Positions 1 through 64,000 of a stretch of DNA of 64,000 nucleotides are shown here, piece by piece. Both the position numbers and the translations under genes were made by a program. Each line of letters starts with the position of its first letter. The stretch's first letter is position 1. A model generated the notes under the pieces. The model was not told the origin of the DNA and did not search any database. It was given only the letters and a program-made list of their open reading frames with translations. This DNA is from Bordetella parapertussis. Lineage in GTDB: Bacteria > Pseudomonadota > Gammaproteobacteria > Burkholderiales > Burkholderiaceae_B. The stretch lies in assembly GCA_945865935.1 (NCBI GenBank), contig CAMBFI010000008.1, positions 1-64,000 of the forward strand, written 5' to 3'.

Positions 1-73
1 ATGTCAGCGGCCCTTCACTTCAATCATTTTGGCCTACGCAGAATGCTGCGAAGACCAGTCAGCATGCCAATAC

Positions 74-205
74 TCAGGCTTTCTTGACTTTTTCGAGCAT
101 CTTGAACACGCCTTTAGGAGCGTTGACGAACAGGCGCTTGAAGGCCTTGCCCAAGCAACGGCGCTCGAGAGTGTTGCGACGCGTACGTTTTGTTTCTGAA
201 GCCAT
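74..205 (-). CDS. Small basic protein of unknown function (43 aa)
   Basis: A short minus-strand reading frame of 43 residues begins MASETKRTRRNTLERRCLGK and ends MLEKVKKA. The ATG is preceded by GGAG seven bases upstream, a good ribosome binding site. It carries 14 Lys/Arg against 3 Glu, so it is strongly basic and could bind nucleic acid, although no family is recognised. It has one cysteine and no membrane segment. It lies divergent to the uvrA gene with about 100 bases between the two starts. The ribosome binding site, the clean ATG and the protein-like composition argue for a real gene, but its shortness leaves doubt. No function is proposed. Confidence 0.5.
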   Translation of the reverse strand: MASETKRTRRNTLERRCLGKAFKRLFVNAPKGVFKMLEKVKKA

Positions 206-307
206 AGCAATTCTCCGGTAGGGAACTGAGTATATTACCCTAAATTTGACCCGGTTATCGCCGCTTTCACCAACCCCAGCTTGGCTAGCCCGCTCTATGA
301 TTGCGAC

Positions 308-3300
308 ATGAACCCCACTATTCGCATTACTGGCGCGCGCCAGAACAACCTAAAAAACCTCGATATCACCCTCAATACAGGGGAGTTGACCGTTGTGACG
401 GGCGTGAGCGGCTCGGGCAAAAGCTCACTGGCCTTCGACACGCTCTATGCAGAAGGGCAGCGACGATACGTCGAAACCTTCTCCCCCTACGCGAGACAGT
501 TCCTGGACCGCATGGATAAGCCGGTGGTCGATAAGATTGAAGGCATCTTGCCCGCAATCGCCATTGATCAAACCAACCCAGTGCGCAGCTCGCGCAGCAC
601 GGTTGGCACAATGACCGAGCTCAATGATCATCTAAAACTACTGTTCGCGCGCGGAGCACAGTTGATGTGTCGTGGCTGCGGACTAGCGGTTTGCCGCGAC
701 AGCACCGCCTCAATCTTTAGCGCCGTCACTGACCGCGCGGCGAAGGCAAGCGACCCGAGACTTGTCATCACTTTCCCAGTCCAAGTACCGGCAAACTTTA
801 GCGAAGAAGAGGTCCGAGGCTTTTTAGATCAACAAGGTTATACCCGCGTCCACTCCGATGAAGGTCCAAGCCAAACAGCTGTGAGCGCACCAAGCACCGC
901 CGCGAAAGCGCCTGCGAAGTCCAGCAAGAAGAAGTCAGCAACCCTCTCTCCGACGTTACGAACCTTGCGCGTCGTGCAAGACCGCTTTCGTATGGCTGGG
1001 GCGGACACTTCGCGCGTCATGGAGGCCCTGGATATCGCTCTGAAAATGGGCAATGGCCTCATCGCTGTACACGCCCTCGATCAAGACGGGCAAGACACTG
1101 AAGTCTGGAAATTTAGCGACAAACTGCATTGCGCAGACTGCAATATCAGTTATAGCGATCCCCTGCCCAGCACGTTCTCGTTTAACTCACCCTTAGGCGC
1201 ATGCGAAGCCTGTCGAGGCTTTGGGCGCGTGATCGGCATTGACTTTGGCTTAGTCATCCCCGACGAGAACAAAACGCTGGAAGGCGGTGCGATCAAGCCG
1301 TGGCAAACGCCCAGCTACAAGGAATGCCAAGTTGAGCTCGAAAAATACGCCAAGCGGGCGAATGTATCGATCAACACACCATGGAAGCACTTACCCCCCG
1401 AGCATCAAGAGTGGGTCCTACACGGCGATCCCCTTTGGAAGGGCGGCAACCAAGCCTGGAAAACGCAGTGGTATGGCGTGCAACGCTTCTTTGACTGGCT
1501 CGAGACCAAGTCCTACAAAATGCACGTGCGCGTGCTGTTGTCAAAATACCGTAGCTACACGCCATGTCCGAGCTGCAAAGGCGCACGGCTCAAGCCTGAC
1601 GCGCTGCTGTGGCGCATTGATGGCAAGTCCGTCCGGGATTTGATGTTGACACCGATTGTGCAGCTGCGCGAATTCATCAGCAGTGTGAAGTTCGCCGGCA
1701 GCCTCGACGCAGCAATGGATCTGGTGCTGACTGAAGTCCGTGCGCGACTTAAATTTTTATGCGATGTGGGTCTTGGCTACCTCACACTCGATCGACAAAG
1801 TCGAACGCTATCTGGCGGCGAAGTACAACGTATCAATCTGACGACAGCCTTGGGTACCTCTCTGGTTAACACGCTCTTTGTGTTGGATGAGCCCTCGATC
1901 GGCCTGCATCCCAGAGATATCCACCGTATTGTCGAGGTGATGCATAGACTGCGCGACGCGGGTAACACCCTTGTTGTGGTCGAACACGATCCGCAAGTCA
2001 TGATCGCGGCCGATCGCGTGATCGATGTAGGTCCCGGACCTGGTGAACGCGGCGGTCAGATCGTGTTTGATGGCACCCCAGGTGCTTTAAAAGAAGCGCC
2101 CACCTTAACTGGCAAGTACATGGGTGGCCTATTGAAGGTCGAGGCGCCTCGACCACTGCCCGTGTCTCCCAACACGCCCCGGTTATTGCTCGAAGAGGTC
2201 ACCGCCAATAACCTTAAAAATGTGTCGATTGAAATTCCGCTGGGACGACTAGTTTGTGTGACGGGTGTCTCCGGGTCCGGCAAGTCGACGCTCATCCAAG
2301 ACGTGCTCTACCCAGGTTTGCTCAAAATCATGGGCAAACCCACCGAATCGCCCGGAGCCTTTGATCGCATACTCGGCGCGGAGCAACTCGCTGACGTCGT
2401 GATGGTCGATCAAGCTCAGATTGGAAAAACCGCACGCTCTAATCCCGCAAGCTATGTGGGCGCCTTCGATCCTATTCGCAAGCTGTTTGCGCAAGCGCCT
2501 GTAGCGCGTGAGCGTGGCTACACCGCCGGAACCTTTAGCTTCAACAGTGGCGATGGTCGTTGCCCGACCTGCGGCGGTACAGGTTTTGAACACGTCGAAA
2601 TGCAGTTCTTGTCTGACATCTACATACGTTGTCCTGACTGCGACGGTAAGCGCTTCCGACCCGAAGTGCGCGAAGTAGAAATCGAACACCTGGGACGACG
2701 CGCTTCGATCGATGCCGTCTTAGACATGACCGTCTCGGAAGCACTTGAATTTTTCAAAGGTCTACGCGATGTACAACTTGGTCTCGCCCCCTTGGCCGAC
2801 GTCGGCTTGGAATACGTCAAACTTGGTCAGCCCGTCCCAACGTTATCGGGTGGCGAGGCGCAGCGACTAAAATTAGCAGGGCATCTGGCCGAAGCGGCAC
2901 GCAGCGGAATCTCGACCGCCAAGCTTGCCAAAAAAGGTAGTTTGTTTTTATTTGACGAGCCCACCACAGGTCTGCATTTTGATGACGTGGCAAGATTGAT
3001 GCGCGCGTTTCGTAAGCTACTGGGTGCGGGCCACACCTTACTGATCATCGAACACAACCTGGATGTGATTCGTTCTGCGGACTGGGTGATCGATCTAGGC
3101 CCCGAGGGCGGCGATGCAGGCGGTGAAGTCATCGCGACCGGCAGCCCCGAAGACATTATGCAAGAGCCTCGGTCATACACGGGCGAGGCCTTGCGTGAAT
3201 ACGCCGTTGCCATGACACCCGATGCGATCGGCAGCACGCTGTCTGAGACCTCTGGCAAGCCCCTTCAGGCGGTGCTCAAAGAACGCCGCCGCGCGGCCAC

Positions 3301-5908
3301 CCAAATTGACATCTTGCACGCGCGCGAGCACAACTTAAAGAACATCAGCGTCAGTATCCCGCATGACAAGTTCACGGTGATCACGGGTGTCTCTGGATCT
3401 GGAAAGTCGACACTTGCCTTCGATATTCTGTTCAACGAGGGGCAACGCCGGTACCTCGAATCCTTAAACGCCTACGCGCGCGCCATCGTGCAGCCAGCGG
3501 GCAAACCGGATGTCGACGCAATCTTTGGCATACCACCCACGGTCGCGATCGAACAACGCACTAGCCGCGGGGGCCGCAAGTCCACTGTCGCCACCATGAC
3601 CGAAATTCATCACTTCCTGCGGCTGATGTACATGAAACTCGGCACACAGATGTGCCCGGACTGCCGCGTCAGTGTCGAGCCCCAAAGCGCAGATCAAATC
3701 GTGGCGCGAATTTTGCGCGATCACAAAGGTGAGCGCATCGGCCTCCTTGCGCCGCTCGTCACCGCGCGCAAGGGGTATTACACGGACCTCGCAAAATGGG
3801 CAGCAGGCAAAGGCTTTACGCATTTGCGTGTCGACAATGCCTTTATCGGCACTGCGAAATGGCCGCGCTTGGATCGCTTTAAAGAGCACAACATTGAATT
3901 GCCCGTCTGCGATCTCGTCGTCGAAGCAAAAAATGAAACAGTCTTGCGTGAAGGCGTTCGTAGCGCGCTCGAACACGGCCAAGGCGTCATGAGCGTGATC
4001 TGGCCGCTCGACAAGCTGCACAGCGACATGGCAGCCGTACTTGAGCAAACACACTTCTCCGTCAAGCGCGCTTGCCCCAGTTGTGGAACAAGCTTTCCCG
4101 AGCCAGATCCAAGAATGTTCTCGTACAACTCCAAACATGGCTGGTGTACGGGCTGCTTTGGTACCGGACTTCAACTACAAGGCTTCGACGCAGAGCAAAC
4201 TGGCGAAGAAAATGCGTGGAACGCGTCGTATGAAGGCGAAACACGCGTGTGCGTGCAGTGCGACGGCGCGCGACTCAATCCCGTATCGCGTTCTGTGCTT
4301 TGGCGCGAAAAATCGATTGCCGAGCTTGCGGGTCTGGCCGTATCGGATGCGCACACGTTCTTTACCGGGCTCGTATTGCGCGGGCGTGATGCAGACATTG
4401 CACGAGACATCCTCAGCGAAATCCGCGGACGCCTTCAGTTTATGCAGGAAGTAGGCTTAGGCTATCTGGCCCTGGATCGGGCAGCACCTACCTTGTCGGG
4501 CGGAGAAGCACAGCGCATCAGACTCGCTGCGCAACTTGGCTCAAACATGCAGGGAGTCTGCTATGTGTTGGATGAACCGACGATCGGTTTGCATCCTCGT
4601 GACAACCGCATTTTGTTAGGGGCCCTGTCGAAACTGGAGAAAAACGGAAACACCCTGGTCGTCGTCGAGCACGATGACGATACGATTCGACGCGCCGAGC
4701 ATGTGATTGACATTGGCCCGGGGGCCGGTGTGCGCGGAGGGCGTGTGGTCGCACAAGGCACGCTGCAAGACTTGATGAACGCTCCTGAATCAACGACCGG
4801 TCGATACCTACGTGAGCCGCTCAAGCACCCGCTTCAACCGCGTCGTCCCATCACGAAAGACCTGGCCATGTTGACAGTCAAGGGTGCCAAGCTGCATAAC
4901 CTGCGACATGTCGATGCGCGTTTTCCAATTGGTCGATTAAGCGTTGTCACAGGGGTATCCGGCTCCGGCAAATCAACACTGGCGCGCGAGGTGTTGCTCG
5001 ATAATTTATCGGTGGCACTTTCCGTACGTGGGACGCCTGCCTGGAAGGGCTGCGAGGACATCACAGGTTGGCAAGCGCTTGACCGCGTGTTGGAAGTGGA
5101 TCAAACACCGATTGGAAAGACTCCGCGCTCCTGTCCTGCCACCTATATTGGTTTCTGGGATGACGTACGCAAGCAGTTCGCCGATACCAATGAGGCGCGC
5201 ATCAGGGGTTGGGGCGCTGGTCGCTTCTCTTTCAACACCGGCGATGGACGCTGCCCCATTTGTGAAGGTCAAGGCATGCGAACTCTCGAAATGAGTTTCC
5301 TGCCAGATATCAAAGTGCCCTGCGATGCATGCCGCGGCGCGCGGTTCAACACAGACACGCTCGCCGTGCGCATGCGAGACAAACATGCGGGCGAAGTGCT
5401 CACCATGGAAGTCGATGACGCGATCGGCTACTTTGCAGCCCACCCAAAGATTCGACATCCGCTTGAGCTGATGCAAGATGTGGGTCTGGGCTACCTGACG
5501 CTGGGGCAACCTTCTCCGACACTGTCGGGTGGTGAGGCCCAACGGATCAAACTCGTCACCGAGCTGGCCAAAGCCCGTATGACAGAAGGCGTGATCACGA
5601 CAGGCCGGGCCTCCCGTTTGCCGCATACTCTCTACGTTCTGGACGAACCGACCGTTGGCCTTTCCATGGCAGACGTAGAAAAACTCATTCGCGTACTGCA
5701 TCGCCTCGTCGAGGCGGGCAACACTGTCGTCGTGATCGAGCACAACCTAGATATCATCGCCGAGGCAGACTGGCTACTCGACCTTGGCCCCGAAGGGGGC
5801 TCGGGTGGCGGCCGTCTTGTGATCGAGGGAACGCCTGAACAAGTCGTCAATGCCCGCAAACGCTCGCATACTGGCGAAGTTTTACATGAGTTCTTGACAC
5901 GCACATGA
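308..5908 (+). CDS. uvrA: Double-length UvrA (two fused UvrA copies, four ABC ATPase modules)
   Basis: Homologue of UvrA, the DNA damage sensor of nucleotide excision repair, but 1866 residues instead of about 940. The protein contains two complete UvrA-like halves. Walker A motifs GVSGSGKS lie near residues 32, 652, 1026 and 1548, and signature motifs LSGGE near 500, 845, 1396 and 1738, giving four ATPase modules. Cys-x2-Cys zinc-binding pairs occur in both halves (for example CADC, CPSC, CPTC and CPDC in the first). The second half keeps a well-formed region matching the UvrB-binding domain; in the first half this region contains a low-complexity Ala/Ser/Lys-rich stretch near residues 190-215. 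I chose ATG 308 over the in-frame TTG at 281 because homology starts at [15 protein letters not shown]; neither start has a strong ribosome binding site. The stop overlaps the pabB start (ATGA). Long UvrA paralogues are known in some proteobacteria, where a normal-length uvrA usually exists elsewhere. Whether this one acts in repair or in another process is not settled by the sequence. Confidence 0.93.
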
Positions 5909-7053
5909 CGCATTGTCGTTTTGAAGACCGACTAAACGGCGAGGCTCGGGTCTTGACGAACCCACTGTATCGTATTGAGGTGCGTGCTCAAGACGAGTTG
6001 CCCGACGCATTCGCACGCATCACGCAAGCCCAACGCGCCGGCCACTGGATCGCCTTATTACTAGACTACGAGCTAGGCGAGTGGTTTGAACCGCAGCTCG
6101 CCACGCACGCCGCCAGCACTCACCCTGAACGCGCGCAGGCGACGACACCACGCCTCACTGCTCTGGTGTTCGAGGACATGACGCTTGAGGCGCCTTGGCC
6201 TGAGTTGACACCACAAGACGCACAACACCCCTCGGCAAGTATCGACAGCGTGACCCCCCTTCTTTCAAAGCAGGCCTATGTAGAACGCCTTCATCAAATT
6301 CGTCAATGGATTGCCGAAGGCGAGGTCTATCAGATCAACGCTACGTTTCCGATGGCCGTAAAGACGCGCGGTGATCCCGCATCGCTTTACACGCGCATTG
6401 CAGCCAAGCATCCTGTGGGGCACGCGGCGTTTATTGAAGATGGTGCCCGCACCGTGCTGTCCTTCTCACCTGAATTATTTTTGGCCCGAACCGGTGACTG
6501 TTTGACCACCCGGCCCATGAAAGGTACCGCACCACGCTCCACCGATGCCGCGCAAGACCACGCGTTTAGGCAAGGCTTGGTAGCCAGCGCGAAAAATCGC
6601 GCCGAGAACCTCATGATCGTGGACCTATTACGCAATGACCTGGGCCGTGTCGCCATCCCCGGCAGCGTCACCGCAAACCCTCTGTTCTCGCTTGAAAAGT
6701 ACCCCTCAGTTTGGACGATGACATCGACTGTGCAAGCGCGTATTGCGCACAGCACAAACCTAGAGACGATTTTAAAAGCCCTCTTCCCCTGTGGCTCTGT
6801 CACAGGTGCCCCAAAAATTGCCGCGATGCGACGCATTCAAGAAACTGAGGCCGCAGCGCGCGAGCTGTACTGCGGAAGCGTGGGTTGGCTAGCACCCAAT
6901 GGGGACTTTTCGTTGAATGTGGCGATTCGTACCTTGGTGCTCAATGCGCAGAACGGCACGGGCCTCTATCATGTCGGTGGAGGTATCGTCTATGATTCCG
7001 CCCCCGAGCAAGAGTGGGAAGAATGCCACTGGAAGGCACGCATACTCGCTTAA
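5905..7053 (+). CDS. pabB: Aminodeoxychorismate synthase component I (PabB)
   Basis: Converts chorismate to 4-amino-4-deoxychorismate, the first step of p-aminobenzoate and folate synthesis, using ammonia from a PabA glutaminase not present here. The 382-residue protein has the chorismate-binding core in order: PVGHAAF (about 142-148 onward in the fold), SFSPELFLAR, the active-site motif RPMKGTAPR with Lys206, ENLMIVDLLRNDLG, and GSVTGAPK. It is shorter than PabB-PabC fusion proteins (about 600 residues) common in this order; the lyase is instead a separate gene 13 bases downstream. The start ATG overlaps the uvrA stop by four bases, so translation may be coupled, an unusual neighbour for a folate gene. 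TrpE is an alternative anthranilate-synthase relative, but the MKGT motif and the following pabC favour PabB. Confidence 0.9.
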   Translation: MTHCRFEDRLNGEARVLTNPLYRIEVRAQDELPDAFARITQAQRAGHWIALLLDYELGEWFEPQLATHAASTHPERAQATTPRLTALVFEDMTLEAPWPELTPQDAQHPSASIDSVTPLLSKQAYVERLHQIRQWIAEGEVYQINATFPMAVKTRGDPASLYTRIAAKHPVGHAAFIEDGARTVLSFSPELFLARTGDCLTTRPMKGTAPRSTDAAQDHAFRQGLVASAKNRAENLMIVDLLRNDLGRVAIPGSVTANPLFSLEKYPSVWTMTSTVQARIAHSTNLETILKALFPCGSVTGAPKIAAMRRIQETEAAARELYCGSVGWLAPNGDFSLNVAIRTLVLNAQNGTGLYHVGGGIVYDSAPEQEWEECHWKARILA

Positions 7054-7066
7054 TCCTGCAGACACC

Positions 7067-7732
7067 ATGACAACCTCGCCGCCTGACCTGATCGAAACCA
7101 TGCACGCCGATGATGCTGGCCTCATTGATTTGATGCCAGAGCATTTAGCGCGTCTGGCGCACTCTGCAAGCGCTCTTGGCTATTCTTACCCAGGCGATCT
7201 CGCAGTCATGCAAGCGATTCAAACCGCTTGCTCAGACCACACAGGAATCTCGCGGCGGGTCAGGCTGCTGCTGAACCAGTCAGGTGCGCTATCGGTGCAG
7301 GCTGTGCCACTTGGCGCACTCGTTGGGTCACCGTTGATCGGGCTCTCTGCGCTCGTGCTCAAGAGCACCGAGCCGCTACTACAACACAAAACCACACACC
7401 GGCCTTGGTATGACGCCACCACTGTATGGCTCAGCACACACAGCGCGTATTTTGATCAGATTTTTGTAAATGAACGTCAAGAGTTGTGCGAAGGAAGTCG
7501 CTCAAACATCTACCTGCTCAAACAAGGGGTGTGGCTCACGCCGCCGCTGGCTTCCGGTTTGCTGGGGGGGACGATGCGCACGCGCCTGCTAGATGCAGGT
7601 CAGGTGCAGGAAGCCGTCCTGCACCTGAGCGACTTGCCCGACGCGCAAGCAGTCCGTCTCTCGAACGGCCTGCGCGGCTGGTTTGATGTGAAGCCTGATG
7701 CCTCACTCCTTCCAGGGCATGTCCTTCCATAA
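7067..7732 (+). CDS. pabC: Aminodeoxychorismate lyase (PabC)
   Basis: Class IV PLP enzyme expected to split 4-amino-4-deoxychorismate into p-aminobenzoate and pyruvate. The 221-residue protein starts MTTSPPDLIETMHADD. It has the fold-IV lysine region HKTTHRPWYD (Lys108, probable PLP Schiff base) and the motif CEGSRSNIYL that binds cofactor phosphate. It is somewhat shorter than E. coli PabC (269 residues) and resembles the C-terminal half of PabB-PabC fusions. The reading frame stays open further upstream, but the start at 7067 follows the pabB stop by 13 bases and begins at the homologous N-terminus. The 3' end overlaps the convergent Bug gene by 30 bases. Confidence 0.85.
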   Translation: MTTSPPDLIETMHADDAGLIDLMPEHLARLAHSASALGYSYPGDLAVMQAIQTACSDHTGISRRVRLLLNQSGALSVQAVPLGALVGSPLIGLSALVLKSTEPLLQHKTTHRPWYDATTVWLSTHSAYFDQIFVNERQELCEGSRSNIYLLKQGVWLTPPLASGLLGGTMRTRLLDAGQVQEAVLHLSDLPDAQAVRLSNGLRGWFDVKPDASLLPGHVLP

Positions 7733-8683
7733 TTGCTGCAACATCTTTTCTGTATCCGCTAGTTCTTTTGCGTACGCAGGCGGTGCCAGATAACGGATTG
7801 GTGCAAACAACTCACCCGCTTTTTTGATGTACTCAGGATCTGCAGCAGCCTGGGCAACAGCCTTGACTAAGCGCTCGCGAATCTCAGGTGGCAAGCCCTT
7901 AGGTGCTGCCAAGCCGCGCAGCGAGGCGCTTTCCATGTTGTAGCCCTGTTCCGCAAACGTTGCAGTATCAGGTGCCAATACTGTTCTCTTCAGTGACATC
8001 TGACCAATCATGCGCATCGGTGAGCCGCCCTTGATGTAAGCAAGCGCCTCGCCAACGTTGATCGCACCGACCACCAACTGACCACTGACAACGGCGGCGC
8101 GCGTTTCACCCGATCCTTTGTAGGGTACGTGGGTCAACTTCACACCCGCAGCTTTCTCAAAGAACAACATCGCAAGGTGGTCATCTGAGCCGACACCCGT
8201 GGACCCGACGGTTACCTTGCCGGGATTCGCTTTGGCATAAACGACCAAGTCCTTCAGTGTTTTGAACTCGCTCGACGTATTCACCGTAAAGGCACCGGGA
8301 TCATCAATCAAATTGCCAATCAAATCGTATTCCTTCCAGTGAAAGGTCGACTGACGCTCAATCGGAATCGAGATCAAGTTAGGTGTATTCAAAAAGCCAA
8401 TGGTGTAGCCATCAGGCGCGGACTTGGCCAGTTCAGCAAAACCGATACCACCGCCCGCACCGGCCTTGTTAGACACAACAATACGTGCATTGTTACCCAA
8501 ATGTTTTTCGATATAGGGCGCGATCAGCCGCCCAACGAGGTCTGTGCCACCACCTGGTGCGTAGGCAATGATCATCGTGATGGGCTTGTTCGGATACTGG
8601 GCTTGCGCGCCAGTTGACCAAGCCAAGGCGGTCAGCAAAACCAACCCTGTTAGACGACTAAATTTATGGATGAAACGAGTCAT
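7703..8683 (-). CDS. Bug-family (TctC) periplasmic solute-binding protein
   Basis: Periplasmic receptor of the tripartite tricarboxylate transporter class; such proteins bind small carboxylates or related acids. It has 326 residues with an N-terminal signal peptide (MTRFIHKF, a hydrophobic stretch, cleavage expected after AQA before QYPNKPI). Family motifs include IAYAPGGGTD, APDGYTIGF and HVPYKGSGE. ATG 8683 has AAAGGAG five bases upstream; an in-frame GTG at 8689 is less suitable. It is the last gene of a minus-strand group with a 2-hydroxyacid dehydrogenase, an RraA-like protein and an alpha-hydroxy-acid oxidase, so its ligand is probably a hydroxy- or oxo-acid (inference). No TctA or TctB membrane subunit lies nearby. 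The 3' end runs 30 bases into pabC on the opposite strand. Confidence 0.88.
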   Translation of the reverse strand: MTRFIHKFSRLTGLVLLTALAWSTGAQAQYPNKPITMIIAYAPGGGTDLVGRLIAPYIEKHLGNNARIVVSNKAGAGGGIGFAELAKSAPDGYTIGFLNTPNLISIPIERQSTFHWKEYDLIGNLIDDPGAFTVNTSSEFKTLKDLVVYAKANPGKVTVGSTGVGSDDHLAMLFFEKAAGVKLTHVPYKGSGETRAAVVSGQLVVGAINVGEALAYIKGGSPMRMIGQMSLKRTVLAPDTATFAEQGYNMESASLRGLAAPKGLPPEIRERLVKAVAQAAADPEYIKKAGELFAPIRYLAPPAYAKELADTEKMLQQLWKDMPWKE

Positions 8684-8783
8684 ACACACTCCTTTTATTT
8701 TTTATGCTGCTGCCGCGTTGTGTTCCGTTTTTTCTACAGCCAAAGTGAATATAAAGCCCTTCCGTCGCCTTGGGTGTTATGAC

Positions 8784-9809
8784 TTACCCGAACATCTTTT
8801 TGTAACGTTCGGCGAATACGGGCCAAACCTCGGGATTCGCCATGCGCGGCGCACGCTCGCACCGTAACAGCCCCTCGATTTGTTCGGCACCCATGCGTGC
8901 TGCATTGCGGCGCGCCTCATGCGTGACCCCTGCAGTGTGATAGGTGGCCGTAACATTTGGCAAAGACAGCAGAGGGTTGTCGACCGCAGGTGGCTCGACC
9001 GTCCAAACGTCTAGTCCGGCACCAGACAAATGCTTGTCGCGCAATGCCTCAGCCAGCGCGTTCTCATCATGAATCCCGCCGCGCGCCGTAGAAAGGAACA
9101 CAGCACCTTTCTTCATCGCACGAAACTGCTGCGCCCCAAACAGATTCAGTGTTTCAGGGGAGCGCGGGCAGTGCACGGACACCACGTCGGACTGGGTCAC
9201 GAGCTGCTCAAAACTGACTGGTGTAGCGCCACGCTTACCGATTTCATCATCGGTCAGTTTTGGATCACACCCAATCACTTGCATGCCAAACGCCTTGGCC
9301 AGATGTGCAACGCGTCTGCCGATATTGCCCACTCCGACGATACCGATCGTCAGGCCTTTGACTTCGTTTCCCATCAGATCTTCACGCGTCGTGTAAGCAT
9401 TCGCGCGCATCACACGATCGGACTCTGCAATGCGATGCTTCACCGACAACAGCAAACCGATGGCATGCTCGGCCACAGAGTCGGCATTGCAACTGGATTG
9501 ATTCACAACCAACACGCCATGGCGGTTACACGCCTCGAGGTCAATCGGATCAAAACCCGCACCTGATGCGGAGGCGCAGAGCAGGTTTGGCAACTGTTTA
9601 AGCAGCTCTTCGCCAAGCCACCATTGTTTTGGCACCTCGTCGCGTGCAGCGCAAATATGATAGATCTGCGCCTCCTTGAGTGCCGCCAACGTCTTTTTTT
9701 CGTCGTCAGCGTACCGGCATATCGTCAAATCAATATCTTTAAATTTGGCGAGATGCTGATCAAAAACAGGGTTGATCCAAAAATCGAAGCGAACAACCTT
9801 TTTCTTCAT
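8784..9809 (-). CDS. D-isomer-specific 2-hydroxyacid dehydrogenase
   Basis: NAD(P)-dependent oxidoreductase interconverting a 2-hydroxy acid and a 2-oxo acid. The 341-residue protein has the Rossmann motif GVGNIG at 159-164 and the family catalytic triad Arg243 (STARGG), Glu272 (VEPP) and His291 (YHTAG). The exact substrate (glyoxylate/hydroxypyruvate, phosphoglycerate-like or other) is not determined. The start at 9809 overlaps the stop of the upstream RraA-like gene as ATGA, indicating translational coupling; an upstream in-frame start would lie inside that gene. With the adjacent FMN oxidase, aldolase-like protein and Bug receptor it probably belongs to a hydroxy-acid catabolic operon. Confidence 0.9.
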   Translation of the reverse strand: MKKKVVRFDFWINPVFDQHLAKFKDIDLTICRYADDEKKTLAALKEAQIYHICAARDEVPKQWWLGEELLKQLPNLLCASASGAGFDPIDLEACNRHGVLVVNQSSCNADSVAEHAIGLLLSVKHRIAESDRVMRANAYTTREDLMGNEVKGLTIGIVGVGNIGRRVAHLAKAFGMQVIGCDPKLTDDEIGKRGATPVSFEQLVTQSDVVSVHCPRSPETLNLFGAQQFRAMKKGAVFLSTARGGIHDENALAEALRDKHLSGAGLDVWTVEPPAVDNPLLSLPNVTATYHTAGVTHEARRNAARMGAEQIEGLLRCERAPRMANPEVWPVFAERYKKMFG

Positions 9810-10477
9810 TTCAGCACACCCTTGGCGCGCAGGCTTTGGTCCACCCACTTACGATCCAACGTGCCTTTGGCGATTTGTTTCAGAATGTCCTTTTCTTTCT
9901 TTTCAACGGCCATCACCAACGCGGCCAACTCGTCGGCAATACCCGGACGAATAGCGAAGACACCATCATGGTCGCCAACAATAATGTCACCAGGGTGCAC
10001 GACCATGCCGTCGACCGAGACCGTGACGTTGATTTCACCAGGACCTTCTTTGTAGGGGCCACGATGAGAAATCGCACGCGCAAAAACCGGGAAGCTGCTT
10101 TTGCCAAGGCTCTCAACGTCGCGGATTGGACCGTCAATCACAAAGCCTGCAATTTTTTTACTCGCAGCAAGTGTGGACATGATCTCGCCAATGATCGCAT
10201 TGCGTTGCAGACCGCCCGCATCCACTACGATCACATCGCCAGGTGCAGCCATGTCAATCGCTTTGTGCACCATTAAGTTATCGCCAGGCGCAGTTTTGAC
10301 TGTGAAGGCACGTCCTAGAATTCGACCACCCTTGTGAAACGGGCGCAGATCAACCGTGCCGTTTGTACGGCTCATCACGTCACTAATGTTTGCGACTGCA
10401 AGCTTGGCAAACTTCTTCAATGTTGCATTGCTGACAGTGTGCTTGTGGGTGTTGATTGAAAATCCGAGGTTAGACAT
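9806..10477 (-). CDS. RraA-fold protein, probable HMG/CHA aldolase or oxaloacetate decarboxylase
   Basis: Member of the RraA / 4-hydroxy-4-methyl-2-oxoglutarate aldolase family: class II metal-dependent enzymes that cleave 4-carboxy-4-hydroxy-2-oxo acids to pyruvate and often decarboxylate oxaloacetate. The 223-residue protein retains the likely metal and substrate residues Gly97-Glu98 and the motif DGPIRD at 115-120 (Arg119, Asp120). Its context, between an alpha-hydroxy-acid oxidase and a D-2-hydroxyacid dehydrogenase and coupled to the latter by a four-base overlap, favours a catabolic enzyme over the RNase E inhibitor role described for E. coli RraA. A GGAG sequence five bases before ATG 10477 supports the start. 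Confidence 0.85.
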   Translation of the reverse strand: MSNLGFSINTHKHTVSNATLKKFAKLAVANISDVMSRTNGTVDLRPFHKGGRILGRAFTVKTAPGDNLMVHKAIDMAAPGDVIVVDAGGLQRNAIIGEIMSTLAASKKIAGFVIDGPIRDVESLGKSSFPVFARAISHRGPYKEGPGEINVTVSVDGMVVHPGDIIVGDHDGVFAIRPGIADELAALVMAVEKKEKDILKQIAKGTLDRKWVDQSLRAKGVLK

Positions 10478-10514
10478 AGTGACTCCACATAAAATGTAAA
10501 AAAGAGAATGGGGT

Positions 10515-11687
10515 TTAATCTTTACGACCGACGTGTACTAAAAATTCAGGCGTCAACTCTTTCAGCGTATTGACACCCATCATGGCCATGTTGCGCGAGA
10601 CTTCCTGCTCTAACAACGAAATTGCGTGATCCACACCTGCGGGACCACCCACTGCAGCCGCATAGTTAAACGGCCGCCCCAAAAATACGCAACGTGCACC
10701 CAAGGCAATCGCCTTGACGATATCGCTGCCACGACGCACACCACTATCCAGCATCACAGGGCCGTCTTTGAAGGCATCCAGAATCTGAGGCAGTACTCTG
10801 AGCGGTGCGACAGCGCCATCTAACTGACGTGCGCCGTGATTGGACACAATCACGCCATCCATGCCGTACTGTTTGCACAGTGCCGCATCGGCCGGGTGCA
10901 GGATTCCTTTAATGACCATCGGTCCCTTCCACTGCGCACGAATGGCACGCACATGGTCCCAGTGCAGGTGGCCACGCGAAGAAAAATCTCGCATGACGTT
11001 TGCCGACATAATCGGCGCACCGCGGGTAGCAAAGGAGTTCTCAAAATGCGGCATGCCGTGACGCATAAGCGTTTTCAAAAACGTACCAAATAACCAGCGC
11101 GGATGCGTAATACCCTGCCACGCCAAGCGTACGCTCGGTCTGAGGGGGGTAGAGAAGCCCGTGCGCACATTGTTTTCACGATTCGCCGAAGACGGCGTAT
11201 CCACAGTAATCACTAATGTTTTGAAGCCCGCCGCGGCCACGCGATCGATCAAGGGCGCGATTTGTTCGGTCTTCCCGGGCAAGTAAGCCTGAAACCACGC
11301 ATCCGGGGCGCGTTCGACCAACTCTTCCATGCGTATCAACGAAGAGCCACTCATGATCATGGGAACATTCGCGCGTGCCGCCGCTTCGGCCAACACAACA
11401 TCTCCGCGATAGGCCGACATTGCCGTAATACCCATCGGAGCCATACCGAAGGGCGCGTTGTACGTCTTGCCAAACACCTCCACTTGATGACTCCGCTTCG
11501 AGATGTCAACAAGAATACGCGTGAGAAGCTCATACTCTGCAAAGACATCGCGATTCGCCCGCAATGACTGGCCGTCTTCACATGCACCCGCAACATACCC
11601 AAAAATCGGTCTGGGCAAACGCTTCTCAGCCTCTCGTTCAAAGTCTGCGAGGGATAGGATTTTGGATAATGCGGAATCTTGACTCAT
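10515..11687 (-). CDS. FMN-dependent alpha-hydroxy-acid oxidase/dehydrogenase (LldD family)
   Basis: Flavoenzyme of the L-lactate dehydrogenase / glycolate oxidase family, oxidising an L-2-hydroxy acid to a 2-oxo acid with FMN. In the 390-residue protein the catalytic His284 and substrate Arg287 lie in SNHGARQLDG; Lys260 (MVIKG) should contact FMN, and the phosphate-binding end DSGVRRG...ALGARCVFLGRP is present. The substrate is not certain; lactate, mandelate and related acids are all possible. It is the first gene of the set oxidase, RraA-like (37 bases away), D-2-hydroxyacid dehydrogenase and Bug receptor, and follows tcdA by 21 bases on the same strand. Having an L-type oxidase and a D-type dehydrogenase together suggests handling of both stereoisomers (inference). 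Confidence 0.88.
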   Translation of the reverse strand: MSQDSALSKILSLADFEREAEKRLPRPIFGYVAGACEDGQSLRANRDVFAEYELLTRILVDISKRSHQVEVFGKTYNAPFGMAPMGITAMSAYRGDVVLAEAAARANVPMIMSGSSLIRMEELVERAPDAWFQAYLPGKTEQIAPLIDRVAAAGFKTLVITVDTPSSANRENNVRTGFSTPLRPSVRLAWQGITHPRWLFGTFLKTLMRHGMPHFENSFATRGAPIMSANVMRDFSSRGHLHWDHVRAIRAQWKGPMVIKGILHPADAALCKQYGMDGVIVSNHGARQLDGAVAPLRVLPQILDAFKDGPVMLDSGVRRGSDIVKAIALGARCVFLGRPFNYAAAVGGPAGVDHAISLLEQEVSRNMAMMGVNTLKELTPEFLVHVGRKD

Positions 11688-11708
11688 GAGATGCTGCCGT
11701 GTGAATAC

Positions 11709-12536
11709 TCAGTTCTTAAGATGGCTGGCCAACAGCAACTGGACGACTTGATTAGCCGCTGCAAACCCCATAGAAGCTGTGACATTAACGCTAGACCCAT
11801 AGCCGGCGCAAGACAGTCCTTGCAAGGGATCGTTTTGTTGCCATGCAGCAGGCAAAATCGTGGGCTGATCCACCCAAAGTACCCGAACCCCCAGTTTAGC
11901 GACACGCTTGCGAGGCTTGCCTTGCTCATCCACCGCCCGAGGGTAGCCGTGACTACGTCGCAAGACGTTGCGCAAGCGCGCCAACAAGGCATCATGCGTG
12001 GCCTCGACCAAGTCTCCTGCGCGTAAGGCCAGGGAGTCCGTTTTCCCCCCCGCACCGCCACACACAATTAAGGGAATCTTGCAGGCTCTTGCATGGAGCA
12101 CCATCGCTACTTTAGCGGCCATCTGATCCGTGCAATCAATGACCGCATGGATACCGGTCGGCAAACAGGACGCGACATTCTCAGGCGTCAGAAAATCGTC
12201 GATCGCCGAAACTCTGCACTGCGGGTTGATCGCCAAGATACGCTCTGACATCGCTTGCACCTTGGACTGCCCAAGGGTCTGGGTCAATGCATGGACCTGA
12301 CGATTCACATTCGACTCGGCGATGTGATCTAGGTCGATCACCGTGAGGGCGCCCACGCCGTTGCGTGCCAGTGCCTCAGCAGCCCAGGACCCAACGCCCC
12401 CCACGCCAACCACCGCCACATGCGCCCGCCCTAAATGCTCGAGTGCTTGCGGGCCATACAACCGCGATAACCCACCGAACCGACGCTCAACATCGGCAGA
12501 GGTGACAGACGCGGTTTCAGTTTCAGACGCAGGCAT
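11709..12536 (-). CDS. tcdA: tRNA threonylcarbamoyladenosine dehydratase (TcdA/CsdL)
   Basis: E1-like ATP-dependent enzyme that dehydrates t6A37 of tRNA to the cyclic form ct6A. The 275-residue protein has the nucleotide-binding motif GVGGVG at 44-49, followed by the Asp-rich strand VIDLDHI and Asn/Arg residues (ESNVNRQ) of the ThiF/MoeB fold. The C-terminal YGSSVNVTASMGFAAAN matches TcdA more than ThiF or MoeB. ATG 12536 gives the usual length; an open frame extends upstream without homology. It is divergent from the MFS gene. The t6A precursor enzyme Sua5 is also encoded in this window, as the fusion at 31.2-33.4 kb. Confidence 0.88.
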   Translation of the reverse strand: MPASETETASVTSADVERRFGGLSRLYGPQALEHLGRAHVAVVGVGGVGSWAAEALARNGVGALTVIDLDHIAESNVNRQVHALTQTLGQSKVQAMSERILAINPQCRVSAIDDFLTPENVASCLPTGIHAVIDCTDQMAAKVAMVLHARACKIPLIVCGGAGGKTDSLALRAGDLVEATHDALLARLRNVLRRSHGYPRAVDEQGKPRKRVAKLGVRVLWVDQPTILPAAWQQNDPLQGLSCAGYGSSVNVTASMGFAAANQVVQLLLASHLKN

Positions 12537-12648
12537 GGGCGCTCGGTAAAAAAGACAATGAATGATGCATTTTTGCATGTTCCGGAAAAAAACCGTCGTC
12601 TTTGCTCGACAACACGCCGAGAGAGGAACACAATTTAGCCCTAACATC

Positions 12649-13890
12649 GTGAGCATCCCGTCCCCCAATCCTTCCTTCGCTAACGGACCGCCAAACTTTA
12701 CCGGTCCGTTAATGCTATGCCTATTGGTCATGCTGTCCCACATCGCGATTTCCGGGGGACGCGTCGCTGTATCGCTCACAGCACTGCAATTAGGTCAAGG
12801 CACCCTCGAAGTCGGTATCCTGATCGCTGTCTTTGCCTTGCTGCCCATGCTGTTCTCTATCCAAGCAGGCCGACTCATCGATGACATCGGTCCCTGGCAG
12901 CCCATGCGGGCGAGCATCATTTTCGTGGTGATCGGGACGTCTCTGCCTGTCGTTTGGCAAAGTCTGACAGGCCTCATCATCGCAGCGACGCTTGTTGGCG
13001 TCGGGCATATGACTCTGCAGATCGCAGCCCAACGACAAATGGGCCTCAGCACAGGCGAGGAGCGCCTGCGCAACTTCTCCTGGCTTTCTTTGTCGATGGC
13101 GACCTCCGGGCTCATCGGACCTCTCGTCGCTGGCGTATCAATCGACTACCTAGGCTATCGCTCCGTTTTTGCCTTGCTCGCCGTCGCGCCGCTGGTCGGC
13201 CTCATTGGGTTGCTGAGCATGCGGGGCTATCTCAAGGCGTCACACGTCAAGTCGGCGCCTGTGACACAAAAGCAAAGCGTCAATGATTTATTTAGTAGCC
13301 CATCGCTTCGGAAAGTCTTTATCGCCAACATGTTGCTTTCAGCGGCCTGGGATACCCACACCTTTGTCGTACCAATTTTTGGGGTGCATGTGGGGTTATC
13401 GCCCACAACCATCGGCTTGATCCTGGCCTCCTTTGCCGCGGCAACCATCGTGATCCGGCTGGCACTCCCTTGGATACTGCATCGCATTCGACCCTGGCAA
13501 CTGATCAATTTTGCGCTAGTGGTCACAGGCCTGAATTTTTTGCTCTACCCCTTCTTTGAGCAAGTTTGGATTCTTATGTCGCTTTCGTTCGTATTGGGGC
13601 TTGGCTTGGGTTCAACACAGTCAAGCATTCTCGCTCTGTTGCAACAGCATGCGCCAAGCGGCAGAGCGGGGGAAGCCTTTGGCTTGCGCATGGCGCTGGT
13701 TAACGGCTGCCAGGTAGCGCTTCCTCTGGCCTTTGGGGCACTCGGAACCTTTATGGGGGTGATGCCACTCTTCTGGCTCACCGCGGTCGGACTAGGTGCG
13801 GTCCGCTGGTTCACCGACGATGCTGAAAAGCACGAAAAAACTAGCGCTCCAGATGCAGATGCGCCCACACCCCCTCAAGATCGAACTTAA
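12649..13890 (+). CDS. MFS transporter
   Basis: Major facilitator superfamily membrane protein, about 413 residues with roughly 12 hydrophobic helices. The first helix begins at MLCLLVMLSHIAISGG, and the MFS loop 2-3 motif is visible as AGRLIDDIGPW. The substrate is unknown. The start is uncertain: the frame is open from 12562 and none of the candidates (ATG 12562, GTG 12649, ATG 12712) has a convincing ribosome binding site. GTG 12649 is preferred because it gives a short N-terminal tail before helix 1 and leaves about 110 bases for promoters shared with the divergent tcdA. It is followed 13 bases later by the ChaC-like gene. Confidence 0.8.
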   Translation: MSIPSPNPSFANGPPNFTGPLMLCLLVMLSHIAISGGRVAVSLTALQLGQGTLEVGILIAVFALLPMLFSIQAGRLIDDIGPWQPMRASIIFVVIGTSLPVVWQSLTGLIIAATLVGVGHMTLQIAAQRQMGLSTGEERLRNFSWLSLSMATSGLIGPLVAGVSIDYLGYRSVFALLAVAPLVGLIGLLSMRGYLKASHVKSAPVTQKQSVNDLFSSPSLRKVFIANMLLSAAWDTHTFVVPIFGVHVGLSPTTIGLILASFAAATIVIRLALPWILHRIRPWQLINFALVVTGLNFLLYPFFEQVWILMSLSFVLGLGLGSTQSSILALLQQHAPSGRAGEAFGLRMALVNGCQVALPLAFGALGTFMGVMPLFWLTAVGLGAVRWFTDDAEKHEKTSAPDADAPTPPQDRT

Positions 13891-13903
13891 TTAAGTTAAG
13901 GCC

Positions 13904-14545
13904 ATGACGCGATTTACCGATCTACCTACGCCGCCTGCAGTGAACGCCTTCGTGCGTTGGTCTGAAGAAAAAATGGCTGAATCCATCGAGACCACGCTGC
14001 AGAACTGGGCCCCAGGCCGAGACGTCTGGATTTTTGGTTATGGTTCATTGATATGGCGACCAGAGTTCGACTTTACCGAAAAACGCCCCGCGCATATTCA
14101 AGGCTTCCATCGCGCGCTTTGTCTTTGGTCACGCATTAATCGTGGAACCCCCGAAGTTCCGGGGCTCGTCTTTGGGCTTGAGCAAAGTGGAACCTGTCAG
14201 GGGATGGTCTTCCGGGTGGCGGCCGAACATGTGCGATCAACCTTTTCCTCCGTGTGGAAAAGAGAAATGGGCACGGGGGCCTACCACCCGTCTTGGCTAG
14301 ATTGCATGACACCCGACGGACCCGTACAGGGGTTGGCTTTTGTGATCAACCAAGCGGGCCCCGCCTATGTCAACGAACCACCTCAGGACGCTTTGATTGA
14401 AATTATCCTCCGCGCCCGAGGCACGTATGGGACCTGTCTCGAGTATGTCACGCAGACAGCAGACGCTCTAGACTCCGCTGGCATACACGACCCGCGACTG
14501 ATGGAACTCGTACGATGCCTTCGGCAATTGCCGTCCCGGTCCTGA
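13904..14545 (+). CDS. ChaC-like gamma-glutamylcyclotransferase
   Basis: Predicted glutathione-specific gamma-glutamylcyclotransferase, which would split glutathione into 5-oxoproline and Cys-Gly. The 213-residue protein has the family's glycine loop FGYGSLIW at 44-51 and the conserved WKREM segment with Glu121 as the probable catalytic acid/base. It starts 13 bases after the MFS stop, with AAGG before the ATG, so the two may be co-transcribed. In E. coli the homologue was named for cation transport, but the biochemical activity known for this family is cyclotransferase. An N-terminal extension of about 40 residues before the motif is slightly long; a downstream start at Met24 is possible. 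Confidence 0.82.
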   Translation: MTRFTDLPTPPAVNAFVRWSEEKMAESIETTLQNWAPGRDVWIFGYGSLIWRPEFDFTEKRPAHIQGFHRALCLWSRINRGTPEVPGLVFGLEQSGTCQGMVFRVAAEHVRSTFSSVWKREMGTGAYHPSWLDCMTPDGPVQGLAFVINQAGPAYVNEPPQDALIEIILRARGTYGTCLEYVTQTADALDSAGIHDPRLMELVRCLRQLPSRS

Positions 14546-14674
14546 GGGCACGAATCCCTAAAATCCGGTGGCCCTGCAGGGTAAGGCCCTGCTCCGCACG
14601 GTACACTTGAGTCTGAGGCTTCGGTACCGTCGCGCGGGTAGTGCGGTAGACCTAAGCCGCCACGGAGCACCATC

Positions 14675-15307
14675 ATGTCGATCGCAGATATTCGCCAGAG
14701 TTACGATAAGCACACCCTGCTAGAAAAAGACGCTAAGCGCTCCCCCTACGAGCAATTTGGGCAGTGGTTTGAGCAGGCGCTCGAAGATAACGTGCCCGAG
14801 CCCACCGCCATGACACTGGCGACCGCCGACGCACAGGGCAGGCCCTCGGCACGTATCGTATTGCTCAAGGGCTACGATGAGAATGGCTTTGTTTTCTATA
14901 CAAATTATGAATCTCGCAAGGGACGTGACTTGCTCGTGCAGCCTTGGGCATCTCTTTTGTTTTTTTGGCAGCCTCTCGAGCGCACTGTCCGAATCGAGGG
15001 CTTAATTGAGAAGGTCTCTGCAAGCGAATCTGACGAATACTTTCACAGTCGTCCGCTTGGCTCACGCATTGGTGCCTGGACCTCCGCGCAAAGCCAACCC
15101 ACCACCATCGCTGAACTAGAGGCCCGTCAACAAGCCATGACAGCCAAGTTCGGTGACGCACCACCACGCCCACCACACTGGGGCGGTTATCGCCTCAACC
15201 CCGAATACTTTGAATTCTGGCAAGGTCGCCCATCACGTCTGCATGATCGTCTCACATACGTGCCCTCAAGCGCCAACGGCTGGACACTTGGACGGATCTC
15301 TCCCTAA
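14675..15307 (+). CDS. pdxH: Pyridoxine/pyridoxamine 5'-phosphate oxidase
   Basis: FMN enzyme that oxidises pyridoxine or pyridoxamine 5'-phosphate to pyridoxal 5'-phosphate, the last step of vitamin B6 synthesis and salvage. Its 210 residues are the usual length. Conserved segments include [26 protein letters not shown] (FMN phosphate contact), [15 protein letters not shown], the substrate region SRIGAWTS, and the C-terminal [18 protein letters not shown] eight bases before the ATG supports the start. Two bases separate its stop from the next gene, another split-barrel flavin protein. Confidence 0.95.
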
Positions 15308-15308
15308 T

Positions 15309-15824
15309 ATGCATGCCTCATCACCGGACTTTGATTCCAACTTTTTTAAATCTGCGCTTGGCCGATTCCCCACCGGCGTAACGGTCATCACGGCATCTTT
15401 GCCGGGCCAACCGCCCGTGGGTTTAACGGTGAGCTCGTTCAATTCGGTCTCGCTCGATCCGCCTTTAGTGGTTTGGAGTCTCTCGCGTAACTCCTCCTCG
15501 CTTGCTGCCATTCAACAATGTGATCGTTATGTCATTCAAGTGTTGGCCTCTGATCAAATGATGTTTGCTCAACGATTTTCAAAGGGCACCGCAGCCGAGC
15601 GCTTCGAGGGCGTGGCCTTAACGACTGCACCGAACGGCTCGCCTCGTCTTCAAGCAAGCTGTTCGGCCTGGTTTGAATGCGCGAATCGTAGTCGCTACGA
15701 AGAAGGTGATCACTTTATTTTTGTTGGCGAAGTCGAACACTGCGCACGCAACGATAGTCTTCCCTTGATCTATCACGCTGGCGGCTACGACCTGACTCCC
15801 TCACCTGCTGACACCAAACGTTAA
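15309..15824 (+). CDS. Flavin reductase domain protein (split-barrel)
   Basis: Flavin reductase-like protein of 171 residues. These usually reduce FMN or FAD with NAD(P)H and supply a monooxygenase, or use the flavin as bound cofactor. Visible family segments are [30 protein letters not shown] (flavin contact), SRNSSSL and [10 protein letters not shown]. The start at 15309 lies two bases after the pdxH stop; the longer open frame would overlap pdxH for more than 150 bases and is rejected. No partner monooxygenase is adjacent, so its client is unknown. It is followed after five bases by the 2-hydroxyglutarate oxidase homologue and probably shares its transcript. Confidence 0.85.
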
Positions 15825-15829
15825 ACAAC

Positions 15830-16939
15830 ATGAGTACGGATATTGATTGCATCGTTGTTGGTGCTGGCGTTGTCGGACTCGCGATTGCGCGCGCACTTGC
15901 TCTCTCAGGACGTGAAGTCATGGTGGTCGAGGCTGCCGAAGGGATCGGTACCGGCACGAGCGCAAGAAACTCTGAAGTCATACACGCGGGCATCTATTAC
16001 CCTGCCGGCAGTTTGAAAGCAAAGCTCTGCGTAGCAGGCAGAAAAATGCTTTACGCTTACTGCGCAGAAAAAGGCGTCGCTCACAAGCGTATCGGCAAAC
16101 TCATCGTCGCGACCAGCCAAGATGAAATCGCCAAACTTGATGATATTTTGAGCAAGGCACGCATCAACGGTGTAGACGACATGGAGTTGCTTAGCGCAGC
16201 CCAAGCGCAGGCGCTCGAGCCCGCATTGTTTTGCACAGCCGCCCTGCACTCTCCCTCCACAGGCATCATTGATAGTCATGGCTTGATGCTTGCCTATCAA
16301 GGTGATGCCGAAAACGCTGGTGCACAGTGCGTTTTTCACACGCCCTTGTCATCGGGCGAAGTGCGTCGCGAAGGCGGATTCACTCTACAGTTTGGTGGTT
16401 CAGATGCGATGCAATTGAGCTGCAATGTGCTGATCAATGCATCGGGACTCCATGCGCCGACACTGGCGCGTACCATTTGCGGCATTCCCGCAGCATCCAT
16501 TCCGACCGAATACTTATGCAAAGGTAGTTATTTCACGCTCCAAGGCAAAGCGCCATTCACCCGCTTAATTTATCCCACGCCCCACCACGCTGGACTAGGC
16601 GTGCACCTGACCCTTGATCTCGGTGGCCAAGCCAAATTCGGTCCAGACACCGAATGGATTGACAAGGTCGACTACGACATCGATGCCAATCGCTGCGCTG
16701 ATTTTTATGAAGCGGTGCGTACCTACTGGCCTGGAATGCCTGATGCGAGCCTGTCCCCTGGCTACACCGGCATCAGGCCAAAAGTTTCCGGGCCACACGA
16801 ACCCGCGGCAGACTTCATGATCGTTGGGCCGGCAACACATGGCGTGCCCGGACTGGTTAATTTGTTCGGCATCGAGTCCCCTGGACTGACCTCCAGTCTA
16901 GCCATCGCTCAAGAAACGCTCGCACGACTTCACGCTTAA
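15830..16939 (+). CDS. FAD-dependent oxidoreductase, L-2-hydroxyglutarate oxidase homologue
   Basis: DAO-superfamily flavoprotein of 369 residues resembling LhgO and L-2-hydroxyglutarate dehydrogenase, which convert L-2-hydroxyglutarate to 2-oxoglutarate. The dinucleotide-binding GAGVVG lies at 11-16 and the FAD-contacting [15 protein letters not shown] at about 45-59. The region [12 protein letters not shown] and the C-terminal [14 protein letters not shown] are typical of the subgroup. Some members act on glycerol-3-phosphate or other hydroxy acids, so the substrate is a prediction. A role in glutarate breakdown would fit the glutaryl-CoA dehydrogenase 3.5 kb downstream, but the CsiD hydroxylase that makes L-2-hydroxyglutarate in known pathways is not in the window. 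Confidence 0.85.
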
Positions 16940-16958
16940 GTTCACTTTCGGAGACAGC

Positions 16959-18626
16959 ATGTCCCATCCCGTTCCGGACGCACACGGTATCAACCTTTTT
17001 GAAGCGGACGCGGGCAAGGACCTCCTCGCTTGCTATCTCCCAAAGGCACTACACCAGCATTTGTTGCCACACCTAACTCGGCTTGGCGCCCTCGCGGGCT
17101 CCCTGCTTGATGACTTAGCGGGCGTGGCCGATAAGCACCCGCCGACATTATCCGTACGTAGCCGCGCGGGCATTGATGTATCGCACGTCAACAAGCACCC
17201 AGCCTACGTCGAGCTAGAGCGTTTCGCCTATAGCGAATTCGGACTGGCTGCTCTATCCCATCGCGGGGGCGTTCTCGGGTGGCCCACCCCTATGCCACCG
17301 GCTGCAAAATATGCGTTGACCTATTTATTTGTTCAAGCGGAATTCGGCCTGTGCTGCCCCGTTAGCATGACCGACTCCTTGGCGCGCACCTTACGAAAAT
17401 TCGGTGATCCAAAGCTTGTCGAACAAGTGTTGCCCATGGTCACCACACAGGACTTTGATGCCTTGCACCAAGGTGCCATGTTCATGACAGAGCAAGGTGC
17501 CGGCTCTGACGTCAGCGCCACCGCCACGCAAGCGCAGCAGAACGCCGCAGGCGACTGGTTGCTCACTGGAGATAAATGGTTCTGTTCCAATCCCGATGCT
17601 GGCTTCGCGATGGTATTGGCGCGCTCTGAGTCCGTCGATGGGTTACGTGGCGTCTCGCTCTTTCTGCTGCCGCGCACGCGTCCCGACGGCACCCCAAACA
17701 ATTACCGTATTCTGCGACTTAAAGATAAGCTCGGCACCCGCTCGATGGCGAGTGGCGAGATTCGCCTTGAAGGGGCATTTGCCTGGCTCGTGGGCGAACG
17801 CGGCATGGGTTTCAAACAGATGGCCGATATGATTAATAACTCGCGCCTCTCCAACGGAGTACGCGCGGCGGGCTTGATGCGTCGGGCGTTAACTGAGGCC
17901 TTGTATGTCGCAAAAAATCGTCGTGCCTTTGGCAAACGCCTAATCGACATGCCTCTGATGCAGCGTCAGTTAAGCAAAATGGCGATGGCGACCGAACAGG
18001 CCAGAACGATGGTGTATCAAACGGCACAAGCACTGGCTGCGGCAGACGAAGATCCAAGCAAGCGCCCTTTGATGCGAATCATGACGCCCCTAATCAAGTT
18101 TCGTGCTTGTCGAGATGCCCGCACGGTCGCCGGTGACGCGATGGAAGTGCGCGGAGGCTGTGGTTATATCGAAGAGTGGAGCGACCCACGCGTGCTGCGC
18201 GACGCACACCTAGGTTCCATCTGGGAGGGGACAAGCAACATCGTTGCCCTCGATGTCTTGCGCGCGATTCAACGCGAGGACGCCCTCCCTGCGCTGCGTG
18301 CACATGTGGAAGCACTGCTTGCAGACGGTACGCCGGTTTCACCTGCGTTGGCGGCGCTGCAAGCGGAGCGCATTGAGCGTGCCTTTGCGTTTGCCGAGAG
18401 CGCAAGTGCCTCCAACACTTCCGAGCAAGCCCGGCAAACGGCCAGCGCGCTCTACCATGTCGTGACGATGGCGGGGATGCGCTGGGAAGCCAAACACGCT
18501 GCCATGCCCATCCGGGCAAGACTGGCCGATTTAGTGCTGCAACACCGCCTCGCCGCCCGGGATCCGATTGCCGACCCCTTGCTGGCAGATGGCGACCTAT
18601 GCGAATGGCTGGGCGCTTCAATTTAA
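16959..18626 (+). CDS. AidB-like acyl-CoA dehydrogenase family protein
   Basis: FAD-dependent acyl-CoA dehydrogenase superfamily member of 555 residues. The long N-terminal region (conserved HPAYVELERFAYSEFGLAAL) and total length match AidB (541 residues in E. coli, induced by alkylation damage) rather than the 380-400 residue beta-oxidation enzymes. The FAD-contact segment is MTEQGAGSDVSA, and the C-terminal part has RGGCGYIEEWSDPRVLRDA and WEGTSNIVALDVLRA. AidB itself has weak dehydrogenase activity and binds DNA; whether this homologue protects DNA or oxidises an acyl-CoA is unknown. It follows the LhgO-like gene by 19 bases. Confidence 0.85.
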   Translation: MSHPVPDAHGINLFEADAGKDLLACYLPKALHQHLLPHLTRLGALAGSLLDDLAGVADKHPPTLSVRSRAGIDVSHVNKHPAYVELERFAYSEFGLAALSHRGGVLGWPTPMPPAAKYALTYLFVQAEFGLCCPVSMTDSLARTLRKFGDPKLVEQVLPMVTTQDFDALHQGAMFMTEQGAGSDVSATATQAQQNAAGDWLLTGDKWFCSNPDAGFAMVLARSESVDGLRGVSLFLLPRTRPDGTPNNYRILRLKDKLGTRSMASGEIRLEGAFAWLVGERGMGFKQMADMINNSRLSNGVRAAGLMRRALTEALYVAKNRRAFGKRLIDMPLMQRQLSKMAMATEQARTMVYQTAQALAAADEDPSKRPLMRIMTPLIKFRACRDARTVAGDAMEVRGGCGYIEEWSDPRVLRDAHLGSIWEGTSNIVALDVLRAIQREDALPALRAHVEALLADGTPVSPALAALQAERIERAFAFAESASASNTSEQARQTASALYHVVTMAGMRWEAKHAAMPIRARLADLVLQHRLAARDPIADPLLADGDLCEWLGASI

Positions 18627-18704
18627 TTGGGTTTGCCGGGCAAAACACCTCTGCAACAAGATATGATTAAGCTCATTCCTTTTAAAATAAATGACTAAAA
18701 AATA

Positions 18705-20393
18705 ATGAACCAAGCCCCTTCAGCAAAAAACCCACGCACCGGCGGTCAAATTCTTGTTGGTCAACTGGTCAGCCATGGTGTCAAGCATGTGTTTTGCGTG
18801 CCGGGCGAAAGCTTTTTAGCCGTGCTCGACGCACTCGTTGACGTCAATATCGACGTCACGGTTTGTCGTCAGGAAGGCGGTGCTGCCATGATGGCTGACG
18901 CGCATGGCAAACTGACCGGTCAACCTGGCATCTGCATGGTCACGCGGGGGCCCGGCGCCTCGAATGCCCTGGCTGGCATTCATATTGCCAAACAAGACTC
19001 CACACCCGTGATTGTGTTTGTCGGGCAGATCGAACGCGGCATGCGCGAGCGCGAAGCCTTCCAAGAAATGGATTACCGCGCCGTGTTCGGACAAGCGGCT
19101 AAATGGGCCACCGAAATCGACGATCCGGCTCGCATCCCAGAGATCCTCTCACGCGCGTTCCATGTCGCCACCTCAGGGCGCCCGGGTCCCGTCGTGATCG
19201 CCCTGCCTGAAGACATGCTGGTCGAACTAGCGACGGTGCCAGATGCGCCTCACTACGAAGCGATCGACTCCGCACCTTCCATCGGTCAAATGGCGGATCT
19301 CGCCAAGCGCTTGTCACAAGCCAAAGCACCCGTTGCCATCCTCGGTGGTGCGCGCTGGAATGCAACAGCTGTCAAACAATTTGTCGAATTTGCCGAGCGC
19401 TTCAAGCTTCCGGTCGCGGTATCGTTCCGTCGACAGATGCTCTTTCCTGCTACCAGCCCTTGCTTCATTGGCGATGTAGGCATCGGCCTGAACCCCGATC
19501 TGTTAAAGCGTATTCAAGATGCAGATCTCGTGCTGCTCGTGGGCGGACGCATGTCCGAGATGCCTAGCCAGGCCTACACCCTCTTTGATATCCCCGTACC
19601 AAAACAAACCTTGGTTCACGTGCACCCAGATAGCGGTGAACTGGGGCGGGTCTACCGCGCAGCAGTCGCGATCAACGCCTCACCCATTGCCTTTGCATCA
19701 GAACTCAGTGCTCTGACTGCGCCCTCGGCGACCCCTTGGGCTCCTGGCACCGCCTCCATGCACCAAAGCTACCTGAACTGGAGCGACCCAGTCCCCATCA
19801 AGACACCGGGTGCCTTGCAAATGGGTGGGGTGATGGCATACCTAGAGTCCAAACTCCCCGCCGACGCCATCATGGCGAACGGCGCGGGTAACTTTGCAAC
19901 TTGGCTACATCGCTTTCATCGCTTTACGCAATTTGGTACACAACTCGCTCCGACCTCTGGCTCGATGGGTTACGGCCTGCCCGCCGCCGTCGGCGCAAAA
20001 CGTATTGCACCGGACAAACTGGTTGTTTGTTTTGCTGGCGATGGTTGCTTCATGATGCACGGCCAAGAGTTTGCGACAGCTGTGCAGTACAACCTTCCGC
20101 TTGTTGTCGTGATTGTCGATAACGGCATGTACGGCACGATTCGTATGCACCAGGAAAAGCACTACCCAGGACGCATCTCTGCCACGCAACTCAAGAACCC
20201 AGACTTCTCGGCTTACGCACGCGCGTTCGGCGGACATGGTGAGCGCGTTGAGAAAACTGAAGAGTTTGGCCCCGCTTTCGAGCGTGCGGTCGCAAGTGGG
20301 CTGCCTGCGATTATTCATTGCCTGATTGATCCAGAAGCCATCACGCCAACAACCACTATTTCGAAGCTTCGGGCTGCGGCCCAAAAAGCTTGA
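18705..20393 (+). CDS. Thiamine diphosphate-dependent enzyme (acetolactate synthase-like)
   Basis: A 562-residue protein with the three-domain architecture of ThDP enzymes related to acetolactate synthase, benzoylformate decarboxylase and similar carboligases or decarboxylases. The activating glutamate is Glu57 in CRQEGGAAMMADA. The cofactor and Mg motif runs from GDG at 445-447 to the VDNGMYG segment near 475. The specific reaction cannot be assigned; no small regulatory IlvN-like subunit is adjacent, which argues against the biosynthetic acetolactate synthase. An AT-rich 78-base gap precedes it, so it may have its own promoter. It lies upstream of gcdH with 73 bases between. Confidence 0.82.
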   Translation: MNQAPSAKNPRTGGQILVGQLVSHGVKHVFCVPGESFLAVLDALVDVNIDVTVCRQEGGAAMMADAHGKLTGQPGICMVTRGPGASNALAGIHIAKQDSTPVIVFVGQIERGMREREAFQEMDYRAVFGQAAKWATEIDDPARIPEILSRAFHVATSGRPGPVVIALPEDMLVELATVPDAPHYEAIDSAPSIGQMADLAKRLSQAKAPVAILGGARWNATAVKQFVEFAERFKLPVAVSFRRQMLFPATSPCFIGDVGIGLNPDLLKRIQDADLVLLVGGRMSEMPSQAYTLFDIPVPKQTLVHVHPDSGELGRVYRAAVAINASPIAFASELSALTAPSATPWAPGTASMHQSYLNWSDPVPIKTPGALQMGGVMAYLESKLPADAIMANGAGNFATWLHRFHRFTQFGTQLAPTSGSMGYGLPAAVGAKRIAPDKLVVCFAGDGCFMMHGQEFATAVQYNLPLVVVIVDNGMYGTIRMHQEKHYPGRISATQLKNPDFSAYARAFGGHGERVEKTEEFGPAFERAVASGLPAIIHCLIDPEAITPTTTISKLRAAAQKA

Positions 20394-20466
20394 GGTCTTT
20401 CACGAGCGACACCGCTGACAGCCCGTACAATTTTTATATTCAATAGTTAATTATCTGGAGCACTGC

Positions 20467-21660
20467 ATGGCCTCTGACGCCACCTTCAATTGGGAAGATC
20501 CCCTTTTACTGGACAGCCAACTTACCGACGAAGAGCGTATGGTGCGCGATGCCGCACGCTCTTACTGCCAAGACAAACTCGCACCACGCGTGCTCGAGGG
20601 CTTTCGTCACGAAAAAACAGATGTCAATATTTTCCCTGAGATGGGCGAACTCGGGTTGCTTGGTGCGACCATCCCCACCGAGTACGGTGGTTCAGGTTTG
20701 AACTATGTCAGCTACGGCTTGATCGCGCGCGAAGTTGAGCGTGTCGACTCTGGCTATCGCTCGATGATGAGCGTGCAATCCTCCCTTGTGATGTTACCCA
20801 TCAACGAGTTTGGTAGCGAAGCGCAAAAACAAAAGTATCTGCCCAAACTCGCGCGCGGAGAATGGATAGGATGCTTTGGCTTGACCGAACCTAATCACGG
20901 CTCTGACCCCGCAGGGATGGAAACGCGCGCGGTCAAAACTGCAAATGGGTATTTAGTGACCGGCAACAAAATGTGGATCTCTAACTCGCCCATCGCAGAC
21001 GTCTTCGTGATCTGGGGCAAGTGTGTAGGCGGCGATCACGATGGACGCATTCGTGGCTTCATCCTTGAGAAAGGAATGAAAGGCCTGTCTGCACCCGCCA
21101 TCCATGGCAAGGTAGGGCTGCGCGCTTCGATCACTGGCGAAATCGTGATGGACAACGTTGAAATCAGCGACGAGCAGATGTTGCCTGGCGTATCTGGCCT
21201 CAAAGGGCCTTTCACCTGCCTGAACTCTGCACGCTTTGGTATCGCCTGGGGTGCGTTGGGTGCCGCAGAATTCTGCTGGCACATGGCGCGTCAGTACACG
21301 CTAGATCGCAAACAGTTTGGACGCCCTCTGGCCGCCAATCAACTGATCCAGAAAAAACTCGCGGATATGCAAACCGAAATCACACTTGGCCTACAAGGCT
21401 GTCTGCGTCTCGGTCGCATGAAAGACGAAGGCACGGCCGCCGTTGAGATCACTTCGATCATGAAACGCAACTCTTGCGGCAAAGCCTTGGACGTGGCGCG
21501 GTTGGCGCGCGACATGTTGGGCGGCAACGGCATCTCGGACGAGTTTGGCGTGGCGCGTCACCTCGTTAACCTTGAGGTCGTCAACACCTACGAAGGTACG
21601 CACGATGTGCACGCCCTCATCCTTGGTCGTGCGCAAACAGGGATTCAGGCGTTTTTCTAG
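20467..21660 (+). CDS. gcdH: Glutaryl-CoA dehydrogenase
   Basis: Oxidises and decarboxylates glutaryl-CoA to crotonyl-CoA in lysine, tryptophan, benzoate and glutarate catabolism. The 397-residue protein has the acyl-CoA dehydrogenase fold with [17 protein letters not shown] (FAD contact), [16 protein letters not shown], and the catalytic base Glu376 in [20 protein letters not shown], the hallmark C-terminus of GcdH. GGAG eight bases before the ATG supports the start. The usual CoA-transferase and LysR neighbours are not here. A strong hairpin follows the stop. Confidence 0.93.
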
Positions 21661-21667
21661 AGAGTAC

Positions 21668-21697
21668 AGCGGCGTTCGCAGGTTCGCGAATGCCGCT
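21668..21697. terminator. Hairpin between convergent gcdH and racemase-like gene
   Basis: A 12-bp stem (AGCGGCGTTCGC with GCGAATGCCGCT, one G-T wobble) and a six-base loop lie eight bases after the gcdH stop and before the convergent gene's stop. There is no adjacent long T-tract, so it may act as a bidirectional terminator or an mRNA 3'-end stabiliser. Confidence 0.6.
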
Positions 21698-21714
21698 CTC
21701 ACCTTTCAAGACAA

Positions 21715-22377
21715 TCAGGCGCTGAGCAAGCCTTTAAGCTTTCTCACGGCACAATCGGGTGTCGTCAAAATTCTTGCGCTCGTTTTGACATCAGGATGCA
21801 GCGCAGCCTGCGCCATTGAAAACTGACCCAAGACGATTGTTGGATATTGAGCCAGCCCGTTCACCCGCTGGGCAATTAATCGATCGTGCTCGGGTCCGCG
21901 ATGCGCCAAGAGCTCATCTAATGCACCCTCCACCATAAAAGAATCGACGTCAGGCTTGAGGTGTTGTGCTGCAGCCATGTCCGACAACTCACTACGCAGT
22001 GCCTGCACGGAAGGCGCAAAGGTGGTCAGCATTGCGGCCTTACCACCAATCGTCAACAACTCTTCGAATAGCGCCTGATTAGGCGTGAGGATTGGAATGC
22101 GCTGCAAGGTTTTGAGGTGGTTGATGGCCTCACCAAACGCCGAGCAGGTAAACAGGATGGCATCCGCTCCCGCATCGACACAGTACTGCCCGAGTCGAGC
22201 AAAGCGCTCAACCATACGTGGTGTCATTTTTCCATCGATCAACATATCAATCGCAAGCGATTCGTCTAACAAATTGACAATGCTCGCTTCTGGCCACAGC
22301 TTCTTGAAACTGTTTGAGGCAGGCGCCATGGAGACATCCACGGCATGCACTAGAAATATTCTGGGCTTCGCATTCAT
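21715..22377 (-). CDS. Aspartate/glutamate racemase superfamily protein
   Basis: A 220-residue protein of the Asp/Glu/hydantoin racemase fold. The first active-site cysteine is Cys78 in LFTCSAFGEA. Where two-base racemases have a second cysteine (LxCTH), this protein has LGQFSMAQA, so it is probably not a canonical two-cysteine racemase; it may be an isomerase, decarboxylase or one-cysteine relative. It follows the Bug gene by four bases on the same strand, making the last gene of the operon SDR-Bug-racemase-like. That context suggests modification of an acid imported through the Bug receptor. Confidence 0.75.
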   Translation of the reverse strand: MNAKPRIFLVHAVDVSMAPASNSFKKLWPEASIVNLLDESLAIDMLIDGKMTPRMVERFARLGQYCVDAGADAILFTCSAFGEAINHLKTLQRIPILTPNQALFEELLTIGGKAAMLTTFAPSVQALRSELSDMAAAQHLKPDVDSFMVEGALDELLAHRGPEHDRLIAQRVNGLAQYPTIVLGQFSMAQAALHPDVKTSARILTTPDCAVRKLKGLLSA

Positions 22378-22381
22378 GAAA

Positions 22382-23356
22382 CTATTCCGGTTGAATCCCT
22401 GCGTCTTTCACAACCTTCCCCGCGCGCGCGATCTCTGCATCAAGCAAAGCGGCTAGTTCTTTGGGGCCACCAATCATTGGGGCGGCACCAATCGATCGAA
22501 TTTTTGCATCCGTCTCTGGATCCGCCAGCACGATGGCTAACTCCTTGGCTAACCTGTCGATGATCGGCTTAGGCGTCTTGGCTGGAGCAAATACTGCCAC
22601 CCAGGCGCTGTAGTCAAAGCCAGGCAGCCCAAGTTCACTGACCGTTGGTAATTCTGGGGCCTGTTGCACACGCGTCAAGCTCGTCACCCCAATCGACTTA
22701 ATTTTGCCAGACCGGATGTTTGGAACCGAGGTCGCAACGGGTTCACAAATAATTTCTAATTGTCCCCCCATCAGATCATTGAGCGCTTGGGGCGAACTCT
22801 TATAGTTGATCGTCTTTAAGTCGATACCCGCGGCAGTCTTAAACATTTCCATACAAATCTTGGAGCCGACCGTAGCCGTGCCATAGTTAAACTTTCCCGG
22901 ATTCGCCTTTGCCAGGGCAATAAATTCTTGCAGCGTATTCGCCGGAACGTTAGGACCAATCACCAAGATGTTGTAGAAATCTTTCAAGGCCATCGATACC
23001 GGCTCTAAATCCTTGGTCGGATGAAACGGTAAGCTCTTACGTAAGTGGAAATTGGCGGCCAAGGTCGTGCTGGAGCCAAGCACCAAGGTGTAACCATCCG
23101 GGTCCGCTTTCGCACCCGCATTGACACCGATGACGCCCTCCGCACCCGGACGATTTTCTACTACCACCTGCTGTCCCAAGCGCTGCGAGAGCTTACCTGC
23201 AACCACGCGCGCGACGACATCCGTCGCACCGCCCGCCCCGAGCGGAACAATGAGCTTAATCGCTTTAGAGGGATAAACATCTTGCGCCATGACGCTTGCG
23301 CTGCAACCCAGCACAACGGAAAAAATGCCCATGAGTGTTTTGAATAGCTTAGTCAT
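22382..23356 (-). CDS. Bug-family (TctC) periplasmic solute-binding protein
   Basis: Carboxylate-binding receptor of 324 residues. The signal peptide is MTKLFKTLMGIFSVVLG..., with a likely cut near VMA/QDVYP. Family motifs are IVPLGAGGATDVVAR, RPGAEGVIG and DPDGYTLVLG. The usual HVPYKG motif is degenerate here (TINYKSSPQ), which hints at a different ligand from the other Bug proteins in the window. AGGAG lies before ATG 23356. It is flanked by an SDR upstream (53 bases) and a racemase-like gene downstream (4 bases), all on the minus strand. Confidence 0.87.
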   Translation of the reverse strand: MTKLFKTLMGIFSVVLGCSASVMAQDVYPSKAIKLIVPLGAGGATDVVARVVAGKLSQRLGQQVVVENRPGAEGVIGVNAGAKADPDGYTLVLGSSTTLAANFHLRKSLPFHPTKDLEPVSMALKDFYNILVIGPNVPANTLQEFIALAKANPGKFNYGTATVGSKICMEMFKTAAGIDLKTINYKSSPQALNDLMGGQLEIICEPVATSVPNIRSGKIKSIGVTSLTRVQQAPELPTVSELGLPGFDYSAWVAVFAPAKTPKPIIDRLAKELAIVLADPETDAKIRSIGAAPMIGGPKELAALLDAEIARAGKVVKDAGIQPE

Positions 23357-23409
23357 CTAAGTCTCCTTATCGGCTTACCGAAATTTTTCTTCTATTTTTG
23401 AAACAACAA

Positions 23410-24183
23410 TCAAACAGTCGGGATTGATCCGCCATCCACAGGCAACACAATCCCATTCATAAATTCTGACAACGGACTTGCAAGCCAAGCCACTGCGCGC
23501 GCGACATCTTCAGGCTCCCCCTTGCGCGCCATAAACTCAGGGTTGGCTGTCGCAATCGTTGCGAGTTGCGCGGTCAGGGCATTGAGTCGCTCGGATGCAA
23601 TGGGACCTGGCGCGATCGTATTCGCACGAATTCCCTGATGCTGGTAGGCGTCTGCGATACCTTTGGTAAGCAGATTGATGGCCGCGTTCATGCTGCCACC
23701 GGGCAAATGAGCAGGTGAAGGTAGTCGCCCCGCTTTACCCGAAATGTTCACGATCGTGCCACTACCTGCCGCAATCATATGGGGTAGCACAGCACGCATC
23801 GTTCGCACATAAACCATCAACTTGCTTTGAAAGGTGCGCTCCCAATCTTCATCGGTCAGCTCAGTAAATTTTCCAAAGGTTGGCAAGGCGGTGGAGTTCA
23901 CCAAAATGTCGATGCGCCCTGCCTCGCGCACGATGACGCCTGCCGCACTGTCTACTGCCAAGGCTTGCGTGGCGTCCAGCACCTGCACAGTCGCATGACC
24001 GCCTGCGCGTGCAATGCGATCACAGACCTCTTGGAGCTTGACTTGATGACGACCGCTCAACCAGACTCGCACGCCCAAGTCCGCCAGCATGATGGCGATT
24101 GCTGAACCGATCGCGCCGGAGGCACCCAACACCCAAGCGGTTTTCCCCGAAAGCTTCAGATCAAGGTGGTTTGCCTGAACCAT
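23410..24183 (-). CDS. SDR-family protein lacking the usual Tyr-x3-Lys catalytic pair
   Basis: Short-chain dehydrogenase/reductase fold of 257 residues. The cofactor motif GASGAIG is at 20-26, LVNSTAL (the NNAG equivalent) near 94-100, and the active-site serine is probably Ser148 in NISGKAG. The segment where SDRs carry Tyr-x3-Lys reads PAHLPGGSMNAAI, with Pro/Gly at the tyrosine position and Asn166 at the lysine position. The enzyme must use other residues or may not be a standard dehydrogenase. ATG 24183 is chosen because GGAGG lies three bases before it; the frame stays open to 24258 without a good ribosome binding site. It is first in the operon with Bug and racemase-like genes, and divergent from another Bug gene across 166 bases. 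Confidence 0.83.
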   Translation of the reverse strand: MVQANHLDLKLSGKTAWVLGASGAIGSAIAIMLADLGVRVWLSGRHQVKLQEVCDRIARAGGHATVQVLDATQALAVDSAAGVIVREAGRIDILVNSTALPTFGKFTELTDEDWERTFQSKLMVYVRTMRAVLPHMIAAGSGTIVNISGKAGRLPSPAHLPGGSMNAAINLLTKGIADAYQHQGIRANTIAPGPIASERLNALTAQLATIATANPEFMARKGEPEDVARAVAWLASPLSEFMNGIVLPVDGGSIPTV

Positions 24184-24349
24184 ATGCCTCCAACTATATT
24201 TTTGTTCGAGGCACTGGGCCCACGCGTCGCTTGCATCGTTCCACAGGGGGTAGCTCATGTCAAGAACTTGTAGAAGATACGACTAAATATCCAGTAATAT
24301 CAGACAACAAACGAAAGATGCCTCAGCATCGCAAATATCAGGAGAAGAC

Positions 24350-25336
24350 ATGAATACTAAAATTTTGTTGGGCTGTGCAGCGCTGCTCGCAACAACTTTC
24401 ACCGCACTCAGCCCCACAGCCTCCCACGCCCAAGGCGCCGCGGATCGTCCAATCAACGTCATTATTCCTTTCGCACCGGGTGGTGGGACGGACGTCCTCG
24501 CGCGGCGTGTCATGCCAAAGGTTGCCGAAAAACTTGGTACGACGACCACCATCGAAAATAAACCGGGCGCTTCAGGTTCAATTGGCGCTCAATTCGTTGC
24601 ACGTGCAGCGCCCGACGGAAAAACACTTCTCGTTGGTTCAGTTTCTGAAATTGGGATTAATCCAGGCCTATACCCAAAGCTGCCTTACAACGTTGGCCGC
24701 GACTTTGTCGCAGTCACGGCGCTGGCCGCTGCGCCGATGGTACTCGTGGCGCATCCCTCTTCAGCCGTCAAGACGGCTAGCGACTTAGTGCGACTGGCTA
24801 AAGCCAGCCCAGGAAAGATCAATTTTGGATCGGCAGGTGCGGGAAGCGGCGCGCACATGGCCGCCGAACTGTTTATCTTTGAGACCAAGATCAAACTCAC
24901 CCATGTCCCCTATAAAGGTACGGGGGCTGTCACGGCAGACATGCTGGGACAGCAACGTGACATGGTGTTATTTGCACCGCTACCCGCCGTCGCTGGCATC
25001 GTGCGCTCTGGTCAACTGGTCGCCATCGCACAAACCGGTAAGAAGCGATCCTCTGCGATGCCCGATGTGCCAACCTTTATTGAAGCGGGCGTACCTGGGT
25101 TCGATATGGACTACTGGTATGGCTTAGTTGCGCCAGCAAAAACCCCAGCCGATCTGCGCAACAAAATCCACTTAGCCGCTCTCGATATCCTGAGCCAACC
25201 AGAAGTAATCGCCGACTTGGCCAAGCTAGGCCTCATTCCAACCATCACGACTGAAAAAGACTTCGCAGACTTCATTCAGGCGGATATGGCGAAGTGGGCA
25301 CGTGTCGTGAAAGCAGCAGATCTCAAGCTAGACTAA
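24350..25336 (+). CDS. Bug-family (TctC) periplasmic solute-binding protein
   Basis: Carboxylate-binding receptor of 328 residues. The signal peptide is MNTKILLGCAALLATTFTAL..., with cleavage expected after SHA before QGAADRPI. Family motifs are IPFAPGGGTDVLAR, KPGASGSIG, APDGKTLLVG and HVPYKGTGAV. AGGAG lies before the ATG. It is transcribed alone, divergent from the SDR-Bug-racemase operon, and its stop lies one base from the stop of the convergent SMP-30 gene. No membrane subunits are nearby, so it must work with a TctAB pair encoded elsewhere or with another partner. Confidence 0.88.
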   Translation: MNTKILLGCAALLATTFTALSPTASHAQGAADRPINVIIPFAPGGGTDVLARRVMPKVAEKLGTTTTIENKPGASGSIGAQFVARAAPDGKTLLVGSVSEIGINPGLYPKLPYNVGRDFVAVTALAAAPMVLVAHPSSAVKTASDLVRLAKASPGKINFGSAGAGSGAHMAAELFIFETKIKLTHVPYKGTGAVTADMLGQQRDMVLFAPLPAVAGIVRSGQLVAIAQTGKKRSSAMPDVPTFIEAGVPGFDMDYWYGLVAPAKTPADLRNKIHLAALDILSQPEVIADLAKLGLIPTITTEKDFADFIQADMAKWARVVKAADLKLD

Positions 25337-25337
25337 T

Positions 25338-26255
25338 TTATTGGTGAGAATGCATGGGCCGACCTGGAACATCCAGGTTGGCGATCAACACGCATCCGCT
25401 CTCAGATTCAGTAATAAACAATGTGCGGTTATCTTTTCCACTGTAGGCCATATTGGTCGTCGCCAAGCCTTCGCATGAATCGATACGCATGATGGGCACA
25501 CCCAGCGCAGAAAATCCCCAGACGATTCCGGCACCAACATGGGCGACTATTAAATTGCCCTCAATATCCATGGCCATCCCATCTGGGCCGGTCCCGCCAG
25601 AAAGTTGTACAAAAATTCCTGTACGGGCAAGAGCACCGTCCGGCGTCAGATAAGAGCGCCACACACAATTGCCACGCGTCGCCGCAACATAGAGTAGCTT
25701 TTCATCGGGACTCATGACGATACCGTTTGGGCTTGGCACATGGTGCAGGAGTCTTTCCAGGCGTCCCGCGGCATTCAGGCGATAGACCTTGCCATCGGGA
25801 TCGTCGATACTGCTTTGTCCTTGATCCGTAAAATAAGTGTCGCCATGACGGGTAAGGAACAAGTCGTTCAGGCCTTTGAAACTCTCCGTCATGTAACGCT
25901 CGACCACGGGCGACAAGCCGCCCGTATTTGGATCTAGCAGCAGAAGGCCCAATTTGTGATCGGTGACAAAAATCCTTCCGTCGCGATGTATTTTTAGCCC
26001 ATTGGGCTCACCGTTATATTCACACAGGACCTCAACATTCCCAGCAGGATCGACACGAAATATTCTGCTAAAGGCAACGTCTACCAAATATAGATTGCCT
26101 GCCAAATCAAACGAGGGGCCTTCAAGAAAGCAATCTGTTTTGTCTCCGCCCTTCGCTGCTGCGCGCCGCTCGGCATTCAGTTGGCCAGGACGTCGGAGAT
26201 GGTCAGGTACTCGAAAAAAAACTTCGGTTTTAATGCTTGGGGGTGTCGGATACAT
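25338..26255 (-). CDS. SMP-30/gluconolactonase family protein
   Basis: Six-bladed beta-propeller hydrolase of 305 residues, a family that opens lactones of sugar acids and other compounds using one divalent metal. Likely metal residues are the Glu in CFLEGPSFD, the Asn in SPNGIVMSPD and the Asp in GPDGMAMD, each in its usual blade position. There is no signal peptide, so it is cytoplasmic. It is the last gene of the six-gene minus-strand operon that starts with the Bug receptor at 31.0 kb, 11 bases after the isomerase-like gene. A lactone intermediate in that pathway is therefore plausible (inference). Confidence 0.82.
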   Translation of the reverse strand: MYPTPPSIKTEVFFRVPDHLRRPGQLNAERRAAAKGGDKTDCFLEGPSFDLAGNLYLVDVAFSRIFRVDPAGNVEVLCEYNGEPNGLKIHRDGRIFVTDHKLGLLLLDPNTGGLSPVVERYMTESFKGLNDLFLTRHGDTYFTDQGQSSIDDPDGKVYRLNAAGRLERLLHHVPSPNGIVMSPDEKLLYVAATRGNCVWRSYLTPDGALARTGIFVQLSGGTGPDGMAMDIEGNLIVAHVGAGIVWGFSALGVPIMRIDSCEGLATTNMAYSGKDNRTLFITESESGCVLIANLDVPGRPMHSHQ

Positions 26256-26266
26256 TACGCCTAACC

Positions 26267-26983
26267 TTATTTTTTATTTGCCAATAACTGCCCATGGCCT
26301 GGAATCGACCAGCCGCCACCGATTAAATTCATCGTGGCCCAGATGGCACAACTATTTGTACTCAGCACCGGCTTACCGGTGTCTTTTTCGAGAGCCTCAA
26401 TAACCTCTAATGTCATCCAGTTGCCGCATGCCAAGAATATTGCCTCCGCCTCTGGATGATCCGCTTGACGACCAAGGTCATACGCCGTTTGAGCCGAAAG
26501 GTGACCCACTTCAATATTGCTGATAATACCCATCGCCATTTGTCGCAAGACACGCACACCGCTGGCTTCAATGAACGCAGCAACGGTTTGATTGGTGCCT
26601 TCGCCCCACGGCGCTGCCAACACGATCTTCTTGATATTCAATAGTGAAAAGGCTTCTAGCATTGCCGTGGCGGCTGTTGTCGCCGGCTTGCCGCACGCCT
26701 GTTCGATACGCGCACAAATTTGTTTGTCATAGCCTTTGCCCAAACGTGTCGAAGGCGCCGTGGCAGACAGCACAACCGCATCGACTGCGGCATCCTTGAG
26801 TTTCTCGGCCTCCGATTCAAGCTCAGCCACGATTTTGATCGTCGATTCAGGATCAATATTGCGCAAGGTCAGGCGCGCGCAATGCAACGACACATCGTCT
26901 GGTAATACCTCAGCGAACTCTGGCTCTTGTGTCGTATTCGAAGACGGCAATAACAAGCCGAAACGTTTTGTTTTTTTTATCAT
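26267..26983 (-). CDS. Maleate isomerase / arylmalonate decarboxylase-like protein
   Basis: A 238-residue member of the maleate cis-trans isomerase and Asp/Glu racemase superfamily. The N-terminus GLLLPSSNTTQEPEF matches maleate isomerases, which use two cysteines. The second is present (Cys186 in ACGNW), but at the first site the sequence reads VLSATAPST near 72-79, with no cysteine. Loss of this residue is also seen in arylmalonate decarboxylases, so a decarboxylase or one-cysteine isomerase is possible. It lies three bases from the flavoprotein gene and 11 from the lactonase. Codons 2-4 contain a run of eight A bases (ATGATAAAAAAAAC). Confidence 0.77.
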   Translation of the reverse strand: MIKKTKRFGLLLPSSNTTQEPEFAEVLPDDVSLHCARLTLRNIDPESTIKIVAELESEAEKLKDAAVDAVVLSATAPSTRLGKGYDKQICARIEQACGKPATTAATAMLEAFSLLNIKKIVLAAPWGEGTNQTVAAFIEASGVRVLRQMAMGIISNIEVGHLSAQTAYDLGRQADHPEAEAIFLACGNWMTLEVIEALEKDTGKPVLSTNSCAIWATMNLIGGGWSIPGHGQLLANKK

Positions 26984-26986
26984 GGC

Positions 26987-28480
26987 CTACGCTCCATTGA
27001 CTAGGTTCTTTGAAACATGACGACCCGCTAATCGCCCAGAAATAAACGCCCAACCGAGATGGTGCCCATGCCCTTCCAACAGCAGTCCTCCTTGACCAGC
27101 GGAGCCTGCAGCATAGAGGCCGGGGATCACACTGCCATTTGAATGCAGGACCTGCAATTGCGCATTGACGTTCAACCCACCGTCGGTAAAGACGACATAG
27201 CTCTTGACGGGCCCCAACGCATAAAACGGACCCTGCGCGATGGCAGGACGCTCTCCACGGTCATTCTCGTTATACCTTTGCACGCTCGCCGATAAGGCAT
27301 TCGGATCTACGCCCATGCTTTGTGCCAATCCTTCAATACTCTGCGCTTGATGAAAGATATCAGGCCGATTGCGTCGGTAGTCGGCCAAGTACGCGTACGC
27401 CACACCAGGCGCCGTTGAGATAAAGTAAGGCCATGCAGAAAACTTCTCGGCCACCGCTTGATCGAAGACAATCCAACCCACTCGGTCCGGTTGCTTAGCC
27501 ATATCGCGATTAGGTTTACTCAGCTCATCGGTGAATCGCTCTCCCAGTTTGTTAATCAACACACCACCCTGTTTATACAGATCCGTCGATGGGCTTACAG
27601 CAGTCGTCAAGAAACTCATCAGGAACGGACGCAGAATGCACTTGGGCAGATAGTTCGCCGAGGCTGCGATCAATTGCGCAATCCACTTTTTAGGTGGCAG
27701 TTTTTGCAATAAATTTGGACGCGTCGGTGCGATAAACCGCATGATGGGCCCTCGCACAATATCCCCATTCACAACTTTTGCACCAATTTGCATCGCAATG
27801 CGATGGCCATCACCCGTCGCTGTCGTGTTGATAGCATCGACCAGAGCAACATCAGCGTTAGCAAGACTTGCCTTCAAGTCTGCGGCCGCGCTGTAGTCTC
27901 CACTTGCCAAGACCACTCCACAGCGCGTGCGTATCTTCTGTATCACGCCGTCCGGCGTGCGAACCTGCGCGCCAACTACACGGTCACCCTCAAGCAACAA
28001 GCTATCCAAGGCGGTATTCAACTGTATGTCTACGCCTAGCTGCTGACAGTGGCGTGTCAAATGATAGGCAAACGACTTGGAGTTTGGTACGACGTTATGC
28101 ATGCGCGCGACACGATGGGGTGGCTCTTCTTCAGGGCCAACAAACACCACACCTAAGCTCATCAACCAGTCGATCATTTCCGACGTGTTGTCTACAAGGA
28201 TGCGACGTAACGTTAAGTTGTCGCGTGGCGCAAGCTCACCGGCGTGCTTTTCCATGTCCTCGAAGTGCGCATCGGTACTGTCTACAATCCCCGCTCGACG
28301 CTGATGGGGCGTGCCCGTTGCGGTAATGGACCCCACCGACCATGAGGTCGAACCGCCTGTTTCAGCGTTTTTTTCTAAGAGAATGACTTTGCGTCCTGCC
28401 AACGCAGCCTCTGATGCGGCTGCCAAGCCTGCGCCGCCTCCACCCACCACTAGAACGTCTGCCTCGATCGTTGTTGCCAC
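26987..28480 (-). CDS. FAD-dependent dehydrogenase of the fumarate reductase / 3-ketosteroid dehydrogenase family
   Basis: Flavoprotein of 497 residues. The N-terminal FAD motif GGGGAG is at 13-18, followed by EKNAETGGSTSWSVG; the C-terminus YAAGSAGQGGLLLEGHGHHLGWAF closes the flavin site. This superfamily adds or removes hydrogen across C=C bonds next to carbonyls (fumarate reductase, 3-ketosteroid delta-1 dehydrogenase, urocanate reductase and others). There is no Tat or Sec signal and no haem motif, so it is cytoplasmic. The start codon is GTG. It lies between the PRISE-type reductase (12 bases) and the isomerase-like gene (3 bases), so two enzymes acting on alpha,beta-unsaturated carbonyls are co-expressed. 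Confidence 0.83.
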   Translation of the reverse strand: MATTIEADVLVVGGGGAGLAAASEAALAGRKVILLEKNAETGGSTSWSVGSITATGTPHQRRAGIVDSTDAHFEDMEKHAGELAPRDNLTLRRILVDNTSEMIDWLMSLGVVFVGPEEEPPHRVARMHNVVPNSKSFAYHLTRHCQQLGVDIQLNTALDSLLLEGDRVVGAQVRTPDGVIQKIRTRCGVVLASGDYSAAADLKASLANADVALVDAINTTATGDGHRIAMQIGAKVVNGDIVRGPIMRFIAPTRPNLLQKLPPKKWIAQLIAASANYLPKCILRPFLMSFLTTAVSPSTDLYKQGGVLINKLGERFTDELSKPNRDMAKQPDRVGWIVFDQAVAEKFSAWPYFISTAPGVAYAYLADYRRNRPDIFHQAQSIEGLAQSMGVDPNALSASVQRYNENDRGERPAIAQGPFYALGPVKSYVVFTDGGLNVNAQLQVLHSNGSVIPGLYAAGSAGQGGLLLEGHGHHLGWAFISGRLAGRHVSKNLVNGA

Positions 28481-28492
28481 GTTATCTTTACC

Positions 28493-29548
28493 TCAAGGAA
28501 TAATCTTTTGCGTTCTAAAGAAATCAAAACCTTCCAACCACATCGTGGGCGTATTCACGCGCTCTTGAAAACCGTCTCTGGCAGCTTTACGCATATCCGA
28601 CACGACATCCCATTGCAACGACATCACGTAATCACCATAAGGCCATTGCGCCAGCGCTGCTAAGTCTGAATTCTGTAAGCCATACTTCCTCGTCATATGC
28701 AGCCATGTCTGCGTATGCTGACGTGCAAAATCAGCAAACGTGCAGTCTTCTGGAGCACCGCACTCCATCTCAAAATATTGGGCAAACAACGGCCAGAGTT
28801 CAGACCAACTCATCGGATCGCCATTCACAATGTTGTAGGCCTGATTGGCACAACGCGGATCCGTCATCATCCACGTTGCGGCGCGCGCCAGTGTTGGCAG
28901 CCAAGAGAACTGCGTTTTAGCCTTATAGCTACGCAGCGTTCCGGGATAGACAAGCGGCAACCCTAGCTCTCGCAGAATCGATGCGTACAGACCCACGATC
29001 AGAATCATGTTTCGTGACTCGTCGGTGCGATAGTTGCAGAACGCATGTGGTCGAGATATCGACCACGACCACTCTCGTCCGCGCTGACGCTCTTGGAGCA
29101 AGCTCTGCTGTTCGTAATAAAAACTATTGAAATTTCCGCACGCATCATCTTCTTGATAAGGCGTGGGACGCTCTCGCACCGTATGACCGTAATATTTTGT
29201 GCCGTGCACCAAATGGATATGCTGTAAGTTTCCTGACGCCGGGTTCAAGGCATTGAGCAAGTTTTCCAACATCCGCACGTTGGTCTCTCGCGACTCGAGT
29301 TCTCCACCAAAGTGATCAAAGCGTGCCGCATACAGAACGTGTGTCACACTTGTTATCGCGGCAAGCTTATCAGCACAGTCTTGTGCGTTGGTGAGATCAA
29401 GCGCCAACATTGGGTAGCGTGCATCCTGCTTCGGCGCACGCGCAAGACCGATTGGATTCCATCCACCCTGCTCGAATAAATGCGCACCGACACTGCTGCC
29501 GATTTGGCCTGTCGCACCTGCAATCAAGGTTAATCGCGAAGAATTCAC
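28493..29548 (-). CDS. PRISE-type SDR (progesterone 5-beta-reductase/iridoid synthase-like)
   Basis: Extended short-chain dehydrogenase of 351 residues. The NADPH-binding motif GATGQIG is at 11-17. The usual SDR catalytic motif is replaced by the PRISE arrangement: Lys118 in HGTKYYGH, and Tyr144/Tyr145 in NSFYYEQQ followed by SWSISRPHAFC. Plant PRISE enzymes reduce the C=C of enones by 1,4-addition; bacterial relatives are poorly characterised. The start is GTG, six bases after the stop of the unknown gene upstream, with no strong ribosome binding site, so translation is probably coupled. Within the six-gene operon it likely reduces an enone intermediate. Confidence 0.78.
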   Translation of the reverse strand: MNSSRLTLIAGATGQIGSSVGAHLFEQGGWNPIGLARAPKQDARYPMLALDLTNAQDCADKLAAITSVTHVLYAARFDHFGGELESRETNVRMLENLLNALNPASGNLQHIHLVHGTKYYGHTVRERPTPYQEDDACGNFNSFYYEQQSLLQERQRGREWSWSISRPHAFCNYRTDESRNMILIVGLYASILRELGLPLVYPGTLRSYKAKTQFSWLPTLARAATWMMTDPRCANQAYNIVNGDPMSWSELWPLFAQYFEMECGAPEDCTFADFARQHTQTWLHMTRKYGLQNSDLAALAQWPYGDYVMSLQWDVVSDMRKAARDGFQERVNTPTMWLEGFDFFRTQKIIP

Positions 29549-29554
29549 GTTGCT

Positions 29555-30061
29555 TTAGTCTGGAAGGTATATCGCAAGATCTGCATGATTCGATAGGCTC
29601 AGTAACTGGTCTTGAGCGATGACACAAATACCTCGGTATGGAGTGCTGCGGTCTAGGCCAACCGTTTTAAGCCACACAAAGGGCAGCGCACAATCCGCGA
29701 ACGTCCTAGCCGGCTGATCCACCACAATGAGTGCTTGATCACGAGGTATACGTGGCGCGACCACCGCATGCCCTTCACGCTCCCCTTCAAACAAATTACG
29801 CTTGTAGTAGCGCTTATCAATCAGATCAAGCCAGGGTCCCATGCCACGTATTGTTTGGTAGTACGGATCAACAAACACCTCTGGAGAACGAATGGAGTAC
29901 ATCGCCAGTGATGACGGCCAGCCAGGCGTGTGCGTACAAAAGCGCTGCGCTGAATCAATTCCATCCACCGTGCACATGATCCGTAAGTGTTCAACATACC
30001 ACTCCCGCCAAGCTGCTTCGCCAGCGGGATCAGTGATCCCGCTTTGGCTCATAAAGATCAT
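29555..30061 (-). CDS. Conserved-looking protein of unknown function (possible dimeric alpha-beta barrel)
   Basis: A 168-residue soluble protein starting MIFMSQSGITDPAGEAAWREW. The pattern of an early hydrophobic strand, EAAWREWYVEHL helix and Cys-containing strand resembles EthD-like or other ferredoxin-fold (dimeric alpha-beta barrel) proteins often found in catabolic operons, but I cannot assign a family firmly. Its ATG lies directly after the stop of the Bug gene (zero spacing), and PRISE follows six bases later. A near-perfect 21-base palindrome covers codons 7-13. A second possible start is Met4 at 30052. It may be an accessory enzyme or chaperone for the pathway. Confidence 0.65.
   Translation of the reverse strand: MIFMSQSGITDPAGEAAWREWYVEHLRIMCTVDGIDSAQRFCTHTPGWPSSLAMYSIRSPEVFVDPYYQTIRGMGPWLDLIDKRYYKRNLFEGEREGHAVVAPRIPRDQALIVVDQPARTFADCALPFVWLKTVGLDRSTPYRGICVIAQDQLLSLSNHADLAIYLPD
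30023..30043. repeat. Perfect inverted repeat (10-bp arms, 1-bp centre)
   Basis: AGCGGGATCA and TGATCCCGCT flank one central G, inside the 5' coding part of the unknown gene at 29555-30061. In RNA it can fold into a stem of about eight pairs just after the start codon; in DNA it has operator-like symmetry. Function unknown. Confidence 0.6.
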
Positions 30062-31030
30062 CTAGTTCATCTCAAGACCGGAGCGCTTAATGACGGGTCC
30101 CCATTTTTTTGTTTCTTCAGCAATATGTTTCGAGAACAATTCGGGCGCACCACCCACAGGCTCGTAGCCCATTTTAATCAGCCGCTCGCGCATCGCCGGA
30201 TCAGCGAGAACCTTGTTAAAGGACGCGTTGAGTCGTTTAATTGCTGCGGCTGGCGTTCCAGCGGGCACGAGAAACCCATTCCACGAAGTGACTTCGTATC
30301 CAGGCACAGCGACCTCTGCGATGGTGGGTAGGTCTGGCACACCCGGCGAACGCTTCGCACTAGTGACCGCCAACGCACGAAGCTTCCCGCCTTTCACGTG
30401 TGGCAACAAGGGCGCAGGTTCACCGAAAATCAAATCGATCTCGCCGGACAGAATCGCATTGGTCGCGGGTGCACCGCCTTTATAGGGCACATGCTGCAGC
30501 TTGACGCCCGCCATATCGGCGAACATTTGGCCTGCCAAGTGATTGATAGCCCCGTTACCGCTTGAACCATACGTCAGTTTGCCAGGATTGGCTTTGGCCG
30601 CAGCGATGACATCCGCAACAGATTTATAGGGACTGTCCACCCTAACTGTTAGCAACTGGGGGACTGAGGCTACAAACACAAGCGGCGCAAAATCACTTTC
30701 TTCAAAAGGCATTGTCTTATACAAATGTCGATTAATAGAATGTGTGCCTGAATAAGCAAAAACAACCGTATAGCCGTCTGGCGCGGAACGTGCGGCAGCT
30801 GTTGCACCGATATTGCCCGCGGCACCACCGCGGTTATCGATAATGATTTGCGTACCGAGGTCGTCTCCGACCGCTTTCGATAACAAGCGAGAGACTACGT
30901 CCGCTCCGCCACCGGGTGGCCACGGGACAATCAATTTAATCGGTTTGTCAGGATAGGCTTGCGCTTGTGCCTGCAAAGGTACACAGGACAGACCAACCAA
31001 GGCCAGTAGTGCGTAAATAACTTTATGCAT
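30062..31030 (-). CDS. Bug-family (TctC) periplasmic solute-binding protein
   Basis: Carboxylate-binding receptor of 322 residues with a signal peptide (MHKVIYALLALVGLSC..., cut after AQA before QAYPDKPI). Family motifs are IVPWPPGGGADVVSR, RGGAAGNIG, APDGYTVVF and HVPYKGGAPATNAIL. It is the first gene of the six-gene minus-strand operon running down to 25338, so it presumably binds the substrate of that pathway. GAGAG precedes the ATG. About 170 non-coding bases upstream should hold the operon promoter. Confidence 0.88.
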   Translation of the reverse strand: MHKVIYALLALVGLSCVPLQAQAQAYPDKPIKLIVPWPPGGGADVVSRLLSKAVGDDLGTQIIIDNRGGAAGNIGATAAARSAPDGYTVVFAYSGTHSINRHLYKTMPFEESDFAPLVFVASVPQLLTVRVDSPYKSVADVIAAAKANPGKLTYGSSGNGAINHLAGQMFADMAGVKLQHVPYKGGAPATNAILSGEIDLIFGEPAPLLPHVKGGKLRALAVTSAKRSPGVPDLPTIAEVAVPGYEVTSWNGFLVPAGTPAAAIKRLNASFNKVLADPAMRERLIKMGYEPVGGAPELFSKHIAEETKKWGPVIKRSGLEMN

Positions 31031-31120
31031 GATCGCTCTCTTTCAATGTTGTTGACGATCCACTTCAATCCAGACCGTTTGTCTTTACAAGATTTGCACT
31101 TCTTAGCATAATTTAAATTT

Positions 31121-31130
31121 GTGAATTCAC
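31121..31130. promoter_or_regulatory. Palindrome upstream of the six-gene catabolic operon
   Basis: GTGAATTCAC is a perfect 10-bp palindrome about 90 bases before the Bug start, in an AT-rich part of the only long gap (31031-31202) upstream of the operon. It could be an operator half or whole site, but symmetry does not extend outward and no -35/-10 pair is convincing here. Chance occurrence is possible. Confidence 0.25.
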
Positions 31131-31202
31131 CTAGATTTTCCATAGGCGAGCGCACGCTACGGGACAAAATAATCGACAACAACTGGCGTTATGAGGTTTT
31201 AC

Positions 31203-33440
31203 TTAGGCGGAAGCGCGGCCAAGCCTGTCAGCCGCGCCTAACCATTGCGGACCGTCGGGTACGTTTTCCCAGAGGATCCTCTCGTAACCCGCCTGATCCA
31301 AGGACCGCAGCGTCGCAAATAGGGCCTGACTATACGCGACGGGATCTTTAGGCATCGTCACCCAATCTACGTTCGCACGTCGAACATGCGCCTCTGCACG
31401 CAGCGTCGTGGTGACGCAAACAATTTTTTGATGATCAGGCATCGCAAGCGACCGCGCTGACTCCAGCATGGCCGCAGCAGACAAGAGCGTTAAGGGCGTG
31501 CGCGGCGCGTAATGAGACTTGAGTGCGCCCGATACGCGCGGCGCCTGAGCATCTGCATCGCGCACTGGCTGCGCCAACACGGCGGCAATCTGCTCAGCGC
31601 TGATATGCCCAGGACGCAGCAAGACGGGTCCAACGCCCGTGTCTAGTCGGGACAGATCGATAATGGTCGACTCAATTCCAACAGTGCTCGCCCCGCCTTC
31701 CAATATCGGCAAACCTTGCGCGGTAAGTTCCGGAAACTCATCACGTACATGGGCAACAAGCGTTGGTGAGACTCGACCAAACTTGTTGGCCGAGGGGCCC
31801 GCGATGCCTCCCTGCCCAGAGGCCTTGGTCGCAGCAAACGCGCGAATCAAACGCTGCGCGACAGGATGGGACGGGCAGCGCAGCCCCACACTATCTTGGC
31901 CCCCACTCACGACATCGGGAATATGTGCCGCGCGCTTCAAAATCAAGGTTAAGGGCCCAGGCCAGAATGCATCAATCAGCAGTTGCGCCTCAGGCGGAAC
32001 GGTGTCAGCCCAATAGGCTAGATCGGCTTCCGGCGCGACATGCACAATCACGGGATGATTCTGAGGTCGACCTTTTGCTCGATAAATGCCGTTGACCGCG
32101 TCGATGTTCTCCGCATCAGCACCCAGGCCATAGACTGTTTCAGTTGGAAAGGCCACGAGACCGCCCTCGGACAGCACCTTGACCGCTTGATCAATCTGCG
32201 CATCGGACGCAAAAACCTGACCGCTCACGGTCTGGCTATTCAATTGAACTTGCTTCGCAGCCATCACGCATGCGCTCGCACACCACGTCGTCGCCGCGAC
32301 AGGCAATCGCAAGAGACCGACCACCTGATTGGCCGTATCGACCGCCTCGGCAAGGCTGCGACCCGTGCAGTTGACATGGCCCATCTTGCGGGCGCGCCGC
32401 GCCTCCCACTTCCCATACAAATGCAGAGAAGTTCCTTTGATTGCCAGCACACCCGCCCAGTTAGGTTCGGCCTGCACCTCATCTTGCCCGGGATACCACA
32501 CATCACCCAAAATATTCAGCATCACAACAGGTGCTAGCAGACGAGTGCTCCCTAGGGGTAGCCCAGCCATGACTCGAGCCTGCTGCTCGAACTGACTCGT
32601 CACACAGGCATTCATACTGAAATGACCACTGTTATGTGGCCGCGGTGCGATCTCGTTGACCAACAACTGACCGTCACCCAACACAAAGAATTCCACGCAC
32701 ATCACGCCTTCGTATTTCAAGCCGCGCGCAATCGCTAGCGCCGCCTGGGTCGCACGCTCAGTCATGGCGGCCGGCTGGGTGTCGAGTGTCGAGACAGCCA
32801 AAATCCCTTGCTCGTGCACATTGCGCGCAACTGGAAATACTTCACAGGCCCCATCGAGTCCACGTGCCAGCACGACAGACAATTCTTCTTTTAGATCCAG
32901 CATCGCCTCGAGCACGCAGGGCACACTTCCAAACTCTGCAAAGGCCTTAAGCGCCTCGTCGCAACTCCGCACTCTGGCCTGGCCTTTGCCGTCATACCCT
33001 AAGCGCGCAACCTTGAGGATCCCCGGAAAAAGTGTTGGAGGTGCCGAGCGCAAGTCCGTCTCGGTGCGAATCGCAGCATAGGGTGCAACTGCAACCCCTT
33101 GCGAGACAATAAAGGCTTTCTCTGCAATGCGATCTTGGACAATCTCCACCGCGTGCGCGCCCGGTGTGACACGACAGTGGGCGGCGAGCGCCTGCAAGCT
33201 TTGCGCGGGTACGTTTTCAAACTCAGTCGTGACGGCACGGCAACGTTGAGCCAGCTTACGTAGCGCCGCGTGGTCGTCATACTCAGCCTGGATATGCATA
33301 TCCGCGACTGAGGCAGCAGGACCGTCACTTGCAGGATCCAATACCGCCACGCGATAACCCAACGCCTGAGCCGCATGACAAAACATACGACCCAGTTGAC
33401 CGCCACCCATCAAACCTAACCACTCACCCGGTGCAATCAC
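31203..33440 (-). CDS. purK: PurK-Sua5 fusion protein
   Basis: A single 745-residue reading frame joins two normally separate enzymes. Residues 1 to about 385 are PurK, N5-carboxyaminoimidazole ribonucleotide synthase (ATP-grasp; GEWLGLMGGGQLGRMF at the N-terminus, GYDGKGQARV, NEIAPRPHNSGH), which carboxylates AIR in purine synthesis. Residues about 393 to 745 are a full-length Sua5 threonylcarbamoyl-AMP synthase for tRNA t6A (ETVYGLGADA, KGRPQNHP, AGPSANKFGRVSPT, and the C-terminal Sua5 domain LLRPGH...SHYAPRTPL). An internal Met393 at 32264 (MAAKQVQLNS) looks like the ancestral Sua5 start, with no strong ribosome binding site. The GTG start overlaps the purE stop as GTGA. In related bacteria purK and sua5 are neighbouring genes, so loss of the purK stop is a simple origin. 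Separate expression of Sua5 from Met393 cannot be excluded. Confidence 0.9.
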   Translation of the reverse strand: MIAPGEWLGLMGGGQLGRMFCHAAQALGYRVAVLDPASDGPAASVADMHIQAEYDDHAALRKLAQRCRAVTTEFENVPAQSLQALAAHCRVTPGAHAVEIVQDRIAEKAFIVSQGVAVAPYAAIRTETDLRSAPPTLFPGILKVARLGYDGKGQARVRSCDEALKAFAEFGSVPCVLEAMLDLKEELSVVLARGLDGACEVFPVARNVHEQGILAVSTLDTQPAAMTERATQAALAIARGLKYEGVMCVEFFVLGDGQLLVNEIAPRPHNSGHFSMNACVTSQFEQQARVMAGLPLGSTRLLAPVVMLNILGDVWYPGQDEVQAEPNWAGVLAIKGTSLHLYGKWEARRARKMGHVNCTGRSLAEAVDTANQVVGLLRLPVAATTWCASACVMAAKQVQLNSQTVSGQVFASDAQIDQAVKVLSEGGLVAFPTETVYGLGADAENIDAVNGIYRAKGRPQNHPVIVHVAPEADLAYWADTVPPEAQLLIDAFWPGPLTLILKRAAHIPDVVSGGQDSVGLRCPSHPVAQRLIRAFAATKASGQGGIAGPSANKFGRVSPTLVAHVRDEFPELTAQGLPILEGGASTVGIESTIIDLSRLDTGVGPVLLRPGHISAEQIAAVLAQPVRDADAQAPRVSGALKSHYAPRTPLTLLSAAAMLESARSLAMPDHQKIVCVTTTLRAEAHVRRANVDWVTMPKDPVAYSQALFATLRSLDQAGYERILWENVPDGPQWLGAADRLGRASA

Positions 33441-33943
33441 AAAGGTACCTTCATCGCACGTGCGGCCTCGGTCTGTCGTGCACGAAACTCTTTGAGTTTT
33501 TCCCGCAAGGCAACGTCCGTCGTGGCCAGGTTGGCGATCACATGCAGCGCCGCGTTGGCAGCACCCGCTTCACCAATCGCAAAGGTCGCGACTGGAACAC
33601 CCTTAGGCATTTGAACAATCGACAGCAAGGAATCTTCACCGCGCAAATAACGCGAGGGTACGGGGACACCAAAGACAGGCACCTCGGTCAAGGCGGCCAT
33701 CATGCCTGGCAAATGTGCAGCGCCACCGGCTCCGGCTATGACCGCACGCAAACCACGGTCAGCGGCAGCCGCACCGTACTCCGCCATGTCCAAAGGCATG
33801 CGGTGCGCAGACAGCACGCGCGTCTCGCACGCGACGCCAAAGTCATTGAGCATGGCGACTGCATGCTGCATCACCTCCCAATCACTCGAGGACCCCATGA
33901 TGACACCAACAACGGGTGCGGCAGAGCTAGCAGGTGCGTTCAT
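33437..33943 (-). CDS. purE: N5-carboxyaminoimidazole ribonucleotide mutase
   Basis: PurE, class I, converts N5-CAIR (the PurK product) to CAIR in purine synthesis. The 168-residue protein has the phosphate-binding GSSSDW at 17-22, the catalytic His47 in SAHRMP, and GAGGAAHLPGM and VPVPS. It overlaps the purK-sua5 start by four bases (GTGA) and follows purC by 12 bases, giving tight coupling of three consecutive purine steps. Confidence 0.95.
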   Translation of the reverse strand: MNAPASSAAPVVGVIMGSSSDWEVMQHAVAMLNDFGVACETRVLSAHRMPLDMAEYGAAAADRGLRAVIAGAGGAAHLPGMMAALTEVPVFGVPVPSRYLRGEDSLLSIVQMPKGVPVATFAIGEAGAANAALHVIANLATTDVALREKLKEFRARQTEAARAMKVPL

Positions 33944-33955
33944 AACAAACCTTTT

Positions 33956-34837
33956 TTACGCCGTGAGTCGATCAAGTGCTTCACGATATTTAGCGGCTGT
34001 TTTGGCGATCACATCCGCTGGTAATCTTGGCGCGGGTGGGGTCTTGCCCCAGTCTTGTGTTTCAAGCCAATCACGCACAAATTGTTTATCAAAGGATGGC
34101 GGGCTCATCCCTTCTTTGTAGCCATCAGCAGGCCAAAAGCGTGACGAGTCAGGGGTCAAGACCTCATCCATCAGGTGCAAGGTGCCGTGAGCATCCAGAC
34201 CAAACTCAAATTTTGTGTCGGCAATCATGATGCCTTTGGTTGCTGCAAACGTTGCAGCCTCGGAATACAAACGTAGTGTGACCTCGCGAATACGCTCAGC
34301 CATTTCACGCCCGACTTCTTTAATCACGTGATCGAAATCAACGTTCTCATCATGCAACCCGACCTCAGCCTTGGCGGCCGGCGTAAAAATCGGTTGGGGC
34401 AACTTACCCGCCTGCTTCAAGCCCGCCGGCAAGGCAATTCCGCACACAGCGCCTGACTGTTGGTAGTCTTTCCAACCCGAACCGATCAAATAGCCGCGCG
34501 CAACGGCTTCAACCATAATGGGCTTTAACCGCTTGACCACCACCGCACGGCCAACAACCTGATCGCGCTCTTCGGCCGTCACGACCTCTTCCGGTTTCAC
34601 ACCCGTAGAGTGGTTGGGCAAGATATGCGCCAACTTCTCGAGCCAAAAATCGGTCAGCTCTTTCAAGACCTGACCTTTGCCCGGAATGGGGTCATCCAAG
34701 ATCACATCGAATGCGGAAATCCGATCAGAGGCCACGATAAGCAACTTATCATCACCCACTGCGTACATGTCTCGCACCTTCCCGCGCGCGAGCAGCGGCA
34801 AGGACTTAATGCTGGATTGATACAGCGCTGCAGCCAC
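33956..34837 (-). CDS. purC: SAICAR synthase
   Basis: Phosphoribosylaminoimidazole-succinocarboxamide synthase, which condenses CAIR with aspartate using ATP. The 293-residue protein is of the longer type common in Burkholderiales (E. coli has 237). Key segments are [11 protein letters not shown] near the start, [31 protein letters not shown] and [12 protein letters not shown]. The start is GTG 34837, sharing its first base with the fba stop (TAGTG), so fba and purC are translationally linked; an upstream open frame overlaps fba and lacks homology. It is followed 12 bases later by purE. Confidence 0.92.
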
Positions 34838-35901
34838 TATTGCACGACCTGTGACAGCTTGCCGGCCGAATACTGGGCCGCTACATCCTTCAGGGGAATC
34901 ACCTTGATCTTGCTCGCTTGGCCAGCGGTACCGAATTGTTGGTAACGCGCGATGCAAATACCTTTTGCGGCTTCACGTGCTGGCTTCAAATATTCGCGCG
35001 GATCAAACTTGCCGGGATTTTCTGCGAAGAAGCGACGGATCGCACCAGTCATGGCTAACCGGATATCTGTGTCGATGTTGATCTTACGCACGCCGAACTT
35101 GATGGCTTCTTGAATTTCTTCAACAGGCACACCGTAGGTTTCTTTCATGTCGCCACCGAACTGACGGATCTCGGCCAACAGTTCTTGTGGGACGCTTGAG
35201 CTGCCGTGCATCACCAAATGGGTATTCGGCAAACGCTTGTTGATTTCTTTAATACGCGAAATCGACAAAATATCGCCTGTGGGCTTGCGCGTGAATTTAT
35301 AGGCGCCATGGCTGGTACCGATTGCGATCGCCAAGGCATCGAGTTGGGTTTTGCGCACAAAGTCAGCAGCCTGCTCGGGATCCGTCAGCAACTGATCCAT
35401 CGTCAGTTTGCCATCAGCGCCATGACCGTCTTCTTTGTCGCCTTGCATGGTCTCAAGCGAACCCAAACAGCCAAGTTCACCTTCAACCGTGACGCCCAGC
35501 TTGTGCGCCATGTCGACCACTTGTTTCGTGACCGCAACGTTGTAGTCGTAGTCGGCAATGCTCTTGCCGTCTTCTTTGAGCGAGCCGTCCATCATGACGC
35601 TCGAGAAGCCAAGATCAATCGCACCCTGACAAATCTTTGGTGATTGGCCATGATCCTGGTGCATCACCACTGGAATATGTGGATAGGACTCCACGGCGGC
35701 TTGGATCAAATACTTGAGGAAGCCTTCGCCCGCGTATTTGCGCGCGCCAGCGCTTGCTTGCATGATGACAGGGCTATCCGTTTGGGCAGCCGCTTCCATG
35801 ATGGCCTGCACCTGCTCGAGGTTGTTCACGTTGAAAGCGGGGATGCCGTAGCCATGCTCGGCGGCATGATCCAAAAGCTGGCGCATAGAGACGATTGCCA
35901 T
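34837..35901 (-). CDS. fba: Class II fructose-1,6-bisphosphate aldolase
   Basis: Zinc-dependent aldolase of glycolysis and gluconeogenesis (and of the Calvin cycle in autotrophs). Its 354 residues are typical of the Calvin-type class IIA branch. Metal and active-site residues lie in VVMHQDHGQ (His81, Asp83, His84), EGELGCLG, and [17 protein letters not shown] before the ATG is a fair ribosome binding site. It is the first gene of the group fba-purC-purE-purK/sua5; the 136 bases upstream, shared with the divergent methyltransferase, should contain the promoter. A pyruvate kinase gene, often next to fba in this order, is absent here. Confidence 0.95.
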
Positions 35902-36037
35902 GAAGAATCCTTTTTAGAGCAAAATGTAGGGGTTACGGACAAATTAGCCCACTATTTTACGGTAGCACGCCCATATTTGCCCCAATTCGGGTCAAAACCT
36001 TATTTCACGCGTTTTTTCTCCATTAAAGAGCCCCCAC

Positions 36038-37198
36038 ATGCCCCTTGGCGCCACTGTCCAGCCATCCTCACCCGCCACGGTTTCTTGGCTTGTGGACGAC
36101 CAATCCCACACGCTCGCCTGGCGCTCCGAGAACGGCTGGGCACCCCCGAAGCGCTGCATCGTGGCCGATGACACCATGACAGCCGACATCGCCTACCGCC
36201 ATGCCAGTGAAGGGGTGGGACTCATCTGGACGGGGGACTTTCAAAACGCTCGGCAGCTGCTGCAAGCCCTTGCCCGACGGGTGGCGAAGCGACGTATAAA
36301 GTTTGCCGAGATGCCCTACCCAGAGCGTTTTCACCAGGTCAGGCTAGCGCGCGCCCAGCGGGCACGCACATTAGGCATGCTGTGCCTGCCCTTTGGTGCA
36401 CATCACACGCTCGCTCACCGTCGTGCGCCGGATGTCCAACCAGTATGTTTTCAGGCACACGGTGACGCCGCCGCGGGCTATGTGATGCCCATGACCGAGT
36501 TACTAGGCCTGATCAGTGCCTACGAATGGCGCAAAAGCGGCATCACAATCGACGGCTTAGCGGCACCGATTTACGCGCATTACGGCGTCTTCGCGCCAAC
36601 CCGGGCCGAATATATCGAACTGATTCGGCGAACACCGCTTGCACAACCTAAAGTTAAACGCGCCTTCGATCTTGGCACGGGCACAGGTGTGCTGGCAGCA
36701 CTGATGATTCATAAAGGCGTCGAACACGTCATCGCGACGGACACCAGCACGAGAGCTCTTGCCTGTGCCAAGCAGAATATTGATGCGCTTGGTTTGAACA
36801 AAAAAGTAGACCTGCAGAACGTTGATTTATTCCCAAGCGGTCGCGCCGATTTAATCGTTTGCAATCCCCCCTGGTTGCCGGGCAAGCCCGCTTCGACCCT
36901 CGAACACGCCATCTACGATCAAGACCAGCACATGTTGTCAGGTTTCTTAAAGGACCTCGCGGCACACCTCAACCCGGGCGGACAAGGTTGGTTGATCTTG
37001 TCCGATCTGGCCGAACACCTCCAATTACGAAGTCGCGAACAACTCCTCGCGCACATCGAACGCGCTGGACTTGTGGTCGTTGCCAAACACGATATCCGTC
37101 CCACGCACCTAAAGGCTAAGGACGAACAAGATCCGCTTGCCGATGCACGGCAAGCAGAAACTACGTCGTTGTGGTGTCTGGGCGTCGCGCAGACTTAG
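36038..37198 (+). CDS. Class I SAM-dependent methyltransferase with NPPW motif
   Basis: A 386-residue protein. The C-terminal half is a Rossmann methyltransferase with the SAM motif FDLGTGTGVLA near 210-220 and the motif NPPW at 276-279, typical of enzymes methylating amide or amino nitrogens (HemK/PrmC, RsmC, TrmN6-like). The N-terminal 200 residues have no family I recognise, apart from short conserved-looking stretches (HTLAHRRAPDVQPVCFQAHGD). The target is unknown; protein, rRNA or tRNA are all possible. It is divergent from fba, and its 3' end overlaps the convergent mogA by 38 bases. Confidence 0.8.
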   Translation: MPLGATVQPSSPATVSWLVDDQSHTLAWRSENGWAPPKRCIVADDTMTADIAYRHASEGVGLIWTGDFQNARQLLQALARRVAKRRIKFAEMPYPERFHQVRLARAQRARTLGMLCLPFGAHHTLAHRRAPDVQPVCFQAHGDAAAGYVMPMTELLGLISAYEWRKSGITIDGLAAPIYAHYGVFAPTRAEYIELIRRTPLAQPKVKRAFDLGTGTGVLAALMIHKGVEHVIATDTSTRALACAKQNIDALGLNKKVDLQNVDLFPSGRADLIVCNPPWLPGKPASTLEHAIYDQDQHMLSGFLKDLAAHLNPGGQGWLILSDLAEHLQLRSREQLLAHIERAGLVVVAKHDIRPTHLKAKDEQDPLADARQAETTSLWCLGVAQT

Positions 37199-37787
37199 GA
37201 CGAAAGGCCTTGACCACATCGTCGCGTGTTTCGATATACGGGCCACCGATTAAATCGATGCAGTACGGGACTGCGGCAAAAATTCCCGAGGCCACGACCG
37301 TACCGTCTTCGCGCTTTAAGCCTTCTAGCGTCTCGCTGATTGCTTTGGGCTGACCAGGTAAATTAATAATCAACGCCGCATGTTCAGGCGTTTCGCGCAA
37401 GACCGCGACTTGTCGCGACAAAATTGCGGTGGGCACAAACTGCAAACTGATCTGACGCATCTGCTCACCAAACCCAGGCATTTCGCGCGTCGCAATCGCA
37501 AGCGTCGCCTCGGGCGTCACGTCGCGTCGTGCGGGACCAGTGCCACCAGTGGTCAACACCAAATCGCACTGTTCCACATCAACGAGCTCAACCAAGGCCG
37601 CAGAGATCGTTGGAACATCATCCTGAATCAGTCGCGAGACGATCTCAATGGGCGTTTTAACCGCACGCGCTAACCAGTCTGTCAGCGCCGGAATCCCCTG
37701 ATCCGCATAGACACCTTTCGAGGCACGATCAGAAACAGACACTAAACCAATTCGAATGGTGTCGGGATGGCGGGCGGCAGTCGTCAT
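37161..37787 (-). CDS. mogA: Molybdopterin adenylyltransferase
   Basis: MogA/MoaB family enzyme that adenylylates molybdopterin before molybdenum insertion. The 208-residue protein has LVSVSDRASKGVYADQG, DLVLTTGGTGPARRDVTPEA (the nucleotide and substrate loop) and the C-terminal VASGIFAAVPYCIDLIGGP typical of MogA. ATG 37787 is preferred to the in-frame GTG at 37799, as the family begins near here. It overlaps the methyltransferase gene tail to tail by 38 bases. Other molybdenum cofactor genes are not in the window. Confidence 0.9.
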   Translation of the reverse strand: MTTAARHPDTIRIGLVSVSDRASKGVYADQGIPALTDWLARAVKTPIEIVSRLIQDDVPTISAALVELVDVEQCDLVLTTGGTGPARRDVTPEATLAIATREMPGFGEQMRQISLQFVPTAILSRQVAVLRETPEHAALIINLPGQPKAISETLEGLKREDGTVVASGIFAAVPYCIDLIGGPYIETRDDVVKAFRPKSARRPDTTTT

Positions 37788-37855
37788 AACGTTACTCACT
37801 AGTTAAAGGCTCGTTCGAGCCCGATCGAAATCACTTGCTTCGGGAGCTATCGAGA

Positions 37856-38158
37856 TTATCGCCCGAGTTGTGTCCGCAAGGCTCGGATCTCTTCCATCAG
37901 ATCCGTCATCAGCGCGGCAGCCTCTAGGTTGACGTCAAAGTCGCGCTGCAAACGCGATACTTGGCGTGCCCGACCAACATAATGGCTCGCAAACACCCAT
38001 TGCTCTGGCTCACCTTGCAACTCAAGATCCAGCACTCTTTCTTGCACGAGCGTCACGACCCACTCAAGCTGTTGATCGCAAAGTCTGGCGAGCTCATGCA
38101 CGCTCACAGGCGCGTGGTCGTCCACGCTCACCGCCGAATACACCATCATTGATTTCAT
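37856..38158 (-). CDS. cbpM: Chaperone modulator CbpM
   Basis: A 100-residue MerR-like protein of the CbpM/YccW family, which binds the J domain of CbpA and inhibits its co-chaperone action. The winged-helix-like start VSVHELARLCDQQLEWV and a C-terminal helix with LMEEIRALRTQL are visible. Its ATG overlaps the cbpA stop as ATGA, so both are made from one transcript in linked amounts, as in other proteobacteria. Confidence 0.87.
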   Translation of the reverse strand: MKSMMVYSAVSVDDHAPVSVHELARLCDQQLEWVVTLVQERVLDLELQGEPEQWVFASHYVGRARQVSRLQRDFDVNLEAAALMTDLMEEIRALRTQLGR

Positions 38159-39123
38159 GCTTGCACTCCAAGGTGGAGACGGGGATTAAACGCAGCCGCC
38201 TCGGCCAGCTGTTGATAGGCGCGCTTTGCAGCCTCTGACTCTGCTGGGGGCCACACCACCTCCAACACCAAATACAAATCTCCTGCAGGGTCGCCCGGCA
38301 AGCCCTTGCCACGCAGACGCATCTTGCTGCCAGAATGACTGCCTGCAGCGATACCGACCTCCACCACACCTTCCATTGTTGGCGCGTGCACCTTGGCGCC
38401 TAGGGCAGCCTCCCAGGGCGTCACGGGCAACTTCATCGTCAGGTCTTTGCCTTCCACCTGATAACGTGGGTGCGGGGCAAAGCGCACGGTCAAGAACAGG
38501 TCGCCAGCCGACGCACCACCCTCACCCGGCATGCCCTGCCCAGCCAGACGAATCATCTGCCCGGCGCGAATCCCAACAGGAATCTTGACGCTCAGGGTAC
38601 GATTCACCACTTGAGGGCGGCCCTGGGCATCGAGCTGAACCGAACGCAAGCCTAAGTCCCTGGTCGCGCCAGAAAAACTGTCTTCGAGCGACACTTCGAT
38701 TTCCGCATGGTGATCCTCACCGCGCACAGCATAAGATTGCCCCGGCGCAGAATGGCGCTGCTGCGCCTGCCGCTGATGTGCGGCCTGCTTGAACATCCCG
38801 TTCAGAAAGTCTTGAAACTCTGCCTCGCTCGGGCCTTGACCCTCACCACCCGAGAACTCGAACCCGCGCTCCCAGCCAGGTCCTGGCGCCGCCCCATTGG
38901 CGCCCGAGACATTCGCCGCCAGCTGATCGTACGCGGCACGCTTCTCAGCCTCGCGCAACACATCATTGGCCTCGTTAATGTCGCGCATGCGTGCCTCTGC
39001 ATCAGCCTCTTTGCTGACATCGGGGTGATATTTGCGCGCAAGCTTGCGATACGCTTTGCGGATATCATCCTGCGAAGCATCACGTGGCACTTCCAATATC
39101 TTGTAATAGTCTTTAAATTCCAT
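38155..39123 (-). CDS. cbpA: DnaJ-like co-chaperone CbpA
   Basis: Curved-DNA-binding protein A, a DnaJ homologue of 322 residues that stimulates DnaK. The J domain occupies residues 1-70 with the HPD tripeptide at 33-35; a Gly-rich linker follows, then two beta-sandwich substrate-binding domains. The zinc finger of DnaJ is missing, as expected for CbpA. ATG 39123 begins MEFKDYYKILEV; earlier in-frame codons lack homology. A near-consensus heat-shock promoter lies 50-75 bases upstream. The gene is coupled to cbpM by a four-base overlap. Confidence 0.93.
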   Translation of the reverse strand: MEFKDYYKILEVPRDASQDDIRKAYRKLARKYHPDVSKEADAEARMRDINEANDVLREAEKRAAYDQLAANVSGANGAAPGPGWERGFEFSGGEGQGPSEAEFQDFLNGMFKQAAHQRQAQQRHSAPGQSYAVRGEDHHAEIEVSLEDSFSGATRDLGLRSVQLDAQGRPQVVNRTLSVKIPVGIRAGQMIRLAGQGMPGEGGASAGDLFLTVRFAPHPRYQVEGKDLTMKLPVTPWEAALGAKVHAPTMEGVVEVGIAAGSHSGSKMRLRGKGLPGDPAGDLYLVLEVVWPPAESEAAKRAYQQLAEAAAFNPRLHLGVQA

Positions 39124-39171
39124 GTGTGTGGCTGTGCTTAGGCACGCCAAAAAAGTGGATACCCCTTCACA

Positions 39172-39198
39172 ATGGGGGCAAACCTTAAAAACTTCAAG
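39172..39198 (-). promoter_or_regulatory. Predicted sigma-32 (heat-shock) promoter of cbpA-cbpM
   Basis: Read on the minus strand, CTTGAA (39193-39198) is followed after 15 bases by CCCCATTG (starting at 39177), close to the RpoH consensus CTTGAA-N13/15-CCCCATnT. Transcription would start near 39160, about 37 bases before the cbpA ATG. Confidence 0.7.
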
Positions 39199-39203
39199 CT
39201 TTT

Positions 39204-39533
39204 ATGAAAATAGACAACATCCCCTTTGGCACCACCGACTGGTCAGACGTCCCGACCACAGAGCACGCCGGCACCACAGGCAAAGCGTTTTGGCGCACGC
39301 GGCAATTCGGCACCATCCGGGTTCGGATGGTCGAATACACGCCTGGCTACCTAGCGGATCACTGGTGCGAAAAAGGGCATATCCTGCTCTGCCTGAGCGG
39401 CTCGCTCCATACCGTCTTAAAAGATGGAAGAACGTTCGATTTACAGCCAGGCATGAGTTATCAGGTCGCGGACGCGGCTGAGCCACACCAGTCCTCAACC
39501 CAGACGGGTGCGACGCTATTTATTGTTGATTAA
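39204..39533 (+). CDS. DHCW-motif cupin-fold protein
   Basis: A 109-residue single-domain cupin starting MKIDNIPFGTTDWSDVP. The segment YLADHWCEKGHILLCLSG carries the Asp-His-Trp-Cys motif and a histidine that would line a metal site, and the second motif YQVADAAEPHQSS supplies another histidine. The biochemical role of this family is not established. It is divergent from cbpA across 80 bases that include the heat-shock promoter, and convergent with pgk. Upstream AAAACTTCAAGC has no strong ribosome binding site. Confidence 0.78.
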   Translation: MKIDNIPFGTTDWSDVPTTEHAGTTGKAFWRTRQFGTIRVRMVEYTPGYLADHWCEKGHILLCLSGSLHTVLKDGRTFDLQPGMSYQVADAAEPHQSSTQTGATLFIVD

Positions 39534-39568
39534 CACCTACTGTGGGCCAACGCTAGACGCGCAAAACT

Positions 39569-40765
39569 CTAATCTAAAGCCCGCTTTTGCAAAATATCCA
39601 CTGCGGGCAAGGCTTTGCCTTCCAGGAACTCAAGGAAGGCGCCGCCCCCCGTCGAGATATAACCAACCTTATCGGTAATACCAAATTTCTCTATCGCAGC
39701 CAGCGTGTCGCCACCACCCGCGATTGAGAACCCGGGTGAAGCAGCAATCGCGCGCGACAAGGATTCGGTTCCCTGCGCGAACTGTTCAAACTCAAACACA
39801 CCAACTGGTCCGTTCCAAACGATGGTGCCAGCGTTTTTCAAAATATCAGCCAGCTGAGCAGACGTCTGCGGACCAATATCCAAAATCAAATCCTCCGCAC
39901 CCACGTCTTTTGCCGCTTTGACCGTCGCTTTCGCCTGCGCTGAAAACTCAGTCGCACAGACAACATCCGAGGGGATTGGCACAGCTGCGCCACGGGCTTG
40001 CATTTTTTTCATCACAGCACGCGCCTGATCGATTTGCTCTGGCTCGGCCAACGATTTCCCAATCGGCAAACCTGCAGCCAACATAAAGGTGTTCGCAATG
40101 CCACCACCGACAATCAATTGATCAACCTTGTCAGCGAGAGTTAGCAAGATCGAAAGCTTCGTTGAAACCTTTGATCCGCCCACAATCGCGACCAGGGGTC
40201 GCTTAGGCGCCAACAAGGCACGTCCGAGAGCCTCGAGCTCCGCCTGCAGTAGCGGCCCCGCACAGGCGGTTGCAGCGAACTGCGCGATTCCATGCGTCGT
40301 CGCCTCGGCGCGGTGCGCGGTGCCAAAGGCATCGTTCACATACACATCACACAACGCCGCCATTTTTTTGGATAACTCAGGATCGTCTTTCTTTTCACCC
40401 TTGTTCACCCGACAGTTCTCAAGCAAGACGACTTGCCCTGGCTGCACCTGGACACCGTCCACCCAATTCTGCACCAAACTCACTGGCATACCGAGCAACT
40501 CGGAGAGGCGCTTGGCGATGGGCGCCAAAGAATCTTCAGGTGTCAGTGTGCCCTCTGTTGGACGTCCGAGATGAGAGGTCACCATCACCGCAGCACCTGC
40601 ATCAAGCGCCAGGCGAATGCCGGGCACCGAGGCACGGATACGCGTGTCTTCAGTGATGTGCCCCGCATCATCAAACGGAACATTCAAATCGGCGCGGATA
40701 AACACCCGCTTACCGGACAGTTTGCCTGACTGAGCCAGCGCAGAAAGGGTTTGAACAGGCGTCAT
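39569..40765 (-). CDS. pgk: Phosphoglycerate kinase
   Basis: Glycolytic enzyme transferring phosphate between 1,3-bisphosphoglycerate and ADP. Its 398 residues are the usual length. Visible motifs are [24 protein letters not shown] at the N-terminus (given here in part as RADLNVP), [27 protein letters not shown], and the C-terminal [13 protein letters not shown] and [14 protein letters not shown]. It starts eight bases after gapA, so tkt, gapA and pgk form one transcription group. No terminator is evident before the convergent cupin gene. Confidence 0.96.
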
Positions 40766-40773
40766 GATGTGAT

Positions 40774-41802
<1,029 letters not shown>

Positions 41803-41832
41803 TTATTTAAAGTTTATAGAATGCGCGGTGAT

Positions 41833-41885
41833 AAAACGCGCTTTACAAAACGCGCTTTACAAAAGGCGCTTTACAAAAGGCGCTT
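41833..41885. repeat. 14-bp tandem repeat spanning the tkt stop codon
   Basis: Three full copies and one 11-base partial copy of AAAA(C/G)GCGCTTTAC (plus strand) run head to tail. On the coding strand each unit reads AGCGC(C/G)TTTTGTAA. The first unit contains the last codons and stop of tkt, and the others lie in the tkt-gapA gap. Copies differ at one position (two with C, two with G). Each unit carries a TAA, and since 14 is not a multiple of 3 the stops fall in successive frames. Confidence 0.9.
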
Positions 41886-43916
41886 GACTGCTTCTGCGAC
41901 TTTCTCAGCAGTCAGACCAAAATGTTTAAACAACGCTCCTGCGGGTGCAGACTCGCCGTACGTATCAATTCCCACCACCGCACCATCCAGACCCACATAC
42001 TTGTGCCAAAGGGCTGTGACGCCCGCTTCGACGGCCACGCGTGGCATGCCTTTGGGCAACACTGACGCGCGCCACGCCTCATCTTGCTGATCAAAGACAT
42101 CCGTGCTGGGCATCGAGACCACACGCACAGCAATACCTTGCTCAGCCAAGAGTTTTTGCGCATCGATCGCAATGGCAACTTCAGACCCCGTCGCGATAAT
42201 CGCCGCACGCGCATCTTTCGCCTCTTGCAGCACATAGCCGCCACGTGCCACGTTCTTCAGCGTTTCGGCATTACGCGCAACGAAAGGTAAGTTCTGGCGC
42301 GAAAGCAATAGTGCAGTCGGGCCACCTGCATGCACATCCATCCCGATGCTGGACGGACGACCTACCGCGGCCAACCAGGCGGCTGTCGTTTCGACCGTAT
42401 CGCAAGGACGCCAAACCGATAGGTTAGGGATCAAGCGCAAACTGCTCGCGTGCTCAACCGACTGGTGCGTTGGACCATCCTCACCCAGACCAATCGAATC
42501 GTGCGTGAAGACATGCACCACGCGTTGCTTCATCAACGCAGCCATACGCAACGCATTACGCGAATAATCAGAGAAGGTCAGGAAGGTTCCGCCGAACGGC
42601 AAATAGCCACCATGCAGCGCCATGCCGTTCATGATCGCGGCCATGCCGAACTCACGCACGCCATAGTTGATGTGGCGACCAAACTGAACGCCTTGGGAGG
42701 TTGCCCGCACGGGGGCCGCGCCTTTCCAATCGGTAAAGTTTGACCCTGTCAGGTCAGCCGAGCCACCCAACATTTCGGGCAACAGCTCAACCAAGGCGGT
42801 AATGGCTAACTGCGAGGCCTTACGCGAAGCAATGGTCTCCGCTTTTTCATTCGTCGCGGCGAGCAGCTTGCCTGCCGCATCCGCAAAACCAGCAGGCATC
42901 TCACCGCGCATGCGGCGCACGAACTGCTGCGCCTGCTCTGGATATTTGGTCGCGTACGCATCAAACGTTTTTTGCCAGGCTGACTGTGTCTGCGCACCAA
43001 GGGCGCGCTGATCCCAGCCCTTGTAAACCGACTCGGGCATTTCAAACGGCGCGTGAGGCCAACCAATCGCGGCGCGTGTCGCTGCAATCTCGTCTGCACC
43101 GAGTGGTGCGCCATGCACCTTGTCGGTACCCGCCACGTTCGGTGCACCCTTACCAATCACGGTGCGACAAATCACCAACGTCGGGCGCACATTTTGCTTG
43201 CCCAGCTGATGCGCTTGCTTCAGCGCGTGATCCACCGAATCCACATCATGGCCGTTATTGACCCGAACAATATTCCAGCCATAGCCCTCAAAGCGCTTGG
43301 CTGTATCGTCGGCAAACCAGTTCTCTACTTTGCCATCAATCGAAATGCCGTTGTCGTCATAAAGAACGACGAGCTTGGACAAGCGCAACGTGCCCGCAAG
43401 CGAACAGACTTCGTGCGAAATGCCTTCCATCAAGCAGCCATCGCCCACAAACGCGTAGGTGTGGTGGTCAACAATTGTGTGCTCGGGGCGGTTGAACTCA
43501 GCGGCCAACAAGGCCTCGGTCAGCGCCATGCCCACGGCGTTGGCCAAACCTTGCCCTAAGGGACCCGTCGTGGTTTCAACACCTGGCGTGATGCCGACTT
43601 CAGGATGGCCAGGCGTTTTTGAGTGCAGTTGACGAAATTTACGCAACTCTTCCATGGGCAGGTCGTAGCCCGTCAGGTGCAACAGCGCGTACAGCAGCAT
43701 GGACCCATGGCCATTGGACAGTACGAAGCGATCTCGATTTGCCCAAGCAGGGTCAGCTGGGTTGTGTTGTAGGTGCCGCGTGAACAGCGCCTGAGCCATT
43801 TCGGCCATGCCCATCGGAGCACCTGGGTGCCCAGAATTAGCTTGCTGGACGGCATCCATCGCCAGAGCGCGGATAGCGTCGGCCAGTTTGACAGGGGTTT
43901 GGTTGGATTGGCTCAT
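41871..43916 (-). CDS. tkt: Transketolase
   Basis: ThDP-dependent enzyme moving two-carbon units in the pentose phosphate pathway (or Calvin cycle). The 681-residue protein starts MSQSNQTPVKLADAIRALAM. Active-site His30 is in NSGHPGAPMG, the ThDP/metal motif begins with GDG at 158-160, and the second-half segment FGRHINYGVREFGMAAI holds the catalytic glutamate. An extended open frame to 43970 is rejected because homology starts at Met 43916. The stop lies within a 14-bp tandem repeat. It leads the tkt-gapA-pgk group and is divergent from rsmE. Confidence 0.95.
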   Translation of the reverse strand: MSQSNQTPVKLADAIRALAMDAVQQANSGHPGAPMGMAEMAQALFTRHLQHNPADPAWANRDRFVLSNGHGSMLLYALLHLTGYDLPMEELRKFRQLHSKTPGHPEVGITPGVETTTGPLGQGLANAVGMALTEALLAAEFNRPEHTIVDHHTYAFVGDGCLMEGISHEVCSLAGTLRLSKLVVLYDDNGISIDGKVENWFADDTAKRFEGYGWNIVRVNNGHDVDSVDHALKQAHQLGKQNVRPTLVICRTVIGKGAPNVAGTDKVHGAPLGADEIAATRAAIGWPHAPFEMPESVYKGWDQRALGAQTQSAWQKTFDAYATKYPEQAQQFVRRMRGEMPAGFADAAGKLLAATNEKAETIASRKASQLAITALVELLPEMLGGSADLTGSNFTDWKGAAPVRATSQGVQFGRHINYGVREFGMAAIMNGMALHGGYLPFGGTFLTFSDYSRNALRMAALMKQRVVHVFTHDSIGLGEDGPTHQSVEHASSLRLIPNLSVWRPCDTVETTAAWLAAVGRPSSIGMDVHAGGPTALLLSRQNLPFVARNAETLKNVARGGYVLQEAKDARAAIIATGSEVAIAIDAQKLLAEQGIAVRVVSMPSTDVFDQQDEAWRASVLPKGMPRVAVEAGVTALWHKYVGLDGAVVGIDTYGESAPAGALFKHFGLTAEKVAEAVKRLL

Positions 43917-44019
43917 GCGATGTATCCCTGACCAAGCGGCCGCAGGATCAAAAAATAGGTTACAAAACACAAGAGTTTAGCACCCGTACATCCCCTTATA
44001 TCCCAACTGAGTCGCCCTG

Positions 44020-44754
44020 ATGACAGCACCCCGTTTTTACTGCCCAGACCCAATTTCGGGCAATAAAACCCTCGTACTTCCCGCGTCTGTTGCGCATCAC
44101 ATCCGGGTGCGTCGCTTAGCCGCTGGTTGTGACATTGTGCTCTTTGATGGTCAGGGCGGAGAAATCGCCGGAGTGCTTGATTTTGATGGAAAAACAGCGC
44201 AGGTAAGGCTTGGGGACCGCAACCCACGAGAGGCCGAACTCGCGGGTGCGCTCACACTCATTCAAGGCCTCCCGTCCGGCGACAAAATGGATTGGGTCAT
44301 CGAAAAAGCGGTTGAGCTCGGCGTGCAGCGCTTGATCCCGATTGCCGCCCAGCGCAGCGTACTCAAACTCACGGGCGATCGTCTGGCCAAGCGCTTGCTG
44401 CACTGGCAAGGCATCGCGATCTCCGCGTCAGAGCAGTGTGGCCGCAATCGTTTAATGCAGATTTTGCCGCCTCAATCCCTAGAGCAAACACTTACTAACA
44501 AGGATTTGGGCTTGGTACTGCTGTGCGATCCTGCTGCCGAAGAGGATCTCAGTGCCACGCTGCTTAAACAACAAGCGGCGGCGCACGTAGGCGTCAGCTT
44601 TCTGATTGGACCTGAGGGCGGCTGGAGCACTGAAGAAATTCAGACTACTCGCCAATCTAAAGTGGGCAGCGTGCGCTTTGGGCCGCGGGTGCTACGCAGT
44701 GAAACCGCGGGGCTCGCGCTCGCGGCTGCCACTACCGCCCTGCTAGGCTGGTAA
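44020..44754 (+). CDS. rsmE: 16S rRNA m3U1498 methyltransferase
   Basis: SPOUT-class enzyme that methylates U1498 of 16S rRNA. The 244-residue protein has an N-terminal PUA-like domain (AHHIRVRRLAAGCDIVLFDG) and a C-terminal knotted SAM site with IGPEGGWSTEEI and LRSETAGLALAAAT. Length and motifs are standard. It is divergent from tkt across about 100 bases and convergent with the barstar-like gene. Confidence 0.93.
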   Translation: MTAPRFYCPDPISGNKTLVLPASVAHHIRVRRLAAGCDIVLFDGQGGEIAGVLDFDGKTAQVRLGDRNPREAELAGALTLIQGLPSGDKMDWVIEKAVELGVQRLIPIAAQRSVLKLTGDRLAKRLLHWQGIAISASEQCGRNRLMQILPPQSLEQTLTNKDLGLVLLCDPAAEEDLSATLLKQQAAAHVGVSFLIGPEGGWSTEEIQTTRQSKVGSVRFGPRVLRSETAGLALAAATTALLGW

Positions 44755-44797
44755 CGGGCACTCTAGGTGAGGGTGCTTCAAAACGCACGCAGCCTAA

Positions 44798-45265
44798 CTA
44801 GCTAGGCTCGTCGCTCCAATTATGGACAACACCTGGCTTGGCGTCGTCGTGCCGACCGGCATGATGAATGCCATAGATAAAGACCAACTTGTTTTCACGG
44901 GCGTAGCTCACCGTATCGTTCAAGACCTGCAAGAACTGGTGGCCATCCATCACAATGGCCGGATCCGCCGAGTGAAGCTTATCGAGAACAAGCACTAAAC
45001 CGCCATCTTTTTGATCTTGCAGGGTATCCCGCAAGCAATCAAACAAGCCTTCAAAGTCACCGCCAAAAAACTGGGGGTAGTCCACTGCCTTGACGATGGC
45101 GCGGAACACCGCGGAGCGACTACGGGCCTTATCGCAATCGGCAACACACCACGCTAAACCATGCTCTTTTGCCGCTTCAGACACCAGGTCGCGCCCAGTC
45201 AGAGGATCAAAATCCCCCCCGCGCTTTAACAGCTGACGCAACGCCGGATCAACCGCCTTTCCCAT
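44798..45265 (-). CDS. Barstar-like protein without an adjacent ribonuclease
   Basis: A 155-residue protein. The central segment DYPQFFGGDFEGLFDCLRD resembles the barstar signature around the helix that blocks barnase (YPEYFGxNLDALWDCL). Barstar proper is about 90 residues; here there are extra N- and C-terminal parts, the latter ending in a His-rich GIHHAGRHDDA. No ribonuclease gene is next to it. ATG 45265 has GGAG eight bases upstream; an ATG two codons earlier is too close to it. It could be an immunity protein for an incoming toxin, an inhibitor of a cellular RNase, or a repurposed barstar fold. Confidence 0.72.
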   Translation of the reverse strand: MGKAVDPALRQLLKRGGDFDPLTGRDLVSEAAKEHGLAWCVADCDKARSRSAVFRAIVKAVDYPQFFGGDFEGLFDCLRDTLQDQKDGGLVLVLDKLHSADPAIVMDGHQFLQVLNDTVSYARENKLVFIYGIHHAGRHDDAKPGVVHNWSDEPS

Positions 45266-45377
45266 ACACATGGCTCCTTGAATAGGTTAGGACAATAACT
45301 CGACAGTGGCTAGTTTGGAAGTAGCTGAAGCCGTTTCTTTGCCCGAAGAGCACAAAAATCGATAACGTTCAGCATAC

Positions 45378-45410
45378 ACGCCCACCAACATTCAAGAGTT
45401 TCGTGGGCGT
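45378..45410. repeat. Inverted repeat downstream of maeB
   Basis: Perfect 8-bp arms ACGCCCAC and GTGGGCGT are separated by 17 bases, about 25 bases after the maeB stop. A T-run follows only about 20 bases later on the transcribed strand, so it is a weak terminator candidate or an mRNA 3' structure. Confidence 0.35.
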
Positions 45411-45432
45411 AGGATCTAGGTTTTTACTTTTA

Positions 45433-47748
45433 TTACAACAACTTAGCTTGCACACCACTATGCCGAGGATCATTGGCTTCGACCACGGTCAGTGCCGTCA
45501 TATTGACAATACGGCGGACGGTTGCACTCGTTGTCAAAATATGTACGGGTGCGTTTGCCCCTAATAAGAACGGACCCACCGCGACATTGCCTCCCGCCGC
45601 GGTCTTCAACAAGTTGTAAGCAATATTGCCTGAGTCCACATTCGGACACACCAGCAGGTTCGCAGCCCCCTTCAAGGTGGACGAGGGCAGGATCCTCAAG
45701 CGCAAGGCTTCACTCAACGCGCAATCGCCATGCATCTCACCGTCAACCTCGAGCTCCGGCGCTTTCGCCCGGATAATCTCGAGTGCTTTTTGCATTTTGC
45801 TACCCGAGGCCGAACTCCCCGATCCGAAGTTTGAACGCGATAGCAACGCAGCCTTCGGCGTCAAATTCAAACGTCGCATTTGATCGGCCGCCGCAATCGT
45901 GAATTCAGCAATTTGTTCTGCCGTAGGATCATCGTTGATGTGCGTATCGACCAGAGCTAGCGTCTGCTCAGGCAACAACAGGATATTCATCGCAGCGTAG
46001 GTCGTCGCGCCTGGACGCTTGCCAATCACTTGATCCACGAACTTAAGATGATCGTGATAGCCGCTAACCGTACCGCAAATCATGCCATCGGCATCGCCCA
46101 TGCGCACCATGGTCGCGCCGATCAAGGTAAGACGACGACGCATTTCGACGCGCGCCATTTCTTTGGTCACGCCATGGCGGCACATTTTTTCCCAATACAC
46201 CGTCCAGTATTGATTGAAACGCTCATCAAACTCTGGGTTCGTGACTTCAACATCTTCACCAAGGCGCAACCGCAGCCCAAACTTCGAAATACGATCCTTC
46301 AACACGGAGGGACGACCCACAAGAATCGGTTTCGCCAGCTTTTCATCGACGATGACCTGCACCGCACGCAAGACGCGCTCGTCCTCGCCTTCCGTAAACA
46401 CAATCCGCGCGCGTCCGCCTTCACGCACACGCGATTTAGCGGCGGAAAACAACGGCCGCATAAAAGCCCCCGAGCGATACACAAACTGCTCGAGTTGCTC
46501 AACGTATGCATCGAGATCCGCAATCGGACGGGTCGCAACACCACCTTCCATCGCCGCTTTTGCCACGGCCGGAGCGATACGCACAATTAAGCGTGGATCA
46601 AACGGCTTAGGGATAAAAGAGTTCGGTCCGAACGCGACATCGTAGTGACCGTAGGCGGCAGCGACGACTTCGCTTTGTTCTTCTTGGGCAAGCTTGGCAA
46701 TTGCGACGACGGCCGCCTTTTCCATCTCACGGGTGATGGTTGTGGCACCCACATCCAACGCACCGCGAAAAATATACGGGAAGCACAAGACGTTGTTGAC
46801 TTGATTAGGATAGTCCGAGCGTCCTGTTGCCATCACGATGTCATCACGCACTGCGTGCGCCTCGGCGGGAAGGATCTCAGGATCGGGATTGGCGAGCGCT
46901 AGGATCAAGGGTCGAGCGGCCATCACCTTCACCATCTCAGGCTTGAGCACACCACCCGCTGACAGACCAAGAAACACGTCGGCTTCGGAAATAATATCCG
47001 CCAGTTTGCGCGCATCCGTTTTTTGCGCAAAGCGCAGCTTGTCAGGATCCATCAAGGTTGTACGACCTTCGTACACGACACCCTCAATGTCCGACACCCA
47101 AATATTTTTAAGTGGCAACCCAAGGTCAACCATCAGGTCCAGACACGCTAGCGCCGCAGCGCCTGCACCGGACACCACCACTTTTACTTTATCAATTTCC
47201 TTACCAACAACCTTTAACCCGTTGATAAAGGCCGCAGATACACAGATCGCCGTTCCGTGCTGATCATCATGGAACACAGGGATGCGCATGCGCTCACGCA
47301 ATTTACGCTCAACGATAAAGCACTCGGGCGCCTTGATATCTTCTAAGTTGATGCCGCCAAAGGTCGGCTCAAGGCCTGCGATAATCTCGACGAGTTTGAG
47401 AGGATCTTGTTCGTTAATTTCGATATCAAACACATCGATGCCAGCAAACTTCTTAAACAAAACGGCCTTGCCCTCCATCACAGGCTTAGACGCCAACGGG
47501 CCGATGTTGCCTAATCCAAGCACTGCTGTGCCGTTGGTGATGACGCCGACCAAATTTCCACGCGCGGTATAGCGAAAAGCGTTCGCAGGGTCCGCAACGA
47601 TTTCTTCGCAAGCCGCCGCAACACCTGGCGAATACGCCAAGGCCAAGTCCCGCTGGTTAGACAGCATTTTTGTCGGGGCAATCGAGATTTTGCCGGGGCG
47701 GCCCTGCTCGTGATATTCGAGCGCGGCTTTGCGAAACGTTTCTTCCAT
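45433..47748 (-). CDS. maeB: NADP-dependent malic enzyme with phosphotransacetylase-like domain
   Basis: Decarboxylates malate to pyruvate with NADP reduction. The 771-residue protein has an N-terminal malic domain ([42 protein letters not shown]) and an NAD(P)-binding part ([14 protein letters not shown]). From about residue 430 a phosphotransacetylase-like domain follows ([25 protein letters not shown]), usually inactive as PTA and regulatory in such enzymes. ATG 47748 starts the family N-terminus [13 protein letters not shown]; an in-frame TTG at 47772 is less likely. The barstar-like gene lies downstream on the same strand after 167 bases. Confidence 0.94.
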
Positions 47749-47796
47749 AATGAAGAGCACCAATGAATTCAATAAAAGAAGTTAATTTTAGTCGCT

Positions 47797-48675
47797 TTAG
47801 TCGGGAATCGAACCGAAAACCTCAGTTGGGTCAAGTATCTTCTTCACGGCTCGATCAATCGGTGCGAAATCAATCGGCAAGACTTTGACAGAGTTGTGCG
47901 TCGACAGCTCAGAGCTCACAAACCAAACCGTCTGCACCCACCCTAACGCTCCACCATGACCATTGAACAGCCACGCCAGATTAGGCTCTAGGGGAGCCGT
48001 CGGTCGCAGCGCATCGAGCCGATAACGCAGGGGCCAATCCTCGGCAGACGCACTATTCTCGAGCGGCACACTGTGTGCAAGTTCGAACAGCTTTGGAATC
48101 ATTCGCTGCGTCGTTAAGCTTCGCAATGGCGCTTGCGCACTCGCCCCAAAAGGGCCGAACACCTCAGTTGTGCCATCAGCCAACAACGCCTGTATCTGCA
48201 AGACGCCGCTAAGATGGCACTGACCCGCGGGCCACCCACCACCGCGACGACTCGCTACCCATTGCGCCACGGTTTGCTGGGGGTCCGCTTGGCTCAAGGC
48301 CTGTATGCCGACGCCCTGTAGCGCACTCAGTAAGCTGCCCGCGTCTGCCCGCCAAATCGTCTGCTCCGCATCGACTGCGACAACCTTCGCCCAGGGCGCC
48401 TGCGACGATACCCACAGTGCGCCACGACCAACGAGCGGTCGTACCTCTGAGTCTGCGAGCAAAAACTGCACACCAAACTCACGACACAAAGCAAAGGCGT
48501 GGGTGAGATCGCCCTCGCGAGCAGGCTCAAGCCAAGCCTGCATCGTCTCCTGGCTATCATCCCAATGCACGCGCCCCTGGCAGGTACGCGCCAGTCTCGC
48601 GCAAAACATCCCCCAGGGCGTTGCCGGTGTGCGGCGTCCTGTTAAGAAACTACGTCGCGAAGGTTTTGTAACCAC
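47797..48675 (-). CDS. FAD-binding (PCMH/GlcE-like) domain protein, degenerate
   Basis: A protein of about 292 residues resembling FAD-binding domains of the glycolate oxidase GlcE type (VGRGALWVSSQAPWAKVVAVD, RRGGGWPAGQCHLSGVLQIQALLADGT), but without the full flavin-binding pattern, so cofactor binding is uncertain. Near the N-terminus is SRRSFLTGRRTPATPWG, which looks like a twin-arginine motif but is not followed by a hydrophobic stretch. The start is uncertain: GTG 48675 is preferred, as the longer frame to 48726 would overlap the divergent aminotransferase start. It is 48 bases upstream of maeB on the same strand, so the two may be co-transcribed. Confidence 0.62.
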   Translation of the reverse strand: MVTKPSRRSFLTGRRTPATPWGMFCARLARTCQGRVHWDDSQETMQAWLEPAREGDLTHAFALCREFGVQFLLADSEVRPLVGRGALWVSSQAPWAKVVAVDAEQTIWRADAGSLLSALQGVGIQALSQADPQQTVAQWVASRRGGGWPAGQCHLSGVLQIQALLADGTTEVFGPFGASAQAPLRSLTTQRMIPKLFELAHSVPLENSASAEDWPLRYRLDALRPTAPLEPNLAWLFNGHGGALGWVQTVWFVSSELSTHNSVKVLPIDFAPIDRAVKKILDPTEVFGSIPD

Positions 48676-48707
48676 TACAATTCGTGTCCAGGTTGGAGAA
48701 ATCAGAT

Positions 48708-49865
48708 ATGACAGCACTCGCGGCACGCACGCATGACACCGTCACGTTTCACGCGGTCGAGCTTTTAAAAGAGGCCTCGGCCCTTACCCGCTCGGGCATC
48801 GACATTATCAGCCTTGGCGTGGGTGAACCAGACTTTACAGCCGCACCGCGGGTCGTGGCGGGGCTCGAAAGCGCCGCGCGTGCCGGCAAAAGTGGCTACT
48901 CACCCCCTGCGGGCTTACCGGAACTGCGCCAAGCGATTGCCGATTTTTACACGAACCAGCTCGGCGCGCGCGTCGACCCCGCCCGTGTGATTGTCACCTC
49001 GGGCGCGAGTGGTGCGCTGTTGCTCGCCGCGATGGCCTTAGTCAACCCAGGCGATGAAGTCCTGATGCCAGACCCTTGCTATCCGCCCAACCGCAACTTT
49101 GTTGGGGCGGCTGGTGGCACGACCAAACTCATTCCCACGAGCGCCGCCACCCGCTTTCAACTCAGTGCAGCCGATATCGCCCTCCATTGGGGTCCTCACA
49201 CGCGTGGCGTGCTGATTGCCTCGCCGAGCAACCCGACAGGTACCTCCATTACGCGGGACGAACTGAGCCGAATTTTTAAAGAAGTGCGCGCGCGCAAAGG
49301 TTTCGTCATGATGGACGAGATTTATCTCAGTCTGTCCTACGACGGCACACCTCAGTCCGCCCTCGCCCAAGACGACGACATCATCATCCTGAATAGTTTC
49401 TCGAAGTATTTCAATATGACAGGCTGGCGCCTTGGCTGGATGATCGTGCCCCAGCACCTTGTTGCGCCGATTGAGAAAATGGCTGCGAGCCTGGCCATCT
49501 GTGCGCCCACACTTGCCCAGCATGGCGCCATCGAATGCTTTCACCCTGAATCACTCGCCTTGTACGAGACACGTCGTGAAGCATTTCGTCAAAGACGCGA
49601 CTACCTCGTGCCCGCCTTGAGCTCTTTAAACATTACCGTCCCAGTCATGCCTGACGGCGCTTTTTACGTCTATGCTGACATCTCGGCACACGCTTCGGAC
49701 AGCAGCGCATTCTCGGCGGCCTTATTACACGGCGCACGCGTGGCGGCAGTTGCGGGCTTGGATTTTGGTCCTGCACACGCTGCGCACACGATGCGCTTTG
49801 CGTACACAACGAGTATTGAACGCCTACAAGAAGCCATACACCGGATCAAAACCTTCCTCGGCTAA
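48708..49865 (+). CDS. Class I/II PLP-dependent aminotransferase
   Basis: Fold type I aminotransferase of 385 residues. It has the PLP-binding Lys233 in [16 protein letters not shown], the cofactor Asp/Tyr region [23 protein letters not shown], and the C-terminal substrate Arg in MRFAYTTS. The nearest type is aspartate/aromatic aminotransferase, but the amino acid used is not defined. ATG 48708 has GGAG eight bases upstream, and the longer open frame is rejected. It is followed 49 bases later by ubiD. Confidence 0.87.
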
Positions 49866-49914
49866 CCGACACACAAACGACCTCATCGCTTCTAACGCTC
49901 AAAGGGTAGTCACG

Positions 49915-51462
49915 TTGAAATACAAAGATCTCAGAGACTTCATCTCACAACTCGAGCGCAATCAAGACCTCAAGCGCATTCAAGTCCCTGTTTCGACGTC
50001 ATTAGAAATGACAGAAATCTCTGATCGCGTCCTCAAAGCAGAAGGGCCCGCACTGATTTTTGAACAGCCGACGCACAACGGCGCGCGTGTAAGCATGCCG
50101 GTCCTGACAAACTTATTTGGGACACCCACTCGTGTCGCACAAGGGATGGGCGCAGAGAACACCCTCGCGCTTCGCGAGATCGGCGAACTGCTCGCAAGCC
50201 TGCGCGAACCCGAAGCACCGAAAGGCTTTAAGGATGCGCTAGCAAAGGTATCCATGCTCAAAGCTGCGCTATGGGATATGAGCCCAAAGACTGTGCGGGG
50301 CGCACCTTGCCAAGAGGTTGTGTGGGAAGGCAATGATGTCGATCTGGCCAAGCTACCGATTCAGACTTGCTGGCCTGGCGATGTCGCGCCGCTCTTGACC
50401 TGGGGCTTGGTGATCACGCGCGGGCCCAACGCAAAACGCCAAAATCTGGGCATCTACCGGCAACAGGTGATTGGTCGCAACAAGCTCATCATGCGCTGGC
50501 TGTCCCACCGCGGCGGCGCACTAGATTTTAGAGATCACGCCTTAGCCAACCCAGGCAAGCCGTTCCCAATTGCCGTTGCGTTGGGCGCAGATCCTGCCAC
50601 GACGCTCGGTGCGGTGACCCCCGTACCAGACTCGCTTTCCGAATATCAGTTCGCAGGACTTCTTCGCGGAGCGCGTACAGAAGTGACACAAGCGCTTGGC
50701 AGCGAACTCTCCGTTCCTGCGACCGCAGAAATCGTGCTTGAGGGTCATTTGCTTCCCAGCACAGACCCGCGCGCAGTCAAACCCGTTGTGCCGGCAGGCG
50801 TCAAGCCGCCACCCGCCTCGGACTACGAACTTGCGCTCGAGGGGCCATTTGGCGACCACACGGGCTACTACAACGAACAAGATTGGTTCCCCGTCTTCAC
50901 TGTCGAGCGCATCACCATGCGTCGCAACCCGATCTACCACTCCACCTACACCGGCAAGCCGCCGGATGAGCCGGCCGTGCTCGGGGTTGCGCTCAATGAA
51001 GTCTTTGTGCCGATCTTGCGCAGACAGCTCCCCGAAATCGTTGACTTTTATTTGCCGCCTGAGGGCTGTAGCTATCGACTCGCCGTCGTCTCCATCCGTA
51101 AACAATATCCTGGGCACGCGAAGCGGGTCATGTTTGGCCTGTGGAGCATTCTGCGGCAATTCATGTACACAAAATTTATCGTGGTCGTTGACGCAGATAT
51201 CAATCCACGCGACTGGAAAGAAGTTGTTTGGGCGATGACAACGCGCATGGATCCTGTCAGGGATACGCTGCTTGTTGAGAACACACCGATCGACTATCTT
51301 GATTTTGCTTCGCCTGTCTCCGGCCTCGGCGGAAAAATGGGGCTAGACGCCACCAATAAATGGGCAGGTGAAACCCAGCGCGAATGGGGCACGCCGATCC
51401 AAATGGACACGGCAACCAAGACGCGTGTGGATGCGATGTGGAATGAGCTCGGGCTCTTTTAA
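49915..51462 (+). CDS. ubiD: 3-octaprenyl-4-hydroxybenzoate decarboxylase
   Basis: Prenylated-FMN enzyme removing the carboxylate from octaprenyl-4-hydroxybenzoate in ubiquinone synthesis; it needs UbiX, not present here. The 515-residue protein matches E. coli UbiD along its length ([71 protein letters not shown]). The start is TTG 49915 with AAAGGG eight bases before it; no ATG or GTG fits the conserved N-terminus. The frame extends upstream into the aminotransferase gene without homology. The stop overlaps the convergent permease gene by four bases. Confidence 0.94.
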
Positions 51463-52469
51463 GCGACAGGCTTTGCGCTACGCAGCAACAAGGCAATAAA
51501 AAATGGTCCGCCCACCAAGCTCGTAATGACGCCAACAGGTAGTTCTGCAGGGATCACCGCCACACGTGCTAGGCAGTCGGCCAGCACAAGGGTCATCGCT
51601 CCCACGATCCATGAAAGAGGTAAGAGCACGCGGTGACCTGCCCCCACCCAGCGCCGCAAAATATGGGGCACGACGAGACCGATAAAAGCAATCCCGCCCA
51701 CTGTCGCCACCAAGGGTCCCACCAGTAACGCAATCAACACAATCAAACTGCGGCGCACCCGAATAATGTCAAAGCCAAGATGATGCGCTTCGCGCTCACC
51801 CAACAGCAACGCATTTAAAACACGCCACTGCCGACACAACAACATCGAACAGACAAGCGTCCAAGGTATTAACCAACCAACCTGCTCCCACGATGCACGC
51901 GCCAAACTACCCAGGGACCAAAATCCAAAGCTACGGAACTGAGATTCAGAAATGAACGTCGTGACCAGGCTCACCAAGCTCATCATGGTTGCATTGATCG
52001 CAATACCTGCCAACAGCAATCCCGCAACCCCGGGGTAACGCCGACCCAACAGGTAGGCAAAGAACGTCGCGAGCAACGCTCCAGCGAAGCCTGCGATACT
52101 GGTGAACCAGATGCTGCTAAAACCTAGCATCAAACTGATCACGACACCCAATGATGCGCCAGCAGAAATCCCCACGAGCCCAGGTTCAGCCAAAGGATTA
52201 CGAAAAAGCGCCTGCATGGCCGCACCACTCAGAGCAAGTGCGCCCCCCGTCACGGCTGCAAACAGCACGCGCGGAAGACGCAGCTCTACAAACACCGAGC
52301 GCTTAAACGGGTCCAAGTCAGCACCGACGCCAACCATCGCGAAGAGCTCGGACCAGCGCATCGGCACCGCACCCGACTTTAGTGCGAGCAGCATGCTGAT
52401 CAACAAACCCGAAGATAGAGCAACCCACAGCAGAAGATGACGCAAAGGGGCTGCCGACGACGCACGCAT
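51459..52469 (-). CDS. FecCD-family ABC transporter permease (haem/iron/B12 type)
   Basis: Inner-membrane permease of 336 residues with about ten hydrophobic helices. Family motifs are [40 protein letters not shown] and [13 protein letters not shown], the last forming the coupling helix for the ATPase. It is closest in pattern to haemin/siderophore/cobalamin permeases (HmuU, BtuC). No periplasmic binding protein or ATPase gene is adjacent, which is unusual. The ATG shares one base with the stop of the upstream secreted-protein gene (TGATG), so their translation is coupled. The 3' end overlaps ubiD tail to tail. Confidence 0.87.
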
Positions 52470-53182
52470 CAGCGGACCGTTTTGACTTCAATCACTGCGC
52501 GTTGACCAGCCTGCTCGATTTCCTGTTTCATCACAAGACTGACCGCTGGGCAATACCAGTCTGTGACGTAGGACTGGACCGCGGGAATCGCAATCATCAC
52601 CCCACGCATGTTCGCCATCGTTTGCTCTGTGCCTCGGGAATATCGCACTGGCCAGCATAACTGCGGGCCCAAGGCCGTATCAATTGACTGACGCGTTCCG
52701 ACAACTTTCTCGCCCACTCGAACCGTTAATGCGGTGGTCGGACCTTTTCGGGGGTCTCCGATCGCGAGTCGAAAATTCTGGGGTGGCAAACGTTGGCCAG
52801 CCATTTTGATCTCAGTTCCATACCCAAAAATACTGACCATCTGCATATCAAATGCCTCAGCTTCGGCAGTGTGGCCAGGGCCATTTTTAATGAGCTTTGC
52901 CTGCAAGGCGTTCGCTGTCAACACGTGATCAAGATCTGCCGCACCCGTCAACATACCAAAGAGCGCATAACTGGCGTTACCCTTGACTTGCGCTTGGCAA
53001 CTTTGTTTCCCCGTTTTTTTTACCTGACTAAACGTCATGCGTGCGCTGACCTGAACGATCCCTTTGCCGGAGATTTCAATCATTCCACCGTTGTGAAAAA
53101 ACTTGGCATCACAAATGCCCGCATGCACCGAGGCACCGCACATCAAAAGCACTATACCCATTAGGGCATGTCGAACATTCAT
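52469..53182 (-). CDS. Secreted protein of unknown function
   Basis: A 237-residue protein with a signal peptide MNVRHALMGIVLLMCGASVHA, cleaved before GICDAKFF. The mature part is predicted mostly beta-structured, with four cysteines that could form disulfides (CDAK, SCQAQ, LCWPV, DWYCP). The C-terminal pattern VGEKVVGTRQSIDT...VTDWYCPAVSLVMKQE faintly recalls DUF3108-type periplasmic proteins, but I cannot assign it. It is translationally coupled to the FecCD permease, which suggests a joint role, perhaps in metal or haem uptake (inference). Confidence 0.7.
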   Translation of the reverse strand: MNVRHALMGIVLLMCGASVHAGICDAKFFHNGGMIEISGKGIVQVSARMTFSQVKKTGKQSCQAQVKGNASYALFGMLTGAADLDHVLTANALQAKLIKNGPGHTAEAEAFDMQMVSIFGYGTEIKMAGQRLPPQNFRLAIGDPRKGPTTALTVRVGEKVVGTRQSIDTALGPQLCWPVRYSRGTEQTMANMRGVMIAIPAVQSYVTDWYCPAVSLVMKQEIEQAGQRAVIEVKTVR

Positions 53183-53232
53183 GGGGCTCTACCTGATTGC
53201 ATCATTCAACTTTATTTATATCCCCGCAGAAT

Positions 53233-54687
53233 TTATTTCGCGGTGAGCCAGGCGATTAACGTGTTTTCAAACGACCGCGCATCGTGCGCACGTTCGTGAT
53301 TAACCATACTGACCACTATATAGCGTTTGCCACTACTCGACCACACATAGCCTGCAACCGAACGGACATCCCGTAACCCACCCGTCTTAAGATGCGCCAT
53401 AGACTTTGTCGTCGGATCGCGCAGTCGATTGCGCGTCGTGCCATCGGTGCCAAGGATCGCTAACGACGATACGTATTCGGGCATCACGGGCGACATCCAC
53501 GCTTTTTGCAGCATTTGCGCCAAGCTGTCAGCCGACACGACGCCATTGCGGGATAGCCCCGAGCCATTGTCCAACACCATTCCCTTCATCGGAAGCCCTT
53601 GACGTGCCAAGACGTCTTGCGCAACCTGCACGCTACCTGAAACGGTTGCGGGACGTCTGCCCGCCTCCGCGCCAAGCGTTAACAACAACACGCGCGTCAT
53701 CACGTTATTACTGCGCTTGTTGATCAAACGAATGACCTCAGACAAAGGGGGAGACTGATGCGACGCAATCGCCGTGGCGTTCGACGGAATCGAACCCGTT
53801 CGAACCTCACCCGTCATCGTGCCACCAAGCTCTTTCCATAAACTTTGCAATACTTTGGCGCCGAACTCTTGTTGAGAGAACACCAACCTAAAAACGTCAA
53901 ACTCACCACAGGAGCCCGCACCTCTCCCACTCACACGGATTCGAACGCTCGAGCCGTCCGATGTCGTATCCGTCGACACGGCCGGCGATCCTGGGCATTG
54001 TCCGTCGGCCCATTGCACGTTGCCCTCCACCACCACGCCGGGAATGGGAGGGTCGATAAATGACTTCCAGGTTCGACTGGCCGGGTCAGGCGAAAAAACC
54101 AAGCGAACGGCGCCAAACCCCACCATAAACGCATCAGGGCTCGCGTTGTAAGGACGATCCGAGGCCCCGTCAAATGCACCAGGATCGATCGTGACTTCGC
54201 CAAAAACAGAACGATCTATTACGATGTCAGAGATTTCGCGGATACCGCGCAAACGCAGGTCACGTAACAGACGCCACACATCTTGCAACATCAGCACCGG
54301 GTCACCCCCTGCGCGGAGATACAAAGGCCCTTTCAACACACCCTGTTCGTTTATCTGAGAATCTGGACTTAAGAGGAAACTCGTATTCCAAACATAATTC
54401 GGACCAAGGCGCGAGATCGCCGCATAAGTCGTTACCAATTTCATGACCGAAGCTGGATTACGAGGGGTCTCAGGAGAAATGGCAAACAACCGCGGACCAC
54501 CGATCTCCTGCACCAACACCGACAAAGAGGATTCTGGTAACTTTGTCTTGGCCCAGGCCTGCGCGAGCTCTGGGGGTAACGCACTCTGGGCCTGCGCCTG
54601 CCACCCAAAGCCAGACACGACGAGGAGCACCGCAAACACCGCACACCTGCCTAGCCACAGACTGACTTTTGCTTTGCCAACGATCAT
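53233..54687 (-). CDS. dacB: D-alanyl-D-alanine carboxypeptidase/endopeptidase (PBP4 type)
   Basis: Periplasmic class C low-molecular-mass penicillin-binding protein that trims peptidoglycan peptides. The 484-residue protein has a signal peptide (cut near [10 protein letters not shown]) and the three active-site motifs SVMK at 80-83, SNN at 326-328 and KTG at 434-436. The large insert between the first two motifs is typical of PBP4. ATG 54687 has AGGTGG five bases upstream; the open frame upstream lacks homology. It is divergent from queA across about 60 bases. Confidence 0.93.
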
Positions 54688-54749
54688 TACGCCACCTATT
54701 TGCCGAGTTGAACCGACAGCATACAAAAAAAGCGTCTGCCCGGCTTAAA

Positions 54750-57010
<2,261 letters not shown>

Positions 57011-57043
57011 CCAGCGTTTCGCATATATCTAAAGGAGACCTTA

Positions 57044-57385
57044 ATGTCTGCTCAAACAGTTTCCAGCCTCGTGCTGGCTCAAGCCACCGACACCGTTGGC
57101 TCTTTGATGGGGATGGCCCCTATCGTTTTGATGTTTGTCGTTTTGTACTTTTTGATGATTCGTCCTCAGATGAAGCGCCAGAAAGAACACAAAGCACTTC
57201 TTGCTGCGCTATCTAAAGGTGACGAAGTCATCAGCGCCGGTGGCATGCTTGGCACGGTGACAAAAGTCAGCGACAGCTACATCACAGTTCAAATCGCTGA
57301 GCACGGTGACAAAGCAGTCGAAGTCGTCATGCAGAAGGCGTCAGTTTCCGCAGTCTTGCCAAAAGGCACGATCAAGGCGCTGTAA
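57044..57385 (+). CDS. yajC: Preprotein translocase subunit YajC
   Basis: Small inner-membrane component associated with SecDF. The 113-residue protein has one transmembrane helix (PIVLMFVVLYFLMIRPQMKR, about 23-42) followed by the conserved cytoplasmic segment GDEVISAGGMLGTVTKV. AAAGGAG before the ATG is a strong ribosome binding site. Two alternative hairpins lie between it and secD. Confidence 0.95.
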   Translation: MSAQTVSSLVLAQATDTVGSLMGMAPIVLMFVVLYFLMIRPQMKRQKEHKALLAALSKGDEVISAGGMLGTVTKVSDSYITVQIAEHGDKAVEVVMQKASVSAVLPKGTIKAL

Positions 57386-57400
57386 TTTTTTGTTCTACCG

Positions 57401-57447
57401 CCCCGACGCATGTTGCGACGGGGTGTAATCCTCTTTGATCCCCGTCG
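57401..57447 (+). promoter_or_regulatory. Mutually exclusive hairpins in the yajC-secD gap
   Basis: CCCCGACGC (57401-57409) pairs with GCGACGGGG (57415-57423) over nine positions with one A-A mismatch and a five-base loop. The second arm can instead pair perfectly, as CGACGGGG (57416-57423) with CCCCGTCG (57440-57447), which ends three bases before the secD ATG. The two folds exclude each other and would expose or hide the secD start, which has no clear Shine-Dalgarno sequence. A regulatory role is inferred only from the pairing. Confidence 0.4.
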
Positions 57448-57450
57448 GCA

Positions 57451-59319
57451 ATGAACCGCTATCCCCTTTGGAAATACCTGACGGTGCTGATCGCAGTTGT
57501 GATCGGCCTGCTCTACACCCTGCCAAACCTGTACGGTGAGTCGCCGGCGGTGCAAGTTTCTAGCGCCAAGGCCACACTCAAAATCGACGCAGGCATGCTT
57601 GATCGCGTGCAGGGCATTCTTCAGCAGGCAAAGATCGCCAGCGCTGGGGCCTCGTTTGATCAAAACGGCCCCGTTGGAACCGTTCGCGTCCGCTTTGCCA
57701 ACACCGACACGCAAATTCAAGCGCGCGACCTGATTGAAAAAGCACTCAACCCGAATCACTCAGATCCGAGCTACACCGTCGCGCTCAACCTTTTGCCCGC
57801 CTCTCCGAGCTGGTTAAGCGCTATCGGCGCCAACCCAATGTATTTGGGACTGGATCTGCGCGGCGGTGTTCATTTCCTGTTGCAAGTTGATATGCAAGGG
57901 GCTCTGACTGCCCGCTACGATTCACTCGTGACAGACTTGCGCGCGATCTTGCGCGAGCAACGTATTGAGAACGGTGGCATTGAACGCAGCGGCATGTCGA
58001 TTGTTTTATCGTTTAGCAATGCGACCACGCGTGACCGCGCCGTCTCCGCCCTGCGTACTCGCCACCCTGATCTACAAATGACTGAGCGCACCGATGGCAC
58101 GCGCTTACAAGTCGTTGCTGTGCTGAGTCAAACTGCCATCACGACCGTGCAAGCGAAAGCACTCTCACAGAACATCACCACACTGCATAACCGGATCAAC
58201 GAACTCGGTGTAGCCGAGCCCGTCATCCAGCAGCAAGGCTCCGATCGGATCGTTGTGCAATTGCCCGGCGTACAAGACGTTGCGAAGGCCAAAGACATTT
58301 TGGGTCGTACCGCCACGCTTGAGATCCGCATGGTCGATGACACCCCCGCGGCGGCAAGTGCCCTGGCCGCTGGCACAGTACCTTTCGGGCTTGAGCGCTA
58401 TCAAGACCGCGATGGCCGCCCCATTTTGGTTCGACGCCAAGTAGTATTGACGGGCGAAAACTTGCAGGATGCGCAAGCGGGTCGTGACAGCCAATCACAG
58501 CAAGCCGCGGTACATCTGACACTTGACCAAAAAGGCGCGCGTATCTTTCGTGACGTCACGCGTGACAACATCGGCAAACGCATGGCAATTTTGTTGTTTG
58601 AAAAAGGCCGTGGTGAAGTCGTCACCGCTCCCGTCATCCGCGGTGAAATTCCTGGAGGCCAAGTCCAGATTTCGGGCAGCATGAGCGCTGAGGAAGCCGC
58701 AGATACTGCGCTGCTATTGCGTGCAGGCTCACTGGCCGCCCCGATGGAAATTATTGAGGAACGTACGATCGGACCAAGCCTCGGTGCAGACAATATCGCC
58801 AAGGGCTTTAACTCGACGCTCTATGGCTTCATCGCGATCGCTATTTTCATGCTGGTTTACTACCATCTGTTTGGTGCTTTCTCGACCGCTGGACTGGCAC
58901 TCAATATCTTGTTGCTACTCGCGATCTTGTCGATGCTACAGGCAACTCTGACTTTGCCAGGTATCGCGGCGATCGCACTGACCTTAGGGATGGCGATTGA
59001 TGCCAACGTGTTGATCAACGAACGGATACGTGAAGAACTACGTAACGGCGAATCACCACAAAACGCGATTCATCTGGGATTTGAACGCGCCTGGGGCACT
59101 ATCCTAGACTCAAACCTGACGACCTTGATTGTGGGTGTCGCACTCTTAGTGTTTGGCTCGGGCCCCGTCAGAGGCTTTGCCGTGGTGCACTGCCTTGGAA
59201 TCCTCACCTCAATGTTCTCAGCGGTTGTGGGCGTACGAGCGCTCGCGAACCTCTGGTACGGTCACAAAAATAAGCTTCAATCAATTTCGATTGGAACAGT
59301 CTGGAAACCAAAGGACTGA
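57451..59319 (+). CDS. secD: Protein translocase subunit SecD
   Basis: Inner-membrane protein that with SecF uses the proton gradient to help protein export. The 622-residue protein has an N-terminal helix (YLTVLIAVVIGLLYTLPNLY), a large periplasmic P1 domain with LGLDLRGGVHFLLQVD, and five C-terminal helices including GIAAIALTLGMAIDANVLINERIREE. Length is standard. Possible control by the upstream hairpins is noted separately. secF follows after four bases. Confidence 0.96.
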   Translation: MNRYPLWKYLTVLIAVVIGLLYTLPNLYGESPAVQVSSAKATLKIDAGMLDRVQGILQQAKIASAGASFDQNGPVGTVRVRFANTDTQIQARDLIEKALNPNHSDPSYTVALNLLPASPSWLSAIGANPMYLGLDLRGGVHFLLQVDMQGALTARYDSLVTDLRAILREQRIENGGIERSGMSIVLSFSNATTRDRAVSALRTRHPDLQMTERTDGTRLQVVAVLSQTAITTVQAKALSQNITTLHNRINELGVAEPVIQQQGSDRIVVQLPGVQDVAKAKDILGRTATLEIRMVDDTPAAASALAAGTVPFGLERYQDRDGRPILVRRQVVLTGENLQDAQAGRDSQSQQAAVHLTLDQKGARIFRDVTRDNIGKRMAILLFEKGRGEVVTAPVIRGEIPGGQVQISGSMSAEEAADTALLLRAGSLAAPMEIIEERTIGPSLGADNIAKGFNSTLYGFIAIAIFMLVYYHLFGAFSTAGLALNILLLLAILSMLQATLTLPGIAAIALTLGMAIDANVLINERIREELRNGESPQNAIHLGFERAWGTILDSNLTTLIVGVALLVFGSGPVRGFAVVHCLGILTSMFSAVVGVRALANLWYGHKNKLQSISIGTVWKPKD

Positions 59320-59323
59320 CATC

Positions 59324-60265
59324 ATGGAATTATTTCGAATCGGTCGCACCATTCCCTTCATGCGCAATGCGCTGGTGCTGAACGCGATTAGCTTCCTGAC
59401 CTTTGTTGCAGCGGTGTTTTTTATCGTCGCTAAAGGCTTCCACCTGTCGATTGAGTTCACAGGTGGAACCGTCATGGAAGTGAACTACGCGCAGGCCGCT
59501 CCACTCGACAAAGTCCGTACCGCAGTCACAGGACTCGGATATACCGATTTTCAAGTACAAAATTTTGGTACCTCACGCGATGTCATGATCCGCCTGCCGC
59601 TTGGTGCAGGTCAAAGCACAGCAACACAAAGCGACACCGTCATGAAGGCTCTGAAAGCCTCAGACTCAACAGTCGAGTTACGACGCGTTGAGTTTGTCGG
59701 ACCTCAGGTCGGAAAAGAGCTTGTTGAAAACGGTCTGCTCGCGCTGCTCTTTGTTGTGATTGGTATCACCCTCTACCTCGCCGTGCGCTTCGAATGGAAG
59801 TTCGCTGTGGCAGGTGTGTTGGCCAACCTACACGACGTCGTGATTATTCTCGGTTTCTTTGCCTTTTTTCAGTGGGAATTCTCACTGTCTGTGCTCGCGG
59901 GTGTCTTGGCAGTCTTGGGATATTCCGTAAACGAATCCGTTGTGATCATGGATCGGATTCGTGAAAACTTCCGTCGGGAGCGTGGCGCAACCGTTCGAGA
60001 GGTCATTGACGGAGCGATTACGCAAACGATTTCTCGCACCATCATCACGCACGGCTCCACCCAAATGATGGTTCTTGCGATGCTGCTGTTTGGCGGCCCT
60101 ACCCTGCACTACTTTGCCCTCGCTCTCACCATCGGCATTTGGTTTGGTATTTATTCTTCTGTGTTTGTGGCGGCTGCGATCGCGATGTGGCTCGGTATCA
60201 AGCGTGAAGACATGATCAAACCTATTAAAAAAGCCGACGAAGTCGAAGAGGTTTATCAAGAGTAA
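59324..60265 (+). CDS. secF: Protein translocase subunit SecF
   Basis: Partner of SecD in the export motor. The 313-residue protein has helix 1 ([20 protein letters not shown]), the motif [11 protein letters not shown], and the C-terminal helices with [19 protein letters not shown], the SecF counterpart of the SecD RND motif. ATG 59324 is four bases after the secD stop; a longer open frame starting inside secD is rejected. Confidence 0.96.
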
Positions 60266-60305
60266 TTTTTCCGCCCACGGGATCAACACCCGCTCCGGCA
60301 ATATC

Positions 60306-61724
60306 ATGCAAAACAAAGACAACGCTGCACCGGGCGACAAGCCCGCCAACCCAAAAAAAGTATTCATTCGCACCTTCGGGTGCCAGATGAATGAATATGA
60401 CTCCGACAAAATGCTCGATGTTCTTGGTCAAGAGCGTGGCGTTGTTGTGACAAACACCCCTGAAGACGCCGATATCATCTTATTTAACACTTGCTCCGTG
60501 CGCGAAAAAGCGCAAGAAAAAGTGTTTTCTGATCTCGGCCGCGTCAAACACCTCAAAGCCTTAAACCCAGACCTCGTGATTGGCGTGGGCGGTTGCGTTG
60601 CCAGTCAGGAAGGCTCGGCCATCGTTGATCGCGCACCGTATGTCGACGTGGTCTTCGGTCCACAAACACTGCACCGGTTACCGGAGCTCATCGCGCGCCG
60701 CAAGTCCGAAGGCCGCTCGCAAGTCGATATCAGTTTCCCTGAAATTGAAAAGTTTGACGCCATGCCTCCGGCACGCGTTCAAGGTGCAACGGCCTTTGTG
60801 TCCATCATGGAAGGCTGCAGCAAATATTGCAGCTTTTGTGTCGTGCCTTACACGCGCGGCGAGGAAATGTCGCGGCCCTTCGAAGACGTGCTGATCGAAG
60901 TCGCGGACTTGGCGGATCAGGGCGTTAAAGAGGTCACCTTGCTCGGTCAGAACGTCAATGCCTATCGCGGCAAAATGGCGGAAGACGAAAACGGTCATGT
61001 CGAGACCGCAGACTTCGCAACGCTACTTGAATACGTCCACGAGATCCCCGGCATTGAACGTATTCGCTATACCACCTCACATCCGAAAGAAATGACGGCA
61101 CGGATGATCGACGTCTATACGCGTCTACCCAAGCTGGTGTCATTCTTGCACCTCCCTGTGCAAGCCGGGAGTGATCATGTGCTTGCCGCCATGAAGCGTG
61201 GCTATACCGCGATTGAGTTCAAGTCCGTCGTGCGCAAACTGCGTGCTGCGCGCCCAGGCCTCACGCTGTCTTCCGACTTTATCGTTGGCTTTCCGGGTGA
61301 AACCGAAGAAGATTTTGAAAAGACGATGAAGCTGATCGACGAGATCGGCTTTGACACGTCGTTCTCATTTGTCTATTCGCGTCGACCAGGCACGCCTGCC
61401 GCGGACCTGACAGACGATACGCCGCAAACCCTGAAATTGCAGCGCCTACAAAAACTACAAGCGCGCATCAACGAACAAGCGCATGCCATCGCCCAGAGCA
61501 TGGTCGGCTCCACACAAAGAATTTTAGTGGAAGGCACCTCTACACGCGATGCAAACGAACTGAGTGGCCGAACAGAAAATAATCGAATTGTGAACTTTGC
61601 AGGTCACCCGCGCCTGATCGGACAAATGATTGATGTAGTGATCACAGACGCGATGACCAATACGTTTCGTGGACGTGTTGCAAACGTAGATGAAAACGCC
61701 ACCCAGGACTCAACACACCCATGA
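60306..61724 (+). CDS. miaB: tRNA-2-methylthio-N6-dimethylallyladenosine synthase
   Basis: Radical SAM methylthiotransferase that turns i6A37 into ms2i6A37 in tRNA. The 472-residue protein binds two iron-sulfur clusters: the N-terminal cluster through Cys26, Cys63 and Cys97 ([28 protein letters not shown]), and the radical SAM cluster through CSKYCSFC with Cys171, Cys175 and Cys178. A C-terminal TRAM-like domain follows. The stop overlaps the phoH start as ATGA. miaB-phoH-ybeY-corC is a widely conserved order. Confidence 0.96.
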
Positions 61725-62749
61725 GCCGCTCTCCCGTTAAAACTCCGACGCGTGGGCGCGTACTTCCCGTAAAAATTAAACTCGAAGGCAGTAATCAACA
61801 GCTCTCGAACCTATGCGGTCCCTTAGACGAAAATCTGCGCCAAATCGCAGACGGTCTGGATCTAGATCTTTCGCGTCAGGCCGATACGATTTCTTTACGC
61901 GGCCCTTACGCTGAAGCTGCGGGCACGATGTTATTATCCTTGCATGAGCGTGCGGGTCAGCGTGCGCTCACTATTGACGATATACAACTCGCCTTGGTTG
62001 AGATTGGCGTCGGTCGCTTAGCCCATCCTGCTGTGCAGCAGTTCGACCCTAAAGATTTTCCTCCGCTCGATGACGAGAGCGGCACAATCGCACTACGCAC
62101 GCGCCGCAGCGATCTTCGCCCTCGGACACCGCGTCAGCGCGATTACCTCAACAACATTCTGAAGCACGACATCACCTTTGGTGTGGGACCTGCGGGCACC
62201 GGTAAAACCTGGCTGGCTGTCGCCTGTGCCATTGATGCCATGGAACGTGACACCGTACAGCGCCTGATCCTCACGCGCCCAGCTGTTGAAGCGGGTGAAC
62301 GACTGGGTTTTTTGCCCGGAGATCTTGCGCAGAAAGTCGACCCTTATCTGCGGCCGCTCTACGACGCCCTGTACGACCTGATGGGTTTCGAACGGGTCCA
62401 ACGTCTTTTCGAGAAACAAACTATTGAGATCGCACCGCTTGCCTATATGCGAGGGCGCACACTGAATCACGCCTTTGTGATCTTGGACGAAGCGCAAAAC
62501 ACGACGCCGGAACAGATGAAAATGTTCCTCACTCGCATTGGCTTTGGCAGCAAAGCAGTCATCACGGGCGATCCTTCTCAGGTTGATCTCCCGAAGGGTC
62601 ATAAAAGTGGACTCGCACATGCCGTGCAAGTTCTGCAAGACGTGAAGGGCATTGCCATGACCAAGTTCACCAGTAAAGACGTTGTGCGCCACCCTTTAGT
62701 TGCCCGCATCGTAGACGCCTATGAGCAAGCCGAACAATCAAACCCTTAA
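61721..62749 (+). CDS. ybeZ: PhoH-like ATPase (YbeZ)
   Basis: P-loop ATPase of the PhoH family, 342 residues. Walker A is GPAGTGKT at 156-163, Walker [16 protein letters not shown]-related activity is suspected for this family and it interacts with YbeY in other bacteria. An N-terminal region of about 130 residues includes a KH-like segment. It overlaps miaB by four bases and ybeY by 29 bases, so all three should be made together. Confidence 0.94.
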
Positions 62750-63212
62750 GCTTGCGCTAGCCGTTCAGTACGGCGCAGCCGCAGCGCTTTTACCGCGCTG
62801 GCGTATCCGGCGTTGGGTGCAACGCGCGCTGACTGCCGCGCAACAGGACCGGCCATTCGCGTTCTCTGCTTTTACTGTCGTCGTGAGGATAGAAGGTCTC
62901 GCCGATGCGCGAATGCTGAATGCGCAATATCGCGGTAAAGATTACGCAACCAATGTTTTAACGTTTGAGTACGGTATCGCCCCTGATGGCAGTGCATCCG
63001 CCGACATCGTGCTTTGCTTGCCGATTATTAAGCAAGAAGCTCGCGCTCAACGTAAAGACTTTCTTTGTCATGCAGCGCATCTCACGATCCACGGAACGCT
63101 GCATGCACTCGGTTATGACCACTTACGCGTTCGCGATACTCAAAAAATGGAAACGCTTGAAATTAAAATTCTCGCCGAAATGGGAATTAGCGACCCTTAT
63201 TACCTAATGTAA
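62721..63212 (+). CDS. ybeY: Endoribonuclease YbeY
   Basis: Metal-dependent single-strand endoribonuclease needed for 16S rRNA 3'-end maturation and ribosome quality control. The 163-residue protein carries the zinc motif HGTLHALGYDH at 124-134 (His124, His128, His134). The start at 62721 lies 29 bases inside phoH; a later start is possible as the core begins near residue 48, but no other ATG is better placed. It is followed after about 90 bases by corC. Confidence 0.94.
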   Translation: MSKPNNQTLKLALAVQYGAAAALLPRWRIRRWVQRALTAAQQDRPFAFSAFTVVVRIEGLADARMLNAQYRGKDYATNVLTFEYGIAPDGSASADIVLCLPIIKQEARAQRKDFLCHAAHLTIHGTLHALGYDHLRVRDTQKMETLEIKILAEMGISDPYYLM

Positions 63213-63303
63213 TGCCAGTACTTACCCCTGATTCGTTTCACGCACGCAACCAAGCGACGACTTTCAGGTTATCCTAAGCGTCCCATCACTCTGTCCCCGG
63301 ACA

Positions 63304-64000
63304 ATGTCAGATCCTTATCCTGCTGCTGAAGCGCCCAGCCCTTCTGCCAAGTCAAACCGCCCCCGCCTGCTAGATCGCCTGCTTTCCTTAATGCGCCGCG
63401 AGCCCGAAGATCGGGAAGGTATTTTGACGGTGCTCGACGCCGCACGCGAACGCAACCTCATCGATGCCGATGCCTACTCCATGTTGAAAGGCACCTTGGC
63501 TGTTGCCGAGCAAACCGCCATGGACGTGATGGTGCCGCGAGGCAGAATGGATATGCTCGACGTCGAGGAGCTCGTCGCAACGCTCATGCCTGAAATCATT
63601 GAGACCGCGCACTCTCGATTCCCCGTATTTGAAGGCAGTCGCGACAACATCATAGGTATTGTGATGACCAAAGACCTGCTGCGTCTGATGGTGACGCCCG
63701 AGCTCTCACTCAAAGACTTTGTGCGTCCTGCAATCTTTATTCCCGAGACAAAACGTTTAAACGTTCTTTTACAAGAATTCAGGCGCAACCGAAATCATTT
63801 GGCGATTGTGATTGATGAACATGGCGGCATCACGGGTTTAGTCACGCTCGAGGATGTGCTGGAGCAAATCGTTGGCTCGATTGAAGACGAGTACGATGTC
63901 GATGGTGAAAAGACTATTTTTTCTGATGGCATACGCGCTTGGCGTATTCTTGCGACCACCGAAATAGAAACGGTCAATGCGGCACTGAAGACTGATCTTC
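63304..64000 (+). CDS. corC: CorC/HlyC-family CBS-domain protein (partial, cut by window edge)
   Basis: The first 232 residues of a CorC-type protein, linked to magnesium/cobalt efflux. The N-terminus MSDPYPAAEAPSPSAKS is followed by a linker, then two CBS domains (VMVPRGRMDMLD... and HLAIVIDEHGGITGLVTLEDVLEQIVG) and the start of the transporter-associated CorC_HlyC domain (DGIRAWRILATTEIE). The gene runs off the right end without a stop. It follows ybeY as in other proteobacteria, where lnt usually comes next. Confidence 0.93.
   Translation, partial: MSDPYPAAEAPSPSAKSNRPRLLDRLLSLMRREPEDREGILTVLDAARERNLIDADAYSMLKGTLAVAEQTAMDVMVPRGRMDMLDVEELVATLMPEIIETAHSRFPVFEGSRDNIIGIVMTKDLLRLMVTPELSLKDFVRPAIFIPETKRLNVLLQEFRRNRNHLAIVIDEHGGITGLVTLEDVLEQIVGSIEDEYDVDGEKTIFSDGIRAWRILATTEIETVNAALKTDL

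Follow-up and report, generated by a model that had tools for sequence, protein, structure and literature searches.

Six tightly packed genes at positions 25338–31030 of the window, the whole 64,000-nucleotide stretch of DNA that was analyzed, raise the question of what a freshwater bacterium of the Zwartia/Sheuella group (Alcaligenaceae) degrades with them. A sequence-only reading had seen an operon that imports and breaks down a keto acid through an enone and a lactone, and had recognized no described pathway with this set; open-access full-text searching likewise found no description of it. With a probability of roughly 60%, we interpret the operon as the uptake-and-entry segment for the CoA-dependent breakdown of an unsaturated and/or oxo-substituted alicyclic carboxylic acid, probably one with a six-membered ring.

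A check of the open reading frames (ORFs) confirmed the coordinates and strand of six intact genes, all on the minus strand, and the recomputed gaps of 0, 6, 12, 3, and 11 bases agree with those first reported. Five of the ORFs are longer than the longest stop-free run in 200 shuffles of the segment (212 codons), whereas that of the 168-residue protein, U168, lies within this maximum. The dN/dS ratios against Zwartia hollandica range from 0.015 to 0.133, the highest being that of the U168 gene, at dS values (1.4–2.9) that are near saturation. Pfam matches bear out the assignments of the Bug receptor (PF03401), the PRISE reductase (PF22917), the FAD flavoprotein (PF00890), and the SMP-30 protein (PF08450). 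A promoter scan gave two sites, both on the plus strand, in comparison with 5.7 in shuffles, and no Rfam families were found at 20–34 kb. The reported lack of a regulator holds for the six genes and their immediate neighbors in the window, but relatives do carry regulators at the cluster: a LysR gene in genomes G102 and G201, and a sigma-54 activator in G254 and on a Cupriavidus plasmid.

The two redox proteins suggest chemistry next to a carbonyl group. The PRISE-family short-chain dehydrogenase (28493–29548, minus strand) scores 82.6 bits against a cut-off of 27 and aligns over its full length with progesterone 5-beta-reductase (5mlh, E 3.2e-43 over residues 4–351). Its Lys118 and Tyr144/145, presumably catalytic, occupy the positions of an intact motif, and we consider it a putative NAD(P)H-dependent enone reductase. 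It shares full-length homology and the Lys and Tyr of the motif with the plant PRISE enzymes (progesterone 5-beta-reductase, iridoid synthase) but is bacterial, and its gene lies in a cluster of catabolic genes that include those for a flavoprotein and CoA enzymes. The flavoprotein (26987–28480, minus strand, GTG start; FAD_binding_2, 186.5 bits) belongs to the fumarate-reductase/3-ketosteroid dehydrogenase (KSTD) superfamily. By sequence it shares its family with flavocytochrome c3, urocanate reductase, KSTD, TcuA, and 4-oxocyclohexanecarboxylate dehydrogenases, yet in the alignment it forms a subfamily of its own with the C-terminal motif GLLLEGHGHHLGWAF, and against all NCBIfam equivalogs listed it scores far under the cut-off. 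We rejected its identification as a flavocytochrome c or tricarballylate dehydrogenase TcuA (172 and 150 bits against cut-offs of 285 and 369) and as a 4-oxocyclohexanecarboxylate dehydrogenase (NF053676/NF053677, 92 and 91 bits against 1000/900). In the alignment with 1qo8, the flavoprotein has a gap over the stretch with the presumed catalytic Arg, and it differs at the HH pair and at the second Arg, whose roles we likewise assume. Its AlphaFold2 model was poor (pLDDT 46.5) and was set aside.

As both superfamilies include steroid enzymes, the locus could instead degrade steroid or bile-acid fragments, with steroid rings as the target of a KSTD-like flavoprotein, a 5-beta-reductase-like PRISE enzyme, and a BadI-like hydrolase, and the genome has two better KSTD-like genes elsewhere (453 and 440 bits). 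The flavoprotein itself reaches only 136.5 bits against the KSTD cut-off of 789 (NF009478), which rejects that identity, and no place in the genome attains the cut-off. The nearest solved relatives of the genome's BadI-like protein, queried as a fragment (10124–10900 of locus L080), are MenB naphthoyl-CoA synthases, which also speaks against steroid rings. We regard this alternative as highly improbable.

The protein first labeled maleate-isomerase-like, here AMD (26267–26983, minus strand), scores best with the arylmalonate decarboxylases in Pfam (PF17645, 120.1 bits), in NCBIfam, and in alignment with 3dg9, and that label was dropped. Its description as a one-cysteine protein is right for the catalytic positions, of which C186 fills one and Ala74 stands at the other next to T75, but not for the whole protein, which has five cysteines. 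Maleate cis-trans isomerases have two catalytic cysteines, and we rejected such an activity for AMD on its A74/C186 pair. C186 aligns with the catalytic Cys188 of arylmalonate decarboxylases that have no Cys at position 74. In comparison with the residues given in the sections of Maimanakos et al. 2016 (PMC4996985) that we drew on, AMD keeps Cys188, Thr75, Gly189, and Leu40 and lacks Cys at 74, but departs by Y126W, Y48T, V156N, P15S, S76A, and G74A and has LSATAPST in place of the LMGTSLSF motif. It does not show identical or similar residues for all 12 criteria of those sections and scores 116 against 225 bits for NF052327, so that we rejected it as a true AMDase. The same sections treat the natural substrate of AMDases as not yet known and report orphan Bug genes near the beta-proteobacterial AMDase genes, as are found near AMD, and a mandelate-racemase/muconate-cycloisomerase neighbor for 61% of AMDase genes; a scan of ten proteins around AMD revealed no such neighbor.

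U168 (29555–30061, minus strand) matched no Pfam family at E values up to 10. Its AlphaFold2 model (pLDDT 74.3) has two predicted ferredoxin-like halves, and structural comparison with VIA-align gave, among the families that it listed, Z 9.7 to 2pgc (rmsd 4.3, 154 residues aligned) and Z 9.3 to the anthrone-oxidase-like 5f9p, with the best Foldseek E value being only 8.6e-3. On this model, U168 looks like a tandem alpha/beta barrel; the predicted halves would resemble the barrel proteins of the EthD, DUF4286, and antibiotic-biosynthesis-monooxygenase group, from which it differs in matching no Pfam model. The U168 profile matched DUF4286-annotated proteins (E 3.8e-6 and 1e-4) in both plasmid clusters described below, those of Cupriavidus and Ancylobacter. 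Against PDB sequences it matched Wnt proteins alone, and those weakly (E values from 0.9 up), and in a phylum-wide search of 398 genomes at E ≤ 1e-12 the window's genome was the sole match.

The first gene of the operon encodes BugA, a periplasmic TctC/Bug solute receptor (30062–31030, minus strand; 243 bits), with purK lying 172 bases upstream of its start. A second TctC/Bug receptor, BugB, identified by Pfam (24350–25336, plus strand), had been overlooked; it converges on the operon, its stop one base from that of the SMP-30 gene. That no membrane transporter accompanies the operon is usual for Bug genes: across the 3.2-Mb genome, TctC matches number 123 and TctA matches 4. Of the latter, two are on contig C2 and one each on C10 and C15; C8 has none, and no TctA gene stands beside the TctC receptor of the operon. 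With so many Bug matches, a Bug gene beside a catabolic gene means little alone.

The conserved unit consists of BugA, U168, PRISE, and the flavoprotein, together with the convergent BugB. The U168 gene is present in 20 of the 32 genomes of the genus, which retains the order BugA–U168–PRISE–flavoprotein wherever the contigs extend far enough. BugA orthologues (54–93% identity) adjoin the U168 gene in most loci fetched, the exceptions being L135, L136, and L143, and BugB orthologues (65–98%) converge behind the flavoprotein gene in 14 of the 20 U168-bearing genomes, including that of the window; they are absent from G247 and G257, and in four genomes the contig does not reach the position. Among the 16 core loci fetched outside the genus, some on short contigs, PRISE is absent from 7 and both flavoprotein types are absent from 7, the flavoprotein being found at no less than 50% identity in 5.

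By this measure, the six genes form a tight tandem, as proposed, but the SMP-30 gene (25338–26255, minus strand) is a local addition to the conserved unit. Its product is a SMP-30/gluconolactonase-family beta-propeller (SGL 145.4 bits, cut-off 26; best PDB match Drp35), whose LEG, NG, and GPD motifs, with the E/N/D residues that we take to be metal ligands, align intact with Drp35. The six-gene order, suggested earlier as a check, occurs in 3 of the 32 genomes of the genus: among the loci fetched, those of G000, G238, and G262 are the only ones with SMP-30 beside the core. The close relative G258 (L045) has the rest of the set without it, the contig of G260 ends too early to judge, and none of the 16 loci outside the genus has it at 60% identity or more beside the core. 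In three other genomes of the genus (L094–L096), SMP-30 (68%) stands at another locus with BugC, a Bug gene found near the operon here (22382–23356, minus strand), and an Asp/Glu racemase-family gene (here 21715–22377, minus strand); a short-chain dehydrogenase (SDR) gene also neighbors the operon (23410–24258, minus strand). This distribution does not support a lactone as a central intermediate.

Many relatives have, next to the core, a CoA module of CoA-transferase, BadI/MenB-like ring hydrolase, acyl-CoA ligase, hydratase, SDR, acyl-CoA dehydrogenase (ACAD), and 3-hydroxyacyl-CoA dehydrogenase (HCDH) genes, and the operon is therefore likely to be the first half of a ring-degradation pathway not yet described rather than the whole pathway it had been taken for. 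In the window's own genome the module lies on contig C1 (L080; BadI 87%, ligase 73%, hydratase 73%, SDR 81%, ACAD 89%, HCDH 87%); against the proposed link, core and module are on different contigs in its whole clade (G000, G238, G258, G262). Of the 20 U168-bearing genomes of the genus, 10 carry a CaiB-type gene (at least 70% identity) no more than about 7 kb from the core; in an eleventh, G255, this gene is on a second contig, next to the flavoprotein end of the core. The tight tandem in this clade, with the PRISE and SMP-30 motifs intact, would also fit a CoA-independent route on the free acid, encoded entirely by the six genes, with the enone being reduced and SMP-30 opening the lactone, and a plasmid neighborhood of Methylobacterium currus holds both PRISE and SMP-30 genes, there again with CoA genes. 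Given the adjoining CoA genes in many relatives and the rarity of SMP-30 beside the core, we find this route distinctly unlikely.

The core and the module also occur together across genomes. A BadI-like gene was found in 14 of the 15 Burkholderiales genomes with U168 and in 5 of the 384 without it (399 genomes; 15 with U168 at E ≤ 1e-40, 19 with BadI-like at E ≤ 1e-100). Fisher's test gave 7e-21 by genome and, on the assumption of 51 families, 2.8e-4 by family, the co-occurrence being clustered in four families. These counts leave out G496 (U168 E 1e-15), G366, G441, and G607 (BadI-like, 44–45%), and G530, whose half-length match lies where a contig ends. Within the genus, 17 genomes have both genes, 3 U168 only, 4 BadI only, and 8 neither (p 0.005), with a BadI fragment of G266 (92% over 71 residues, contig end) counted as present, the 38–44% matches of G247 and G257 excluded, and G247 positive through an 85% match. 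Seven of the 14 order-level genomes with both (G271, G278, G320, G502, G523, G606, G613) have them on the same contig within about 18 kb. Of the BadI-like genes without U168, in five genomes at the order and four at the genus level, those of G248 and G250 are in genomes whose contigs end where the core would lie.

In L062 and L080, a single cluster contains one gene apiece for the enzyme classes of the bad-ali pathway (AliA, AliB, BadK, BadH, and BadI of Rhodopseudomonas palustris and Aromatoleum sp. CIB), as described in the excerpts of PMC9795900 that we used: ligase, acyl-CoA dehydrogenase, hydratase, SDR, BadI/MenB-type hydrolase, and then 3-hydroxyacyl-CoA dehydrogenase. In the same excerpts, we found no counterpart to the PRISE/flavoprotein/AMD/U168/Bug segment. 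The BadI-like gene of the window's genome matches at about 9989–10762 of L080, and as the query there was a fragment, scores were computed for the full-length protein of G245. The proteins of G245 stay below the NCBIfam cyclohexanecarboxylate cut-offs (BadI 222.9/467.6, AliA 247.2/792.3, AliB 152/575.4 bits), and the six-membered ring thus rests on superfamily resemblance.

From these associations, we infer a single pathway for a ring substrate, with reactions in the following order. The two Bug receptors would bind the acid, and in the cytoplasm the flavoprotein, through flavin-dependent alpha,beta-dehydrogenation or reduction, and PRISE, through NAD(P)H-dependent enone reduction, would determine how oxidized the ring is beside a carbonyl. 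The AMDase-family protein may decarboxylate or re-protonate an alpha-unsaturated acid intermediate, and the barrel protein U168 may perform a cofactor-free isomerization or enolization. The ring acid would then pass to the contig C1 module, where a CoA ligase or CoA-transferase, acyl-CoA dehydrogenase, hydratase, and SDR would yield a 2-oxo ring thioester for the BadI/MenB-like enzyme to open; SMP-30 would be an accessory lactonase that joined in the window's clade. The earlier idea that these genes form a catabolic unit whose substrate, an unsaturated or oxo acid, is captured by a receptor finds support here.

The genes could also be a patchwork of reshuffled Bug-linked catabolic cassettes for two or three unrelated substrates: the core, AMD, and SMP-30 with BugC and the racemase. 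The abundance of Bug genes and the separate SMP-30 loci fit such a history, as do AMD orthologues (69–79%) at other loci in seven genomes of the genus (L087–L093), several with a Bug gene near and all three tested (L087, L091, L092) with a neighboring DUF2076 gene. On the other hand, one of those seven, the G247 orthologue (70%, L089), lies among the hydratase, SDR, and ACAD genes of the CoA module, and AMDase-family genes stand beside the core in G254 and, outside the genus, in 14 of the 16 loci. Together with the gene order kept within the genus, this makes the patchwork unlikely in our view, and we retain the uptake-and-entry segment as the preferred reading. Against that reading, the AMDase-family genes beside U168 in G102, G201, G320, G403, and G523, the five loci tested outside the genus, are of the two-cysteine type.

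More tentatively, the cluster may represent an undescribed aerobic, non-aromatizing route for oxo- or unsaturated cyclohexane carboxylic acids, with plasmid-borne versions in alpha- and beta-proteobacteria. Candidate sources of such acids include terpenoids, quinate/shikimate, and the carboxyl-rich alicyclic organic matter of lakes. Among the components of lake dissolved organic matter, alicyclic acids are considered a major one about which little is understood; the term "carboxyl-rich alicyclic molecules" was absent from the papers listed by an open-access full-text search. To our knowledge, the catabolic role of bacterial PRISE enzymes is open, and the route, if true, would explain what they, the one-cysteine AMDase-like proteins, and a new family of alpha/beta barrels do physiologically. 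The presence of the conserved cluster in the cultivated freshwater Zwartia hollandica and on a sequenced Cupriavidus basilensis plasmid makes a ring substrate and the enzymes directly testable.

That plasmid, pRK1-1, has PRISE (36%), a DUF4286 protein, CoA-transferase, BadI-like (80%), ligase, SDR, ACAD, and HCDH genes, and pA of Ancylobacter polymorphus has a flavoprotein homologue (46%), TctC, a DUF4286 protein, BadI-like (66%), ACAD, and HCDH. Among the three of six plasmid records with flavoprotein homologues that were viewed, CoA genes occur in that of Ancylobacter; the nearest homologues (Azospirillum 56%, Neorhizobium 55%) stand with other flavoproteins and ABC transporters, with no CoA genes within about 17 kb. 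A U168 homologue of Burkholderia arboris (27%) had no other query gene around it in a record unannotated there. The PRISE contexts were uneven in the ten viewed of 172 matching plasmid records: those of Priestia, Streptomyces, Pantoea, and Caballeronia had no barrel name, dehydroquinate dehydratase, or CoA genes in the stretch fetched, and CoA genes were near PRISE in two (Cupriavidus, Methylobacterium). An alpha/beta-barrel-type product name was near PRISE in four (Cupriavidus, Antarctobacter, Ponticoccus, Rhizobium), as was a type II 3-dehydroquinate dehydratase (Cupriavidus, Antarctobacter, Ponticoccus, Skermanella).

A real, conserved catabolic gene set is present at 25338-31030. Its six minus-strand genes were recovered with the coordinates, strand and gaps (0, 6, 12, 3 and 11 bases) of the sequence-only reading, and in order they match the Pfam families TctC/Bug (BugA), no family (a 168-residue protein, U168), PRISE, FAD_binding_2, Amdase (AMD) and SMP-30. 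purK lies 172 bases upstream of the operon. The single Bug receptor gene counted earlier stands, but a second had been overlooked: BugB is located downstream in convergent orientation, its stop one base from that of SMP-30. Compared with the orthologues of Zwartia hollandica, the six genes have dN/dS values between 0.015 and 0.133 and BugB has 0.025 (dS 1.4-2.9), low values that suggest purifying selection on all seven, U168 among them. As claimed before, the set matches no pathway that we found: a search of the open-access literature, where negatives are weak, gave no description of it. The individual families are already known and their combination appears to be new.

The genome comprises 3.25 Mb in 54 contigs, and the nearest named records by PRISE are Z. 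hollandica LF4-65 (84%) and a Sheuella MAG (67%). Zwartia belongs to the Alcaligenaceae, and an excerpt of its literature describes it from fresh water (PMC10535154). Two MAG contigs with the cluster (L049 and L051) are titled Bordetella parapertussis; they correspond to G243:C98 and G241:C178 of the window's own genus, so this species label is probably wrong.

U168 was present in 45 of the 268 genomes of the family, with strong matches in 20 of the genus's 32 genomes and, outside it, in G102 and G201. In the fetched loci of the genus, the order BugA-U168-PRISE-flavoprotein, hereafter the core, is kept as far as the contigs extend, and BugB stands convergent behind it in 14/20, is absent in G247 and G257 and is not reached in four. 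The complete order with AMD and SMP-30 was found in 3/32 genomes (the window's genome, Z. hollandica and G262), a count limited by one contig (G260) that stops after U168. AMD is present without SMP-30 in G258 and is close to the core in a different orientation in G254; seven genus genomes carry its orthologue (69-79%) at another locus, which in G247 lies among genes of the CoA module described below. The SMP-30 orthologue (68%) is at other loci in five genus genomes, in three of them with another Bug gene, BugC, and a racemase-family gene. The window's operon is thus a union of modules that are separate in other members of the genus, and the lactone step previously read from the presence of SMP-30 is therefore weak.

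In many relatives the core is followed by a CoA module. It encodes a CoA-transferase of the CaiB type, a crotonase whose best models are MenB/BadI, acyl-CoA ligase, enoyl-CoA hydratase, SDR, an acyl-CoA dehydrogenase (ACAD; closest models acryloyl-CoA reductase and cyclohexane-1-carbonyl-CoA dehydrogenase) and 3-hydroxyacyl-CoA dehydrogenase (HCDH). These are the enzyme classes of bad-ali cyclohexanecarboxylate degradation as presented in part of PMC9795900, although no protein of the module reaches the equivalog cut-offs. Ten of the 20 U168-positive genus genomes have a CaiB-type gene (at least 70% identity) no more than about 7 kb from the core. In an eleventh, G255, a second contig carries it next to the flavoprotein end, and in four more (G243, G263, G264 and G266) the fetched contig ends before it could appear. 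It is not adjacent in the window's clade (the window's genome, Z. hollandica, G258, G262, and G260, where the contig ends). The window's genome holds an orthologous module on contig C1, at about 45182-53899 (BadI-like 87%, ligase 73%, hydratase 73%, SDR 81%, ACAD 89%, HCDH 87%), accompanied by an FAA-hydrolase-family homologue (58%). Z. hollandica LF4-65 likewise has the CoA module unlinked (L081) from its six-gene operon (L046). The sequence-only reading missed the CoA half and overweighted the lactone. Most likely, the operon encodes the first steps of a CoA-dependent pathway for alicyclic acids.

We computed the co-occurrence of U168 (E<=1e-40) and the BadI-like protein (E<=1e-100) in the same set of 399 Burkholderiales genomes. 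U168 was found in 15 and the BadI-like protein in 19, with both in 14, U168 only in 1, the BadI-like protein only in 5 and neither in 379. Fisher's test gave P values of 7e-21 by genome, which overstates the association as the genomes are related, and 2.8e-4 by family, where the number of families was taken as 51 from the highest label seen. Within the genus, the corresponding numbers were 17, 3, 4 and 8 (P value 0.005). Of the 14 genomes having both, 7 have the two genes on one contig, about 18 kb apart or less; 6 more, from outside the genus, have them on separate contigs that are mostly short, and in the window's genome they are apart. In the one genome with U168 only (G364), the gene still has CaiB, ligase, SDR and ACAD homologues as neighbors (L131).

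Outside the genus, we fetched 16 core loci (L056, L057 and L130-L143, with L136 being only 3.4 kb). They contained BugA (at least 50%) in 13 cases, an AMDase-family gene in 14, PRISE in 9, the flavoprotein (at least 50%) in 5 and one or other flavoprotein type in 9; none contained SMP-30 at 60% identity or above. In four of the six loci viewed with U168 paralogues (L144, L145, L146 and L149), an acyl-CoA ligase 52-54% identical to that of the module is nearby, which again ties the U168 family to CoA chemistry. G102 and G201 carry two flavoprotein/AMDase-family pairs, a LysR gene and X230, a second unknown family of about 225 residues found with PRISE or U168 clusters of several lineages (L056 8213-8902, L057 11561-12253, L146 10843-11520, L147 14155-14916, L161 4452-5126, L168 4467-5141). 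A Cupriavidus DUF4286 protein matches X230 partly (34% over 111 residues).

Related combinations are found on named plasmids. The conjugative plasmid pRK1-1 of Cupriavidus basilensis DSM 11853 carries a PRISE gene (36%) in a run of a DUF4286 protein, a type II 3-dehydroquinate dehydratase, an SDR, PRISE and a sigma-54 activator (55% to that of G254), followed by CoA-transferase (58%), BadI-like protein (80%), ligase (62%), hydratase, SDR (51%), ACAD (73%) and HCDH (70%). Plasmid pA of Ancylobacter polymorphus ZM13 has a homologue of the flavoprotein (46%), whose neighbors are TctC, a DUF4286 protein and BadI-like (66%), ACAD, SDR, CoA-transferase and HCDH genes. In Antarctobacter and Ponticoccus, the genes after PRISE encode a "putative quinol monooxygenase" and an FAD oxidoreductase. 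In these four gene contexts beyond this lineage, PRISE or the flavoprotein again occurs with a small, putatively alpha-beta-barrel protein. A barrel-type product name was absent from 6 of the 10 PRISE plasmid contexts viewed and CoA genes from 2 of the 3 flavoprotein contexts (Azospirillum and Neorhizobium), and in Burkholderia arboris the U168 homologue has no other gene of the set around it. A type II 3-dehydroquinate dehydratase lies near PRISE on plasmids of Antarctobacter, Skermanella, Ponticoccus and Cupriavidus (L161, L166, L168 and L160), hinting at dehydration of a beta-hydroxy ketone that feeds an enone to PRISE.

For U168, the structure model (168 residues, pLDDT 74.3) gave no Foldseek match under E 0.001, the best being an anthrone-oxidase-like protein at 8.6e-3. 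VIA-align Z values were 9.7 to 2pgc (rmsd 4.3, 154 aligned) and 9.3 to 5f9p (rmsd 3.8, 152 aligned), modestly above those typical of models without a clear match, and the profile matches DUF4286-annotated plasmid proteins (E 3.8e-6 and 1e-4). Alpha-beta barrels of this sort include cofactor-free oxygenases, isomerases and cyclases; that U168 may perform a cofactor-free rearrangement is accordingly a guess. The closest PDB relatives of PRISE are plant progesterone 5-beta-reductases, and Lys118 and Tyr144/145 occupy the positions of the catalytic motif. The superfamily assignment of the flavoprotein is clear, and the alignment shows that it does not retain the residues of the fumarate-reductase active site. 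Scores exclude it from any equivalog listed. Two KSTD-like flavoproteins elsewhere in the genome (C17:22422-24110 and C12:47789-49465) score 453 and 440 bits, below the 789-bit cut-off, and each has Bug genes within 7 kb.

AMD has an AMDase-like cysteine arrangement with an altered pocket. Among the proteins tested, those of the window, G262, G254, G244, G255, G613 and G502 and AMDc of G102/G201 have one catalytic cysteine, and those of G320, G523 and G403 and AMDb of G102/G201 have two. The window's genome has seven AMDase-family matches, on C8 (the window's contig), C6, C23, C2 and C10, one of which is interrupted by an in-frame stop, although PMC4996985 calls AMDases very rare.

Neither BugA nor BugB has membrane subunits nearby. 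The genome contains 123 TctC matches, including a few fragments, which makes roughly one receptor for every 26 kb, versus 4 TctA matches; the TctC matches in the window are at 7703-8689, 22382-23356, 24350-25336 and 30062-31030. By translation, 7703-11687 appears to be a further Bug-linked minus-strand cassette with a Bug receptor and D-isomer hydroxyacid dehydrogenase-like, RraA-like and FMN lactate-oxidase-like genes, and the 1875-residue UvrA-like ORF at 281-5908 appears to be a tandem double UvrA. The purK ORF (31203-33440) encodes 745 residues, of which the C-terminal half resembles a Sua5/TsaC-type protein; Z. hollandica (L046) and G260 (L060) have two overlapping ORFs there.
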